Of a stretch of 64,000 nucleotides of DNA, positions 1-64,000 are shown one piece after another (the stretch's first letter is position 1; each line of letters begins with the position of its first letter). A program made the position numbers and the translations under genes. Under the pieces are notes generated by a model, which had not been told where the DNA came from, did not search any database, and was given only the letters and a program-made list of their open reading frames with translations. The DNA lies in assembly GCA_950073835.1 (NCBI GenBank), contig CATMRP010000002.1, positions 19,207 to 83,206 on the forward strand, in the 5' to 3' direction. Source of the DNA: an uncultured Alteromonadaceae bacterium (GTDB lineage: Bacteria; Pseudomonadota; Gammaproteobacteria; Enterobacterales; Alteromonadaceae).

Positions 1-1740
1 GGCTATGGTTATGCGTTGGTGTCAACGGCAACCTACGATTTGGACCTGGTAGTGTACACTGAAGATGTCGGCGCAACGGCAGCGCACATCCATACCGGTC
101 GGGTGGGTAATAACGGTGATGTGCTGGTGGCCCTTGAGCAATCGATGGAAGATACCAGCATGTGGATGACGCCGGAAGATACCCTGATCAACGAGGAAAT
201 TTTTGGCGTTCTGGCATCAGGTGGTCACTACGTTAATGTCCATTCCGATGCATTTCCGAGTGGTGAAATCCGCGGCCAGATCCTGACCGATAACTTTGCC
301 CTTGCCACCTTTGCACTAACTGGTGAGCAGGAAGTACCGGTAGTCGATACCGCCGCCTACGGCAGCGGCTATGCATTGGTTGATACCTCTTCTTACGCCT
401 TAGAACTAACCGTTGTTACCCAAGGCGTAACAGATGCCACCGCGGCACACATTCACACTGGCCGGGTAGGCATGAATGGTGATGTACTGGTAGCACTTGA
501 GCAATCGGCAGACGACATGGGTAAATGGGTCACACCGGATGAGCTTGCTATTGATGCCGCCACGTTTGAAGTACTGGCATCAGGCGGACACTACGTGAAC
601 GTGCACACTCCGGCTAACGGTAGCGGCGAGTTAAGAGGCCAGATTTTAACCAGCAACTTTGCCCTGGCAACATTCGGCCTGAGCGGCGATCAACAGGTGC
701 CTGTGGCCTCAACCAGTGCCATGGGTAATGGCTATGCACTGGTTAACACTTCGACCTACGACCTCGAACTGGTCATCGACACTACCGGCGTAGATAACGC
801 AACCGGCGCCCATATCCATACTGGTGACATCGGTACAAATGGCGATGTATTAGTTGCACTGGAACAATCCACGAGCGATCCGGGCATGTGGATGACACCT
901 GCCGATACCGCCATTAATGCAGACATTCTGGCCGTACTGGCCGGCGGTGGCCATTACGTTAACGTTCACACTCCGGCCTTCCCTGATGGCGAAATTCGTG
1001 GTCAGATTGTTACGCCTCAATATGTCATTGCGACCTTTGGGCTGAGCGGTGCTCAGGAAGTCCCGGCGGTTACTACCATGGCCTCAGGAAACGGTTATGC
1101 GTTGGTCAATTCGCTCACCTACGACCTGGATTTAGTGGTTCATGCCGATGGTGTGGATGACGCTACCGCAGCGCATATTCACACCGGACGTGTGGGCATG
1201 AACGGTGACGTACTGGTAGCGCTTGAACAGTCTGCTGATGATGCAGGCATGTGGATGACAGCCGACGATGCAATGTTGACGCCAGCGATCTTCGAAGTCC
1301 TGGCTTCCGGTGGTCATTACGTGAATGTTCATACGCCCGCTAACCCAAGCGGTGAACTTCGTGGTCAGATACTTACCGACAACTTTGTAATGGTCGCGTT
1401 TGGATTAAGCGGAGACCAGGAAACCCACGCAGTTACCACCACCGCCACAGGCAGCGGTTATGCGCTGGTAAATACTGATGATTACAGCCTGGAATTGCAG
1501 GTGGTTACCAGTGGCGTAGCCGATGCGACCGCCGCGCACATTCACACCGGTGCAGTTGGCATTGATGGACCAGTGCTGTTAGGCCTTGAGCAGGACAGTG
1601 ATGATATGAACCGTTGGATGGCACCCGCTAACGCGATGCTTGATGCGACTATCTTTGGTGTCCTGGCTACAGGTGGCCATTATGTGAATGTGCACACGCC
1701 AGCTTATCCTACCGGTGAGCTGCGGGGACAGATTCAGTAA
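1..1740 (+). CDS. CHRD-domain protein with five tandem CHRD-type repeats (5' end outside window)
   Basis: Frame is open from base 1; five copies of AHIHTG..G.(D/P)VL..LEQ...GGHYVNVHTPA.P.GE(L/I)RGQI with a period of about 121 aa. Confidence 0.9.
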   Translation, partial: GYGYALVSTATYDLDLVVYTEDVGATAAHIHTGRVGNNGDVLVALEQSMEDTSMWMTPEDTLINEEIFGVLASGGHYVNVHSDAFPSGEIRGQILTDNFALATFALTGEQEVPVVDTAAYGSGYALVDTSSYALELTVVTQGVTDATAAHIHTGRVGMNGDVLVALEQSADDMGKWVTPDELAIDAATFEVLASGGHYVNVHTPANGSGELRGQILTSNFALATFGLSGDQQVPVASTSAMGNGYALVNTSTYDLELVIDTTGVDNATGAHIHTGDIGTNGDVLVALEQSTSDPGMWMTPADTAINADILAVLAGGGHYVNVHTPAFPDGEIRGQIVTPQYVIATFGLSGAQEVPAVTTMASGNGYALVNSLTYDLDLVVHADGVDDATAAHIHTGRVGMNGDVLVALEQSADDAGMWMTADDAMLTPAIFEVLASGGHYVNVHTPANPSGELRGQILTDNFVMVAFGLSGDQETHAVTTTATGSGYALVNTDDYSLELQVVTSGVADATAAHIHTGAVGIDGPVLLGLEQDSDDMNRWMAPANAMLDATIFGVLATGGHYVNVHTPAYPTGELRGQIQ

Positions 1741-1766
1741 ACTTACCTGCCAGTAAACATAACTTT

Positions 1767-1792
1767 AAAGGGGCGCTACAAGCGCCCTTTTC
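1767..1792. terminator. Rho-independent terminator, likely bidirectional
   Basis: aaaggggcgct-aca-agcgcccttttct between convergent genes. Confidence 0.75.
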
Positions 1793-1802
1793 TATAAGCG
1801 CT

Positions 1803-2705
1803 TTACTGTGCTTTTACCCAATCAAGCACACCGGCAAACCAGTCCACCTGATGGCGCATGCCAAAGCCATGCCCCCCCTCTTCCAGCAGTAACATGCGCA
1901 CGGCCACGTTTTGTTTCCGCAAGGCGGCGTAATACTCAAGCGCATTATCAACCACTACCACACTGTCGTCGTTAGCATGAACGATGTAGGCCGGCGGCGT
2001 TTGCTCAGTAGCCTGTAATTCATTGGAGAAAGCTCTCACCAATGTAGCGTCGGGTTGTTTGCCCAACAGCAGATTACGAGAGCCCTCATGGGTAATATTT
2101 GCCTGCATACTGACCACCGGATAGATCAGGATTTGAAAAGCGGGCCTGAGCACTTCAGGGGCATAACTGTCGATCACCGGCTGCGCAAAATGCGTCGCGC
2201 CGGTTGCCGCCAGATGCCCGCCGGCAGAAAAGCCCATCACGCCAAACTGACTCTGGTTAAGCTGCCACTGCTCGCCACCCTGTTGGAGCCGGTAAAAGGC
2301 CTGTTGCAAATCCTGTAATGGCCCTTCATGGGGCACTTCCATGGTGGCAGGGTTGGGCATCCGATACCATAAAACCGCTGCCGCAACACCGTTTTCAGCA
2401 AACCGCTCAGCCACTTCCTGGCCTTCCTTAATGGAAGACACGCCAAAATAGCCGCCGCCCGGACAGATAATTACCGTTTTCTCAACTGACTTATTTTCAG
2501 GAAGGTAAAGAGTAAGTGAAGGCTTACTTATTGCGGTAATAAATCGGTCGTTAAAGCGCTCATCATGCAGCTTACCCTGATTGCTGGTGTCGATAGCACC
2601 GGGTATGCCTTGCGGGTAAAGTTCAAGGTCTAATTTGCTAATGGCTGATTGCGCAGAAAAACTCACTACCAGCAACAAGCTGGCCACCAGTGTAGATAGT
2701 TTCAC
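1803..2705 (-). CDS. Secreted alpha/beta hydrolase (acetyl esterase-like)
   Basis: Signal peptide; CPGGGYFGVS oxyanion region, GFSAGGHLAA nucleophile motif, late HGFG histidine. Confidence 0.85.
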   Translation of the reverse strand: MKLSTLVASLLLVVSFSAQSAISKLDLELYPQGIPGAIDTSNQGKLHDERFNDRFITAISKPSLTLYLPENKSVEKTVIICPGGGYFGVSSIKEGQEVAERFAENGVAAAVLWYRMPNPATMEVPHEGPLQDLQQAFYRLQQGGEQWQLNQSQFGVMGFSAGGHLAATGATHFAQPVIDSYAPEVLRPAFQILIYPVVSMQANITHEGSRNLLLGKQPDATLVRAFSNELQATEQTPPAYIVHANDDSVVVVDNALEYYAALRKQNVAVRMLLLEEGGHGFGMRHQVDWFAGVLDWVKAQ

Positions 2706-2830
2706 GGTCTATTCCCCTGTTATTTTGTATGACAAATTAACATAAAACAAACAATAAAACAGTGCTGGCGACCGCTTGAAGTGCAAAATTGCGCGAGACG
2801 ACTGAGGCCTCGCGCCTGAATCAGAAAAGG

Positions 2831-4720
2831 TTAGTTTACAAAGCCTTCGTTGGCTTTAATCGTGAGCGGATGATAGCCCGGCTTAGCTTCAGCAAAAGCT
2901 TTCTGAGCAAACGCTTTGCCTTGCGGGGTTTTCGACAATTCACGGTACAAGGGTTTAACCAGTTTGTTGCGACCGATAGAGACCAGATAGTCATAGAGTC
3001 TGTCATAGGCCGGCTGGTATTCATTATGCACAGCAATCATCAGCCAGCTGTGAGCTATCTCGTTATTGCTGCTGGCGGTCAGGCCAAAAGCATTATCCAG
3101 TTCTGCGAGTTGCTCATCAGACAACGCCTCAGGCATGTTATTTAAGAAATACAGCCATTGGTGCACGGTCCACTTCGCAGTATCAATGCTGGTGGCCGAT
3201 TTTTCGCCCGACAACCAGTCCTGACGCGCCTGATCGACAATCGAGAAAGCATCTGAAGTTGGCATTGGCGCATCGGCCGGAATGCCTGGCTTGAAGATCC
3301 ACTGATCAATACGCTCGCTGTCGAGTTTATCCGGGTACTCGGCTAACAGTGTATCGTTCAGGTAAGCGATAAATTCATCGGTAGTGATGCTCTTAAAGGC
3401 AAAGTGCTTAAAGTAATTCAACAGGAACTGATCGAAGTTTTCACGCCCAACCTTTTGTTCCAGCTCGCGTAAAAACAGCGCGCCTTTTTCATAGGGAATA
3501 TCGGAGAACACGTCGTCCGGATTTCGGCCGCGTAAATCAATCGCCAGGATCTGATCATTCGCTGGCAACGCAGCAATATCTTCCTGTAAATCCTGATAAC
3601 CCAGCACAGCTTCCATGCGGTAACGGTCGTGGCCGTAAATCATTTCCATAATGCGGTAGGTCAGATAGGTGGTGAAACCTTCATTCAGCCACAGGTCGCG
3701 CCAGGTAGCATTGGTAACCGTGTTCCCCGACCAGCTGTGAGCCAGCTCGTGGGCAATCAGGGATACCAGACTTTTATCACCGGCAATTACGGTTGGCGTG
3801 ATAAACGACAAACGCGGATTTTCCATCCCGCCGAAAGGAAATGAGGGGGGCAGGATCAGCAGATCGTAGCGGTCCCAGCCGTAGGGGCCGTAGGTCTCTT
3901 CGGTAGCTTCCAGCATGCTTTCGGTATCGGCAAATTCTTCTGCCGCAGCGTCCAGTAATACCGGTTCGGCGTAAACCCCGGTGCGCTCGCCCATAGGTTT
4001 AAACTGCAAATCACCAATGGCCAGTGCAATCAGATAAGAGGGGACCGGTTGCGGCATGGTGAAATTGTACTCGCCGTCACGCTCAGTGTTAGGATCGTTG
4101 GCCGCGCTCATTACGGCCAGTAGCGCCTCGGGCGTGTGAATGGTGGCATTGTAAGTCACCCGTACCTGTGGCGAGTCCTGTAACGGAATAAAACTACGGG
4201 CATGAACCGCCTGCGCCTGAGTAAACAAGAACGGGTGTTGTTTACCCGCTGTTTGTGAAGGCGTAAGCCACTGTACCCCGGAAGCCTGTGGTGACGTTGC
4301 GTATTCAATAGTCACCTTATTGCCTTGCTCCGGCAGCTCTATTTCCAGCGCCGCGCCCAGTTCCGGATCGGCCGGTTGTAACTGGTAATCCAGCGTTTCA
4401 CCGTTGGCGCTCACACTCTGAATAGTCAGGTCACGGGTGTCCACAATCAGCGTATCTGCCCCGGCAGTCTGTTTCTGATAAGTAAGCGTGGCACTACCGC
4501 TTAAAACGCTGGCAGCAAAGTCAGCCGTGAGATCCAAATCCAGGTGAGTCACAGTGACTTCTGCAGGATTAGAAAAGGAGTGATAGTCCACCCCGGCTTG
4601 TATACCGCTGTTATCAGTAGCGCTAACTTCGGCCGCGGGCACTGAACTATCGGTTTCAGGCGCCGGCGAACAAGCGGTGAATAAAGGAATGGTGGTGAGT
4701 AACCATGCGAGATTCTTCAT
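2831..4720 (-). CDS. M1 family metallopeptidase (LTA4 hydrolase/aminopeptidase-like lipoprotein)
   Basis: GGMENP and HELAHSWSGN...NEGFTTY zinc motif; lipobox LFTAC. Confidence 0.92.
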   Translation of the reverse strand: MKNLAWLLTTIPLFTACSPAPETDSSVPAAEVSATDNSGIQAGVDYHSFSNPAEVTVTHLDLDLTADFAASVLSGSATLTYQKQTAGADTLIVDTRDLTIQSVSANGETLDYQLQPADPELGAALEIELPEQGNKVTIEYATSPQASGVQWLTPSQTAGKQHPFLFTQAQAVHARSFIPLQDSPQVRVTYNATIHTPEALLAVMSAANDPNTERDGEYNFTMPQPVPSYLIALAIGDLQFKPMGERTGVYAEPVLLDAAAEEFADTESMLEATEETYGPYGWDRYDLLILPPSFPFGGMENPRLSFITPTVIAGDKSLVSLIAHELAHSWSGNTVTNATWRDLWLNEGFTTYLTYRIMEMIYGHDRYRMEAVLGYQDLQEDIAALPANDQILAIDLRGRNPDDVFSDIPYEKGALFLRELEQKVGRENFDQFLLNYFKHFAFKSITTDEFIAYLNDTLLAEYPDKLDSERIDQWIFKPGIPADAPMPTSDAFSIVDQARQDWLSGEKSATSIDTAKWTVHQWLYFLNNMPEALSDEQLAELDNAFGLTASSNNEIAHSWLMIAVHNEYQPAYDRLYDYLVSIGRNKLVKPLYRELSKTPQGKAFAQKAFAEAKPGYHPLTIKANEGFVN

Positions 4721-4832
4721 TGTCGTCCTGTTGTTATTATGATGATTTGCGTCAGCGCCATAGTAGCGAAATCACGGCCAGCTTGCATCTGCAAACTGGC
4801 CAAACACAACAACAGGTATTTAGTACCATCTG

Positions 4833-6530
4833 TCAGAGTCTGAACTGGCCCACCAGTTTTTCCAACCGATCGGTTTTATCGTTGAGAACTTTGCACACCA
4901 ATTTATTATCGGCAGAGGCTTGTGCTAACTGGCCGGTATGCTCATTCACCTCGTTAACCCGCACACTGATATCGGCAGACACTGCACTTTGTTCCTGTGC
5001 CGCCGCTGCGATTTCGGCATTCATCTGGTTAATGGTTTGAGTGGCCGTGATAATCGCTAACAGAGCTTCACGGGTCGCCTCCACCCGTTGCTGGGTTTCC
5101 TGGCTTTTATCCAGACTACTTTGCATGGTTTCAAGGGCTGATTGCGAACCACTTTGCAATCGTTGGATCATGTCCTGAATCTGCTCAGTGCTGTCCTGGG
5201 TTTTACTGGCCAGGCTGCGCACTTCATCGGCAACCACTGCGAAGCCCCGTCCCTGCTCCCCGGCCCGAGCTGCCTCGATGGCCGCATTAAGGGCCAGAAG
5301 ATTGGTTTGCGCCGCAATGTTTTCAATAACATGCAATAAATTAACAATACCGTCTACATCACCGCCCACCCGTTGCACTACATGGCTGGCACGACTGATC
5401 TCCTCAGCCAGTTCACTCATACTGCTAACGGTTTCATCTACCGTTTTATCGGCCAGCTCACTCTGCTGCTCAGCCTGCTGCGCCGCCTCTGCCGCAGCCG
5501 AAGCATGCTGAGTCACATTTTGCGATGAATGGGAAAGCTCAGTCACCGCCGTAGCTATCTGATCGGTATTACTCTGTTGCTCTTCGGCAATCACATTAAG
5601 GTCTGACGCGCGCCCGTCCAGATGCGTGGTTTCCTGTTCAATGTCTTTAGTAACATCTCTTATCATGCACATCATCTGATGTAAATTGGCCAGCAACTGA
5701 TTAACATTGTCAGCCAGCTCCCCCATTTCAAACTGGTCATCAACCACCACTTTGCGGGTAAGATCGCCATTGCCCTGTGCCAGTTTCTGAATAGACGAGT
5801 TTACTTCATCCAGTGGCCGGGTAATGCTTCGACGCACCATTAAACCAATCAGAAACGTAATGGCACAAAGTACAATACAACTAATTATAAGCAGAGTGAC
5901 CAGATGACTGCGGCTGCTGTACACGTCGTCTTTTATCACTGCCAGTTCACGCTCCACTTCGTCAATGTAAAAACCGGTGCCAATCATTAACTGCCAATCG
6001 GGAAAGTATGCCGAATAGGATAATTTGGGATGGGGATCACGCTCGCCAGGCTTGGGGAAGTGATAAGTGACATAGTGATTTCCACTAGCCAGACCATTCT
6101 TCTTACCCGCCGCCACAAGTTCTCTTATCAGATAAACGCCGTTACTGTCCTGCAAATCCCAGAAGCTGTCTCCCAGCCGCTCAAGACTCTGACCATTTAA
6201 TACTCTGATGCCCTGATTGGTATAACCAAAAATATAGCCGGACTCACCATACTTAAACTGTCTTAACAGTGCCGTTGCATCCTCTACGCTGCCCCCTTTC
6301 TCATAAATCGGTTTTACCAGACTCACGGCCATTTCGAGTAACGCTTTTACTTCTTTCTCACGATCGTTGATCATGACCTGACGGCTGCTTGATAAGCGTT
6401 CTTCAGCCTGCTGATTTACCTGATAAATGGAAAAGAAGGTCATCACGCCTCCCAGGATCAGCACAGGCACAATGGAAATGAGCAACAACTTTTGCTTAAT
6501 AGACAGGTTCACAGGCGACTCCAGATACAT
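4833..6530 (-). CDS. Methyl-accepting chemotaxis protein with periplasmic single Cache domain and HAMP
   Basis: [14 protein letters not shown]...[16 protein letters not shown] Cache motif; [32 protein letters not shown] signalling hairpin. Confidence 0.93.
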
Positions 6531-6709
6531 AAACTTAACCGCATATACTCAACTAAAGTATGAGCTATCCGTGCCCAATAGCAATTATATTCATTATTTT
6601 AAGTAATTATAGTGTAAATTTTATGATGTTAAGATGTTGCCAGAGAAGTTGATTGGATATCTTACCATCGCAAACTTCATTGGTGGGACTATCGGTTGGC
6701 CACATAAAC

Positions 6710-6736
6710 AAGGCATTACAGTCTGAGTAATGCCTT
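6710..6736. terminator. Perfect 10-bp inverted repeat, possible terminator
   Basis: aaggcattac-agtctga-gtaatgcctt between the MCP start and the 6769 ORF end; weak T tract. Confidence 0.4.
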
Positions 6737-6768
6737 GCAAATATCTATTAAATAACAATGTAAACGCT

Positions 6769-7020
6769 TTAATGACTGGTCGCGGCACTATAGCGTAGTT
6801 TGGGGATCACTAACTCAGGGGCCACCGGCGCAGGGAAATCGGCGCTGGAATCGAGGATCAGTGAACTGCCATCACAAAATTCATACTGGGTTAAATTCTT
6901 AGATAGAGACTTACAACTTTTACAGGTTCTAAAGCAGTGAAGCCATAGATGCCCTTTTTCTACCGTCAAAGCCTTATCAGCCTTTGAAGGTAACTTCGAT
7001 TTTATTGCATGCACTGTCAT
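6769..7020 (-). CDS. Hypothetical 83-aa protein
   Basis: Isolated ORF with a hairpin downstream; no recognised family. Confidence 0.35.
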   Translation of the reverse strand: MTVHAIKSKLPSKADKALTVEKGHLWLHCFRTCKSCKSLSKNLTQYEFCDGSSLILDSSADFPAPVAPELVIPKLRYSAATSH

Positions 7021-7233
7021 AGGTAACTCCGTCGCTATGTCTTTCGCACTACGGCAATCGAAAGAGTATTTGTAGGGTATATAATTTAAATAAAAATAGG
7101 CCAGCCTGCGGAAAGCGGCATTGCACCACGACTTGCTCTATTCAAACTAAAGTATAGCAGGGCAAACTGATTAAATTTTGATCCACATCTATTTTTTTGT
7201 GCACTTTTATTTATAACCGCGAAAAGCTTAAGT

Positions 7234-8043
7234 TTATTTTTTGTCACCGGTGGGCGGCCGGGCTGACGAACCAGCCAGAATGCCACCATCTATGGTCAGC
7301 TCTGCGCCGGTCACATATTTTGACTCATCGCAGGCAAGATAAACCGCAGCAAAGGCCACATCTTGTGGCGTTCCCATGTGTTGTAGAGGAATGTCTGCGG
7401 CGATAGCTGCAATGGCTTGTTGCCGTGCTTCGCCCTCACCAAGCATAGCCTCCCAGATGGGCGTCAGGATGGCCCCGGGATGAATGGAATTACACCGAAT
7501 AAGGTAGCCTTTTTCCGCGCAGTAAAGCGCGACGGATTTAGTATGATTTCGCACTGCCGCTTTACTCGATGCGTAAGCTGCAGCAGCCGGTATACCCACC
7601 ATCCCGGAACGGGAGGAAATGTTAACGATACTGGCTGCCTTACTGGTCTTCATTAAGCCGATGGCGTATTTGCAGCCCAGCGCAACACCATCCAGATTAA
7701 CCCGGTGCACAGCATGCCAACTGTCTAAGTTGAAATGCTCCGGATCAAACGGCCCGGGATGGCTCATAAAGCCGGTAATTCCCGCATTATTTACCAGAAT
7801 ATCGAGTGTGCCAAAATCGTTGCGCACGCGGTCGGAAACAGCCGCCCATGCAGCCTCGGAGCCCACATCCAACGGCAAAAACTGCGCTGAGCCACCAATA
7901 TCACTGGCAACCTGCTGGCCGGCCTGTTCGTCTACATCGGTAACAATAACCGTTGCCCCTTGTCGGGCAAACTCTTCAGCGATTGCCTGACCAATCCCTC
8001 TTGCGGCACCGGTCACCAGTGCTATTTTGTTGGCTAATCGCAT
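7234..8043 (-). CDS. SDR family oxidoreductase (classical short-chain dehydrogenase)
   Basis: TGAARGIG, NNAG, YASSKAAV, SIHPGAILTPIW motifs. Confidence 0.93.
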   Translation of the reverse strand: MRLANKIALVTGAARGIGQAIAEEFARQGATVIVTDVDEQAGQQVASDIGGSAQFLPLDVGSEAAWAAVSDRVRNDFGTLDILVNNAGITGFMSHPGPFDPEHFNLDSWHAVHRVNLDGVALGCKYAIGLMKTSKAASIVNISSRSGMVGIPAAAAYASSKAAVRNHTKSVALYCAEKGYLIRCNSIHPGAILTPIWEAMLGEGEARQQAIAAIAADIPLQHMGTPQDVAFAAVYLACDESKYVTGAELTIDGGILAGSSARPPTGDKK

Positions 8044-8069
8044 CCTTGCCTCCTTAAAAATGTTAACGG

Positions 8070-8621
8070 TTAATCCGAATAGGACTCCGCCTGGTAATGC
8101 TGCTTTACCTTATCGATAAACTGTTGCCAGGTTTGATTGGGCTGCCAGATGGCCAGCATATCTTCCCGTGCCACGGCTTCGTCTTCCTGCAGGCGGATAA
8201 CACGATATAAATAGGTAAATACCGCGCCCCGCCAGTTTAACTTGCAATGAGTTAACGTCACGCCTTGTTGGGCCGGGCTGTCCATAAACGTCACGTAATC
8301 AACAAAATTGGCCACCGTTGGGTTTTCCCACTCCACCTGAATGTTGTGATAGTCCATGCCCAAATCGCTAACCACCAACTGCTCCTCCCCCCTGTCACCA
8401 GGAATAAGATCAATAACCCGGGTGACTCCCAGAGATTTAAACGTTTCAAAATGAGCAGCATCAGGTAAACCGGAGCTCATCATATGAGGCGTATTGACCT
8501 GATAATTTTTAAGGTTGGTCAGTGGTTGCTCGTTTGCGCCGACGGTAAACGCCATAACACCGGCTAACACCAACAGCCAGATGCGGATTATCCTGCCTGT
8601 CGTATTCCTGTCTTTATTCAT
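8070..8621 (-). CDS. Protein tyrosine phosphatase-like / beta-lactamase hydrolase-like family protein, exported
   Basis: SSGLPDAAHFETFKSLGVTRVIDLIPG...; degenerate HCKLNWRGAVFTYLYRV P-loop; start chosen at MNKDRN. Confidence 0.7.
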   Translation of the reverse strand: MNKDRNTTGRIIRIWLLVLAGVMAFTVGANEQPLTNLKNYQVNTPHMMSSGLPDAAHFETFKSLGVTRVIDLIPGDRGEEQLVVSDLGMDYHNIQVEWENPTVANFVDYVTFMDSPAQQGVTLTHCKLNWRGAVFTYLYRVIRLQEDEAVAREDMLAIWQPNQTWQQFIDKVKQHYQAESYSD

Positions 8622-8734
8622 TGTCTGTTCCTTGTTACAGCTCACCTGATGCTATCCAATGTCAGTATAAAGAACACGCGGTAAACTGCAATCTACCAGG
8701 CTGGCACATATCTGCCCACCACCCTAGCCAGTCA

Positions 8735-8828
8735 GGCGCGGCGAGCAAGCACCGTGGCCATCAGGGCTGCCACCATACCCAGCACAGCATAAACGGCACC
8801 AAAAGGTGAAAACAGAAAACCAGTTAGA
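8735..8828 (-). pseudogene. Possible C-terminal membrane-protein remnant
   Basis: In a frame without ATG reads LTGFLFSPFGAVYAVLGMVAALMATVLARRA*; no N-terminal part present. Confidence 0.3.
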
Positions 8829-9212
8829 CGCAAATGCACCAATTGATATCTCCCGCGTATATTTCGGTCTTCTTACCCCCTCACACCGAGGCCAGCCAAC
8901 GCCTTTAGTCACTACCAGATTTTGCCCCAGCGGATGTGCATGCCGATTGATTGAGGCTCTGGATACAAAATTGACACTGGCTTACGGTTACTTGTCTAAA
9001 CGTATGCCATGACCCCTGAGTAAACTGTGTAGCAAAATTGCAACATTTACCAATAGGGCCTATTTGATTACTTACGATAATTAAAACTAAAGCATTGATA
9101 AACATACGTCTTACCGGCCTGGCACAACGCTTGATAGAGCATAATGGCACTATACTTATTATGAAAATGAAAAAAGACGTTCAATGCCAAGCATTGATGT
9201 AGGAGTCGAAAA

Positions 9213-10187
9213 ATGAAAAAGCCGTTAAACTTCGTTTCAGACGCTTTAAAAAAGCCAACCACGAAAACACTTTCTGTTGTTGCCCTGTCGTCCGCCATGG
9301 TCGCCTGTGGCGGTGGTGGCAGTGATAATCCCACCCCTGAGCCAGACACAGCCTCTTTCAGCCTTGCCGTATCAGATGCCCCGGTAGATCAGGCTAATGC
9401 TGTTGTAGTGTATTTTAATACTGTAGAGCTTATTGGTCCCGACGGTCCGATTACCTTCGATGTGCGCGATGAGAACAACGATCCACAGGCCATCGACCTG
9501 CTCAATTATCAGGGTGAAGCTTTTGTTACCATCGTGGATGCCACCGAAATTCCCACCGGGACATACACTCAGTTGCGCCTTGGAGTCACCGAAGACTCTT
9601 ACATTGAAATGGACAGCGGTACCTTTGAACTCAAAGTGCCCAGCAACGAACTGAAGCTCGACGGCATTGAAGCCTTGCCGGGCGTAGAAGCAGCCTATAC
9701 TGTAGAATTTGACCTGCGTAAGAGCCTGGTAGATCCGGTGGGGCAGCCCAATACCATATTCTTAAAACCCCGAGGCGTGCGGTTAGTCGCAAACGACTCA
9801 GTGGGCACGTTACTCGGCACGGTTTCACCGGCGTTAATTGAAAGCGCGGTTTGTGCAGAAAAGATAGATATGAACAGCGGTAATGCCGTTTACGTCTATG
9901 AAGGCGACACGCTGGACGAAACGTTGCTGGGCGATGACGCCGACGAACCGGCCAATGCCGATGAAATCTCGCCCTACACGGTGGCGAACGTCAATTACAA
10001 TGAAGAGAGTGAGAGCTATGAATTTGTTGCTGGCTATCTGCCGGCCGGCCCTTATACGGTAGGCTTTAGCTGCCTGGCATTGAACGACGAGCCTGAAACC
10101 GATGAAAATGCTGAAGTATTCAGCTTCCAGGCCGTGGTCGAAACATCAGTAACAGCAACCGAGCAAACGAATATCGATATTCAATAA
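9213..10187 (+). CDS. DUF4382 domain-containing lipoprotein
   Basis: Lipobox VAC followed by GGGG; SFSLAVSDAPVDQANAVVVYFNTVEL...LDLLNYQG-type DUF4382 signature. Confidence 0.85.
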   Translation: MKKPLNFVSDALKKPTTKTLSVVALSSAMVACGGGGSDNPTPEPDTASFSLAVSDAPVDQANAVVVYFNTVELIGPDGPITFDVRDENNDPQAIDLLNYQGEAFVTIVDATEIPTGTYTQLRLGVTEDSYIEMDSGTFELKVPSNELKLDGIEALPGVEAAYTVEFDLRKSLVDPVGQPNTIFLKPRGVRLVANDSVGTLLGTVSPALIESAVCAEKIDMNSGNAVYVYEGDTLDETLLGDDADEPANADEISPYTVANVNYNEESESYEFVAGYLPAGPYTVGFSCLALNDEPETDENAEVFSFQAVVETSVTATEQTNIDIQ

Positions 10188-10216
10188 TGCTCTGGTGGGC
10201 AACGGACTGCCCCGAA

Positions 10217-12919
10217 TTACTCTGTTATAGTTAGCAGATGCTGAGCTAGTGTATTGTTGAGCTTTTCCACCTCCACAGGTTTTGGCAAATAACTATCAAA
10301 CCCTACTTCGTAATAAAGCGCCGTATCTGCGGCCATGGCATTGGCTGTTACAGCAATAACAGGCAACTGTGGATAGCACTGCTTAATTTTTTTACACGCT
10401 TCCACGCCATCCATCACCGGCATCTGAATATCCATCAGTACTAAATCCGGGCATTTTTTATTTACAAATTCAACGGCTTCCAGGCCGTTCTCAGCGAAGA
10501 ACACGGTTGCGCTGGTTTCTGCCAGCATGGCTTCCATAACGGCACGATTAATATCATTGTCTTCGGCCACCAGAATCACCGTCCCGGTTAAGTCCAAGGC
10601 TGTAGTTTCAGTGTCGGTGGTGGCATCCAGTACGTCACCCGCCGCCCTGATTACCGGCAATGTTACAACAAACCTGGAGCCTTCGTCGGGCGCACTGACT
10701 ACCCGAATCTGGCCATTCATCAGATGCACTAATGAGCGGGTAATGGCCATTCCCAGCCCGGTACCGCCGTATTTACGGGTGGTAGACGAATCGGCCTGCT
10801 CAAAGCGATCAAACAACCTGTCCAGGGCATCTTTGCTCATACCCTGACCGGTATCGGTAATACTGAACAGTAACTCATCACTGGCAGTGTTGCGGGCCGA
10901 TAGAGTGACTTTTCCCTGCTCGGTAAATTTTATCGCGTTAGTGCCAATGTTCAGCAGCACCTGTCTTATTCTCACCGCATCACCAATCCAGACATCATGA
11001 TTTGCCTGATTTTCAAAATTCAGCACCACAGGTTTATTGCCTGCTAACATCGCCATATCCGATTGCAGCCCATCAAGCATGGACGACAAACTAAAACGAT
11101 GAGGATCGATACTTATCTTACCCGCTTCGATTTTAGAAAAGTCGAGGATATCGTTAATAATCCGACTCAGATTGTGAGTGGAGTAAATTGCCTTATCCAG
11201 CAAACCACTGTGTTGCTCAGCCGCATCGGAGCGGCGGATCAGCTGCAGGGCACCGTAAATACCGTTTAACGGCGTGCGGATCTCATGACTCATATTCGCC
11301 AGGAAGCTCGACTTGGCCTCATTGGCCTGCTCAGCCTGACGCCGGGCCTCTTTTAATTCCTGCTCGCGTTTTAACTGCGGGGTGAGGTCGTAGGCAATGC
11401 CCAGAAAACCAAAAAGTTTGCCGTTTTCATCTAATAAACTGGTTACACTCAGTCGCACCGGCACCTTAGAGCCATCTTTGCGCACATAGGTCCAGTTGTT
11501 GATATCTGTATCGCCGTCTGTCACTTTTTCCACAAACACGTCGAAGCCGGGTTCTATTAGCCGCCCGAGCTCTTCGGTAAGCTCTGCGGCCCGGGCTTCT
11601 ATCTCTTCATATAAGTGAAAAACGGCGGGGGTCTGCTTACCAATCATCTCATTGGCGCGATAGCCAATCATTTTTTCTGCTGCGGGATTAAACGCTGTAA
11701 TCAGCCCCTCATTGTCGGTAGCAATCAGCGCATAACCGGCACCTTCCAAAATCCGCCTTTGTAAGATATTCGCCTGAGCTATCTCATAGGTACGGGCAGC
11801 CACTTCGCCTTCCAGCTTTTCGTTGTTTAACTCCAGGGCGCGCTGATTGGCCTCGGCCAGTTCCCGTTCGTATCGTTTTGCATCGGCACGACGGCTTAGC
11901 ACAATATGAAGACTGAAAATTACCAGTGCCAGACTGGTGACAATCGCCAACGTATTATTGAACGCCTGTTGCCTGGAAGGTAAACGTAGACCATCAATAA
12001 AGGCCTGATTTGGCGTTAGCGATAAACGCCAGTCTCGGCCAAACAGCTGAAGAGCTTGTTCAATTTTCAGGGCGTCGAGACTGCCATCCTGATGACGCCC
12101 GAAGAACGTCAGGGCATCGCCAGCAGAGATATCATCGATGGTAAGCATCACGTCATCGCGTAACCCACTCACCGAGGATAACACTTCATCAATCAGCAAT
12201 GGTGCATAGCTCCAGCCTACCAATGCTTGCATCCGCGCATCATCACCCTCGGGCACATTCAGAGTGTTATACACCGGCTGCATAATCAAAAATCCCTGCA
12301 AGCGCTTTTTATTTGCCTGTACCAGAGTGATGGGTGCCGTTAACTGGGTAGAATTGGATTTTGCAGCTTTCTCTGCAGATCGCCGACGCATGGTTTCAGA
12401 GCCAATATCCAGCCCGATAGCCTGCAGGTTTGCATGCTCGGGCATTATGTACTGGATGATAAAATAACTGTTGTTATGAGGTGTTAACGTGCGAAGTTCA
12501 AATTGCTTATCCGGCCTGTCCAGCCTGGCCATGGCCATAAATTCGGCAAAATCTGCTACCTCGACCTTGCGGATAAAGCCAAATCCCCGGGCCCCCGGGT
12601 ACTGCTGACTGTAATTCTGGCTTTTGGCATAGGTTTGCACATAATCATAATGCAGGTTATCTATTCCTACCGCCACAATCGATGCTTTTAAGCTCGACAG
12701 CCCGTAAGCATAAAGTGATACCCGCTCATTTACCGCTTCGCTGATTTGTGCCAGGCGCCGGTCCAGGGCTTCTGTTATCAGTTGGCCTCGTTGCGCTTCG
12801 TAACTTTTAGCCACTTCGGTGGCATAGAGGTAGCCGATGACTAAGACTATCAGCGGCAACCACGCAGACTTGCTGATACTGCTCTGAATGGATGCACGCC
12901 TTAAGTCTTTCACCGACAT
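10217..12919 (-). CDS. Hybrid sensor histidine kinase (CHASE-PAS-HisKA-HATPase-REC)
   Basis: CHASE-like periplasmic region between TMs, PAS, SFLANMSHEIRTPLNGI H-box, GTGLGMAITRSLV, receiver VAEDNDINRAVMEAML...DLVLMDIQMPVMDG. Confidence 0.93.
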   Translation of the reverse strand: MSVKDLRRASIQSSISKSAWLPLIVLVIGYLYATEVAKSYEAQRGQLITEALDRRLAQISEAVNERVSLYAYGLSSLKASIVAVGIDNLHYDYVQTYAKSQNYSQQYPGARGFGFIRKVEVADFAEFMAMARLDRPDKQFELRTLTPHNNSYFIIQYIMPEHANLQAIGLDIGSETMRRRSAEKAAKSNSTQLTAPITLVQANKKRLQGFLIMQPVYNTLNVPEGDDARMQALVGWSYAPLLIDEVLSSVSGLRDDVMLTIDDISAGDALTFFGRHQDGSLDALKIEQALQLFGRDWRLSLTPNQAFIDGLRLPSRQQAFNNTLAIVTSLALVIFSLHIVLSRRADAKRYERELAEANQRALELNNEKLEGEVAARTYEIAQANILQRRILEGAGYALIATDNEGLITAFNPAAEKMIGYRANEMIGKQTPAVFHLYEEIEARAAELTEELGRLIEPGFDVFVEKVTDGDTDINNWTYVRKDGSKVPVRLSVTSLLDENGKLFGFLGIAYDLTPQLKREQELKEARRQAEQANEAKSSFLANMSHEIRTPLNGIYGALQLIRRSDAAEQHSGLLDKAIYSTHNLSRIINDILDFSKIEAGKISIDPHRFSLSSMLDGLQSDMAMLAGNKPVVLNFENQANHDVWIGDAVRIRQVLLNIGTNAIKFTEQGKVTLSARNTASDELLFSITDTGQGMSKDALDRLFDRFEQADSSTTRKYGGTGLGMAITRSLVHLMNGQIRVVSAPDEGSRFVVTLPVIRAAGDVLDATTDTETTALDLTGTVILVAEDNDINRAVMEAMLAETSATVFFAENGLEAVEFVNKKCPDLVLMDIQMPVMDGVEACKKIKQCYPQLPVIAVTANAMAADTALYYEVGFDSYLPKPVEVEKLNNTLAQHLLTITE

Positions 12920-12940
12920 CGATTAATACTCAACTAATTA

Positions 12941-13204
12941 GGGGCTGTTGATCTTTGCTGTACACTTTTGCAGCAGTCTGTGTATCATTTAGACAAGGCG
13001 ACTGTTTGCAGGTCTAGTGGGCTAAATCAAAAACAGTCAACACAGTATAAATGATACACAGGCGCTGCCCGAAGGGGTCGTCATGAAAGCATTTTACTCA
13101 TTGTCACAGCCCTTTGACGTAGAACAACTATGCCTTCAGGACTGCTCCGCGATTAAAATGCTTTCATATAGACCAAAAATCGTACAGCAAAGATCAACAG
13201 CCCC
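12941..13204. mobile_element. MITE-like non-coding element with ~24-bp perfect terminal inverted repeats and two internal hairpins
   Basis: aGGGGCTGTTGATCTTTGCTGTAC (12940-12963) vs GTACAGCAAAGATCAACAGCCCCt (13182-13205); inner IRs TGTGTATCATTTA/TAAATGATACACA and ATGAAAGCATTTTA/TAAAATGCTTTCAT; flanked by TA on both sides. Confidence 0.8.
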
Positions 13205-13209
13205 TAGTT

Positions 13210-13782
13210 TTAAAAGAAGATATAAAACACAGGAATAGCCATACCTAACAGGGTTAACCACCAACGCTTTTTCCCCAATGCTCCATATTTTCCTTTCACC
13301 ATAAACAGCGCGGATAGTGCCAGATAGAGTAAAAGAAGCGCGTAAACATCAGAAAAAACCACCCAATTTTGACGAGCTTCATTAAGATGTAACCGATTAA
13401 ATTCAGGTAGTACAGGCCGTGGCGTTATTGCTTCATAAACTGCTTTTTGCTCACTGAAAGAAAGCGTAATGGTATGCCCTTCTGGTAGAAATACTCTGTA
13501 GATTTTAGCCGACTCCCAATAGCTTGCCTTCACCCCGCTATCAATATCAAAAGCGCTGAGCAGTTGCTGGTTAAGTTGGGCGTCAGTCAACGTAAAGTCA
13601 ACCTCAACTGGCGCTTCACGGCGCTCGACCTGATAGTTTGGGTTAAAATCCCGTACGTGGTTGAGCGCCAGACCAGACACAGCAAACACTATGGTCAGGC
13701 TTATACAAAAATAGCCAATGTCTCTGTGTATTGTACGATTCAGTTTAAACCAGTTAATACCTATTTTTGAATGCTTACTCAA
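13210..13782 (-). CDS. PepSY-associated TM helix protein
   Basis: N-terminal HRDIGYFCISLTIVFAVSGLALNH typical of PepSY_TM proteins; C-terminal TM segments. Confidence 0.8.
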   Translation of the reverse strand: MSKHSKIGINWFKLNRTIHRDIGYFCISLTIVFAVSGLALNHVRDFNPNYQVERREAPVEVDFTLTDAQLNQQLLSAFDIDSGVKASYWESAKIYRVFLPEGHTITLSFSEQKAVYEAITPRPVLPEFNRLHLNEARQNWVVFSDVYALLLLYLALSALFMVKGKYGALGKKRWWLTLLGMAIPVFYIFF

Positions 13783-14266
13783 GTACGTCTACGCCTGTTG
13801 GCTCAACCTGATAAATCGCCATCCCTTGGGTCACCGAAGCTGGGTCAAATTCCTCACCGTTGCGCTTAGCAAGTGATGCTAAGTACTTTTGTGTTTGGTC
13901 CTTTGACAGATGAATTGCATACATTTTTCCGGTAGCGATGGCTTTTCGACCTTTTGCGTGCATGGGAAACACCATATCGCCATCCCGCACCTTCAAACGT
14001 AACTTTTGAAAACGCGCATCAGACGCAATATCTACCCAGCAGCCGCGCTTTGCACACACCCCAACAATCGTGCCTTCGATGGTTACCTCTTTATCGAGAT
14101 ATTGCTCTGGTTTAGCAAGAAGCGTAGATATGGGAATAATATTATCGGCATCAACGTTGTCGCCAAAGTGAAGTGTCGATGCGAAAACGTTATTATTCAA
14201 TAAACACAGTAGCAAAAGAGTTTTAATTGATAACAGTTGAAGTAGGTGATTATGCTGTCTTTTCAT
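13775..14266 (-). CDS. DUF4920 domain-containing exported protein
   Basis: EVTIEGTIVGVCAKRGCWVDI...G.A core and signal peptide; overlaps next gene. Confidence 0.78.
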   Translation of the reverse strand: MKRQHNHLLQLLSIKTLLLLCLLNNNVFASTLHFGDNVDADNIIPISTLLAKPEQYLDKEVTIEGTIVGVCAKRGCWVDIASDARFQKLRLKVRDGDMVFPMHAKGRKAIATGKMYAIHLSKDQTQKYLASLAKRNGEEFDPASVTQGMAIYQVEPTGVDVLE

Positions 14267-14267
14267 A

Positions 14268-15248
14268 TCAATATCCTGTGGTAGATTTATCTTCGGTTAA
14301 TTCTTCAAATGTCGCCTTGCTCTGTTGCAGGTTTTCTCTCAATCCCGGCAATATATGCTCATTTATCTGCAAAATTTGCAGCTCATCCAAAATACCCAAT
14401 GTTACTAGCATTTCAGCTTGTTCAATTCTTTTTTGATAGCCTCGTATTGACGATGCCGTATTGGTAATGGAATTCCTGGGTATTTCCCCAAATTTTCTAT
14501 TGGCTTTATCATTTAGCTTTTTTAGCGCATCAGTAGTGGCTTGCTCAACAGTATAAACTGCGGAGCCATCGTATTCATCAAGGTTACTAAGATAGGCCGC
14601 CAGCCGACCGTCTCCGGACGACAGTGAACTTATGTATAATTCATCGTAATATTCTGGCCCGAGGCCTGCAGCGGTTAACCAAACAGGCAGGATTTCCACA
14701 TCCTCTATGACCATGCTACTTAATAGCCTCCTCCACGAGCTATTATTGGAAATGAAAGCGCCGAATGCCAGAAATCGCTGCAATTGCTCTACAGTAATGG
14801 TTTTATTGTTCGTTACAGCTGCATACAGTGCCGTATAATGTTGATTATCTAAACCACTACCACGCAACGGCTCGTTAACGCCAATCACGCCAGTTTCGAT
14901 TAACGCTAAAAGTAACTCTGTCTCGCTGCCCAATACTTCTGCATCTATCGACAAACCTATTAAGATTTCTTGCGGAGTCTTTGCAGAATAGCGTTTAAGT
15001 AAATCAGCTATTCCTGAGTTACCACTATCTGACGTGGGCTCAACTACTTTGCCAGACTTGCCTTCATCGCTAATCTGCTCAACTGGATTTGTTTCCTGTT
15101 TTGAAGTTTCCTCTGGCTGTGAATGTGGCCTGTTTTTATCACTTCCAACAGTCGACACAGCAGCCAAATCATTGTCGTCAAAAAAAGCATATGCCCAGCC
15201 TAAAAGCAGTATTACCAGTACAGTACCGGTCAATGTCCATTTTTTCAT
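14268..15248 (-). CDS. Ankyrin-like membrane-anchored hypothetical protein (intact paralog)
   Basis: LLLALIETGVIGVNEPL...HYTALYAAVTNNKTITVEQLQRFLAFGAFI; similar to ORFs at 22536-23399 and 23413-24242. Confidence 0.75.
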   Translation of the reverse strand: MKKWTLTGTVLVILLLGWAYAFFDDNDLAAVSTVGSDKNRPHSQPEETSKQETNPVEQISDEGKSGKVVEPTSDSGNSGIADLLKRYSAKTPQEILIGLSIDAEVLGSETELLLALIETGVIGVNEPLRGSGLDNQHYTALYAAVTNNKTITVEQLQRFLAFGAFISNNSSWRRLLSSMVIEDVEILPVWLTAAGLGPEYYDELYISSLSSGDGRLAAYLSNLDEYDGSAVYTVEQATTDALKKLNDKANRKFGEIPRNSITNTASSIRGYQKRIEQAEMLVTLGILDELQILQINEHILPGLRENLQQSKATFEELTEDKSTTGY

Positions 15249-15280
15249 CTCGCTTCCTTAATATGAGTAATAACAGACGT

Positions 15281-16354
15281 TCATAACATCTTTAAAAACG
15301 CTTCAAGTGCCTCTCGCTCTTCTTTCGTAAGCTCTAACTTCACCAATAAATCTGTTGTTTTAGGAAAATTGGGATCGTCTAATTGATGCTCTTTCGGCTT
15401 AGGCCTGGGTCCGCCCGCATTATATTGACCAATAATGCCACTCAAACTGGACATGATCCCGTTGTGAAACCACGGGCCGGTTTTCGATACTGCCCACAAG
15501 GACGGCGTTCGAAAGGCTCCGGAATCTGCTGACCGGCCGGTAATGTCAAAGCGGCCGCCGTCATGGTATTTTCGCTGGTAGTAGTGGAACCCAGTAACAT
15601 GAAACTGATTATCACTCATTAAAGGCCCATTATGACAGGTCATACAACGCGCTTTGGTGCGAAACAGGTGTAAGCCCAGTAATTCCTGAACGCTCAAAAT
15701 ATCAACTGCGCTTTTAGGTGTTTGGTAAGCCTGCTCAATAAACGTCATAAACCTACTCTGTGGCGGCTTAATAGTGCGTTCAAAGGCAACAATAGCTTTA
15801 CTCAAGGTCTGAGCTGTTATGCCTTCCCCCGGAAACACTTGCTTAAACTCAGCCAGGTAGTCATCACTTTCACGAAGTCTGGTCAACGCACCAAGAATGG
15901 TCGCATTCATCTCTTTGGGATCAACAATTGGCATTAGTGCTTGCTGCTGCGCAGTTTTTGCCCGTCCATCCCAAAAAAAGCTCTCCCAGAGATCTATTCC
16001 AACAATAGTTGGTGTATTGCGTTTACCCACCTGTTGGCTGATGCCCACAGCTTGTTTTCGCAGGTCGGTAAAAACTAGTCGAGCCTCATGGCAACTGGCG
16101 CAGCTCACCGTGTTGTCTTTTGATAAAATGGTATCGTGAAATAGCTTATCACCCAAAGCTACCAACTCAGCGGTTGGCGGATCGACTAATGGGGGGAGCG
16201 GAGCTAGTTCAGGCACCTTACGGTTATCAGTGGTAACCACTGACGGCCAGTTTTCCGGTGAACTAGCGTATTTTTCCCGCAAGCTAAGCTCATGATCTGT
16301 GTCGGCATTTGCGGAAAATGCAATGAAAAGACCCAACAGCCACTTAAGTTGCAT
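15281..16354 (-). CDS. Diheme cytochrome c peroxidase / MauG family protein
   Basis: Two CxxCH motifs (CASCH, CMTCH), LGDKLFHDTILS, RNTPTIVGI, FWDGRA, FRTPSLW, FHNG. Confidence 0.93.
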   Translation of the reverse strand: MQLKWLLGLFIAFSANADTDHELSLREKYASSPENWPSVVTTDNRKVPELAPLPPLVDPPTAELVALGDKLFHDTILSKDNTVSCASCHEARLVFTDLRKQAVGISQQVGKRNTPTIVGIDLWESFFWDGRAKTAQQQALMPIVDPKEMNATILGALTRLRESDDYLAEFKQVFPGEGITAQTLSKAIVAFERTIKPPQSRFMTFIEQAYQTPKSAVDILSVQELLGLHLFRTKARCMTCHNGPLMSDNQFHVTGFHYYQRKYHDGGRFDITGRSADSGAFRTPSLWAVSKTGPWFHNGIMSSLSGIIGQYNAGGPRPKPKEHQLDDPNFPKTTDLLVKLELTKEEREALEAFLKML

Positions 16355-16618
16355 TTACTCTATCCAAAATGTCTCTTCAGTGGCCGTTTCGCTAATCAAT
16401 TTTTCGGCATCTTTGAGTTCTGCCTCACTTTGGATGCTCTCACAAAGCACCGCATTTTGCTCGTTGGCCTTTTTAATCAATTGATAAAAATTTGCTGTTA
16501 ATGATTCACTGATTTTGGGGTCGATGTCTTTGCTGGGTGCATAACATAACTGTTGTGCCATTGCACTGGAAGAGCTCAAAATCGCCAAGCAGCTTAATAA
16601 ACGAATTAATGAAGTCAT
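16355..16618 (-). CDS. Small exported hypothetical protein
   Basis: Signal peptide; directly abuts the peroxidase gene in a co-oriented operon. Confidence 0.6.
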   Translation of the reverse strand: MTSLIRLLSCLAILSSSSAMAQQLCYAPSKDIDPKISESLTANFYQLIKKANEQNAVLCESIQSEAELKDAEKLISETATEETFWIE

Positions 16619-16633
16619 TCTATTCCTCTTTCT

Positions 16634-19432
16634 CTATTGATAACGGTATTTGATGCCTACCCACACGCGACGGCCTGTTTCAATGCCACTGTCTCCTGGT
16701 GTCACCAGATATGTACGGCTATTCAAAAGGTTATTAACGTCCAGATTAAATTCCAGTTCGCCGAAGTTTGCTGCGGGTAGACTATATTTAAGGGCCAGGT
16801 TAACCAGTATGCGGTCATTAAATTCGGCTTTCCGATAGAAGGGCACAACCACATTATATGCAGCACACTCAGCACAAGCTCGTTCAAGAAGACGTGTTTG
16901 TCTTGATCCGCCTGTACTCACGGCACTTACGTAACTGCCGGTGTAATTCGCGGTAACTGCTGCGGTAATCGCATTCCATTCCATAGCCCACCCCATATTC
17001 GCAGTCATTGGCCGGCTATAATTTGCATTTACGCGGTTGAGCTGATCTTTGGTAATGACCTGGCCTTCATAATAAACCAGGTCGTCAAGAGCGGCATCAT
17101 CGATAGCGGAGTCATAATCGTTATTGTTGCGATAATTTTGCGTGTGGCTGATATTTGCCCACAGTGAATGCTCACCAAATTTAGCGCTCCACGCTAGTGA
17201 GACTCGCTGACTGGTGCCCCGACCAGAATTATTCTGATACGCATAGCGATAACCATCAGTGTCCAGCACGCTCTCGCCAGAGCGGGCTAACTGATCCTGC
17301 TGCCAGCGATACACATAATTAATTGAAAATGTGCCAAATAATGCCGTTGACTGCTTCCAGCCTATCGTTGCCTCATCATTATAGGGTGTGGTGACATCCT
17401 GATACCGGTCGCGGTAGTCACTGTCATCGCTTGATAGCGTCCAGCCTTGCAGGTAACCGTTCTGTATAGGCCGGTACTGAACATAATACGGTCGCTTAAG
17501 CTCTTTAATTTTATAGGTAAGCAAGCCCGCATCATAATATCGGTTTAATCCCAGCACCAATAAGTTACCATTATCGAAAACATCAATACCGGCACTTAAT
17601 CGAGGAGCAATATTGTGCTGTTTAAAAAAATCATCGTAATCATAGCGAAGACCAAGTCTTAACGAAGCTCGCCCCCAGTCGACATTGTCTTCAATGTACG
17701 CACTGAACTGGTTAATATCGACATTAATATTCTCCGCGCCATAGACAATACGAGTTTGAAAGTACTGTGGGGTTGTCAGTACATTGTCAGAATAGGCCAG
17801 CACGTGTTCAGGATTACTGAAATCAATATAACCCCCTAGCTGCGCCGCCAATTCAGTTAGCGGAATGGCATAACTAATACTGATACAATCGTTAGTATAT
17901 CCGCTACAATTTAATGGGTTATCTAAATCCGACGTGGAATATAAAATTGGCGAATTATAATAGTAACTGTCTTCTTTCCGGGTCCTTTCCATTTCATCTC
18001 TAAGCCAGGATGCGCCAATTTGGAGGTGGTGTTGAAGGCCAAGAAATTCAAAACTCTCTAAATCAATATAACTGCTCAGTTGCGTACTTAACTGTGTTTT
18101 ATCGAGGTCGCCGTAGCCACCTTCTTTTGAAAATGACTGAGCCTCGTAATCACTGTCGTCTAAGTCATAGGTGTTGTTAGGATCATATTGCCCCCAATCA
18201 ACCCCCTTTGCCTGAAACCATATGTAGTAGTGTTGTGGTGCCTCGCGACTATTCTCGCTATGGTTAACGCTCAATTCAGTATGCCAGCTTCCCCAATCAG
18301 TATTTTCCTGCACTTCAATAATACTGCCAATACCGCCACCTTCCGCGGTGAACCAGCTATCCTTCACGTTTTTCAATAAATTATGGTTCTGATAGGGTGC
18401 GTACATGATTGACCAGTCAAGTCTGTCAAGCCATGTATCACGCATACTGTATTTTATTAATACATTAGTATTTTCACGCTCGGTTTCGACAATTTGTTGC
18501 AAAGATACATCGGAAATCTGACTTTTTAATAAATTAGCTGAGACCAGAATACCGTGATGACGGTTAAAGGAATGACTGCCTAACACACTTAAACTACTGA
18601 TATTGTATACGGGCACCTGATCTTCCAAAGGAATACTGGTATCTACTGCAGAGTCACTACTATTGTCTTCACCATCAAACCCGTTAAGAAGGTGAAACTC
18701 TCCCCAGGCGCTGTTGGTACTGCGAAAACTCGCTGAGAAAGCTGGCGCGAATGAACTCATGGCATCGAGCCCCTCTACATCAACGACGCCACCTGAAAAG
18801 TAACCAAAACGAGCAGGAATGTTGTTATCAAACACCTGGATATTGTCAACAATATCGCTGTTTACGGTAAAGGTTTGGGGAGCCCCGTATACGTCATTTA
18901 CACTGGCAATGCCACTTTCACTACTGCCAGGATCCTGTCGGCTGTTGAAATTCATGCCATCAAGAAAAAAGCCGGTTTGCCATGGCTGACCACCAGAGAT
19001 AGAGAGTAGCTTAGCGCGGATTTCACCGGCACTGCTGGCTTTTAGCGCGTTTTCTGAACCCTGAACGCCTGGGAGCAACAATATGAGATCGTTAATGTCA
19101 CCAGAACCTCTTGGCATATTTTCGATAAATTGCTTATCCAAATAAAAGCGCCCACTGATTTCCGGCACCTCAAGACCAATATACTTGCCATAAACATCGA
19201 TGTGTTCAACGTTTTCTTCTGACTCATATTGCTTGAGGCAGTCGCGCATTCGTGGCGTGTATTGAGAGCTTTCTACTCTTCCCGCTTGTTTGATACATGC
19301 CTCTACATAACTTTCAGGCACTAGATAATGATTGGCTAAAGACTCAACCGACTCAACGGCACCAGCCCCAACAGATGTAAGGGCCGGTATCATTAAGGCG
19401 GTTATGCTAACTGCATAACCTCGTTCTAACAT
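16634..19432 (-). CDS. TonB-dependent receptor (divergent plug)
   Basis: VYGKYIGLEVPEISGRFYLDKQFIENMPRGSGDINDLILLLPGVQGSE plug; C-terminal beta-barrel ending in ..VGIKYRYQ. Confidence 0.88.
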   Translation of the reverse strand: MLERGYAVSITALMIPALTSVGAGAVESVESLANHYLVPESYVEACIKQAGRVESSQYTPRMRDCLKQYESEENVEHIDVYGKYIGLEVPEISGRFYLDKQFIENMPRGSGDINDLILLLPGVQGSENALKASSAGEIRAKLLSISGGQPWQTGFFLDGMNFNSRQDPGSSESGIASVNDVYGAPQTFTVNSDIVDNIQVFDNNIPARFGYFSGGVVDVEGLDAMSSFAPAFSASFRSTNSAWGEFHLLNGFDGEDNSSDSAVDTSIPLEDQVPVYNISSLSVLGSHSFNRHHGILVSANLLKSQISDVSLQQIVETERENTNVLIKYSMRDTWLDRLDWSIMYAPYQNHNLLKNVKDSWFTAEGGGIGSIIEVQENTDWGSWHTELSVNHSENSREAPQHYYIWFQAKGVDWGQYDPNNTYDLDDSDYEAQSFSKEGGYGDLDKTQLSTQLSSYIDLESFEFLGLQHHLQIGASWLRDEMERTRKEDSYYYNSPILYSTSDLDNPLNCSGYTNDCISISYAIPLTELAAQLGGYIDFSNPEHVLAYSDNVLTTPQYFQTRIVYGAENINVDINQFSAYIEDNVDWGRASLRLGLRYDYDDFFKQHNIAPRLSAGIDVFDNGNLLVLGLNRYYDAGLLTYKIKELKRPYYVQYRPIQNGYLQGWTLSSDDSDYRDRYQDVTTPYNDEATIGWKQSTALFGTFSINYVYRWQQDQLARSGESVLDTDGYRYAYQNNSGRGTSQRVSLAWSAKFGEHSLWANISHTQNYRNNNDYDSAIDDAALDDLVYYEGQVITKDQLNRVNANYSRPMTANMGWAMEWNAITAAVTANYTGSYVSAVSTGGSRQTRLLERACAECAAYNVVVPFYRKAEFNDRILVNLALKYSLPAANFGELEFNLDVNNLLNSRTYLVTPGDSGIETGRRVWVGIKYRYQ

Positions 19433-19442
19433 ATCAGAAAGC

Positions 19443-22229
19443 CTATTCTCCGCTTAATGGTGCAGTATCTTCCTCATCTGCAATACCATCACCGTCTGAA
19501 TCGGAATCTGCAGTCAACCCTGATGCAGTAATTTGCGCTTCTGTTGCCGACAACAGGAAGAAGTTAGGCATGCCATCCGTGTCGGTATCGATAAAGGCAA
19601 TGTCAGATGCCGGGAAGTCATCCTGTGTGGCAATAATTTCAGATAACGTAACAATGTAATCAATCACATCGGCTTCTTCGTTAACATCGTTATTCACTAA
19701 AGCTGTAGCCGCATCATACATACCTGCATTGGCGTTCAATTCAATCAAGGATTCAATAACACCTTGTAATTCATTGGTAGACAACAACAACGATTGGTTA
19801 GTCACTTCAGTAATTGTTGCTTTCAAAGTTGCTAACTGTGCAGGCACAACTGTCGCGTAGTCGTCATTCATTCCCGCCTGACGTCGCAGCGCGCTTTCCA
19901 CAGGGTATATTGCGTAACCACTACTGCTCACTTCACCATCATCAGAAACGGCTAAATTTGCTAACTCACTCACAATATCGTCTATCAAATCTTCGGTAAG
20001 GGTTTGTTCGTTTAACAGTTTGGTCACGGCAGAGAGCGCTGAGGCTAAGTAATCTTCTGCGGGGCTGATGTTGCCAAAACTAGCTAATGCAGTGGCTATT
20101 TCAAGGTAACCGTTTAATTGAGCAATGCCGTCGTCAGTCAGCAATGCTGTTTCCTGGCCCGAACTCACTGCGGCGGCAAGCATGCCGTCAGTATCATCGG
20201 TAACAGCAAATGACGGGATCAGGTTTTTGTAAGCCTCCCGAGCCACACTGGTTGAAACTAATCCAGCTTCAGTGGATAAGTAGGTATCCACTAACGTTTT
20301 GCATGCAGCTTGTTTAGAAGAAACGTCTTCGCCCAGGGAATCAAGCAGTGAAATTACTCGCCAGCAGCCCCAGTCGCCGGTTATATAGCGATCAGTCGAT
20401 AACCCCGCATTTTCCTCAACATAGGCCTGTGTATTGAGCACATTGTCAAACGCATAGTTCAGCACTGTAACGGCGAGAGTATTTTCTTGCAGACTGATTA
20501 ATTTAATCGCAGTTTTACCTGCACGATCCCCCAGGTTTTCATCCACCAGAATTTCGTAGTAAGCGCGTAAATCATCCTTCTCGGTAACAAAATAATCGTA
20601 AGCCGCTTGAGATGCCTCGGCAACCGTTGCCCCCTCAAGTAACCCGTTGACTACCTGATAAGCAAACACCTCTTCCAGCGCATCTTCATAATCACCGTCT
20701 TCTGGATCGATAATCGCCAGGGCCGGATTGGTCGCTAGATCAGGGTATAACCCCTCTAGAACACCCGCTACTGTCTCCACTGGCGTTAGCGATGAATCAT
20801 AGGTGGCTTGTGCATATTCATTCGCTTCATAAGTGTACTCAGCGTCGTAGCTTACGTCAGTAAACAACGCCAGAGTTTTTGCTGCATAGTCCTTCGACTT
20901 ATCATAAGCCTGAATAATATAATAGTAATCAGCAACATAGCTTAAATAGAATGACCGTGTACGGTAAGCAGGAAAGCCACCACTCTCTCGCCAACCGATT
21001 CCTTCCGCCATAGTCGCCATGTTGTCGATGGCAAATTCGGCCTTCTCGCGATCTTCATCGCTGAAGGTCGATAAGTATGTTGCTACTCTGTCGCGAACCT
21101 GAGAATAAGCTGCAACTACAAAACGACCATACGCTGTAGAGTATTCTTCTTCTTTAATGGCATTGGCAAAGATATTGATTGACGTTAACAGGTTCTCGGC
21201 CAGTTCACTTTCGCCAGCGTCAATATAATCATTCATTAGCAATTGATAGAAAGCCGCATCGCTGGAGCTGATATTGGTTAAGCCTTTTTCCGCCAGATAT
21301 TGGTTAAAGGCAGACTCAGCTTCGGTTCGTAAGGTATTTGCCAGAGCTGTTTTATTTGCCGAATCCAGCGCCCTGGCAATTGAGCGCAGCGCTTCACCCC
21401 GAATATCATTCTGACCTATAGTAGCAACCAGTTCAGCACCTTTATCTTCAAAACCAGCAATGTAATAGCCTTTGGCAATCTCAGCAGTTACCTCGTCCTG
21501 CGCTTCTTCGTCAGAAGAGGTTTCAAGCAGCGCTTCGGCTGATTTTAAGTGGGAATAATCCGACGCAAAGTAATAATTGAGTTTATCTGCATTGGTGGTA
21601 AAGGCAGGTTGTAAATCAATCGTGGCTTCTACCGGTGCAGCAATAATGCCGTCAGTAAAGCTGACAGTAAAATTCTGATCAATTTGTTCTAAACTCGCTG
21701 GCGTGTAAGTAAATGCCCCGGTAGCAGCATCCAGCTCAAGGTTGCCGGATGCTGGTTGGGTTACAACGCTAAAAGTTATTGTATCTCCGTCAGCATCGGT
21801 GACACCTAGCGTGCCCGAGCTGCTACCCTGGCTGCTCACCACGACACTGCTTGTTTGCAATACGGGAGCATCGTTGATATTGATAACGGTAAATGTAACC
21901 GTTGCTGTTGCCGTAGCTTTACCATCTGAAACCTGCACAGTTACGCTGTCTCCCCCGGCAAAATCAGCCGCTGGCGTATACGTAAATGCACCATTTGATT
22001 CCAAAGCAAACACCCCATTTGATGCGGCGGATGCGACTGTATAGGTCAGCGTGTCACTGTTGTTCGCATCACTTGCAACAACGCTGTCAGACACACTAGT
22101 GTCTTCGTCCAGCGTATAGCTGTAATCTGATGAAAATTCGGGGGCTTTATTATCTGAACCACCGCCACACGCAGATAGCGAAGAAGCTATAGCAACCGCA
22201 AGCAAACAGCGGTTAATTTTAAATATCAT
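19443..22229 (-). CDS. Large lipoprotein: cadherin-like/Tandem-95 type repeats, alpha-helical repeat body, C-terminal Asp-rich Ca-binding-like motif
   Basis: Lipobox SLSACGGGSDN; two Ig/cadherin-like repeats (SVTVQVSDGKATATATVTFTVININDAPV); C-term DSDSDGDGIADEEDTAP. Confidence 0.82.
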   Translation of the reverse strand: MIFKINRCLLAVAIASSLSACGGGSDNKAPEFSSDYSYTLDEDTSVSDSVVASDANNSDTLTYTVASAASNGVFALESNGAFTYTPAADFAGGDSVTVQVSDGKATATATVTFTVININDAPVLQTSSVVVSSQGSSSGTLGVTDADGDTITFSVVTQPASGNLELDAATGAFTYTPASLEQIDQNFTVSFTDGIIAAPVEATIDLQPAFTTNADKLNYYFASDYSHLKSAEALLETSSDEEAQDEVTAEIAKGYYIAGFEDKGAELVATIGQNDIRGEALRSIARALDSANKTALANTLRTEAESAFNQYLAEKGLTNISSSDAAFYQLLMNDYIDAGESELAENLLTSINIFANAIKEEEYSTAYGRFVVAAYSQVRDRVATYLSTFSDEDREKAEFAIDNMATMAEGIGWRESGGFPAYRTRSFYLSYVADYYYIIQAYDKSKDYAAKTLALFTDVSYDAEYTYEANEYAQATYDSSLTPVETVAGVLEGLYPDLATNPALAIIDPEDGDYEDALEEVFAYQVVNGLLEGATVAEASQAAYDYFVTEKDDLRAYYEILVDENLGDRAGKTAIKLISLQENTLAVTVLNYAFDNVLNTQAYVEENAGLSTDRYITGDWGCWRVISLLDSLGEDVSSKQAACKTLVDTYLSTEAGLVSTSVAREAYKNLIPSFAVTDDTDGMLAAAVSSGQETALLTDDGIAQLNGYLEIATALASFGNISPAEDYLASALSAVTKLLNEQTLTEDLIDDIVSELANLAVSDDGEVSSSGYAIYPVESALRRQAGMNDDYATVVPAQLATLKATITEVTNQSLLLSTNELQGVIESLIELNANAGMYDAATALVNNDVNEEADVIDYIVTLSEIIATQDDFPASDIAFIDTDTDGMPNFFLLSATEAQITASGLTADSDSDGDGIADEEDTAPLSGE

Positions 22230-22292
22230 TACAGAACCTCTTTAAGAATATTTTATTCAAAACAACATAATCTTAAACATAGCATTAATCGC

Positions 22293-22313
22293 AAATGAGA
22301 TCCATTATCATTT
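22293..22313. promoter_or_regulatory. Putative Fur box
   Basis: aaatgagatccattatcattta upstream of the 22229 minus-strand start and within the divergent intergenic region to 22536. Confidence 0.6.
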
Positions 22314-22535
22314 ACATTATTATTTAGATATACTAATTTACAAAATAATTGAAAATCTGGTACGAGACCATTGTCTTTGCTCTTTTCAGTGAAAGCACTA
22401 TCATTTTATATTGTGATTTAATCTGGCCAGTGTTTAATTAACACCCAGATAGTGCAAGTCACTCAGTAGAGAAGCTGGAATTTATAATTTTTAATTCTAC
22501 ATTTAGTATCTAAAGGGAATTTTTAAATCATCATA

Positions 22536-23399
22536 ATGATAGTCAAAAAGTTAACTACCTACAGTTTGATAATTAATCTAATACTGGCCACTGGCCTGTA
22601 TTATTCGTCAACCTGGGCTAACACAGAACGCCCGGGTTCAGGCGTGCAAAATAATCAAGGCAGTCTTTTTGAATTACCGACTAAAGCGAACTCCAAAAAG
22701 CAAGTGACAGAGCGTTTACGCCATGATGTGGGCATAGCAGGATCAGACAACTGCGATCTTTTTTCTGACTCATTTCTTAGCGACAACGCTGACAATGTAG
22801 CATGGTTAACCTACGCCAAAGCCCAAGAACGAGTTGAGCATGAAAGACGCAAAATTATGTATGGAGAAATGAGAAGTTAAAAACTCTCCCGGGGAGAAGG
22901 CCTGCTCAACGCCATCGATAATGGTGACTTACTCATTAATGAGCAGTTTAAACCAGGCGCCCCTCATTTCACCCCCTTAATGCATGCCATTCAGAGCGAT
23001 CAAAAGGCCATTTCTGTCGAAACCGTGAATCAGTTTCTCGCTCGCGGCGCAATTGTGCATAACAATTATCAGTGGATTGATATTGCTAGCCGCACCAGCC
23101 CGGAAGTCGTACAGGTGCTTATCGGCAATGGTTTGGAACCCAATACTAAAACGGCATGGTACCAACACTCTACAGATTTAATTACTCAAGCTGTGTTAAG
23201 CGGCAATTTGGAACTGGCAGACTATTTAACATCGCTTGGGTATTCCTATAGCCGAACTGCTGTCAAGCGAGAGTATAAAGAGCAGCGCCTCAACAGCGAT
23301 TTCACCGAGCGTGAGGTGACCCTCGGCGAAATCATTAAGTCATCAGGGCGTCGAGTAAAAAACAAAGAAGAGGTACTGGATTACCTCGCTACCCATTGA
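22536..23399 (+). pseudogene. Ankyrin-like paralog interrupted by a single in-frame TAA (22878-22880)
   Basis: ORFs 22536-22880 and 22980-23399 are in the same frame; reading past TAA gives KLSRGEGLLNAIDNGDLLINEQ...PLMHAIQSDQKAISVETVNQFLARGAIVHNN. Confidence 0.75.
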
Positions 23400-23412
23400 A
23401 CAGGGGGAATGA

Positions 23413-24242
23413 ATGCCTTTATATCGATGGATTTTTCTTTTTGCCAGTTTAACGGTTAATGCTGGATTAGAGTATTTACTGATTAAAACGGAATTTTATC
23501 CTGCCAATGGCGCCGCAATATCAAATATTCCCAATCAATTAGCCTCACACCATGAAGCATTTAAAAACAGTGAGAGAATCAGTTCAATAGCAATATCAGT
23601 GGCGAAGGAAGAGCAGGTTTGCACACAGGAAGTCAACGCTGAGTTGCTGACCCTATACACCGATGATCCCAAACTTAGGGCCTTGGTTCGGTTACAAAAC
23701 ATCAAAATCAGAGAGTTTCATAATCAATTGGCAAACACGAAGGAAGATAATCTTGTTAGCGTACTGCTCGCAGCCATCGATGCCGGTGAAATTGGTATTA
23801 ATGAATCTATAGGTATAGCCCCACCGCTGCTAACGGTATTGATGCGAAAAAATCAATCACTGCATCTGAACTTGATAGCTTTTTCGCGCGTGGCGCTACT
23901 GTTCATGACAACTCTGATTTATCACACAACGTTTTATCTGGGCACTCTCCAGAGATTATAAAAGTGTTCCTTGATGCTGGTTTTGATCCTAATAAACTAC
24001 ATGACGAAGATTCGAACCTTCCAAACTTAACAACCATGGCTTTTGCACAAGGCAACTATGAGGCTGTAGATTACCTTGAATCCATTGGTTATTACCTGCA
24101 GGAGGAAGTAATGGTATCAATGAAGAATGCATCTGGAGAAAATGAGCGGAAACTTTTACCTCTGAAAGAAGCCATAGAGATGAGTCAGCGAATGCCAGAG
24201 GAATTAAAAGCAAAGCAGCTTGAATATTTGCGTAATAAATAA
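23413..24242 (+). pseudogene. Ankyrin-like paralog with frameshift near 23827-23834
   Basis: Frame 1 reads LLAAIDAGEIGINESIGIAPPLL; the -1 frame continues ANGIDAKKSITASELDSFFARGATVHDN...IIKVFLDAGFDPNKLHDED... Confidence 0.78.
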
Positions 24243-24560
24243 TTATTTAGAACTAACTTGGCGGGGTAGTGCAGGCTTAACCGACCAGTATACTTTACCA
24301 ATCAAATCGCCTTTATTCACCACGCCAATCTGGTTAGCAGAGATCGATTCAGCAATGTTGTCTCCACTTAGATAAAAAGTATCCTTTGCAGTATTTACTG
24401 CAATAACGCGTTTTACAACGGTACCAAATGTGGCAGTTCTGACAACAACCAGATCTTTCAGGTTTACTCTGCTAAAAGGCATTTTTACCGCCAGAACAAA
24501 AGTATCTGGCGGTAAGGTGGGTAGCATACTCCGGCCGGTTATACGCAGGATCTTAAACAT
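24243..24560 (-). CDS. sodX: Nickel-type superoxide dismutase maturation protease (S26 family)
   Basis: GRSMLPTLPPDTFVLAVK Ser motif, VVKRVIAV Lys motif, YLSGDN; overlaps the sodN stop (TGATG); start MFKILR. Confidence 0.88.
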   Translation of the reverse strand: MFKILRITGRSMLPTLPPDTFVLAVKMPFSRVNLKDLVVVRTATFGTVVKRVIAVNTAKDTFYLSGDNIAESISANQIGVVNKGDLIGKVYWSVKPALPRQVSSK

Positions 24561-25057
24561 CACAGATCCGGATAAAGTACTTGCTCTGCGGGCGGGTAAG
24601 GACATGTCACCATTTTAGTTGCAACACCTTTGGTCTCCCAAAAGTAACCGGCAAATTGATTTACCAATTCCAATAGTTTTACGCACTTTTCACGATCTAC
24701 ATGCTGTTTACAGGCTGAACCGGCAAGCATAATAGAGTGCACCAACTCATGGGTATCCGGAAATTTTTCAAATTGTGGGACTTTAAAATAGTCTCCCCAA
24801 ATTACCCGTACTTCCGACTTTACTTTTTCAGCATGAATTTCCTTTTCGCGAACCAAGCGGCTCAGGGTCGACATTTGACTTACCGTTAAACTGCCTTTTT
24901 CTTCAAGTTCAATAAGTAAATCCGTGAAGCGGATAACGCTTAAGGCCGCCAGTTGGGCGGTAGAAGGATCATAAATTTTACACGGAATATCGCAATGAGC
25001 GCTGGCCAAATCAAACTTTACATGAGCATCAATTGAGTTAAGAAGCTGATAAAACAT
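24560..25057 (-). CDS. sodN: Nickel superoxide dismutase
   Basis: Ni-hook HCDIPCKIYDPSTAQLAALSV preceded by short leader MFYQLLNSIDAHVKFDLASA; adjacent sodX. Confidence 0.95.
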   Translation of the reverse strand: MFYQLLNSIDAHVKFDLASAHCDIPCKIYDPSTAQLAALSVIRFTDLLIELEEKGSLTVSQMSTLSRLVREKEIHAEKVKSEVRVIWGDYFKVPQFEKFPDTHELVHSIMLAGSACKQHVDREKCVKLLELVNQFAGYFWETKGVATKMVTCPYPPAEQVLYPDL

Positions 25058-25062
25058 AGTAT

Positions 25063-25272
25063 TCACTCTCCGGTTGACTGAAAGCGGCCGAGCGCTTTGT
25101 AGATAGCAAACATACAAGCCAGGCCCACAGCAGCAATCGAAAGTAAGAACAGAGCATGAATAAACATACTGCTCCAGTGGTTATGATCATGACCTTCGTG
25201 CGATAAAGCAACTGGGCTAAATAAAGTTAAGACAAGGACCAGCTGTAGCCAGCAATTTTTTACATGTTGCAT
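25063..25272 (-). CDS. Small membrane protein with N-terminal His-rich segment
   Basis: Signal/TM, SHEGHDHNHW, second TM; tightly upstream of sodN. Confidence 0.65.
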   Translation of the reverse strand: MQHVKNCWLQLVLVLTLFSPVALSHEGHDHNHWSSMFIHALFLLSIAAVGLACMFAIYKALGRFQSTGE

Positions 25273-25295
25273 TTATTTCTCCTTATAAGAATGCT

Positions 25296-25784
25296 TCAGT
25301 GAACCGAGGGGCCTGATTGATAGAGGTAAGTGTTATTAATACGCTGCTTTGGGGTGAAATTGTCAAAACTGCCATATTCATTCTCAAACCAACTCAGTTG
25401 ACGATGTGCAAGTTGACATCCCCAACAGGTACCTGGGGTTTCACCATGCTTACAAAATACTGCTATCACCCGTTGCCTTGCTTGCACCAATGCATTCCAA
25501 GCTTGGCGCAGACTATTTTCCCGCACGTAAAGATCAGCCAGATTATGGTAACTCACCAGCAATGCGCCGAGTGATTGCCGGGATGTGGGCTGATGCTTGA
25601 TTAACGGATCAACTAACTCAATTGCTTTGAGGTAACAAAACAATGCAAGTAAAGTATGGTAATTCTCAAAATATTCATTGCCCTGGGAAATAGCATCGCT
25701 CCATTCTTTATAAAGAATGTCAAAGCGATTCCTTTTCACCTCATGATTTTCTGTGAAACTAGTTTGCATTAAAATTTCCTCCAC
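25296..25784 (-). CDS. Hypothetical helical/TPR-like protein with CxxxxCxxC-like Cys cluster
   Basis: Helical repeat-like sequence; CKHGETPGTCWGC; in NiSOD operon. Confidence 0.6.
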   Translation of the reverse strand: MEEILMQTSFTENHEVKRNRFDILYKEWSDAISQGNEYFENYHTLLALFCYLKAIELVDPLIKHQPTSRQSLGALLVSYHNLADLYVRENSLRQAWNALVQARQRVIAVFCKHGETPGTCWGCQLAHRQLSWFENEYGSFDNFTPKQRINNTYLYQSGPSVH

Positions 25785-26157
25785 CAGATCCGCTAGGAAC
25801 TTTTGGACTTTGCTTAGCGTATACCTCCTGGTAACTCAAAGCGGTCATTAGAGCGGCCACTCTAAGATTCATTGCTTGTTGGTATTCAACAAGACCTAGC
25901 ACTTCATATGCTGCACAAATGAATCCGGCAAGCGTTTGCATTTTTTTTACAAGCTGTCGGTTTTGCCCCTCTTCAACCTCAAGCAAAATCGCCGTAATAT
26001 CAAAAGCGCAACCGAGATATGGAATACTCTCTCTGTATTCGCCACCGTAAAACAAGGTTGTTCCTTGAAACTCATCTCTGGCTAGGAAGCAAACTGCCTC
26101 CTGAGGATGACCATACACCCAGTCAGAATGTTTAGCGCATAAAAATGAAATCTGCAT
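25759..26157 (-). CDS. Hypothetical helical protein
   Basis: First ORF behind a Fur-like box; overlaps the next ORF by 26 nt. Confidence 0.6.
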   Translation of the reverse strand: MQISFLCAKHSDWVYGHPQEAVCFLARDEFQGTTLFYGGEYRESIPYLGCAFDITAILLEVEEGQNRQLVKKMQTLAGFICAAYEVLGLVEYQQAMNLRVAALMTALSYQEVYAKQSPKVPSGSGGGNFNAN

Positions 26158-26199
26158 TGAAGTGCCCTCCTGATATTACTGTAGTACTACCTCTCAATA

Positions 26200-26231
26200 A
26201 TTGCAAACGATAATTATTTGTATTTGCATTT
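26200..26231. promoter_or_regulatory. Putative Fur box(es) upstream of NiSOD operon
   Basis: attgcaaacgataattatttgtatttgcatt immediately upstream of the 26157 minus-strand start. Confidence 0.6.
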
Positions 26232-26232
26232 A

Positions 26233-27444
26233 TTATTCAAAGATAAACCAGTATCCGTAACCAACTAACGCTGCTGGTATTGCAGAGTAGAGCGTGGCCA
26301 GTGCAGCAGCTCTTGGTGACAAAGCGATAGCCGGGAATAATGCGTCCCCGTCATTACTGATTGCATTACCTAATTGTGCTGAAAACGGTATTGCCCCATT
26401 CAGGTAGAGGCTGGTGACCAAAATTTGTGGGCCACAGCCAGGCAATAGGCCTATCAAAATTGCTATGCCTACCACCAATGGCCCCATAGAGTGAAACAAG
26501 GCTGACAAGTCAAGATTCAACCCAAAAACTAAGAGTTCAAACAGCAAAAAGGCAACAACCACCCATGCCAAGACAAATTGTGTATCCATTGCTGATTTTA
26601 GCCGCCAGTTAATTGGAGGGGCACACTCCTCTTCCCGAGCAACGGATGAATAATTTGGTGAGTCATTATTTAGCGCCCAAAGCGTAATGCAGGAAAATGC
26701 GAGTACACTTCCGAGTAATTCAAGCGTACTTGCTGAAACACCCAGCAGTTCAGAAACATCAATCTGAAAAGCCAGCAAAGTGGCAATGAAAAGTGATGGC
26801 CCTATCATTATTAACCAGAAACGGCTTGAATAGTTTGCAGTTCTAAGTTTAGGTTTCGGCTCTTTAGGTTGATGGGCTGCCGTGTCTTGTATTGGCATTG
26901 CAACCATTTCGGCACGATAATTATGTAATCGATTCACAATTAAACCTGAAAACATGCCGGTGACAACACTTATAGCCAGCACGGTGATCCCATCAATCGG
27001 CGACTGCGCTATCAGGAGGAACGCGGCATCTCCCATGGTACTAGTGAGAACAGCAACAACTGCACCAAAACTACTAGCGCCTTTAGTGTACTGAGTTACA
27101 ACGATAATCGCCCCACCACATCCGGGTAAAGCTCCCAACCCAGCAGCCAGCCCTACCTCGTAAACGGGATGGGCAGCCACAAATCGACTAACCATTTCAG
27201 GAGTTACACGGTGCGTAGCAAGGTAGTACAACGCTAACGACGCATACACAAAAGCTGCCACTTGAAAGTACGCATCAGACAATGCTTGCAAAGTCAGTTG
27301 GCGTGTCGCTGGAATACACGCTAGTAGAGCAAAACTTAGTGGCATCCAGAGCCGCAGGTTAAAGTGAAGGGAGTACTTTTCAACCTTTTTATAACGTTGT
27401 AATACTGATGAAAGCTCGGCCATCAGGTGTCTCCTCGAGTTCAA
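26233..27444 (-). CDS. Putative 10TM heavy-metal (manganese/arsenic-type) exporter, ArsP_2/PF11449-like
   Basis: Two homologous halves each with LPGCGG/LPGCGP and GDA motifs; ~10 hydrophobic segments. Confidence 0.78.
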   Translation of the reverse strand: MNSRRHLMAELSSVLQRYKKVEKYSLHFNLRLWMPLSFALLACIPATRQLTLQALSDAYFQVAAFVYASLALYYLATHRVTPEMVSRFVAAHPVYEVGLAAGLGALPGCGGAIIVVTQYTKGASSFGAVVAVLTSTMGDAAFLLIAQSPIDGITVLAISVVTGMFSGLIVNRLHNYRAEMVAMPIQDTAAHQPKEPKPKLRTANYSSRFWLIMIGPSLFIATLLAFQIDVSELLGVSASTLELLGSVLAFSCITLWALNNDSPNYSSVAREEECAPPINWRLKSAMDTQFVLAWVVVAFLLFELLVFGLNLDLSALFHSMGPLVVGIAILIGLLPGCGPQILVTSLYLNGAIPFSAQLGNAISNDGDALFPAIALSPRAAALATLYSAIPAALVGYGYWFIFE

Positions 27445-27474
27445 TACTCTTACGATACACCCTTTAAACGCAAT

Positions 27475-27497
27475 TGAAAATCATTATCATTAATATT
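27475..27497. promoter_or_regulatory. Putative Fur box
   Basis: tgaaaatcattatcattaatat upstream of the 27444 minus-strand start. Confidence 0.6.
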
Positions 27498-27762
27498 TAA
27501 TTGATCGTGATATAATAGATAGAAAACCCATAAATCAGGTCTATTTAGCTACACTTAACATTCTCTTTTTGTTGCGATATACAATACAACTGATACAACA
27601 TCAAAAAAGTCACATTCCAGCGGCTGTTTTTCAGCCAGGCACGGCTACTAATACGTTTATGAATGCCAATAAAATTTTGACGAATCCAGCCACTTAAGAT
27701 TCTGGCCTGACTATTCAAACCGCGAATTTAGAAAGATGAAAATCGAGAAATAGTGGTCTCCT

Positions 27763-28101
27763 TTACGAATAGTGACTATCCGCTTCTTTCGCTATTTCAT
27801 TACGTAAATCACCGATTATTGCCAACAAAGTCTGACTGTATGCAAAAGCGATGTTTCCTTCAGACTTTCCTTTCAACCACAGCCCATTGATAAACTCTCT
27901 GATTAGACTCAAACGTTGATATTTCTGCTTTTGCAGCAAAGCAAAAATGGCAATATTCAAATGCCCCAGGTAACGTTTTACGTGCCGTTGCTGCGCAGCA
28001 AACAAGGCCAGCGATTGCCAGATTGCCAACCGACTCCCTAGAGCAGAATCGAAACATCTATTCTGTACTTTTGAGGTATCTATTCGAGGACCCCCTGACA
28101 A
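27763..28101 (-). CDS. Hypothetical protein
   Basis: ORF overlapping 28080 ORF by 22 nt in co-oriented cluster; no family recognised. Confidence 0.5.
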   Translation of the reverse strand: MSGGPRIDTSKVQNRCFDSALGSRLAIWQSLALFAAQQRHVKRYLGHLNIAIFALLQKQKYQRLSLIREFINGLWLKGKSEGNIAFAYSQTLLAIIGDLRNEIAKEADSHYS

Positions 28102-28364
28102 TAGTGATTAAGATCTCTTTGTATACATTTTACCACCACATCAAGCGCTTGCTGATTACAACACTTTGGTAGGGACACCTTTTCGAACTGCTTTTGATTT
28201 ACACAGATTAAGCGATATTGCGACTGAAGCGTTCTAGTAAACGAACTAAACTGCGAGAAGCACCTGTTTAACCTAAGCTCAGCTCGTAATTCATGCAGCA
28301 CATCTTCACCATGCCGACAAACACGGTCACAAACCGTTTCCTGATAAAGTAAAATAACAGCCAT
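28080..28364 (-). CDS. Hypothetical Cys-containing protein
   Basis: ORF 5 nt downstream of methyltransferase; no family recognised. Confidence 0.5.
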   Translation of the reverse strand: MAVILLYQETVCDRVCRHGEDVLHELRAELRLNRCFSQFSSFTRTLQSQYRLICVNQKQFEKVSLPKCCNQQALDVVVKCIQRDLNHYCQGVLE

Positions 28365-28369
28365 GATGG

Positions 28370-29188
28370 TTACAGAGAGTTAACCGTTACTTTAACCACA
28401 TAAGGAAGTTTATTTCGGATTAACGGCACTTTAGAAGCAAATCCCAGCAACTTGGCAACAAAATGATTGACCTTTGTATAAGGAAACACATCGCCCCTGT
28501 TAGCGTAAGGTAACCAGTGCCAGAATGTTTTTTCAATATTTTTACGCGCAATCCCCCACGGCATTGGCGGTACCCGGTATTGCTTTGTTTTCCAGTAACC
28601 ATTCATTGTTCGTTTTGAAAAGTCAGGAGGAATGGTATCAAACAAGATCGTGGCGTTAGGGAATTTCGCAGCAATAAGGCTAAGGAGGTTTTTAACTTCT
28701 GCCGGGTAAAAATACATCAGCAGACCTTGCGTAGAAATAAAAACAGGCTGTTGGGTTGATAACTGATGAGCCCAATTGCCAGACTTGACATCAGCACTAA
28801 GGTAGCGGCACCTGTTGCTTTCAGGAAGTAGCTCTCGACGTAGTGCAATCACGTCAGGCAAATCAATACACGTCCATTTTACACTTCCATTGCCACAACG
28901 CTGATACTGGGTTTCTAAACCACATCCTAATTCAATGACCTGATTACTTGGGTGAGATTTCAGCCATTGGCGTAACTCTCGGTCAAATATGTGCGACCAC
29001 AGGGCATGAGAAACGTCAGGTTTCCCAAAATACAATTCATATTCATAAGGTACTTGCAAATAGAGTTTTTCCGCTGCTGGATCGCGAAAAAAGATCCGAC
29101 CGAACCTCGATTTTGATGCCCGATTATGCAAAGTCCATAATAATGTTTGCGATATACCACTAAGCGATGTTGATTTTACTGCCCCCAT
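28370..29188 (-). CDS. Class I SAM-dependent methyltransferase (leucine carboxyl methyltransferase/TcmP-like)
   Basis: VIELGCGLETQYQR motif I, CIDLPDVIALRRELL, LMYFYPAEVKNLL. Confidence 0.82.
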   Translation of the reverse strand: MGAVKSTSLSGISQTLLWTLHNRASKSRFGRIFFRDPAAEKLYLQVPYEYELYFGKPDVSHALWSHIFDRELRQWLKSHPSNQVIELGCGLETQYQRCGNGSVKWTCIDLPDVIALRRELLPESNRCRYLSADVKSGNWAHQLSTQQPVFISTQGLLMYFYPAEVKNLLSLIAAKFPNATILFDTIPPDFSKRTMNGYWKTKQYRVPPMPWGIARKNIEKTFWHWLPYANRGDVFPYTKVNHFVAKLLGFASKVPLIRNKLPYVVKVTVNSL

Positions 29189-29226
29189 AGTGATTCACCT
29201 AAGCTGAGTAAGTTACTCACCACTTT

Positions 29227-29251
29227 AATGCAAATGATTATTATTTGCATT
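29227..29251. promoter_or_regulatory. Putative Fur box, near-perfect palindrome
   Basis: AATGCAAAT-gattatt-ATTTGCATT upstream of the 29188 minus-strand start. Confidence 0.7.
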
Positions 29252-29474
29252 AAATATTTCCAATAAAAACACTCCGCTGGATTAAGGAGAATTTGTATGA
29301 TCTCGCAATACGTTCAATTAAATGCGTTGTCTCGTCTTTTTTAGGAAAAAATATACAGTTCGATGCGCAAAATAGCACTAATATCATTTGCTTTTAGCTA
29401 TCTGCTGGCCAGCGATTGAATTCGTTTGAGCGGTGGCATTGTGGGTAGGCAGTAATATCACTGTTTAGCGAAAT

Positions 29475-29509
29475 AAAAACGCCCGCAATGATAAACATTC
29501 GAGCGTTTT
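29475..29509. terminator. Putative terminator hairpin
   Basis: aaaaacgcccgcaatg-ataaa-cattcgagcgtttta downstream of azurin gene. Confidence 0.5.
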
Positions 29510-29557
29510 ATGTGACCGTTTTCGGTTAGTGTCGTCTCGTTCAGAATTCATCTATGA

Positions 29558-29995
29558 CTAAACTTTAAAACTCCCTTTCATGATCGCAAAATGACCAGGG
29601 AAAGAACAAAAGAAAGTATAGTCTTGCGAAGAAGAAAGCCCGGACGTATCAATGGTCACGGTGTCTGTTTCTCCACCACCAATGATCTTTGTAGCCGCTA
29701 GAATGCGCGCATCCCCTGGTGGTAAGTAGTTATTATCCGGCCCGGCTTTTAATGCTTCATTAACGATACCCTGAGCATTGTCAGTGGTAGATAAAACCCA
29801 GTTGTGCCCCATGTATTTTTTATCTAACTGGCCAACATGTTTTAATGTTACGTCAAAACTGGCACATGACGCCGGAACGGTAATTTCCTGCATAGTAAAC
29901 TGCATCATGTCATTACTTTCTATAGTAACTGCGCAGTCTTCTGCCATGGTTGCGTTGCTAAAACTCAAGAGAAGTAAGGCAATCGTTTTTTTCAT
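29558..29995 (-). CDS. Azurin (blue copper protein)
   Basis: Signal peptide; MGHNWVLS copper His and CSFPGHFAIMKGSFKV Cys/His/Met ligand motif. Confidence 0.94.
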   Translation of the reverse strand: MKKTIALLLLSFSNATMAEDCAVTIESNDMMQFTMQEITVPASCASFDVTLKHVGQLDKKYMGHNWVLSTTDNAQGIVNEALKAGPDNNYLPPGDARILAATKIIGGGETDTVTIDTSGLSSSQDYTFFCSFPGHFAIMKGSFKV

Positions 29996-30189
29996 GTTTT
30001 GTCCTCATTAAACAATGAATTGCTAAGATGTACATAGTCTACTAACTAAAAGTAACATTGGTTTACTCGCCAACTACGCAAAGTGGCCATTCAATTTATC
30101 AGGCTTAAAAAAGCGCTTTATGTCCGGGTTTACTCAGGGCACTTAATGCGTCTTGTTTCACCATGGAGATACCTGCTACCATGCATGCT

Positions 30190-30209
30190 AATGATAATCG
30201 TTATTATTT
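30190..30209. promoter_or_regulatory. Putative Fur box
   Basis: aatgataatcgttattattt upstream of the 30251 plus-strand ORF. Confidence 0.68.
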
Positions 30210-30250
30210 GCATCCAATCAATCGTTATTCAATAGCTATCGGGCATACTT

Positions 30251-31426
30251 ATGATAAATCGTGGTGATAATCTCTCAATAAAAACAAAAACTCTTCTGTC
30301 AGCCCTGCTGTTTTTAACCTTATCGGCATGCGCCCAGAATATTGAATCCACCGAAGAAACCATAGAGACCTGTAGCCAGGAATCGCAGTACGTTTTTGGC
30401 TGGCAATTTATTGCTGAGCGCTGTGATTTTCTTCCTCGTGGCGGCACATCACGCGGCAGTAAAACCTACGCTGACCATACCCCGTCAAAGCACTGGCAGG
30501 CTTTGCAATCGTCTGACATCCATAAACATGAAAAAGACAGACAAGCCATTCTGTCAATGTCCGGCTATTATCGGGTTAGCTTTGACTTTATCGAAACAAT
30601 GGGCTTTACCCAGGGCTACGCCCCTTCCCGTCCTTATCGTTCGTGGGGAACAGAATTTGTTGAAGTGATAGAAAACGAGAACAATTTTATTAGTTTACAA
30701 CACATTATGGTGATGTACTTTACCGATAATGAAGGGAATGTCAGCGAACCAATGGTAATGAAGCACTGGCGACAGGACTGGCATTATGAAAAACCAACTG
30801 AATTTATTTACATGGGCAACAGTCTCTGGCAAAAGCATGACCTTAATAAAAATGACATTGCTGGCACCTGGGCTCAATCAGTGTTTCAGGTCGATGACTC
30901 ACCTCGCTATGAATCACATGGACAATGGCACCACAACGGCAACCGCTCAGAGTGGATTAGCAAGGTTACCTGGCGCCCTCTGCCAAGAAGAGAAGGCAGT
31001 GTGCGTAACGACTATCAGGTGCTTGAAGGCGTTAACAAGCACATCATCTTACCGAACGGTTGGGTGCAGGAAGAAGAAAACTTCAAGTTAGTCGTAGACG
31101 AGAATGGCAAACCCGATGCTAAAACCCCCTATTTAGCAAAAGAGCTGGGAATCGCAAGATACGAACGCATTAAAGATCATGACTTTTCACCGGGTGAACA
31201 GTATTGGCAAAAAGCGGCTCCTTACTGGCAGGATGTTAGGGCCGTATGGCATGAACTGGTAGATGAACACTCTTCTATTGAGATAAATAAAACTGTTGAT
31301 GGTAAATTTATGTTTATGCCATTTTTTGAACGTGCGCAACAAATCGTCGACGGCAGCGATTATGATTCGGCGCAGGAGCGAAAAAACATTAAATCGGCAC
31401 TAGCTCCCTTTATCAGCGCTCAGTAA
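30251..31426 (+). CDS. DUF6607-like lipoprotein
   Basis: Lipobox LSAC; GYYRVSFDFIETMGF..., KHWRQDWHYE, GTWAQSVFQVDDSPRYES. Confidence 0.68.
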   Translation: MINRGDNLSIKTKTLLSALLFLTLSACAQNIESTEETIETCSQESQYVFGWQFIAERCDFLPRGGTSRGSKTYADHTPSKHWQALQSSDIHKHEKDRQAILSMSGYYRVSFDFIETMGFTQGYAPSRPYRSWGTEFVEVIENENNFISLQHIMVMYFTDNEGNVSEPMVMKHWRQDWHYEKPTEFIYMGNSLWQKHDLNKNDIAGTWAQSVFQVDDSPRYESHGQWHHNGNRSEWISKVTWRPLPRREGSVRNDYQVLEGVNKHIILPNGWVQEEENFKLVVDENGKPDAKTPYLAKELGIARYERIKDHDFSPGEQYWQKAAPYWQDVRAVWHELVDEHSSIEINKTVDGKFMFMPFFERAQQIVDGSDYDSAQERKNIKSALAPFISAQ

Positions 31427-31746
31427 AGTTTGTATTCATTTTAAGAAAACTGTTTGATACGAATCGAGTTGCCTGAATTTGTTTTTCCGTCAGAGTTCAG
31501 GTTGCCTCTGTTTGACTATATCCTGAAGTCAATTATATTTTGATGGATACTTGATGGCTGTAAACGGTATCAGATACCAATTTGTACTAAATAAATCTCT
31601 TAAAGAGCGACGTTTAAGGCAAGCGCAAGCGCCAAAAAACAGAAGACTACAACGGATTTTTCTCAATTCTTCCGTTTAAGCATTGTAGGGCACAAAAGAG
31701 CTTTATGAATTACCAGAACAACTATCTCCGAGTCTTCCCTTAGTCT

Positions 31747-32262
31747 TCATATTGAGAATTCACCGCTAATTATAAGTAATACAATGACTAAATAATTATG
31801 AAAGGAGTGAACTGCTATCGGCATGATGACTGCTATCCACTTGTGCCTTGGATACCAACTAGTCAAAGCAAAACCAAGGTAAAAACTAGCAACAGCCACT
31901 GATAGCGCAATTGCTCCATCTTCAGGAACATGCATTGCCACAAACGCAAGTGTTGAGATAGTCAGTTGAACATAAATATTACCTTTCAACCATCTTACGA
32001 CGCTTATCAACAAAACCTGAAAAATAAGAGTCTCATATATTGGCACTATTAAACCTACTACCAAAAGTACTTTTGCTAAAGGCCAGTCAAGAAATTTATC
32101 AACTTCGTAAGAATCAGCAGTGCCCAAAGTAATATCCCACACATAGACTATTACTACCGACTCAACACTTGTGCGCCAGAAAAATTGCCAAGGTGTCATT
32201 GACTCAAGGTTTCTGAAATGGCGTGTTCCATAAGAAGTAATAATCAATTTACAACATTCCAT
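31747..32262 (-). CDS. CPBP-like intramembrane protease family (possible)
   Basis: Hydrophobic protein with YETLIFQVLL, FVAMHVPE, HSFHNYLV resembling CPBP motifs. Confidence 0.45.
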   Translation of the reverse strand: MECCKLIITSYGTRHFRNLESMTPWQFFWRTSVESVVIVYVWDITLGTADSYEVDKFLDWPLAKVLLVVGLIVPIYETLIFQVLLISVVRWLKGNIYVQLTISTLAFVAMHVPEDGAIALSVAVASFYLGFALTSWYPRHKWIAVIMPIAVHSFHNYLVIVLLIISGEFSI

Positions 32263-32832
32263 GCCAATAAGCCTTAATCCATTAAATGATTGGTAAACAT
32301 ATGAAAAATAGATAAATATCGCAGAAAACCTAACCTAACAAGTGTAAGGTTGCTCTCAAGCTTACCCTTATCCAATGCTCTCTCTTATTTCAAAGGTTAG
32401 CCCGTGTTAAGCCATCGATTATTGAATTTCCAAAAAAATCCACTTCCCCCATGACATACGCTTTTCTACGTCACCGTCTGCAATCATGACTTGCTTGGTA
32501 TATGTGCCGGGATGAATATCCCATAAACACACATCGAATAACTTGGCTTTCATTCCAAGCTTTTTAATATCTGGCCTAGCGGTTTTTTTAGAAAATCTAT
32601 GGGTGATTTGCACGTCATTTATTGGCGATAACCGTTTTAAATGTGCAGAAACATTCTCCTTGCTCGCGTTGAGTTGCCAACACCAGTAAACCTGGGTAAC
32701 TGCCAGACAAGGTCTGTGCGAGTCCAGTTAGACTTTGATTTACGCCATAGCAAAAGCTCTCAATTATTGAACTCAAGAGTTGCTGCTACAGCAATCCCGT
32801 CAAAATTACTGGGTAGTTACATCTTCAACATC

Positions 32833-34185
32833 TCATGGCAATCCCACTATTTCAGCTTCCTGTATAGCCTGAACAACAATCTCCCCAAGCTCTCCCTTAG
32901 CCTCAACGCTCAATGGATTAAACGGCAAATGAGTAAGAGACAATGGAATTTGCTGATAAGTTCTTTCTCCATGTTCTCTGGCAGCTTCGATGTGCAATAT
33001 GACATCATTTGTACCTGCCACTTTGCCAAACTGATCCAGTCCATCCCAAACAAGGTGAACAGGTTTGTTGCCACTCGTAGCACCTGACATCCCATCAATA
33101 AGTTGCTCATTCTTCCGGCCAATTTTCCGCCACCATACCCTGAGTTCTTTAAGCCAACTTTCGCCGCTTCCCTGAATGAGGAGATTTTTAATCAACTTAC
33201 TTTTGTTGTCTGTGATCCAGGCTGTAACGTACGGCCCCTGGTAATCAGCGACATTGATGGCCGGTAGTTGTATATCAACGGTAACTTTCTGTCTGGACTT
33301 CTCATTATCCTGAACTCTCGCATGCCAACCCTCACTGTAGTAAAGACGGCCCTGTTCATCCTGTAACTGCACAAACTGTGTTGTTTCGTCGAGTAACGTA
33401 AATAACTCCCGGGACGGGGTAGAAGCTGCCAGATAGCCAATTACAAACGCATCCACCGCGTTATCTGCAATCACGTTTGACGCAAACATTGCCGCAGGCC
33501 ACCCATCGTTATGACTAATCACACCGGTTTCTTTACTACCTGGATATACTGGCAAGTCCCATGGCTCTAATGAAAAGTGTGCGCTGTTACTCAACGTTAA
33601 TGCCTGCCCTGAGCTCGTGGCAGTTAACAAATACTGGTGAATTTCTAACCGGTTCAGGTCTGCTGCCGCGTTGTTTAGCAGTACCGCTTGCTTAATATCA
33701 CTCAAATCCCAGACAACGGCTTTATCAAATTTGATACTAAAATCAGACCTGCTCAACACAACGTCAGCAATTCTTGCACTGCGCGCTAACTTTCGCACTT
33801 CGCGGCGTTCAATTTCGTGGCTGCCTTTGCTCTGCCATTGCTCCTTGAGTCTGCCATTACGACAGGTAAATTTACCCTCAGATTTACGGTGCCAGCGCTC
33901 ACATTGCTCCACGGCATTAAAAAACCACTCAGGTAAGGCATTAACCTGGCCGGCGCTGAATTGTGTGATCAAACTATCCGGCCTGGTGCGATCCAATTCT
34001 GAGCTAAGTTCAGCTAACCTCATTTTAAGTCTGGCAAGCTGTTCATCCCTGAGAGGAGCTTGTTCTACTCGCAGTATTATGCCATCTGACAGCACATAAT
34101 TTATGGCTTCACTGGCCAATACGGGCCCGGTATTTAAAAGAAAAATGGCAGCAAACAACGCTGCCCGAATGGTTGGGAAAACCAC
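32833..34185 (-). CDS. Degenerate ApbE-like domain fused to C-terminal DUF2271
   Basis: N-term SELDRTRPDSLITQFS and WDLSDIKQAVLLNNAAADL diverged from ApbE; C-term VDIQLPAINVADYQGPYVTAWITD...WWRKIGRKNEQLIDGMSGAT matches the 53095 DUF2271 protein. Confidence 0.75.
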   Translation of the reverse strand: MVFPTIRAALFAAIFLLNTGPVLASEAINYVLSDGIILRVEQAPLRDEQLARLKMRLAELSSELDRTRPDSLITQFSAGQVNALPEWFFNAVEQCERWHRKSEGKFTCRNGRLKEQWQSKGSHEIERREVRKLARSARIADVVLSRSDFSIKFDKAVVWDLSDIKQAVLLNNAAADLNRLEIHQYLLTATSSGQALTLSNSAHFSLEPWDLPVYPGSKETGVISHNDGWPAAMFASNVIADNAVDAFVIGYLAASTPSRELFTLLDETTQFVQLQDEQGRLYYSEGWHARVQDNEKSRQKVTVDIQLPAINVADYQGPYVTAWITDNKSKLIKNLLIQGSGESWLKELRVWWRKIGRKNEQLIDGMSGATSGNKPVHLVWDGLDQFGKVAGTNDVILHIEAAREHGERTYQQIPLSLTHLPFNPLSVEAKGELGEIVVQAIQEAEIVGLP

Positions 34186-35120
34186 TAACCTGCTACCTTA
34201 GCAACGATGTTGTTATCTTTGTTATCGCTATCATCACTGTTGTCCTGATTTCTATCAAAATTGCGCTCTCGAACAGGGTCTGCTTTGGTAATGTGCCCAT
34301 CTTCATTGGTGTCGTGACGGGTAAAACTACGCATACCTGACTGCATATATTCGGAAAATGTCATCGACTTGTCTTCGTTTTTATCCAATACACCAAAGCG
34401 TACGTAGGCCTGTTTCACTTGAGCTTTATACGTTTTCTCAATTTGTTTATCGAGACGGTCTTCAAACTCCAGTACATACTCCTGCTCTGTGAGCTTTCCA
34501 TCGCCATTCTCATCACTGCGCGCAAAGTGCTCATCACGAATCGTTTGGAATTCCTCTTTAGTCACTTTGTCGTCGCCATTGATATCATACAGATTCATGA
34601 AGCCTTCAATATTATGCGTGGTGGGCATTCGCAACAGCGGCGATTGGCGTAACGTCACCTCTTCTTTCTTTTGATTGTCCTGATTATTTCTCGAACGTCT
34701 TTGTGGTTCAGGATCACTGGCTAAAACAACACCATCTTTATCCTGGTCCATATGCTCAAAACCGCGCAAGCCTATAGCATTTAATTCTGCTGGTAAAATA
34801 TAACCGTCGCCGTCGTCATCTATTGCTTTAAAGCGCACATAAGTTTGTTTTACAGAAGCTTTGCGATCGTTTTCGAAGCGGGTTTTCATACGCCCTTCCC
34901 ACTCGTAAACATATTCATCTTCATCCAGTATGCCATTGTTGTTTGTGTCTGTTGCCGCAAAACGCTGGCGTCTCGCCTCCACAAATTCCTCCATTGACAA
35001 GGCTTCATCGCCATTCAGATCGTAGGTAAGAATTATGCCGCTGGCACTGTGGGGCGCTGCACTGAGTGTTTGTGGTAAAAAGCAAGTGGCAAGACAAAGT
35101 AATGTGATTCGGGAATTCAT
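34185..35120 (-). CDS. EF-hand protein with internally duplicated calcium-binding modules
   Basis: Repeated DLNGDEALSMEEF, DTNNNGILDEDEY, DDDGDGYILPAEL, DINGDDKVTKEEF, DENGDGKLTEQEY, DTNEDGHITKAD. Confidence 0.9.
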   Translation of the reverse strand: MNSRITLLCLATCFLPQTLSAAPHSASGIILTYDLNGDEALSMEEFVEARRQRFAATDTNNNGILDEDEYVYEWEGRMKTRFENDRKASVKQTYVRFKAIDDDGDGYILPAELNAIGLRGFEHMDQDKDGVVLASDPEPQRRSRNNQDNQKKEEVTLRQSPLLRMPTTHNIEGFMNLYDINGDDKVTKEEFQTIRDEHFARSDENGDGKLTEQEYVLEFEDRLDKQIEKTYKAQVKQAYVRFGVLDKNEDKSMTFSEYMQSGMRSFTRHDTNEDGHITKADPVRERNFDRNQDNSDDSDNKDNNIVAKVAG

Positions 35121-35138
35121 AGAATTGTTCCTAATAAA

Positions 35139-35945
35139 TCAATAAATTTCTAATGTTAATGTGGTTGTGTAACTGTACTGGGGCACATCCGCTTCTGCTG
35201 GAGCGTCAGTACGATATCGGGTTTTCATCAAATAAAGACTGGCAGCCTGTGGCGTAAATTCGGCTCTGCCACGGGAATTTGTTTCGATTGCGAGATAATC
35301 AGATTCCTCGCTATACTGGTCACTGGCCTGATAAATGGTAACCGCTTGGTTTGGTAGGGGTTGACCATCGAAATAAACCGTAAAAGCGACATTTTCCTGG
35401 TTAAATAGGTTATTAGGATGTTTATCCAGCTTTAGTTCCAAGCCTTCATTTGTTAACTCCAGAACTGTTGCCGAAGGCGCTTTTTTAGTGACATAAGCAA
35501 CCGCACTGGTTAAAGGTCTGAACTCTGCAGTAAGTTCCGCGCCTTCGGGCAAGGGTGTAGCATTTCCCCTAACAGAATGGCTCTCGCCATTTAAGCTGTA
35601 GCGACGAAAAACCGGTCCCAGTCGACGCCCTGTTGAAAAGCGGTAGGTACCATCCTGCGTTAATCTTTGCTCAAGCACATTTCGGGTTTTTAAGTTCGTC
35701 ACGCTCTCTACAGATTGATTCTTGCCATTGGGGAAAGCCACTTCAAAAGAAGCGTTACTGATCGCCGAGCCTGGCATAAAAAAACGCTCAGTGAATGAGG
35801 CATCCAACGTTACCGTATCGAATCGTAGAGGCTCAAAACTAAGCGGCTTTATATAGGGCGTTGCTGCCTCAGAGTCATTAAAAACGCCAATAACAGAGCC
35901 GATTAATACAATCGCAACCGACATAATTTTCATATCAAGGTTCAA
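35139..35945 (-). CDS. DUF4198 domain-containing protein
   Basis: Exported; NNLFNQENVAFTVYFDGQPLPNQAVTIYQ...TNSRGRAEFTPQAASLYLMKTRY, similar architecture to the 52269 ORF. Confidence 0.75.
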   Translation of the reverse strand: MNLDMKIMSVAIVLIGSVIGVFNDSEAATPYIKPLSFEPLRFDTVTLDASFTERFFMPGSAISNASFEVAFPNGKNQSVESVTNLKTRNVLEQRLTQDGTYRFSTGRRLGPVFRRYSLNGESHSVRGNATPLPEGAELTAEFRPLTSAVAYVTKKAPSATVLELTNEGLELKLDKHPNNLFNQENVAFTVYFDGQPLPNQAVTIYQASDQYSEESDYLAIETNSRGRAEFTPQAASLYLMKTRYRTDAPAEADVPQYSYTTTLTLEIY

Positions 35946-35971
35946 CTAATTTCAAAAATATCACTCAATGT

Positions 35972-35998
35972 TATTGCAAATGCAAATCATTATCAATA
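35972..35998. promoter_or_regulatory. Putative Fur box (minus-strand operon side)
   Basis: attgcaaatgcaaatcattatcaatac in divergent intergenic region. Confidence 0.6.
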
Positions 35999-36013
35999 CC
36001 ATGCTCGATCATC

Positions 36014-36042
36014 AATTCATGATAATGATTCTCATTTACAAT
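36014..36042. promoter_or_regulatory. Putative Fur box (plus-strand TBDR side)
   Basis: aattcatgataatgattctcatttacaat upstream of the 36068 start. Confidence 0.7.
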
Positions 36043-36067
36043 ATTCTGACAAATCGAAAGGTCTGCT

Positions 36068-38449
36068 ATGAACTTTAAATATTCTGCGCTTTGTATCGCA
36101 TTGACTTCTGTATTAAGCACAACGGCGTTTGCGCAACAAACCCGTTTGGAAGCAACCAAAGTTACTAATGATGAAGGCGACATCGCTCGCCAAGGTGAAG
36201 TCGTCCTTGACAACGAAACACTGCAAAATCAATCGATTACTAACATAGAAGACACTACCAGATACTTGTCAGGCGTTCAGGTAAATAACAATGGCACGCG
36301 CTTTGGCGATGATGGATTTAATATTCGCGGTTTAAGCGGAGACGCAGTTGCCGTTACCATCGATGGCGTTTCACAAGGTGAAACGCTGAACCCGTCAACT
36401 TATGCGGCCTACGGTATGTATGGCTCGAGTCGGGGGCAAGCGGAACTTGAGCACGTTAAGACTGTAACTATCACAAAAGGCCCGAGCAGTGTTACGCGTG
36501 GGGCCAGTGCTTTAGCAGGCTCAGTAGCTTATGTGACGAATGATGCTGCTGACTTTTTACCTGAAGCTGGTGACAGTTTTGGCGGCCGGGTTAAGGCCGG
36601 TTTTGATTCCCGCTCAGAAGAGTGGTTAGTAAGTGGCGCGATAGCAAACCGCACCGGAAACTGGGAAACCTTACTACAATACACTCAGCGCGAAGGCAAC
36701 GAAACCGAAGCGCACAGTAATGGTGCTGATATTAATGGTTCAGAACGTGGTCAGGCAGATCTGATGGACATTTCTTCTGGCTCGGTACTGTTCAAGCTCG
36801 CCTATAACGTATCAGACGATACGCAAGTCGGAGTGGTCTATGAAAACACCGATCGTGAAACCCTGGGCACACCTCTGTCACGCGAAGGTGGTACGACCTA
36901 TTTTGACTTTGCCACTGCCGATGAAAACGACCGCGAACGCTATGGCGTATTCTTTAAACAAAACAACGCAAACAATAGTTTTTACGACTCCTTAGAGGTT
37001 GCGCTTAACTATCAGGAGCTTTTCACTTCAGGTATTACTGCGTTTTCTTATAGCTACCGGGGGGCAGATCCTTATTTACGGGTTGAAGATAGAAATCTAA
37101 CGCAGGAATCTACTTCACTGGCTATCGATTTCAGCAAAACTATTGAAGCAGGATTAACCCATGAGTTGGTGTACGGTGCCAGCTACATCAGCTCTTCATT
37201 TTTAAATGTAATGTATGATCGTCGATACAATGACACTACAACGTCTTCTGGTTTAAGAGATGGTTATCCAATCCGCGATCCAGCGTTCATTCCTGAATCT
37301 GACAAGACCGCTTTTAGTCTCTATGTGGCCGACGCAATAGAAATAAACGAGCAACTTACTGCCAATATTGGCGTACGTTACGATACAACAGAATACGACC
37401 CTACTATCGACGATACTTTTGCAGATCCAACCGGTAAAAGCGTGACCTCTGCCGACTTCAATACGGTAGTGAGTGAAGTCGGCCTGAACTATGAATTTAT
37501 TGAAGGTCATAGCCTGATGTTGAAAATAGCCCAAGGTTATATGGCACCGACGTTACAGGATTTATATTTAGATACGGACTCAGGCGCAGAAATCGTCGAT
37601 ATCAACACTGGTGCGACTTATGACGATCTGGATCAGATTGCTAACCCGGAACTGAGCGCCGAACGCTCAACCAACTACGAGATTGCGTATAATGCAACTT
37701 TTGATGCTGGCAGTTTTACCGTTGCGTTGTTTAGAACTGACTACACCGATTTAATTCAAGACGTTTCTTACAGCAATGCTTACGGGGAAGAAGTAACAGT
37801 AGAATCTTGCTCCGCATTTACTGGTACCTGCACCACACAAGTGCTTACAGAAGATACATACAGTCAAGCAGACAACGTCGGTGAATTAGAAGTCACCGGG
37901 TTTGAAATTGATGCCAATTATGAATTTACTAACAATATTCTTGGCTACTTTAGCTACTCTGCGATAGACGGCGAATACCAAACGGCCTCTTCGTATAATG
38001 ATGTTGGCGACGACCTCGTTTCAGCATATCCCGATACCGTTACTGCCGGCCTGGCTTATCGCTCTGATGACGGAGACTGGGGCGCTCAACTGTATGCCAT
38101 TCACCGGGCTTCGGTGCCAGAAAGAACCACAGTCACAGACGACGATGGCAACGTTACTAGGGAGGGGCAGGCAAGTTACGACAATGCAAACCGCGGTGGT
38201 ATCGTGTATTTCCCTGATGCCTTCACAGTATTCGATTTAACCGGTTACTATGCGTTTTCAGATAATCTGAAACTAACGGCTGCCATCTACAATTTAACTG
38301 ATAAGGAATATTACATGTGGGAGTCTCTCTCAAGTGTTAATACTTCGGGTGGTACTGGTGGTTTCGCAACCAGTGTTCAGGGCGATGGTTATCAACGATT
38401 CTCGGAACCCGGCCGCTCTTTTAGTGCATATTTAACTTATACCTTCTAA
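36068..38449 (+). CDS. TonB-dependent hemoglobin/transferrin/lactoferrin-family receptor
   Basis: Plug GDDGFNIRGLSGDAVAVTIDGVSQGETLN...VTITKGPSSVTRGASALAGSVAYVT; barrel end FSAYLTYTF. Confidence 0.9.
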   Translation: MNFKYSALCIALTSVLSTTAFAQQTRLEATKVTNDEGDIARQGEVVLDNETLQNQSITNIEDTTRYLSGVQVNNNGTRFGDDGFNIRGLSGDAVAVTIDGVSQGETLNPSTYAAYGMYGSSRGQAELEHVKTVTITKGPSSVTRGASALAGSVAYVTNDAADFLPEAGDSFGGRVKAGFDSRSEEWLVSGAIANRTGNWETLLQYTQREGNETEAHSNGADINGSERGQADLMDISSGSVLFKLAYNVSDDTQVGVVYENTDRETLGTPLSREGGTTYFDFATADENDRERYGVFFKQNNANNSFYDSLEVALNYQELFTSGITAFSYSYRGADPYLRVEDRNLTQESTSLAIDFSKTIEAGLTHELVYGASYISSSFLNVMYDRRYNDTTTSSGLRDGYPIRDPAFIPESDKTAFSLYVADAIEINEQLTANIGVRYDTTEYDPTIDDTFADPTGKSVTSADFNTVVSEVGLNYEFIEGHSLMLKIAQGYMAPTLQDLYLDTDSGAEIVDINTGATYDDLDQIANPELSAERSTNYEIAYNATFDAGSFTVALFRTDYTDLIQDVSYSNAYGEEVTVESCSAFTGTCTTQVLTEDTYSQADNVGELEVTGFEIDANYEFTNNILGYFSYSAIDGEYQTASSYNDVGDDLVSAYPDTVTAGLAYRSDDGDWGAQLYAIHRASVPERTTVTDDDGNVTREGQASYDNANRGGIVYFPDAFTVFDLTGYYAFSDNLKLTAAIYNLTDKEYYMWESLSSVNTSGGTGGFATSVQGDGYQRFSEPGRSFSAYLTYTF

Positions 38450-38465
38450 CCCACAACGTAACCAT

Positions 38466-38491
38466 GGCAGTTCAGCCTCTGCTGAACTGCC
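38466..38491. terminator. Perfect 11-bp hairpin after TBDR gene
   Basis: ggcagttcagc-ctct-gctgaactgcc; no clear T tract. Confidence 0.45.
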
Positions 38492-38493
38492 AC

Positions 38494-38526
38494 ATTGCAT
38501 ATGATAATCATTTGTATTAGCATTTA
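38494..38526. promoter_or_regulatory. Putative Fur box
   Basis: attgcatatgataatcatttgtattagcattta upstream of the 38553 plus-strand operon. Confidence 0.68.
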
Positions 38527-38552
38527 TACAAATAACTGTAAGTGTAACTAGC

Positions 38553-39398
38553 GTGTTGTTCATCAAGCCAGACTTTTCTCCTAAACAAATTATCCAAGCT
38601 TCTGTTGCAGTTTGTCTGCTGGCTATCCCTGTATACCCATCATTCGCTGTCAGCCAAACAGAAACCATCGATAACCTCATATTGCAATGGCAACAAATTG
38701 AGGCGCAGCGGAGCCAGATGCAATCACAATGGCACACCCGGCAACGTATTCTTGAACAACAATCACAACTGATAAAAAGTGAGCATGCCGAACTTCAACG
38801 CCTGCTCAGCGAAAAAGGCACAGCAACTAATGAAGCCCAGGCAGAACGGGAGAAGCTACTGGCTCAACAGTCAGTCCTGGAAGCACAACAGACCAGCGTA
38901 CAGGGTTCTGTTCAACAGGCCAAATCTCAAATTATGGCCATGAACACACAGCTCCCTCCTGTATTGCAAGCCAGTTGGCAGGAGCATATTAATTACTTAA
39001 CGACAGAAAACCCTTCCCCTTCAGAAATGCTCAATCACATTGCTGAAGCCTTGAAAAAACTCCATGCGTTCAATCAGCGTGTAGTGCTGCATCAGACTGT
39101 AATGACAGTTTCGACACCGCTAAGCAATCAAACCACTGAAAAGAAAATCCAGGTTAAACAAATTTACCTCGGCGCTTCCAAAGCCTGGTATATCAGTGCA
39201 GACAGCAGGTACTGGGGTACAGGTCAGCCCTCTCCAGAAGGATGGCAGTGGCAACCGCTGGAGCAACAGGCGCCAGCATTAGCGCATACCTTAAACAACC
39301 TGATTATCTCGATAGAGCAGCCATCTAAAGCGCAATGGATATCACTCCCTTACTCACTGGTAGACACTGATGTGTCAGCGCAAGGAGGAACTCAATAA
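38553..39398 (+). CDS. DUF3450 family protein (TonB2-system associated)
   Basis: Coiled-coil WQQIEAQRSQMQSQW...; adjacent to TtpC/ExbB/ExbD/TonB genes. Confidence 0.85.
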   Translation: MLFIKPDFSPKQIIQASVAVCLLAIPVYPSFAVSQTETIDNLILQWQQIEAQRSQMQSQWHTRQRILEQQSQLIKSEHAELQRLLSEKGTATNEAQAEREKLLAQQSVLEAQQTSVQGSVQQAKSQIMAMNTQLPPVLQASWQEHINYLTTENPSPSEMLNHIAEALKKLHAFNQRVVLHQTVMTVSTPLSNQTTEKKIQVKQIYLGASKAWYISADSRYWGTGQPSPEGWQWQPLEQQAPALAHTLNNLIISIEQPSKAQWISLPYSLVDTDVSAQGGTQ

Positions 39399-40744
39399 TG
39401 ACGCTGTCAAAATGGTTGTTAGTGACTTTATTGTTGCCAGTGTCTCTGAGCTGGGCAAAAAACCTTGACGATGTTACGCAGTCCCTTATTAGTGATATTC
39501 AACAAGCCAAACGCATGTTGGAAAAAGAACAAGCCGCCATTACCCAGCAACAAAATAAACTGGTTGATGCGGTGCACGAGCAAGTTGCAGACATCTCCCG
39601 TTTGCGCGCAGAAGCTGCCGCCGCTACGCGCCAACAAGATGACCAGTTGCTTGATATAAAACAACTGACAGAACGCTTACGCGAATGGCAATCACAAGCC
39701 AATTATCAACAGCAGGTACTGTTGGATTTGCAACAAGTTATTAATCCAAATACTTCCTTTAATCAAGCTAATGGCTTTTCTGCCACACAAAGCCTGACAC
39801 AGCTTAATGAGTATATTGCCGCGCAGCGTGATTCATTGTATCCATCACCCAATGTTCGCCAACTGGTATTGGCAAATGGCGATGTCGTTGATGCACAAAT
39901 GTTGCAACTGGGCCCTGTAACCTGGTTTAACTATGCAGACCAGGCTATCTCAGGATTAGTCGATAACAGTAGCGAACTTCCTTCTGTTAGCCAGGTGTTT
40001 TCTGAAACGCAACAAACTGAAATAGAGAATATTTTTGCAGGTAAACCTGGCGTTCTGCGCTTTGATCCAACATTAGATCAACTCATCAAAATAGACCACC
40101 ATCAGGAGACCATTGCTGACCATCTGAAAAAAGGCGGTACTTGGGCAATCCCGATTTTATTCTTTGCACTCATCGCCTTATTGATTGGGTTGATAAAAGC
40201 CAGCACACTACTTCGCTTACCTAAATTGCAACCGATGTTTGGTAACCGATTGTCTCTGATTCAACGTAAAGGCGACACGCAACAAGAGTTAGCACGTTTA
40301 CAAACCGAGTTAAAAGATGCCCAACGTGAACTTGTCAGTATTGCGTTGGAACACAGCGTGTCTCAGCAGCGCGATGATCAGTTATTTGCTTATCTGATGA
40401 ATTATCGTCATAGCCTTGAACGTGGTATTGGTGCAATAGCACTGGTTGCCTCAATATCCCCACTGCTTGGTTTGCTTGGTACGGTTTCGGGCATGATCGA
40501 CACGTTTCGAATGATGACGTTGTTCGGGGCTGGCGACCCGGCAGCCGTCTCAGGCGGGATTTCGGAAGCTCTTGTCACTACCGAACTTGGACTGATAGTC
40601 GCTATTCCGGCACTGATTATTCATGCGCTGCTCAATCGCCTTGTAAAAAGCCGCCTGATCACCCTGGAGTCAGAAGCAATCCAGCTCAGTCAGTTAGACG
40701 ACAAACCAACCAATACTAATACACTCAATGAGAAGGCTGCTTGA
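39398..40744 (+). CDS. MotA/TolQ/ExbB proton channel protein, TtpC-like
   Basis: Long periplasmic coiled-coil N-term; LERGIGAIALVASISPLLGLLGTVSGMIDTF TolQ signature. Confidence 0.88.
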   Translation: MTLSKWLLVTLLLPVSLSWAKNLDDVTQSLISDIQQAKRMLEKEQAAITQQQNKLVDAVHEQVADISRLRAEAAAATRQQDDQLLDIKQLTERLREWQSQANYQQQVLLDLQQVINPNTSFNQANGFSATQSLTQLNEYIAAQRDSLYPSPNVRQLVLANGDVVDAQMLQLGPVTWFNYADQAISGLVDNSSELPSVSQVFSETQQTEIENIFAGKPGVLRFDPTLDQLIKIDHHQETIADHLKKGGTWAIPILFFALIALLIGLIKASTLLRLPKLQPMFGNRLSLIQRKGDTQQELARLQTELKDAQRELVSIALEHSVSQQRDDQLFAYLMNYRHSLERGIGAIALVASISPLLGLLGTVSGMIDTFRMMTLFGAGDPAAVSGGISEALVTTELGLIVAIPALIIHALLNRLVKSRLITLESEAIQLSQLDDKPTNTNTLNEKAA

Positions 40745-41142
40745 TGACAGACTCTATAAGCATACTATCCAATCCGGTAATCTGGTGCATTTTTGTAATG
40801 GCTGTTGCTTGTTACTACAGCTTGCTCCATGGGATATTTTTTACCACAGCAAACACTGAACAACGTTTTCTTACTCTTGATAACACCCAAACGCTGCTAA
40901 GCAGCTTGCCATTATTGGGCTTATTGGGAACGATCGTTGGTTTATTACAAACTTTTGCCGCTATGGCCCGAGGTGTAGGTAATCAGGCCGAACTGATGAG
41001 TTCCGGTATCGCCGATGCCATGTACACCACCGAAATGGGCCTTTTAATGGTTATCCCGGGCTGGCTGCTGTTGTATCAACAGCGTCGTTCACTTGAAAGA
41101 AGGTCGCAGTTAATAACGGCTGAACCCACCCCTGGTAATTAA
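40741..41142 (+). CDS. exbB: ExbB-type biopolymer transport protein
   Basis: LLSSLPLLGLLGTIVGLLQTFAAMARG...ADAMYTTEMGLLMVIPGW. Confidence 0.9.
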   Translation: MMTDSISILSNPVIWCIFVMAVACYYSLLHGIFFTTANTEQRFLTLDNTQTLLSSLPLLGLLGTIVGLLQTFAAMARGVGNQAELMSSGIADAMYTTEMGLLMVIPGWLLLYQQRRSLERRSQLITAEPTPGN

Positions 41143-41144
41143 TC

Positions 41145-41552
41145 ATGCGGCAAAATCTGGAACGGCGTTTTGAGCAACAACAGCAACAAGGGATCGACCT
41201 TTCACCTTTGCTGGATGTCGTGTTCATCCTACTGATTTTTTTTATAGTCACTACCGTGTTCGTCCGCGAAAGTGGTGTTGATGTGAATAAACCTCAGGCG
41301 GTATCCACCCAGGAACTCGAACGTAATGTTATTATCATCGCGATTACACACCACGGTGAAGTGATGTACGACAGTAATAATATCGGGGTGGTTGGCGTGC
41401 GTTCTACAATAAGTCAATTGATTAGGCAACAAAGTAAGCCAGTTGTGATCCAGGCTGACAAAAGAGTGTCTACTGACTTATTGGTTAAGGTACTCGACCA
41501 GGCAAAAATTGCCGGTGCAGATCATGTCAGTATCGCCACTACAGGCCAGTAA
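41145..41552 (+). CDS. exbD: ExbD-type biopolymer transport protein
   Basis: IDLSPLLDVVFILLIFFIVTTVFV. Confidence 0.93.
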   Translation: MRQNLERRFEQQQQQGIDLSPLLDVVFILLIFFIVTTVFVRESGVDVNKPQAVSTQELERNVIIIAITHHGEVMYDSNNIGVVGVRSTISQLIRQQSKPVVIQADKRVSTDLLVKVLDQAKIAGADHVSIATTGQ

Positions 41553-41553
41553 G

Positions 41554-42228
41554 ATGGACAGGGCTCTCTTCACCAATAATCAATGTTTGCTAAGTAAATG
41601 GTTACTAAAAAGCCTAACCATTGTTCTCGCTATCCTTGCAGCCGGTGCACTCTTGCTATTTATGTTACTGGTATCGAACAATGAATTGCTCAAGCCAGAC
41701 ACAACGACTGTTCGGGAAGTTAGCTTTAGTGTCCCCCCTCCGCCTCCGCATCCGCCCCCAACAAGAATGCAGCAACCAGCAGAGACTCCGTCGCTGGATA
41801 TATCGGTGGCTGGCGATGGCCCTAGTTTAGCAACAACACCAATTACGCTCGAAGGTGCTATTGAAGTTGAAGACATTCAGCCTCCAGAACCCAAAGCCAT
41901 TACGCCTGAATGGGACACCTTGTTGCAGCCAAACTGGAATACCGTAGGGCTGGAACAACTCGATGCACCACCGCGATTGCTGGTGAAACTTAAAATCGAC
42001 TATCCAGCTGCGCTGGTAAAACAAGGGATCAACAAAGTAATCCTTGATGTTGACGTGATGATTGATGAAACCGGAAGAGTATTCCTACGACAAATATTGG
42101 GCTCGCCTCCAAATGAAATCATCAATCCTATAAAAAAGCTGATTAACAAAGCACGGTTTACCGCCCCAATGAAAGACGGCGTTGCCGTAAGAGCATCATT
42201 TATCTGGCCGCTGGAGTTCTCTAAATGA
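41554..42228 (+). CDS. tonB: TonB family energy transducer
   Basis: N-term TM, VPPPPPHPPPTR Pro-rich, C-term TonB_C fold; start MDRALF overlapping/adjacent to exbD stop. Confidence 0.88.
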   Translation: MDRALFTNNQCLLSKWLLKSLTIVLAILAAGALLLFMLLVSNNELLKPDTTTVREVSFSVPPPPPHPPPTRMQQPAETPSLDISVAGDGPSLATTPITLEGAIEVEDIQPPEPKAITPEWDTLLQPNWNTVGLEQLDAPPRLLVKLKIDYPAALVKQGINKVILDVDVMIDETGRVFLRQILGSPPNEIINPIKKLINKARFTAPMKDGVAVRASFIWPLEFSK

Positions 42229-43589
42229 CATTAATACCACGTCCCTCTGGTTTTGTGTTTGCGCTGGTAACGTTACTTTTCTTTCCTGCTCAGCAGGCAA
42301 ATTCTACCTCCCTCACACAGCAGGCAGTGGTGCTCAAAATGCCAGAGTTTACCGTTACATTACCGCCTCTGGCCAACGTTCTGGAGGCACGTGAAGCAAA
42401 GCCTTTACCGGAGGAGTTTTCTCTGGCTCAGGAGCTGCGCCCCTTACTGGATAATGGCCAGTATGATGCGGCGCTTAATCTTCTAAACAAACATAGTTCA
42501 CTTAGCCCCGCATTATTGCTGGTAAAAGCACAATTGCAGTCGCAAAAAAAATGGTTTGACGAAGCCCTGAACACCTATGACTTAGTCCTTGATGTCATGC
42601 CTCAGTTAGTAAGAGCGCATCAGGGCAAAGCTATCATTCTATTACTGCAAAAGCGCTATAAGCTTGCTCAGGCAGCTTTATCAAAGGCTATTCGATTCGG
42701 GCTTCACGACACCGACGCCTACACCCAGCTCGCCTATATTAATTTACAGATCAACGACGCCTGGAGCGCTATTGGCGCTTTTCAGCAAGCGCTTATGCTC
42801 GACGCTGACAATTTGTCGCTACGCTTTGGTTTATTGTCGGCCTTAATAAAAACAAAGCAAACCGACAGCGCGATCAATTTGATTGAGAGCTTACTTGAGA
42901 AAGAACCTGACAATATTAGCCTATGGTTACAACGTGCTAACCTTGCAATGAATACTGACAATACAGACATGGCTCTGGCCAGCCTCGAGACAGCCATTCG
43001 GCTTGGCGATAAAGAATCGAGCAACTATTTGATTGCCACGCAGCTTCATTTGCAGGCGGGTAACTATGCCAGAGCTAACAGCCTCATCAATGGGCCGGTT
43101 AAATTCAATCAGGAGCAGGTTACAGGTTTAATGCCACTATTGGCCCAAAGTGCTCAATGGCAATTATTAGATAATTTGCTTAAAGAATACCAACCGCAAC
43201 TCGAACAGCTCACCGGCATTAAAAAAAGCCGCTATCACCTTTATTTAGCTCAGCTAGCTAAACAAAATGGTGATCTTGCAGCCCAGCGTAAGGCATTAAC
43301 ACAGTCATTAAAGGCAGATCCGACCAATGGTCAGGCTTTAATGACTCTGGCGAATATTCACCGCCAACAACAAAATTACACCGCAGCAGAACAGTATTAT
43401 GCTCGGGCAACAGCCATAGAAACGGTTAAACGCAATGCCTTTTTAGGGTTAGCCCAGACCTTTTTGGATCAGCAAAACTACGACGCTGCTTTGGAAAATC
43501 TGGTGGAATTAAGCAAACTGGACCCACACAACAAAGACATAATGCAAAATATTGCCAGCGTAAAACGTATTCTACTTGCCCGGCAGTAA
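42225..43589 (+). CDS. TPR-repeat protein of TonB2-type operon
   Basis: Multiple TPR units (e.g. GQALMTLANIHRQQQNYTAAEQYYARATAIE). Confidence 0.88.
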   Translation: MTLIPRPSGFVFALVTLLFFPAQQANSTSLTQQAVVLKMPEFTVTLPPLANVLEAREAKPLPEEFSLAQELRPLLDNGQYDAALNLLNKHSSLSPALLLVKAQLQSQKKWFDEALNTYDLVLDVMPQLVRAHQGKAIILLLQKRYKLAQAALSKAIRFGLHDTDAYTQLAYINLQINDAWSAIGAFQQALMLDADNLSLRFGLLSALIKTKQTDSAINLIESLLEKEPDNISLWLQRANLAMNTDNTDMALASLETAIRLGDKESSNYLIATQLHLQAGNYARANSLINGPVKFNQEQVTGLMPLLAQSAQWQLLDNLLKEYQPQLEQLTGIKKSRYHLYLAQLAKQNGDLAAQRKALTQSLKADPTNGQALMTLANIHRQQQNYTAAEQYYARATAIETVKRNAFLGLAQTFLDQQNYDAALENLVELSKLDPHNKDIMQNIASVKRILLARQ

Positions 43590-43847
43590 TAACTGTTAAC
43601 GCATGTTAAAAACTATCGCAACACTAACCATTAACTAGGGGCTGTTGGAGCCAGCCTGGAACTGTCGTGCCCCTGGGTGGCAGTGATAACAGTATCAGTT
43701 TTTTAGAAATGTAGTCGTAAAACCAAAAGCTGTTTCTGACCTAAAGACGAATAAACGATCGGTATTTTTCTGCGCGCTGTGCTTTGCCTGCGCTAAGGTG
43801 ATACCTTTATAACTCGCTACAATAAACCTGAACCTATCGCAATCAAT

Positions 43848-45779
43848 ATGCACAACCTGACAGAGCAGCTTTACCGGCAATTCGGCTTTTCTCAATTCCG
43901 CGAGGGCCAGCAACAAGCCATAGAACAATTGCTTGATGGCCACTCTACCCTGGCGGTATTTCCTACCGGATCTGGTAAGTCGTTGTGCTATCAATTTACC
44001 GCGACACTGTTACCACATCTCACCCTGGTGATTTCTCCGCTGATTGCCCTGATGCACGATCAGCTGGAATTTCTGCGCGGTAAAGGAATACCGGCCGCGA
44101 GCTTAGACTCAACCCTGAGTAGCGAAGAGACCCGACAAGTGATGCAACAAGCACGCAACGGTGAACTGAAGATCCTTATGATTTCCGTTGAGCGGTTTAA
44201 AAACGAACGGTTCCGCCGCTTTATTGAAGGGGTGCCGATTTCCATGTTAGTGGTCGATGAAGCCCATTGTATTTCAGAATGGGGGCACAATTTTCGTCCG
44301 GATTATCTGAAGCTCCCGCAATATCAACAACAGCTGAATATTCCCCTGGTACTGCTGCTCACCGCGACCGCCATGAGACGGGTACAAAAAGACATGGCGA
44401 TAAAATTCAACATTGCTTACCCGCATATTGTTCAAACCGGCTTTTATCGTTCCAACCTTGATCTGGACATCGTACCGGCTGACAGCAACAAAAAACACGA
44501 ATCTCTGTTAACCGCTTTGGACAATGTGGAAGGCGCAGGCATTGTGTATGTAACCCAACAAAAAACGGCAGATGACATCGCTACCTTTTTAACGCAGCGT
44601 GGTTTTAATGCCTGTGCATACCACGCCGGGCTGGGCAGCGATAACCGCAGTTCGATTCAATCGCGCTTTATGTCGGGCGAAACAACCATTATCGTTGCTA
44701 CCATTGCCTTTGGTATGGGCATCGATAAACCGGATATTCGTTTTGTGATCCACTTTGATTTGCCCAAATCCATTGAAAACTACAGCCAGGAAATCGGCCG
44801 TGCCGGCAGGGACGGCCTGCCTAGCCGCTGTATATTGCTGGCAAGTCTGGATGGTTTGAATGTGCTGGAGAATTTTGTGCTTGGCGATACGCCGGAACCG
44901 CACGCCATTCAAACCCTGTTGGACAATATTGCTACTACGACCCACAACAACCAGTGGGAAACCCAGTCTTATGGGCTTTCCCAGTTAACCAATATTCGCG
45001 CATTGCCGCTGAAAACGCTGCTGGTTCAGCTCGAATTAACCTGTGCCATTCAGGCAAGATACAGCTACTACGAAGACATCAAAGTAAAATGGCAATCCAG
45101 CCCCGAAGACATTATCCAGACACTGCCTACTGAACAGCAACCTCTGTTTCAGGCACTTCTTCAGCACACCCAATTCAAAAAAGTCTGGGGCGTACCGGAC
45201 TTTACCCAACTCCACCAGCAGGGGTTCAACAGAGACTCGGTAATGACATTGCTGAACCAGCTTGCCGATACCAATCAGGTTGTTGTAGAAGCAAAAAAAC
45301 TCACCGACGTATACCATGTTAATACCGCTCAACTGACGCCTGAATTAGCAACTAAACTGCAGCACTATTGCAGCGCCAACGAACAATCAGAATTAGCGCG
45401 TATAGCCACCATGTTGCGATTTTTTAACTTAGACCGCTGCTTGAATCACAATCTTGCCCTGTATTTCGGTGATCAGCACGCCCCGGAGCAATGCGGACAT
45501 TGCTCGGTATGCCGAGGCCAGGTGTTACAGTTAGAAAAACGCGAAAATGACGTTAACCCGTCGTCACTTATGGAGGATTTGCAGGCTATTCAACGCTGGC
45601 TATCGAATCAGCCCTCGGACGCTACCGTAACAGCCGCACTAATCGCGCGTTTTGCAGCGGGATTAACCCAGCCGGTATTTACCAAACTAAAGGCCCGACA
45701 GCACCCGCAGTTTGGTAAACATGAGAATGAGTCTTACCGATCTTTACTTGCGTGCGCACAGCAGCTGTTGGACCAATAA
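43848..45779 (+). CDS. RecQ family ATP-dependent DNA helicase
   Basis: FPTGSGKSLCYQ, DEAHCISEWGHNFRPDY, IVATIAFGMGIDKPDIRFVIHFDLPKSIENYSQEIGRAGRDG, Zn Cys cluster. Confidence 0.95.
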   Translation: MHNLTEQLYRQFGFSQFREGQQQAIEQLLDGHSTLAVFPTGSGKSLCYQFTATLLPHLTLVISPLIALMHDQLEFLRGKGIPAASLDSTLSSEETRQVMQQARNGELKILMISVERFKNERFRRFIEGVPISMLVVDEAHCISEWGHNFRPDYLKLPQYQQQLNIPLVLLLTATAMRRVQKDMAIKFNIAYPHIVQTGFYRSNLDLDIVPADSNKKHESLLTALDNVEGAGIVYVTQQKTADDIATFLTQRGFNACAYHAGLGSDNRSSIQSRFMSGETTIIVATIAFGMGIDKPDIRFVIHFDLPKSIENYSQEIGRAGRDGLPSRCILLASLDGLNVLENFVLGDTPEPHAIQTLLDNIATTTHNNQWETQSYGLSQLTNIRALPLKTLLVQLELTCAIQARYSYYEDIKVKWQSSPEDIIQTLPTEQQPLFQALLQHTQFKKVWGVPDFTQLHQQGFNRDSVMTLLNQLADTNQVVVEAKKLTDVYHVNTAQLTPELATKLQHYCSANEQSELARIATMLRFFNLDRCLNHNLALYFGDQHAPEQCGHCSVCRGQVLQLEKRENDVNPSSLMEDLQAIQRWLSNQPSDATVTAALIARFAAGLTQPVFTKLKARQHPQFGKHENESYRSLLACAQQLLDQ

Positions 45780-45904
45780 AGTTACCTATACGCTGTGGTA
45801 GACCTGCCCCAATAGGCTCCATTTAGTCCAGAGCATCAATAGTGTTAAAGGTAACTAACCGGAGGCAGTTTCATTATTGCTGATGTGCTCCCGGTCGTCT
45901 GGGC

Positions 45905-47383
45905 TTAATAAGTGTCGCGATGATAACGTTGTTCATCAACGATATCAGCGAACGCATCTTCACCCAGGATAGTAATCAACATGTTGTGCACGGCTTCACC
46001 CATTCCCTTGTGACTGCCACACACATAGATATGTGCTCCACGCTCGATGAAATTTCGTAGCTCGTCTTTCATGTTGCGCATGGCATCCTGCACATACTGG
46101 CCCTGCTCGGTGCGAGAAAATACCTTGTGAACCTGCAATGACAGCGCACTTTCTTCCTGCCACTGGCCAAGTACGGGGCCAAGCACGTCGTCATTATCCG
46201 GCGATTGTTCTCCGTAAATAAGCCAGATATCAGCCTCACTGGTCGCATTCACCCTTGCTGCGAGCTGCGAGCGCAACCCCGCCAATCCGCTTCCCGCTCC
46301 GATCAGCAATAATGGCGCATCGGTATTGGCAATGTGACACACCGGGTTGTCTTTTAGGTAAGCACAAAACACATCGTCATAATCAGCAAACGTCGTCAAC
46401 CAACCCGAGCCCAGTCCTGGCGCACCGCTGTCGGTATACTGTTTGCGTATAATCAGTTTAACATGCCCTTCCGCGGGCACCGACGCAATGCTGTAGCTGC
46501 GCAATGGCAGTAAAGGCAATTCAGCCACTTCCTTGATCAGTGAATCCACTTGCGGCAGTTCATTCAATTGACGCGCCTGCAATACACTCATTATAGGTCG
46601 CGGCGTGCCGTCGATAGGTACGAATACGTCTTTCGATACACCATTTTTATTAAGCCAGGCCTGAACGGCAATAGAGGAGTTGTGAGGTTGCACGTCTAAA
46701 ATATCCCCGGCTTGCCAATGAGGCAATGGAGCAGTGGCAGACAGAGTCACTAAATACAACTCCCGACCCGCGCCCTTATTGAGCTGCTGTTGCTGCGTAA
46801 CGCGCCACATGCTGGGAGAATGATGGCTGCTTGAGTAATCTGACGCGGCTTGAATTAGCGCCTGCGATCCCACTCTGTCGATCCGCTCAATGGGAGCAGA
46901 CTCGCTTGCTCCCAGTTGCTTTAGGTTAGCATTCAATTGTTCCCCAAAGGCACAAAAATCTGGGTAACTACTATCACCCAATGCAACTACCCGAAACGCC
47001 AGTGTGTCGAGTAAGCTGCCCATTTTTTGGCGAATGCTATGCTGTAACTTACGGGCGAAACCACGGCCATTGTCCGGCGGCTCGCCATTGCCATAGGTAC
47101 TCACAACAAAAAGCGCTTGTTCTGTGCGACCAAGCACCTCCAAAGTCAGATCGCTCAACGCAATTAAGGTAACAGGCTGTCGCTTGGCAATGTCAGCCGC
47201 CTGCTGTTCTGCAATTTGTTTGGCCGTGCCGGTTTGACTGGCGTAGGCAACTACGACATTGCCGGTATCAACGTGTTGTTGAGCGCGCTTTTGTCGCCAA
47301 TGCCGAATCACTAACCAGGCGACCCAGCCAGCGTAAGCACAACACAGTAAAATGGCTAATATAAGTTGTTGTTTTTCTGTCAT
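45905..47383 (-). CDS. Membrane-anchored sulfite reductase flavoprotein/CysJ-like diflavin reductase
   Basis: N-term TM; flavodoxin VVAYASQTGTAKQIAEQ, STYGNGEPPDNGRGF; RSYSIAS FAD motif; IGAGSGLAGLRS and YVCGSHKGMGEAV NADPH motifs. Confidence 0.92.
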   Translation of the reverse strand: MTEKQQLILAILLCCAYAGWVAWLVIRHWRQKRAQQHVDTGNVVVAYASQTGTAKQIAEQQAADIAKRQPVTLIALSDLTLEVLGRTEQALFVVSTYGNGEPPDNGRGFARKLQHSIRQKMGSLLDTLAFRVVALGDSSYPDFCAFGEQLNANLKQLGASESAPIERIDRVGSQALIQAASDYSSSHHSPSMWRVTQQQQLNKGAGRELYLVTLSATAPLPHWQAGDILDVQPHNSSIAVQAWLNKNGVSKDVFVPIDGTPRPIMSVLQARQLNELPQVDSLIKEVAELPLLPLRSYSIASVPAEGHVKLIIRKQYTDSGAPGLGSGWLTTFADYDDVFCAYLKDNPVCHIANTDAPLLLIGAGSGLAGLRSQLAARVNATSEADIWLIYGEQSPDNDDVLGPVLGQWQEESALSLQVHKVFSRTEQGQYVQDAMRNMKDELRNFIERGAHIYVCGSHKGMGEAVHNMLITILGEDAFADIVDEQRYHRDTY

Positions 47384-47406
47384 GGCAGGTGTTCAGTACA
47401 TCTAAA

Positions 47407-48078
47407 CTAATGAATAAATACGAGTGCGATAACCACCGGCACCAGTAGCCCCAGCGCGGTAACGGGCCAGGTTGAAGGCTTATAAGAGGATTGTTTCAGC
47501 AACAACCACAGCCCCGACAGCGTAAACACAATAATGGCAATAGCAATCACATCGATAAAACCAATCCACACAATGCCAGTGTGCCGGCCTTTGTGGAGAT
47601 CATTGAAATAGGCGACCCAACCGCGATCGGTACTTTCGAAAATAAATTCCCCCATTTCGACATCTACCGCTAACCATTGATCGCGTCCCGGCCCAGGCCA
47701 GGCGACATATAATTCAACGCCGTCAAACTCCCCTACCGCCGATGTGGGCACGTCGATGTCGTGTGTTTGCGCCAGCCACTGCCGCAATGCCTCTGGCGTG
47801 ACTAATTCCTCGCCTGACAACGTTGGCAGCGATGCCGTCATTTCGGCTGTAAGCTTACTTTCCACTGTACGAACAGTGGTCGAAGCAGGTATGTCTGATG
47901 CATGGTTAAGGGTGATACCGGTAACGGCAAAAAGTAGCATGCCCGCTAACGACACAGCCGCACTTATCCAGTGCCATTGCCGAGCGGTACCGAAAGAAAA
48001 ACGCATAGTCCTGTAAACCTGTGAAAATTGAACGCTAACGTGAAGAATATGTGTGGTGTATTCTGCCAGCCAACGCAT
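47407..48078 (-). CDS. PepSY-associated TM helix domain protein (FpvG-like candidate)
   Basis: WHWISAAVSLAGMLLFAVTGITLNHASD; DLHKGRHTGIVWIGFIDVIAIAIIVFTLSGLWLLL. Confidence 0.85.
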   Translation of the reverse strand: MRWLAEYTTHILHVSVQFSQVYRTMRFSFGTARQWHWISAAVSLAGMLLFAVTGITLNHASDIPASTTVRTVESKLTAEMTASLPTLSGEELVTPEALRQWLAQTHDIDVPTSAVGEFDGVELYVAWPGPGRDQWLAVDVEMGEFIFESTDRGWVAYFNDLHKGRHTGIVWIGFIDVIAIAIIVFTLSGLWLLLKQSSYKPSTWPVTALGLLVPVVIALVFIH

Positions 48079-48102
48079 AGCTAAATAAGGCGAGTTACTT
48101 TA

Positions 48103-48897
48103 CTACTTTAACAGTGTTTCAAGTGCATCCACCTGACCTTGCAAGCGCTGGGAAAGCGGTTGTTTCTGAAAACGTGATAAGTCGTCAATGACCCACACGG
48201 ACCCAGATTCAGATGAGCGTCGTGTAGCAAGAGTAACAAAGGGTAACCCCAACTCCTGCGCAAAATCGGCTTCAGCAACATCACTGGATACGCTTGCCAC
48301 AAAGGGCACTAACTTGCTGTTATCAGGTACAATAAGTGCGATATCGTTGTCCATTAATAGCTGATCAACTTGCAAATTTATACGCCGAAGTGTTTGTGTA
48401 AGCTGCTGGTAGTTTTGATTTATCTGCTCAGCGTAGCCGGGCCACAATGTAACCAAATCGCGCTTTAGGATCCCGCTCATCACCAACAGGTTATTGGTGT
48501 TGAGCCAGAAATATTCATTGTGACTGTCCAATACCACTTTTTCGCCGTTGGGCATAATCGCTTGAGCAATGTCTATGTTCACAATACGAATATTGCTTTG
48601 TCGCAACGAAGGGTAAATATCCAGTCCTTCGAATACGGCGCTAATGTTCACTACCGCATCGTAGGCTTCAAAGGTATCGCTTCGGTGTTTTTGAATCCAA
48701 CTGGCTATCCGGTTTACCGGTAAACGTGCTGGAGGCAGATACGCCACGCTCAACGGCGTATCCTTCACCATGGCCTCAGTCAGGCTATAACCAATCGGGC
48801 TCACGGTAGCGATAGTTTTCGCCGAAGCCTGAACCTGAGCGCAAACGACAATACAAAGCAGTAAACAAAACCTGAAAGTCACATTCTTGATAATCAT
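48103..48897 (-). CDS. Metal ABC transporter substrate-binding protein, divergent (FpvF-like candidate)
   Basis: Exported; TVSPIGYSLTEAMVKDTPLSVAYLPPARLP, LDSHNEYFWLNTNNLLVM; operon with ABC genes. Confidence 0.75.
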   Translation of the reverse strand: MIIKNVTFRFCLLLCIVVCAQVQASAKTIATVSPIGYSLTEAMVKDTPLSVAYLPPARLPVNRIASWIQKHRSDTFEAYDAVVNISAVFEGLDIYPSLRQSNIRIVNIDIAQAIMPNGEKVVLDSHNEYFWLNTNNLLVMSGILKRDLVTLWPGYAEQINQNYQQLTQTLRRINLQVDQLLMDNDIALIVPDNSKLVPFVASVSSDVAEADFAQELGLPFVTLATRRSSESGSVWVIDDLSRFQKQPLSQRLQGQVDALETLLK

Positions 48898-48900
48898 ATT

Positions 48901-49788
48901 TTACCTCGATGCTGCTTTGGTTAATGAAAACTTAGCAATAGCGATGACAAACCATACACACGCAAACAAAATAATGGCAGGGCCGGTTGGCACAGCCCAT
49001 TGCAGGTACATGGGCAATAACACACCCGCTAACCCACTGCTGGTTGCAACAATAATCGACAACGTAAGCATGGTTTTGAGATTGCCGGCCATTAACCGTG
49101 CGCTGGCAGCGGGAATAAGCAACAGCGCCCCGACCAGAATCGCGCCGATGATTTTTACTGCCGCCACTGTCATCAGGGCTATCAACAACACAAACGCATA
49201 GTCGTGAACTTTGGTATTTACGCGCAGACTTTTGGCAATTTCCGGGCTCAAGGCCGTTAAGTAGGCTTTGTTCGAATATTTAAACGATACCCCCACGGTT
49301 AAAACAAACATCACCAGCAAAATCGCAATGTCCTGCCCATCAGCAGTTAAGATTGATCCAAACATCACCTGCTCTACGAGGTGCGCATTCACTTGCTTCG
49401 CCACAAACATTAATAGCGCGGCGCCTACGGCAAGCGCAAACGCCAGAAATACGCCAATCAGGGCATCGTAAGGTACCGTGGTTCTGCCTTTAACCCATTG
49501 CAAGGTAATCGCAAATAACACAGAAAATGCGAACAGGCTTATCCATGGGGCATCAATCGGTTCGCCCATTAGAATACCAATTGAAACACCGGTAAGCGCA
49601 GAATGCCCAACAGCTTCAGAAAGAAACGCCAATCGCTTAACAACCACAAGTGTTCCAAGCGCACCGAGTAAGGGGCCAATCATCAGTGTGGCCAGGAACG
49701 CGTTTACCAAAAAGCCGTAAGCAAACATGTCAGGTAACCAGCCCTGATTAGCCAGGCTGGCAAAGTATTGATGAATAGTGTCTAACAT
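48901..49788 (-). CDS. Metal ABC transporter permease (ZnuB/FpvE family)
   Basis: ABC-3 family: GPLLGALGTLVVVKRLAFLSEAVGHSALTGVSIG; GAILVGALLLIPAASARL. Confidence 0.92.
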   Translation of the reverse strand: MLDTIHQYFASLANQGWLPDMFAYGFLVNAFLATLMIGPLLGALGTLVVVKRLAFLSEAVGHSALTGVSIGILMGEPIDAPWISLFAFSVLFAITLQWVKGRTTVPYDALIGVFLAFALAVGAALLMFVAKQVNAHLVEQVMFGSILTADGQDIAILLVMFVLTVGVSFKYSNKAYLTALSPEIAKSLRVNTKVHDYAFVLLIALMTVAAVKIIGAILVGALLLIPAASARLMAGNLKTMLTLSIIVATSSGLAGVLLPMYLQWAVPTGPAIILFACVWFVIAIAKFSLTKAASR

Positions 49789-49794
49789 AATTGA

Positions 49795-50544
49795 TTACTT
49801 CACTGGCGGGAAAGACAGAGAGGCAGCATTCTTTTGTACTACCTCAAATATGGTGTCGGGATCGCCCACATCCACAAGTGTGCCGTCGATTAACGCGGCA
49901 CGTTGGCAGTAATGTTCAACAATGTGCCAGTGGTGCTCAACCATCACAATGGTGTGGCCTTGCTGGTGGTAAGCTTGCAAAATGCTCAGCAGCAATTGCT
50001 GCCCATGCTTGTCGACACCGGCCAGAGGTTCATCCAGAAATAGCACATCAGGCTTATTCAACAGCGCTCCACAGACTAATACGCGCTGACGCTCGCCGGT
50101 GGACAATGTACCGATTCGTTTATCACTGAATTCGGTAATTTCAAACTGTGCCATCATCTCGGCAATGCGGTTATTGCGTTTGTAACGCAGCCACACAGGC
50201 CAGTCCTCCAATACCATTCGCAAGTAATCGAGCACAGTAATGGGCAAGGTAGGATCGAAAGGCGCTAATTGAGGCACATAACCAATGTTTCCTTTTTTGC
50301 TTCCAGGCCAGTTAAGGCTAATAAGCCCTTTGTGTGGCACCAAACCCAGTATCGCTTTGACCAGGGTAGACTTGCCACCGCCGTTCGGCCCAACTACGCC
50401 CATCCAGCAACCAGGTGGAATATCCAGATTGACGTTATCCAACAGGCGGCTTTGGTTAATCGTTACACTTACCTTATCAAATGAAATTAGCGGCGAGCCT
50501 GCAGCAAGCTGGCTGGCATCCGGGTGATTTAAACGCACATTCAT
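49795..50544 (-). CDS. Metal ABC transporter ATP-binding protein (ZnuC/FpvD family)
   Basis: GPNGGGKSTLVKAILGL, LSTGERQRVLVCGALLNKPDVLFLDEPLAGVD. Confidence 0.94.
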   Translation of the reverse strand: MNVRLNHPDASQLAAGSPLISFDKVSVTINQSRLLDNVNLDIPPGCWMGVVGPNGGGKSTLVKAILGLVPHKGLISLNWPGSKKGNIGYVPQLAPFDPTLPITVLDYLRMVLEDWPVWLRYKRNNRIAEMMAQFEITEFSDKRIGTLSTGERQRVLVCGALLNKPDVLFLDEPLAGVDKHGQQLLLSILQAYHQQGHTIVMVEHHWHIVEHYCQRAALIDGTLVDVGDPDTIFEVVQKNAASLSFPPVK

Positions 50545-50549
50545 CGTTA

Positions 50550-51437
50550 TTAGTCAGCCTCTTTTACCGCAAATTGAATAGCTTCTGTGAGCGCTTCGAT
50601 ATTGTGGCGCATTTCGTTCTCTACCATGCCTGGGTCGTATTCACCGTGTGTCATGTGCGAGAAGTGATACACCTTAATGCCGGTTTCATTTTCTATGACA
50701 TCAATGTAATCGTTGGTCATGTTCAGTTCAGTAAACAGCACATCAATATCAACGTTGCGAATTTCGTCAATGGTGTCCTGCAGTTGCGATGCACTAGGTT
50801 TTACACCATGAGCCGGTTCGACTACCGCCGACACGGTAAGCCCAAACTCTTGCAGCAGATAACCGTACGCATTGTGCGTACTGGCAATCTTGATATCGCT
50901 GACATCCTTGTTAATAAGAGTATGTTGCAGACCTTGCTTTAGTCCTCTGAGTTTCTTTGCATACATAAAGGCATTCTTACTAAACGTCTTTGCATTGGCC
51001 GGGTCGAGTTTCCCCAACGCCTTAGCGATTGAGTAAACCTGCCTGATCGCAGCATCGACTGAAACAAACGTATGCGGATTCGGCATATTGTTGTGCATTA
51101 ACAGAGGCACATCTTCATTGGCGTAAATCATGGTCAAATTAGCCGGTTTAATGCGGCTAACGGCTTTGAGTACAAACTCATCATGACCAATTCCGTTCAC
51201 TACCAAGGCATCCAGTTCATTGAGCCTGGCGATATCGGAAGGATTCAGCGCGTAATTGTGAGGATTAAACCCGGTTTCGATCAACGGCAGGACCGTTGCC
51301 TTGTCACCAACGATATTGGCCACATAGGAATAATAAGGGTGCAAACTAATGCCAATTTTTAACTTGCCTGACCCGTCTGTAGCAAACGCTGACAGACTAA
51401 AAATGAGGCTCATCGATAATAAAAGGAAACGTTTCAT
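50550..51437 (-). CDS. Metal ABC transporter substrate-binding protein (ZnuA/FpvC family)
   Basis: ISLHPYYSYVANIVGDKATVLPLIETGFNPHNYALNPSDIARLNELDALVVNGIGHD...NPHTFVS. Confidence 0.92.
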   Translation of the reverse strand: MKRFLLLSMSLIFSLSAFATDGSGKLKIGISLHPYYSYVANIVGDKATVLPLIETGFNPHNYALNPSDIARLNELDALVVNGIGHDEFVLKAVSRIKPANLTMIYANEDVPLLMHNNMPNPHTFVSVDAAIRQVYSIAKALGKLDPANAKTFSKNAFMYAKKLRGLKQGLQHTLINKDVSDIKIASTHNAYGYLLQEFGLTVSAVVEPAHGVKPSASQLQDTIDEIRNVDIDVLFTELNMTNDYIDVIENETGIKVYHFSHMTHGEYDPGMVENEMRHNIEALTEAIQFAVKEAD

Positions 51438-51440
51438 ATT

Positions 51441-51926
51441 TTAATGATGCTCTGTATGACTTGTGGTGTCTAACCAGGTCGAATCCGACAAACAAAACTG
51501 CTCGCTATTGTCTGCTTTCAAGGTATCGCCTGCATGCCCGGCAGGCTTCCATTGAACTACCCATTCACCTGATGCAGATTTTTTCAACCGAACAAGTGCC
51601 TGTGCGTGATTTACGACAAAACACGCTGCGCTACCTTCAACAAAATTAAACGCCGAAAAGGGAGCGATATCTTTATCAATTAAGGCACTCAGCGTAACAG
51701 GTGCAGACACCAGCTCCATTTCCTGCAGCATCGCTATTTCGTCACCGGCCACACTTAACTGTGTCGCAAGATTACTGATTTCATGGGGCATTTCGTGGCT
51801 CGAATGTGCCGCACGCTGGGTCAACGACAACAGGCCGGTTGCCACCATCACAATCACTAACACGCCAATAAAAAAGGCCTGATTTTCGGCCTTATTACTG
51901 TGTTCAGGAACAATTTCTTTAATCAC
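51441..51926 (-). CDS. DUF6162-like single-TM protein with C-terminal His residues
   Basis: N-term TM; C-term LDTTSHTEHH; location next to metal ABC operon. Confidence 0.6.
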   Translation of the reverse strand: MIKEIVPEHSNKAENQAFFIGVLVIVMVATGLLSLTQRAAHSSHEMPHEISNLATQLSVAGDEIAMLQEMELVSAPVTLSALIDKDIAPFSAFNFVEGSAACFVVNHAQALVRLKKSASGEWVVQWKPAGHAGDTLKADNSEQFCLSDSTWLDTTSHTEHH

Positions 51927-51946
51927 GGTTATGTCCAGAGGGCCGG

Positions 51947-52294
51947 TTATAACTCAGAATAATCAAATTCAGCCGGGCTCTCATGGCCAGGGTCAAACTT
52001 GATGTAAAACTCACCTTCGGGCATAACCAGCTCCGCGGTTCCATCGGCTGCCGTTGTCACTGTACTAAGCAGTTCATCGTCGTAAGACAACACCTGAAGG
52101 TCAACAACGCCTGCCAGACTTGCGTCGCTGTAACCCGCTTCACAAAACAGTTTAGTTGCACTTTCGTCGACGAGTTGACAACTCAGAGTTGGAAAGTGCG
52201 CCTGCGCAAGCGCGCTGAACAACAACGCGCTTAACGCCACCAAAGCCTTGACTAGCAAAACGGATTGCTTATTCGTAAATAACTTCGAATGCAT
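51947..52294 (-). CDS. Small exported hypothetical protein
   Basis: Signal peptide; FYIKFDPGHESPAEFDYSEL; overlaps DUF4198 gene. Confidence 0.65.
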   Translation of the reverse strand: MHSKLFTNKQSVLLVKALVALSALLFSALAQAHFPTLSCQLVDESATKLFCEAGYSDASLAGVVDLQVLSYDDELLSTVTTAADGTAELVMPEGEFYIKFDPGHESPAEFDYSEL

Positions 52295-53093
52295 AATAAA
52301 TTCTGGTTCTTTGGATATCGGCTTCAGGATCGGTGCTTGGCTGAGAATGAATCACCTTCATCATGTAGCGTCCGCCTTGTTCAAACGAGAACGACACTTT
52401 ACCCTCGTCATCGCTGGTCAGTTCTAACACTACAGGAGACGCCTGGTATTGTGGGCCTTCCAGCTCAATAGTGACTTCCTGACCCGCAATCGGTTTACCT
52501 TCAGACAGCAGGGCGACTTCTAAGTCTTCGCCGGTTACATAATCTGCCGGGTGTGTTAGCGGAACAAGTTCAACGCCTTTATTGGCAGGCTTCAGCACCG
52601 CACCTGTGGGGGCATTGTTAGTAACAAAAGACATGCCGATAGTTTGATAAGCGACAGTTTCCGGATTTTTCGCGTCCTCGGGCAATTGTGCGAGCAACTC
52701 TGATTTAGTGGCGACCATTCGTTTGGTGGTTTCGCGCTTTCCGATAGTGTAACTAGAACGGTAGGAAGGCCCGCGCCAGTACTCAAGGCGAGTTGTGCCA
52801 TCACCGTCTACGGGCAAATCAAACGTTGAACGACGGATACCTTTGAAAAACGCACCTCTAAAACGGATTTCCTTACCATCCACACCAAATATTTTTACCC
52901 CTTCGCTGGGCATGGAAAAATCGGAATGGAATGTCGTATGCGTTGCGGTAATATCCACCGGTACGCTGGTTGGCTTATCACTACTTATAGTGAAATAGTC
53001 CGGCCAGATATAAATATCATGCGCATGACTGGAAACACTCGCAACTGCCAGATATAAGCTGCCAGTCGCCAACAATAACTGTTTTATTTTCAT
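52269..53093 (-). CDS. DUF4198 domain-containing periplasmic protein
   Basis: SSHAHDIYIWPDYFTI start and GKPIAGQEVTIELEGPQYQ...DEGKVSFSFEQGGRYMMKVIH. Confidence 0.85.
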   Translation of the reverse strand: MKIKQLLLATGSLYLAVASVSSHAHDIYIWPDYFTISSDKPTSVPVDITATHTTFHSDFSMPSEGVKIFGVDGKEIRFRGAFFKGIRRSTFDLPVDGDGTTRLEYWRGPSYRSSYTIGKRETTKRMVATKSELLAQLPEDAKNPETVAYQTIGMSFVTNNAPTGAVLKPANKGVELVPLTHPADYVTGEDLEVALLSEGKPIAGQEVTIELEGPQYQASPVVLELTSDDEGKVSFSFEQGGRYMMKVIHSQPSTDPEADIQRTRIYYAFEVIYE

Positions 53094-53094
53094 T

Positions 53095-53568
53095 TTATTG
53101 ACCTATGGTAAGGGTTAATCCGCTGATTTCATCATCTGGTTCGAATCGATAAGTTTTTGCTGTTGAAGCATTCTCTATTTTTTGTTTTAGCAAGGTTCTT
53201 CCGCCGTCTTCGCGCACGACTTCAATGTAGAAAGTAAAAGGGCCGTCAACTGACACTTCAAACGACTTACTGTATTTTCCAGGCCCCTTGGTTGCGCCGG
53301 AAACACCGTCAGGGGTTTCTCCATAACGCCCTGCTTTGCGCCACCAGCGACGAATATCTTTAAGCCATTTGTCTTGAGGCCGCTTATTCATATGCCATAG
53401 AAGCAGTGTGTCATTGGAAGAATCAGTTTCCAGCCATATCGCCACGTACGGTGCGTTATAGTTTGCGACATCAAAAGTTGGCAACTGAAAGTCTACCTTC
53501 AGCGGACTACCTTGGGATGGAGCGCTCACCAGCAATAAAAAAACGAAAAGGGGAAGAAAAAAACGCAT
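53095..53568 (-). CDS. DUF2271 domain-containing periplasmic protein
   Basis: VDFQLPTFDVANYNAPYVAIWLE...WLKDIRRWWRKAGRYGETPDGVSGATKGPG. Confidence 0.85.
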   Translation of the reverse strand: MRFFLPLFVFLLLVSAPSQGSPLKVDFQLPTFDVANYNAPYVAIWLETDSSNDTLLLWHMNKRPQDKWLKDIRRWWRKAGRYGETPDGVSGATKGPGKYSKSFEVSVDGPFTFYIEVVREDGGRTLLKQKIENASTAKTYRFEPDDEISGLTLTIGQ

Positions 53569-53634
53569 ATTGGAACCTCAAACAAGATAGCGACTGTTAG
53601 TAAATAACAAAACAGCAAACCCAGAAAACAATAC

Positions 53635-53656
53635 GAATGATAATGATTATTATTTA
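53635..53656. promoter_or_regulatory. Putative Fur box
   Basis: gaatgataatgattattattta upstream of the 53568 minus-strand operon start. Confidence 0.75.
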
Positions 53657-54277
53657 TATGTCAATAATGAGCCGTAGAAATCGCTTACAGCAGGGATATC
53701 CTTGTAGGGACAGCGAGTAGATATCGACGAAAAAACTTTTTAGCGTTGATAGTCATCGTCTAAGTTTGCTTGCAGATTGAGGAAATGCAGCCCCTGATCT
53801 AAAAGTCTCTATGACAGACTAACGGGAAGTTTCTTATGATAAGCCAAAGGATTAATTTATCTGATATATACAGCCGTTTGGCATTGAAGCTTCCAGATCG
53901 CGCGCTCTAAACAGAGCAATCCCTCAAATTTAACTTCATCAATAATTTATTTATGGCGGTGCATCAAAATAAATACTATCAACACCAGCCGTTTTAAATA
54001 TCTTTGCTTGGTAATCAGATGCTTTGGCATAAGCCCGGGCGAGAGTTTACCGACATTGTTAGCAGTTATCACAAAGCGTATCAACCATGGCCACTGGAAC
54101 TGGTAATGCCCTTTGAACAAATGAGCTAAGTTGTTGCAATGGTCTTCACAGCTGGAGCTTATTGCCCCGCGTTATCCAAAGGACAGAAAATGATTGATGC
54201 ACCTGTAGGTTAGCAGCAATACTCCGCCCTTAATTAAATCATCACGTTACCGGTCTTGTACTGAAGCCATGAAAAAC

Positions 54278-54490
54278 TCATGACTCGATTTGATTTTCTT
54301 TCTCAACACCAATTTCATAGAGTTCGATATTGGCTTCTTCAATCTCACCGGTTGCAGCATTAATATCAACTTTTACTTCGTAGCCGTGGATGGATTGAAT
54401 ATCAAACTCATAGTTTGCGTCACCTTCAAAGCTTATTTCTCGCTCAGAACTAACCACTTTACCCGGATCAAAAGCCAGTGCGGTTTCTCA
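54278..54490 (-). pseudogene. Truncated PepSY-domain protein remnant
   Basis: Minus strand reads ALAFDPGKVVSSEREISFEGDANYEFDIQSIHGYEVKVDINAATGEIEEANIELYEIGVEKENQIES* without start codon. Confidence 0.6.
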
Positions 54491-54571
54491 GGGTGGTTCA
54501 TTCTGGGTATTTAAACTGCCTAACTTTGACAAGAAAAAGTTTGCTAAAAACTAAACTTTGCTAGTGATAAA

Positions 54572-54596
54572 GGGAGGCTGTCAGCCTCCCTCTTTT
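54572..54596. terminator. Terminator-like hairpin upstream of pentapeptide gene
   Basis: gggaggct-gtc-agcctccc followed by tctttt. Confidence 0.55.
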
Positions 54597-54605
54597 GGAG
54601 TGATT

Positions 54606-55262
54606 ATGACTACCTTGCGAACCTCAGCCCTGCTGCTAACCCTTTTATATACTCTTACTGGCAATGCGTCTCTTGAGTTTGACGATAGCATATTAATTGT
54701 TGATGGCTGCGAGATAGTGCCCAAAACACGCTGTGAGAATGCCGATTTAAGTGGGGCTAATCTGCGTAATGCCGATTTGAGTGGTGCCACCTTTATCAAT
54801 GTTACCTTTAACGAAACCGACTTACGGCATGCAAATTTAAGTTTTGCAACCTTCAACCGCAGCAAACTTGATCATGCCAATTTAGCGATGGCTAACCTGT
54901 ATCATGCAGACCTTCGCTCTTCCACTGTCTTAAATGCCAACCTCGAAGGCGTATCCGCCGGAGCGATCTTTGCTCAGGGAGTTAATTTTAGTAGTAGCAA
55001 TTTAACCGGGGCCGATTTTGATCAGGGTCGCATGAGCGCCGCCAAGCTGATTAATACAACACTGCGCGCCAGCCGACTTGAGCGGGTATGGATGAACAAG
55101 GCCAACCTCAACGGCGCCGACCTCACCAACGCGAATATTCAGGAAGCCAAACTGAATGGCGCCAACCTGAGTGAGGCGATTTTTACCGGTACACGAATTC
55201 ACTACGCCACCTTTCAGGGGGCATTTATGCAAGGTTGCACTGACTGTCCTTTCGACTGGTAA
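54606..55262 (+). CDS. Pentapeptide-repeat protein, exported
   Basis: ADLSGANLRNADLSGATFINV... A(D/N)LXX repeats; signal peptide; start MTTLRT. Confidence 0.9.
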   Translation: MTTLRTSALLLTLLYTLTGNASLEFDDSILIVDGCEIVPKTRCENADLSGANLRNADLSGATFINVTFNETDLRHANLSFATFNRSKLDHANLAMANLYHADLRSSTVLNANLEGVSAGAIFAQGVNFSSSNLTGADFDQGRMSAAKLINTTLRASRLERVWMNKANLNGADLTNANIQEAKLNGANLSEAIFTGTRIHYATFQGAFMQGCTDCPFDW

Positions 55263-55520
55263 TGGAGCCTTTTTTAATCCTGCTAAAATAACATTACTAC
55301 TTTAGCACTAAATCGCTAATTACTTGGTCTGTAGCGAAAGTCGCAGGGGCTAAAACCGGGAACTTTTCCCGGTTATATACGGGAATAGCTCCCTTGGATA
55401 GCCGCCCATCTCTTCCCATACTTACGTCGTCTTAACCACTTTATTACACAAAAAATACAAGCCCTGGTGATAGCAACCAGCAGCGTAATGTATCGATGAA
55501 AACGGACTGGAAGTAACGCA

Positions 55521-57935
55521 ATGAAAAAAACCTCTTATCTCTACCTTGCAGCCTGTATCGCAGGCAGTTTTCAGGTGCAGGCCCAGGACAATCAGGCTGA
55601 TGTTGAAAAGATCACCGTATATGGACAGTCACCGCTGAGTTTTGTTTCCGGCTTAACGGAATATTCACCGGCCAGCCAGACGATTGATGCGGATGCACTG
55701 GATGTGGACAACGGCAACTCACTGGCGCGGATCCTGGATAACCAACTGGTGAGCGTGTCGATTAACGATGTGCAAAACAATCCGTTCCAGGCAGACTTAC
55801 AATACCGTGGCTTTACCGCTTCGCCACTGCTGGGCTTACCTCAGGGCCTGGCGGTGTATTTTAATGGTACCCGTTTTAACGAACCTTTCGGTGATACAGT
55901 AAACTGGGATCTGATACCGCCTACGGCACTGGAATCTGTCACGCTGGTCTCTGGTGCTAACCCGGTTTTCGGTCAGAATACGCTGGGCGGCGCGCTGATA
56001 TTAAACAGTAAAGACGGCTTTAGCTTTCCGCACAATAAAGTCACCGTGATGGGCGGCGACTTTGGTCAACAAGGTATTAACCTGGAATCCGGTGGCAACA
56101 ACGGTGAATGGGGTTACTACATTAATGTTAATAAATACGAAGAAGACGGCTGGCGCGACTATTCACCGAGTGATATTCAACAAGGCCTGGCTAACATTAC
56201 CCATAAAGGTAAAGATTCAGCAACCCGTATTACCCTGGCCGCTAATGATAACGACCTCATCGGTAACGGCGCTATCCCGGTTGATCTGATCCCCTATGAA
56301 GGCCGGGACGCGATTTATACCCGCCCGGATCAAACCTTTACCAGCCTGCGCTTTATTAACCTCAATCACGAATGGCAACTCGACAACGATTTAGTGGTGC
56401 GTGTTAACGCCTACTTCCGCGAAAATGAAATCGAAACCTACAATGGTGACGACAGTGACTACGAGGAATGTGACGTAGGTTATGGTGAAACCCTGTGTGA
56501 AGAAGATGAAGAAGCCGAATTACTCGAAGATGACGACATCGACGAGGATGACATGGATATGGATGATGACGACGATGATGATGATGATGATGATGAAGAA
56601 TTTGACGAGGACGACGCTGTTCAGTTTGTAGGTTTCGACCCTCTTGTACCACTTGAGTCAATTTCTGCCGTCGATCCCGATACCCTGGACGGTACCGCCA
56701 ATACCAGCTTAACCGAGCAGGAAAGCTATGGTTTTAGTGCAGAGCTTGCCGGCGTGACGCAATCTGGCTCGTTAACTCACAACTGGGTAGTTGGTCTGGG
56801 TATTGATACTGCTGATATCTCGTTTCGCAGTGACACCGAATTTGCCGTGCTCGACAACGATACACCAGAAGACAGCCGCGGCGTAACCGGCATTGGCGTA
56901 TTCGACGAAGGTTCACGGGTTCGCCTGGATACCGATGTAAAACACACTTACCTGTTTGTCAGTGACGTGATTGAATTAAACCCGCACTGGCAACTGGCCC
57001 TTGCCGGCCGTTACAACAAGTCGACTATTGATATGGTCGATGGGGTGGAAGTGGGCGAAGGCTCACTGAACGGTAACCATGAGTTCAGCCGTTTCAACCC
57101 CTCAGCCACCGTGCATTATCGCAGGGATGACTACCATGCTTATGCATCTTACAGCCAGTCCTCACGGACACCGAGCCCGGCAGAGCTTAGCTGCGCCGAC
57201 GAAGACGACCCGTGTAAACTACCTAACGGATTTGTGGCCGATCCGCCGCTTGACCAGGTACGTACCGACACCCTTGAGGTGGGCGTAAATTACTCGCTGG
57301 ATAACGGCCTCTTACACGCAGCATTATTCCGCAGCGAAAGCAAAGACGACATTATCTTCCAGCAAGCGGGCGACCGCGCCTCAGTGGGTTATTTTGTGAA
57401 CGTTAATAAAACCCGTCGTCAGGGCGCCGAGTTCAGCCTGCTGCAGCAATATGAAGATCTGGAGATCTCAGCCAATGTCAGTTACCTGCAGGCTACATTT
57501 GAAACTCCGTTTGTTTCATTCAGCCCGCAAAATCCAATGGGTCCGGGACGTCAGGTAATGCCGGGGGATAACATTCCTGGCCAGCCTGAATGGCAGGCAG
57601 GTTTTGAGGTAACCTACCCAGTGATTGAAAACCTGTATATCAGCGCCGATGTGGATTACGCCTCTGGACAGTATTTCCGTGGCGATGAAGCCAACGAAAA
57701 CCGCGAACTGGACGGCTATACCCTTGTAAACCTGAGTGCCACTTATGCCCACAGTAGCGGCGTTACCGTAGGTCTGCGTCTGGAAAACGTGTTTGATACG
57801 GAATTCGAAACCTTTGGTACCTACGGCGAAGCAGATGAAGTGCTGGAAGATATCTATGACGATATCGAGTCTACCGAGTTTGTAGGGCCTGGTCAGCCAA
57901 GAACCCTGCGTTTATTCGCCTCTTACCAGTTTTAA
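55521..57935 (+). CDS. TonB-dependent receptor with poly-Asp/Glu insertion
   Basis: Plug QYRGFTASPLLGLPQGLAVYFNGTRFNEPFGDTVNWDLIP; barrel C-term LRLFASYQF; internal D11 tract. Confidence 0.92.
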   Translation: MKKTSYLYLAACIAGSFQVQAQDNQADVEKITVYGQSPLSFVSGLTEYSPASQTIDADALDVDNGNSLARILDNQLVSVSINDVQNNPFQADLQYRGFTASPLLGLPQGLAVYFNGTRFNEPFGDTVNWDLIPPTALESVTLVSGANPVFGQNTLGGALILNSKDGFSFPHNKVTVMGGDFGQQGINLESGGNNGEWGYYINVNKYEEDGWRDYSPSDIQQGLANITHKGKDSATRITLAANDNDLIGNGAIPVDLIPYEGRDAIYTRPDQTFTSLRFINLNHEWQLDNDLVVRVNAYFRENEIETYNGDDSDYEECDVGYGETLCEEDEEAELLEDDDIDEDDMDMDDDDDDDDDDDEEFDEDDAVQFVGFDPLVPLESISAVDPDTLDGTANTSLTEQESYGFSAELAGVTQSGSLTHNWVVGLGIDTADISFRSDTEFAVLDNDTPEDSRGVTGIGVFDEGSRVRLDTDVKHTYLFVSDVIELNPHWQLALAGRYNKSTIDMVDGVEVGEGSLNGNHEFSRFNPSATVHYRRDDYHAYASYSQSSRTPSPAELSCADEDDPCKLPNGFVADPPLDQVRTDTLEVGVNYSLDNGLLHAALFRSESKDDIIFQQAGDRASVGYFVNVNKTRRQGAEFSLLQQYEDLEISANVSYLQATFETPFVSFSPQNPMGPGRQVMPGDNIPGQPEWQAGFEVTYPVIENLYISADVDYASGQYFRGDEANENRELDGYTLVNLSATYAHSSGVTVGLRLENVFDTEFETFGTYGEADEVLEDIYDDIESTEFVGPGQPRTLRLFASYQF
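56562..56594 (+). repeat. (GAY)11 trinucleotide tract encoding 11 consecutive Asp
   Basis: gatgatgacgacgatgatgatgatgatgatgat. Confidence 0.95.
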
Positions 57936-57973
57936 TCTGCTCCAGTGTGTGCAGCTCATCACTGCACCACCTC

Positions 57974-58005
57974 AAAGGCGTGTTATCAGCACGCCTTTAT
58001 TTTAT
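57974..58005 (+). terminator. Rho-independent terminator
   Basis: aaaggcgtg...cacgcctttattttatttt. Confidence 0.75.
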
Positions 58006-58028
58006 TTTGCCCCCGATGTCTTAACATT

Positions 58029-58051
58029 TTTTGTTCGCAAAACGAACAAAA
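58029..58051. promoter_or_regulatory. Palindromic operator-like sequence
   Basis: TTTTGTTCG-caaaa-CGAACAAAA, 9-bp perfect arms. Confidence 0.4.
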
Positions 58052-58638
58052 CAGATTATTCCATCGTAATAACGGCGTTAGTGCGAAAAAGGCCATGTCA
58101 CTGTAACTTAAAGTTGCCAGAAAGATAAATGTAACTGATTGATATATATAAACAATACACTTGCGGCAAGCAAAAGGGAAAAAAGTTCCATTTATTTGAC
58201 ACCACAGAGATTTTTAATTAACTTTCAGAGTGTCAATTTCTCTAATTTGGTTGACAGGCAAAGCCATCGCAGTAACGGCGTGAAACACGTTTGTTGGTGG
58301 GGTTGTTTAAATATAAATAATTATAGTTGCATACAGATGTGTTATCTAAGGTTGCACGTTTGATATGCAGTGATGCGACAGAATCAGGAATTAACATGGA
58401 TGTAGAAATAAATAATCCATGCCTTTCTAATGAGGTTTAAGCTTAAATATCTGCCGAATGTTTCCGCAATCTGCAGGTCGCGGCAAGGTTAAGGATAAGC
58501 CCCATTGTAAGTTTAAGAATCGGGAATATGTCGATTCGTATAACTCTCCGTTCGACATCAATACTATAAAGCTACGGGATAATCTGGTCTGAAATAGTCT
58601 GGATCTCGACAATAATAAAACTCATCCAGGGGACATAA

Positions 58639-61600
58639 ATGATAAAAACCAACAAGCTAAGCAATGCTATTAGGTATGCACTGCTTACCAGCATAGCTTC
58701 TCTAACGACAAACGTTGCGTTTGCTCAAGAAACGCAGGAAGTTGAAGTTTCAGCTAATCAAAGTTCTAGTGTGCTGGTTGAAGACTCACTGGCAGAAGAT
58801 TCATTGGAAGAAGTTACTGAGCGAATTCAGGTAACTGGTTCTCGTATTCGCCGCTCTGAGTTCTCCAACGCATCACCAGTTCAGGTCATCAGTGGTGACT
58901 TCGCTCGCGAAATGGGCCTGTTTGACGCCGGTCAGATGCTCCAGAACACCAACCAGGCGGCAGGTTCACAAATAGACAACACCTTTGGTGGTTACGTACT
59001 GGACAACGGTCCGGGTGCGGCGACTATCGGTTTCCGTGGCCTGGGTGCAGAACGTACGCTGGTTCTGGTTAACGGTCGCCGTATGGCCCCAGCCGGTGTT
59101 GGTGGCGCACCAACTTCTCCAGACTTAAACCTGATCCCGGGTGTAATGATCCAACGCGTTGAGAACTTGTTTGATGGTGCATCAACGGTTTACGGTTCAG
59201 ACGCGGTTGCCGGTGTATCTAACGTGATCCTGCGTAAAGACGTAGAGGGTTTAGAGATTCAGGGGTCTTACAGTCAGCCTAAGGGTGATGGCGGCGAAGA
59301 AACCGTGTTATCAGCTATGTGGGGTAAGACCTTCGATAACGGCTTTATCTCAATCGGTGCTGAATATCTCGATCGGCAGGCACAGTCTTATGGCGGCAAC
59401 CCTTTCGTAAAAGGCTGTGAGGAACGTATCTGGGAAACTGAAGAAGGGGATATCATTCGCCGGTACAGTGGCGATGGTCCGTTACCTCGTGGTGACGACA
59501 GCTGTGATATTTTCCCGCTAACCAACCGTATGAGTATTCCTTTTTGGGGTAGTGTCTACCGTACCAATGGATTCACCAACGTAGGGATTCCTGGCTGGTC
59601 TGAAACTTCAGACCCAACTGGTGACGCTTTAGGTCCCGTTTATGGTATTCCGGGATGGGTAAACGGCGACTCAGACGGTGACGGCATTAATGATGTGTGG
59701 TTCCCGGATGGTAATGGCGATGGCTACCGCGATGTAGACTTCCAGGATCCGATGTATGCCTATGAACAGTCTGATTACTTTAAAGCAGGCGATTACAGAA
59801 GCCGGAATAAACGTTACTCAATCCTGTTAAACGGTGAATATTCACTCAATGATGACAGCGATACGCTGTTCTATTACGAAGGCTTATATGCCAAGCGTGA
59901 GTCTCCAATCTTTAACCCCGGTGCACAGATTTTTGAAGTAGTACCAGCATCAAATCCGTTTAACCCTTGTGGTGACTACGGCATCGATTGTCGTGCCGGC
60001 ATTGGTTTCCCATATGGTCCAGTGGACGTTCAACCAATATTAAACATTCGTGGCGATCGCGATCGTTTTGATATCGAAGTTGAACAGTACCGCTTAGTCG
60101 GCGGTGTTACCGGTAATCTGCTGTCTTTCGAAGGCATTGGCCTGGATAACTGGTATTATGATGTCTATGCATCTTACAGTGCCTCAGAGGGTACAGACAC
60201 ACGCCCGGGTATCAGTGAAGAGCGCTTGCTAAACTCTTTATATAACACCGTGCTTAACGATGACGGTACCTATTCATGTGGTGAAGGTTGTGTGCCTGTA
60301 AACCTGTTTTCAGACAACATTTACCAACCCGGTGGTGGTACGCTTACGCCGGAAGAGCAGGCATACTTGATGGTCGACCGTACTATTGGTACGGAAGTGA
60401 GCCAGTTTGTGGTGAACGGTTTTATCGGTGGCGACTTAACCACACTGCCATGGAATAGCGAAGTGGTTAGCTCAGTTATCGGACTTGAATATCGTCGTGA
60501 CGAAATTAAGTCAAGCCCGAATGCAGTAGCGGCCGAAGGTTTGCTATGGGGTTACTTTGCAGACCAGGGTGCAGACGGTGCACGTAACTTAAAAGAAGTG
60601 TTTGCCGAAATTGAACTACCATTGTTACGTGGCGTTGATTTTGCTGAAGAACTTACCTTAACCATGTCTGGCCGTATTTCCGACGAAAGTTATTATGATG
60701 CAGAAAGCACATACAGCTTGAAGGCAATTTATCGTCCTGTTGACTGGTTCACATTACGTGGTACCAAAGGTACCTCGTATCGTGCGCCTAACCTGCGTGA
60801 GCGATTCCTTAACGGTACTACTGGTTTCAACAGCCTTAGCGACCCTTGTGTTGTTCCGGATGATGCTCGCATTGAAGATCCTTTAGATCCAAATACTCCT
60901 ATTACTTACGATCCAACAAATGATACACGTGATCAAGGAGTTCTGGATGCCTGTGTGGCAGCTGGTGTTGACCCAACTTCATTAGGTATTGGTGACACTG
61001 AAGAAACACAGTTCACTAACTTTGTAAGTGCAGAAGTAGTGACTGGTGGTTCTCAGGAACTCAATCCGGAAACATCCCTTGCTAAAACTTATGGTTTCAT
61101 TATTGAACAGCCTTTCAGTGATGATTTCGAATTGACCTTATCACTGACTCGATTTGATATTGAGGTAACCAACAGTATTGCGGAGCCAAGCGCTAGTTAT
61201 AGTATCGGACAGTGTTATTCTGCATCAGGTAACCCTGCATTCTGTGGCCGAATTTCACGTGATGAAAATCAGCAAATCAGCCTGGTGGACTCAAGCTTCA
61301 TCAACATTGGTCTTTTAACGTCCAAAGGCTTTGACTACAACATTTACTACTCACAAGATTTTGTGATTGGTGAACAAAATGTAGATGTAAGCCTTGACCT
61401 GCAAGCCACCCGTATGACCGAATCCCTGTACGATGTACTTGGCACGGTTGACGATAATGCCGGTGAGCCGGATGTACCTGAGTGGCGTGGTTCTGCGCGC
61501 TTACGTATCGCCGTTTCAGACATTACCTTTAACTGGGAAACTCGTTATATTGGTAAAGGTGAAGAAGACGACTTAGGTGAATTTGAAGAAGGCACTACGG

Positions 61601-61863
61601 GTTGTCGCGGTCTGTTAAATTCAGACGGGAACCCGCTGCTGTGTCGCCCGGTTGGCTATACAGACGACTACATGCTGCACAACGTAAGTGTTTCCTATGA
61701 GTTTGACAACTTCCAAATTAATGCGGGTGTTCGTAACGTGTTTAATGAAGCACCTCCGGCAGTTGATCCTAGTGGTTCATTCTCTAACACCAACATTCCT
61801 TTAGGTGTTGGTTATGACACTTATGGCAGAACGCCGTTTATAAATTTCCAGGCTGCTTTTTAA
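58639..61863 (+). CDS. Large TonB-dependent receptor (Alteromonadales type)
   Basis: QVTGSRIRRSEFSNASPVQVISGDFAREMG, RTLVLVNGRRMAPAG, VENLFDGASTVYGSDAVAGVSNVILRK; C-term FINFQAAF. Confidence 0.93.
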   Translation: MIKTNKLSNAIRYALLTSIASLTTNVAFAQETQEVEVSANQSSSVLVEDSLAEDSLEEVTERIQVTGSRIRRSEFSNASPVQVISGDFAREMGLFDAGQMLQNTNQAAGSQIDNTFGGYVLDNGPGAATIGFRGLGAERTLVLVNGRRMAPAGVGGAPTSPDLNLIPGVMIQRVENLFDGASTVYGSDAVAGVSNVILRKDVEGLEIQGSYSQPKGDGGEETVLSAMWGKTFDNGFISIGAEYLDRQAQSYGGNPFVKGCEERIWETEEGDIIRRYSGDGPLPRGDDSCDIFPLTNRMSIPFWGSVYRTNGFTNVGIPGWSETSDPTGDALGPVYGIPGWVNGDSDGDGINDVWFPDGNGDGYRDVDFQDPMYAYEQSDYFKAGDYRSRNKRYSILLNGEYSLNDDSDTLFYYEGLYAKRESPIFNPGAQIFEVVPASNPFNPCGDYGIDCRAGIGFPYGPVDVQPILNIRGDRDRFDIEVEQYRLVGGVTGNLLSFEGIGLDNWYYDVYASYSASEGTDTRPGISEERLLNSLYNTVLNDDGTYSCGEGCVPVNLFSDNIYQPGGGTLTPEEQAYLMVDRTIGTEVSQFVVNGFIGGDLTTLPWNSEVVSSVIGLEYRRDEIKSSPNAVAAEGLLWGYFADQGADGARNLKEVFAEIELPLLRGVDFAEELTLTMSGRISDESYYDAESTYSLKAIYRPVDWFTLRGTKGTSYRAPNLRERFLNGTTGFNSLSDPCVVPDDARIEDPLDPNTPITYDPTNDTRDQGVLDACVAAGVDPTSLGIGDTEETQFTNFVSAEVVTGGSQELNPETSLAKTYGFIIEQPFSDDFELTLSLTRFDIEVTNSIAEPSASYSIGQCYSASGNPAFCGRISRDENQQISLVDSSFINIGLLTSKGFDYNIYYSQDFVIGEQNVDVSLDLQATRMTESLYDVLGTVDDNAGEPDVPEWRGSARLRIAVSDITFNWETRYIGKGEEDDLGEFEEGTTGCRGLLNSDGNPLLCRPVGYTDDYMLHNVSVSYEFDNFQINAGVRNVFNEAPPAVDPSGSFSNTNIPLGVGYDTYGRTPFINFQAAF

Positions 61864-61892
61864 TCTAAGATGAAATAGCAGTTGTTGAACTT

Positions 61893-61926
61893 AAAAGGCT
61901 TCTGCAATCATGCAGAAGCCTTTTTT
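61893..61926 (+). terminator. Strong Rho-independent terminator
   Basis: aaaaggcttctgca-atca-tgcagaagcctttttt. Confidence 0.85.
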
Positions 61927-61943
61927 ATTTAAGGGAAATAAAT

Positions 61944-63848
61944 ATGAAAAAACTCATCCAACTAGGCTTTGCAGTTGCCGGGGTGATTACAGGTAGCCAG
62001 GCCCTTGCTGAACAAGAAATGTCTGTGGTTGAAAGCTTTGCGATCCAGCCAGCCATTCGTACTGTTCAATTATCACCAGATGGTAAGCAACTGGCGCTGA
62101 TTAGAGCAACCAGTAGAGATGGTGATTACATTGTTGAAATTCATCAAACCAGTAAACTAAGCGATGAACCGGTTAGACTAGGTGCCGACAAAATGCGGGT
62201 ATCTGCCGTTTCTTGGCTGAATAACGAAAAAATTGGCATAAATTTTCGCCAGTTACTCGAAGACCGGGGCAACAAATACTGGGTTAGCAAGTTTGCTGTA
62301 ACCGATGCCGATGGCAAGGGTGACTGGCTTATTCCATTCAGGGATAAGGGCAACATCAGCTTCTCGATGATCAACATGCTGGTAAATGATCCTGACCACA
62401 TTCTGGTTGAGGTTGATATTAACAACAATTGGATCCCGGATGTTGTTAAGTTAAATATTAATAATGGCCGAACCAACACCGTATTACGTGGAACCACTAA
62501 AGTGAGTAACAGTTTTGGGGTGGATAAAGACGGCGAAGTTCGAATTGGGCAGGGCTGGAATCGCAGCGAGCAAGCAATAGAAACCTATGTCAGAGCCAAA
62601 GGCAGTGATGACTGGATTTTACTGCACTCTGCCAGCGGTGAAGACCGTTCAAATTTTGCTGTTAACGGGTTTAATAATCAGGATCCAGACAAAATCTATG
62701 TAGTGGCCAATAATGGTGAAGATACTACCGGTGTGTATTTGCTGGATATCAAAAGCGGCAAATACAGCGAACGTCTGTTTGGCCTTGATGGCCTCGACGC
62801 AGACGGTGTGAACTTCGACGATGATGGCCATGTCATCGGTTACAACTATACTACCAAGTTCAGCCAAACCTTCTATGAAGATGCCGAATGGCAAGCAATT
62901 CAGGACAGTATTAGCGGCTTATCGCCAAAAGGGCGGGTGGCCGTAATCAGTGCGTCGGATGATAATAGTCAGTTAGTGGTTTTGACTCAGGCAGCCAATG
63001 ATCCCGGCTCGTTTTACTTACTTAGTAATAAAAAAGACCTTATAAAACTCGGCGAGCGCATGCCTTTCATCGATAAATCCAAACTCGGTAAAAACCTTTA
63101 CATTTCGTACAAGGCCCGCGATGGAAGAAAGATTAATGCTTATGTAACTCGCCCAACCGTTGGCAAAGCCCCCTACCCAACCGTGGTATTACCTCACGGT
63201 GGTCCCTGGGCCAGAGACTCCTCAATTTTCGACGATTGGGCGCAATTACTAGCCTCCCATGGCTATCTGGTTATTCAGCCAAACTTCCGGGGCTCAACCG
63301 GCTATGGTCTGGACCACTGGAAAGCCGGCGATAAAAACTGGGGCTTAACCATGCAGGATGATCTGGATGATGCAGCCAACTTTTTAGTTGCCAAAGGCCT
63401 GGCTGATAAAGACAAATTGGCCATGTTTGGCTGGAGCTATGGTGGCTATGCAGCGTTTGCAGCCACGTTGCGGGAACCAAATCTATACCAGTGTACTGTT
63501 GCCGGTGCAGGGGTAAGCGATTTGTCCAGAATCAATGCAACGCTTAATGACAGTCCTTTATTATCGAAGCTACAAAAACCGACCATTGATGGTGTAAGTC
63601 CTGTCGAAAATGTTGAAAAGGCCAATGTGCCAATTTTAGTGATTCACGGTGATATTGATCAGCGTGTCCCTATTGAACACAGCGACAGTTTTGTTGCCGA
63701 ATTAAAACGCCTAAACAAGGAACACAAATACGTTGTTCTTGAAGGCGCTGATCACTTCAGCGATACCCTGTTTTACGACCATAAAATGCAGTTTTATGGT
63801 GAACTGATTGATTGGCTTGATAATAAATGCGGTATAGCACCACAATAA
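61944..63848 (+). CDS. S9 family prolyl oligopeptidase
   Basis: LPHGGPWARD, FRGSTGYG, FGWSYGGYAA nucleophile, HGDIDQRVP, GADHF. Confidence 0.94.
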   Translation: MKKLIQLGFAVAGVITGSQALAEQEMSVVESFAIQPAIRTVQLSPDGKQLALIRATSRDGDYIVEIHQTSKLSDEPVRLGADKMRVSAVSWLNNEKIGINFRQLLEDRGNKYWVSKFAVTDADGKGDWLIPFRDKGNISFSMINMLVNDPDHILVEVDINNNWIPDVVKLNINNGRTNTVLRGTTKVSNSFGVDKDGEVRIGQGWNRSEQAIETYVRAKGSDDWILLHSASGEDRSNFAVNGFNNQDPDKIYVVANNGEDTTGVYLLDIKSGKYSERLFGLDGLDADGVNFDDDGHVIGYNYTTKFSQTFYEDAEWQAIQDSISGLSPKGRVAVISASDDNSQLVVLTQAANDPGSFYLLSNKKDLIKLGERMPFIDKSKLGKNLYISYKARDGRKINAYVTRPTVGKAPYPTVVLPHGGPWARDSSIFDDWAQLLASHGYLVIQPNFRGSTGYGLDHWKAGDKNWGLTMQDDLDDAANFLVAKGLADKDKLAMFGWSYGGYAAFAATLREPNLYQCTVAGAGVSDLSRINATLNDSPLLSKLQKPTIDGVSPVENVEKANVPILVIHGDIDQRVPIEHSDSFVAELKRLNKEHKYVVLEGADHFSDTLFYDHKMQFYGELIDWLDNKCGIAPQ

Positions 63849-63872
63849 CGCCGGTGAATTACAGTTACAAGA

Positions 63873-63906
63873 AAGGTGAAGTGTCAAATCGACACCTCAC
63901 CTTTTT
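63873..63906. terminator. Bidirectional terminator between S9 peptidase and valS
   Basis: aaggtgaagtgtc-aaatc-gacacctcaccttttt. Confidence 0.8.
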
Positions 63907-63923
63907 ACTACTTGGCTAAACCA

Positions 63924-64000
63924 TTACAGCGCAGCAATCGTCTCGTGCTGAGCTTTCAGCTTAGCTAATTGTGACTCAGAATCAGCCAGCTTGGCTTTTT
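63924..64000 (-). CDS. valS: Valyl-tRNA synthetase C-terminal coiled coil (partial)
   Basis: Minus strand reads KAKLADSESQLAKLKAQHETIAAL*, like the ValS C-terminus; rest is outside window. Confidence 0.6.
   Translation of the reverse strand, partial: KAKLADSESQLAKLKAQHETIAAL

Follow-up and report, generated by a model that had tools for sequence, protein, structure and literature searches.

A TonB-dependent import locus of probable Fus type in an uncultured Alteromonadaceae bacterium, with a MauG-type diheme enzyme in the slot of the M16 protease

A seven-gene operon of an uncultured, marine Alteromonadaceae bacterium was analysed within the window, by which we mean the whole stretch of DNA under study (64,000 nucleotides). 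We consider it somewhat probable that the operon encodes a TonB-dependent importer under Fur control that belongs to the Fus (ferredoxin uptake) type and in which a diheme enzyme would serve as the processor. The general reading as a Fur-type uptake and processing locus had been given in a preliminary description of this DNA and was right; the frame into which the locus fits best is a different one from that proposed there, as evident from the kinship of its receptor and from the exchange of its processing enzyme.

An ORF check of the window revealed seven minus-strand ORFs at 13210–22229 (Table 1), separated in order by gaps of 10, 15, 0, 32 and 1 nt, with the start of the PepSY gene forming an 8-nt overlap. 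These coordinates agree with the run, sizes, order and near-abutting spacing of genes described previously, and the MITE noted at that time was likewise recovered, as the boundary of the locus. Pfam matches across the operon comprised CCP_MauG, DUF4920, PepSY_TM_like_2 and the cadherin-like/Ig domains of the lipoprotein. Neither the 326-aa nor the 87-aa protein matched a Pfam family; the label "ankyrin-like", given earlier to the former, was the weakest part of that observation. A terminator scan within the operon showed no excess over shuffles.

Table 1. Features of the locus, with positions counted in the window and the basis of each assignment.
Feature	Position	Strand	Basis or remark
928-aa lipoprotein	19443..22229	-	lipobox, Pfam, structure model
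TonB-dependent receptor (TBDR), FusA/YddB family, 932 aa	16634..19432	-	4zgv/6ofr profile matches and tree
87-aa exported protein, accessory	16355..16618	-	relatives in other loci; two conserved Cys
Diheme CCP_MauG-family enzyme, 357 aa	15281..16354	-	Pfam, NCBIfam, MauG/MbnH alignment
326-aa protein with N-terminal TM segment, accessory	14268..15248	-	one relative (L032)
DUF4920 exported protein, 163 aa, accessory	13775..14266	-	Pfam; CxxxGCW motif
PepSY_TM_like_2 membrane protein, 190 aa, accessory	13210..13782	-	Pfam PF16357
Fur-box-like palindrome	22293..22313	.	17/20 match to AAATGATAATNATTATCATTT
MITE, 266 bp, inverted ends AGGGGCTGTTGATCTTTGCTGTAC	12940..13205	.	about 20 genome copies; boundary, outside the system

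Searches with the TBDR and the lipoprotein yielded 23 lipoprotein-bearing loci, the Pseudoalteromonas copies (L028–L031) being counted once. In 20 of these, the genes for lipoprotein, TBDR and diheme enzyme followed each other in that order within a single cluster, and the clusters were spread over several families belonging to two or more orders; L068 and L093 were lipoprotein loci without a linked processing enzyme. The gene family is thus real across genomes, as had been supposed, and all seven genes are present in the window, but the conserved unit is the three-gene core, to which the other genes are accessories. Among 395 genomes of the order, full-length lipoprotein matches and strong TBDR matches fell into the same 14, and beyond the lipoprotein-bearing genomes the strength of the TBDR match dropped from E 2e-236 to 2e-66. 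Phylogenetic analysis placed the 22 lipoprotein-linked TBDRs in one clade (support 99/98). Co-occurrence, adjacency and this single clade support the earlier suggestion that the lipoprotein is the partner of the TBDR. Within the genus, the locus was found in 4 of 37 genomes, one copy being degenerate, and this patchy distribution implies that it is dispensable.

Compared with TBDR structures, the profile of the TBDR family matched FusA (4zgv; E = 4.9e-111, 375.7 bits) and 6ofr (E = 2.9e-89, 303.7 bits); at E ≤ 0.01, it hit none of the other TBDRs with a known structure. We take 6ofr to be YddB of E. coli, the search output giving only "TonB-dependent receptor". As judged from these matches, the TBDR is a member of the FusA/YddB protein-import family and not a receptor of the metallophore type, so that metallophore uptake and the methanobactin analogy, both put forward in the preliminary description, are not the closest frame. 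The remark made there on an unusual plug is consistent with the sub-threshold Pfam match of the plug (E 0.012). The predicted structure of the TBDR was too poor for use (mean pLDDT 45.6).

Pfam confirmed the proposed assignment of the diheme enzyme to CCP_MauG, and both heme motifs read previously are present (CASCH, residues 85–89; CMTCH, 237–241), together with an inter-heme tryptophan (Trp128). Tyr311 stands at the position of MauG Tyr294, the axial heme ligand of that enzyme; the MauG chain numbering in the alignments puts the matching tyrosine at or next to residue 294. A tyrosine aligned with the axial-ligand tyrosine of MauG and MbnH was found in 19 of 19 relatives. With two hemes and this tyrosine as predicted distal ligand of the low-spin heme, the protein has the features of a MauG/MbnH-type enzyme. 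In bacterial cytochrome c peroxidases (CCPs), methionine is the distal ligand of the high-potential heme, and by ungapped extension of the printed CcpR alignment the CcpR methionine pairs with Tyr311. The site of the distal histidine that CCPs have on the peroxidatic heme is occupied by Ile105, so that the window enzyme has neither the methionine ligand nor the distal histidine of the CcpA type. This histidine is kept in 7 of the 19 relatives, mostly from one TBDR subclade, and the enzyme class may therefore not be uniformly MauG-like. Since the NCBIfam equivalog scores lie below the cut-offs for both MauG (152.7 of 443.85 bits) and MbnH (178 of 362.85 bits, the best score), the enzyme is called MauG-type, not MauG.

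The slot of the diheme gene is taken in L070 by a 945-aa M16 peptidase of the FusC type with an intact active-site HxxEH motif, whose neighbours are again the lipoprotein, TBDR, DUF4920 and PepSY genes. Genome G114 combines lipoprotein and TBDR with an unlinked FusC-like M16 protease (42% identity to the L070 protease) and has no comparable diheme gene. Other diheme genes are present elsewhere in genomes G140 and G881, and for this reason the complementarity of M16 protease and diheme enzyme is suggestive, not strict. An M16 gene was found nearby in 12 of 12 lipoprotein-less FusA-type loci examined in the order (ten further relatives plus L088 and L090), an arrangement also known from the Fus clusters described so far. 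No FusC-type M16 gene is linked to the window operon, and the best M16 matches elsewhere in that genome were partial (E 1.6e-20). Whether the swap had one origin or several depends on L089 and L097, whose placement in the TBDR tree is unsure because both are long branches.

This exchange with a protease points to cargo processing over general detoxification. Together with the tyrosine, not methionine, at the axial position of the H-heme in all 19 relatives and with the missing distal histidine of the window enzyme, it makes it unlikely that the locus, while of Fus type, employs a plain CCP that protects the periplasm from H2O2 while iron is imported, or that reduces the cargo instead of oxidising it. 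A plain CCP would nonetheless suit the CCP_MauG Pfam family, the best PDB matches of the enzyme, which are CCPs, and the CCP-like histidine of the seven relatives; reduction of the cargo is, moreover, the role proposed for the FusA-linked peroxidase in the main text of Grinter et al. 2019 (PMC6793856).

The lipoprotein has a lipobox (LSAC-G), which is followed by cadherin-like/Ig domains (about 30–210) and a TPR-like alpha-solenoid (about 213–868). The lipobox cysteine, Cys21, was found in 22 of 22 aligned relatives, with glycine at +2 in those parsed; a lipobox cysteine without aspartate at +2 indicates a predicted outer-membrane lipoprotein. Its most conserved part is a C-terminal motif of the Ca type, DTDxDGxPNFF...SGLxxDxDxDxDG. 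A structure model was obtained with a mean pLDDT of 70.5 (solenoid blocks mostly 75–95), for which Foldseek returned only generic TPR proteins with low TM scores. Pfam revealed no TbpB domain in the lipoprotein, and no linked Slam gene is present in the window operon. The FusA relatives of L133 and L134 have a Slam gene and a lipoprotein as neighbours (the TbpB domain of L134 is borderline, scoring 26.2 bits with the cut-off at 26), which implies that surface lipoproteins can go with FusA-type receptors. The large, previously undescribed lipoprotein of the window probably catches cargo for the TBDR, and we propose it as a co-receptor.

In the alignment of its relatives, the lipoprotein had no conserved tryptophan, and its fully conserved Tyr219 and Tyr495 persist where the diheme enzyme is absent; both points speak against a function like that of MbnP and in favour of one linked to the TBDR. 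The lipoprotein was rejected as a target of the diheme enzyme on these grounds, which disfavour the earlier idea that the peroxidase modifies it. A MauG/MbnH-like maturase that would make a metal or ligand site, as in the methanobactin analogy drawn earlier, might also act on the 87-aa protein or the TBDR; but most loci do without the 87-aa protein, and the conserved tryptophans of the TBDR are mostly found in M16 systems too. Such a maturase is quite improbable also in view of the curated cut-offs, which the enzyme does not reach, although its tyrosine ligand and its top NCBIfam score (to the MbnH family) would agree with it, as would the position of MbnH next to its target MbnP in Methylocystis.

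The Fur-like palindrome of the preliminary description was borne out 64–84 nt upstream of the lipoprotein ATG. Its match to the 21-bp palindrome AAATGATAATNATTATCATTT gave P = 0.002 when the 250 bp upstream were shuffled 500 times, a value that is optimistic because this palindrome was picked after sites had been seen. A first scan with the 19-bp E. coli Fur consensus did not reach significance for the window (P = 0.18). As the consensus was chosen after that scan, recurrence across genomes outweighs the single P value: comparable sites upstream of the lipoprotein gene (shuffle P ≤ 0.016) were found in 12 of 23 loci tested. The palindrome is thus regarded as a candidate Fur box at the operon promoter.

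The accessory genes are less widely shared. The 87-aa protein, with two conserved cysteines (QLCY...C), occurs in 6 loci, its relatives being located in L034, L074, L075, L076 and L135. For the 326-aa protein, one relative was found after the diheme gene of L032 (27% identity); a 573-aa downstream protein of L034 was considered as another, for which BLAST gave no support. The DUF4920 protein, with its conserved CxxxGCW motif, is an accessory that also occurs in FusA-M16 loci. The PepSY_TM_like_2 protein (PF16357; 47 bits against a gathering cut-off of 27 bits) shows conserved histidines in NRxxHRD, SGxAxNH and LHLNE and, where present, is always accompanied by DUF4920. Few lipoprotein loci have the pair (3 of 23). 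Besides the window operon it occurs in L066 and L070, and it closes the FusA-M16 cluster of L126 in the same form as in the window. The function as a periplasmic reductase assigned earlier to the PepSY protein is likely; PepSY_TM proteins reduce ferrisiderophores in the periplasm and also support copper enzymes.

Siderophore TBDRs (HiuAB) and copper TBDRs (CrtA-CrpH) with PepSY_TM partners are known and, like the Fur-like site, would be in line with a receptor importing a small metallophore of iron or copper, in which case the lipoprotein would be an accessory and PepSY the reductase. We regard this as very improbable, given the FusA-family membership of the TBDR, the M16 exchange, the rarity of PepSY among the lipoprotein loci and the fact that CrtA is not described as FusA-related. 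A copper importer of the CrtA-CrpH kind was also rejected, the CrtA paper mentioning neither FusA nor a peroxidase. A methanobactin-like locus was dismissed because the TBDR is FusA-type, the diheme enzyme stays under the MbnH cut-off, and no operon gene matched the methanobactin-locus families (MbnA precursor, MbnB/MbnC, MbnP) in Pfam or NCBIfam.

In the favoured reading as a Fus-type import system, the lipoprotein would be exposed at the surface, where it would capture its cargo, a protein or a large peptide that probably bears iron, and pass it to the FusA-family receptor. In the periplasm, the MauG-type diheme enzyme, in the slot of the FusC M16 protease, would process the cargo, most likely through H2O2-driven oxidation destabilising the cargo or its cofactor. 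In the window genome, the DUF4920-PepSY_TM pair may then reduce or handle the metal set free, ahead of its uptake across the inner membrane. A further-reaching proposal is put forward tentatively, namely that high-valent oxidation by the diheme enzyme replaces proteolysis for metal release from an imported protein, that the lipoprotein stands for a new class of surface lipoproteins with cadherin, TPR and Ca-motif parts and is an obligate co-receptor of this FusA clade, and that M16 protease and diheme enzyme are interchangeable modules.

Points weighed against the Fus-type reading were the lack of any sign of a ferredoxin-type cargo, the operon's lack of Slam, the CCP-like histidine in seven of the 19 diheme relatives, the two loci without linked enzyme, the low count of DUF4920 and PepSY, and the patchy occurrence of the locus.

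The gene set had not been recognised as a described system in the preliminary description. The main text of Grinter et al. 2019 already reports that FusA homologues lacking FusC can lie next to cytochrome c peroxidases, and names a Pseudoalteromonas cluster, so that the system is a variant on a reported theme, not a new kind (PMC6793856). That main text contains no lipoprotein, Slam, PepSY or MauG-type ligands; its supplementary table might list the lipoprotein unnamed. In a literature search, no other description of this gene set was found. The novel parts are the lipoprotein partner, the predicted MauG-type chemistry and the enzyme swap. A clade with the protease swapped for a diheme enzyme amounts to a natural experiment on the requirements of the processing step; for the cargo search, the lipoprotein is a concrete handle. 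If the proposed function holds, a set of MauG-like enzymes annotated only as cytochrome c peroxidases would gain a biological role as well. To our knowledge, there are very few demonstrated examples of whole-protein import for iron, such as that of ferredoxin in Pectobacterium.

With MauG and MbnH, the diheme enzyme shares two CxxCH motifs, the inter-heme tryptophan and the tyrosine at the axial position; it differs from them in scoring under both cut-offs and in lying beside a FusA-like TBDR and not beside MbnP, methylamine dehydrogenase or another tryptophan-bearing partner. Co-occurrence of the lipoprotein with its own TBDR resembles the bipartite receptors of the TbpA/TbpB type, but in contrast to TbpB and Slam-dependent lipoproteins it is built of cadherin-like and TPR-like parts with a Ca-motif, not of TbpB barrels, and its operon has no Slam. 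Compared with FusA-FusB-FusC-FusD of Pectobacterium and YddA-YddB-PqqL of E. coli, the window operon lacks FusB and a FusD-like ABC exporter, has a diheme enzyme for the M16 protease, and carries the large lipoprotein, DUF4920, PepSY and the 87-aa protein in addition. It shares with these systems the TBDR family, predicted Fur control and a processing-enzyme gene near the receptor, this enzyme being a FusC-type M16 protease in L070 and, unlinked, in G114.

Beside the operon's lipoprotein-TBDR-diheme core, a FusA-like TBDR and a MauG-type gene also occur as a pair in relatives (see the table). In the diheme enzymes of seven relatives' loci (L066, L034, L071, L072 and L074-L076), the position of the CCP distal ligand is occupied by His, and these enzymes belong mostly to a single TBDR subclade; the family of the exported 87-aa protein is encoded in four of the seven (L034, L074, L075 and L076). 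The locus is decaying in a genome of the same genus (L035 in G013): its TBDR gene is split, and a transposase-like ORF sits among the fragments of its lipoprotein gene.

Features in the window and in loci of relatives (L-numbers)
Feature	Location	Strand	Remarks
MITE, 266 bp	window 12940-13205		identical 24-bp inverted ends
Two tandem degenerate genes	window 22536-24242	+	oriented away from the operon
793-aa receptor-like protein, divergent from genes for DUF4198, EF-hand-like and ApbE-DUF2271 proteins	window 32833-43589
Probable metal-uptake operon	window 45905-53655	-	preceded by 18/20 Fur-like site at 53635
FusA-like TBDR, MauG-type gene directly after, no lipoprotein	L097:4059-8020		Shinella plasmid, Alphaproteobacteria
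FusA-like TBDR, MauG-type gene directly after, no lipoprotein	L089:3408-7410		another gammaproteobacterial family
Slam gene, lipoprotein, FusA relative, M16 protease	L133:7569-13537
Slam gene, TbpB-like lipoprotein, FusA relative, M16 protease	L134:5932-14050

Further copies of the MITE at about 20 other sites of the same genome revealed a high copy number. In the degenerate pair, the first gene carries an in-frame stop codon and a sub-threshold ankyrin match, and the second is split over two frames; there is also a weak match (E 0.003) to the relative, in L032, of the operon's 326-aa protein.

The probable metal-uptake operon encodes DUF2271, DUF4198 and ZnuA-type binding proteins, an ABC transporter, PepSY_TM_like_2 and a flavodoxin/NAD-binding reductase. 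In the region of the 793-aa receptor-like protein, Fur-like sites are present at 35978 and at 36017, and an apparent ExbB/ExbD/TonB-type cluster comes after the gene of this protein.

The Slam-lipoprotein arrangement of L133 and L134 gives receptors of the FusA type a second lipoprotein solution; the Fus survey by Grinter et al. 2019 (PMC6793856) does not mention it in its main text.
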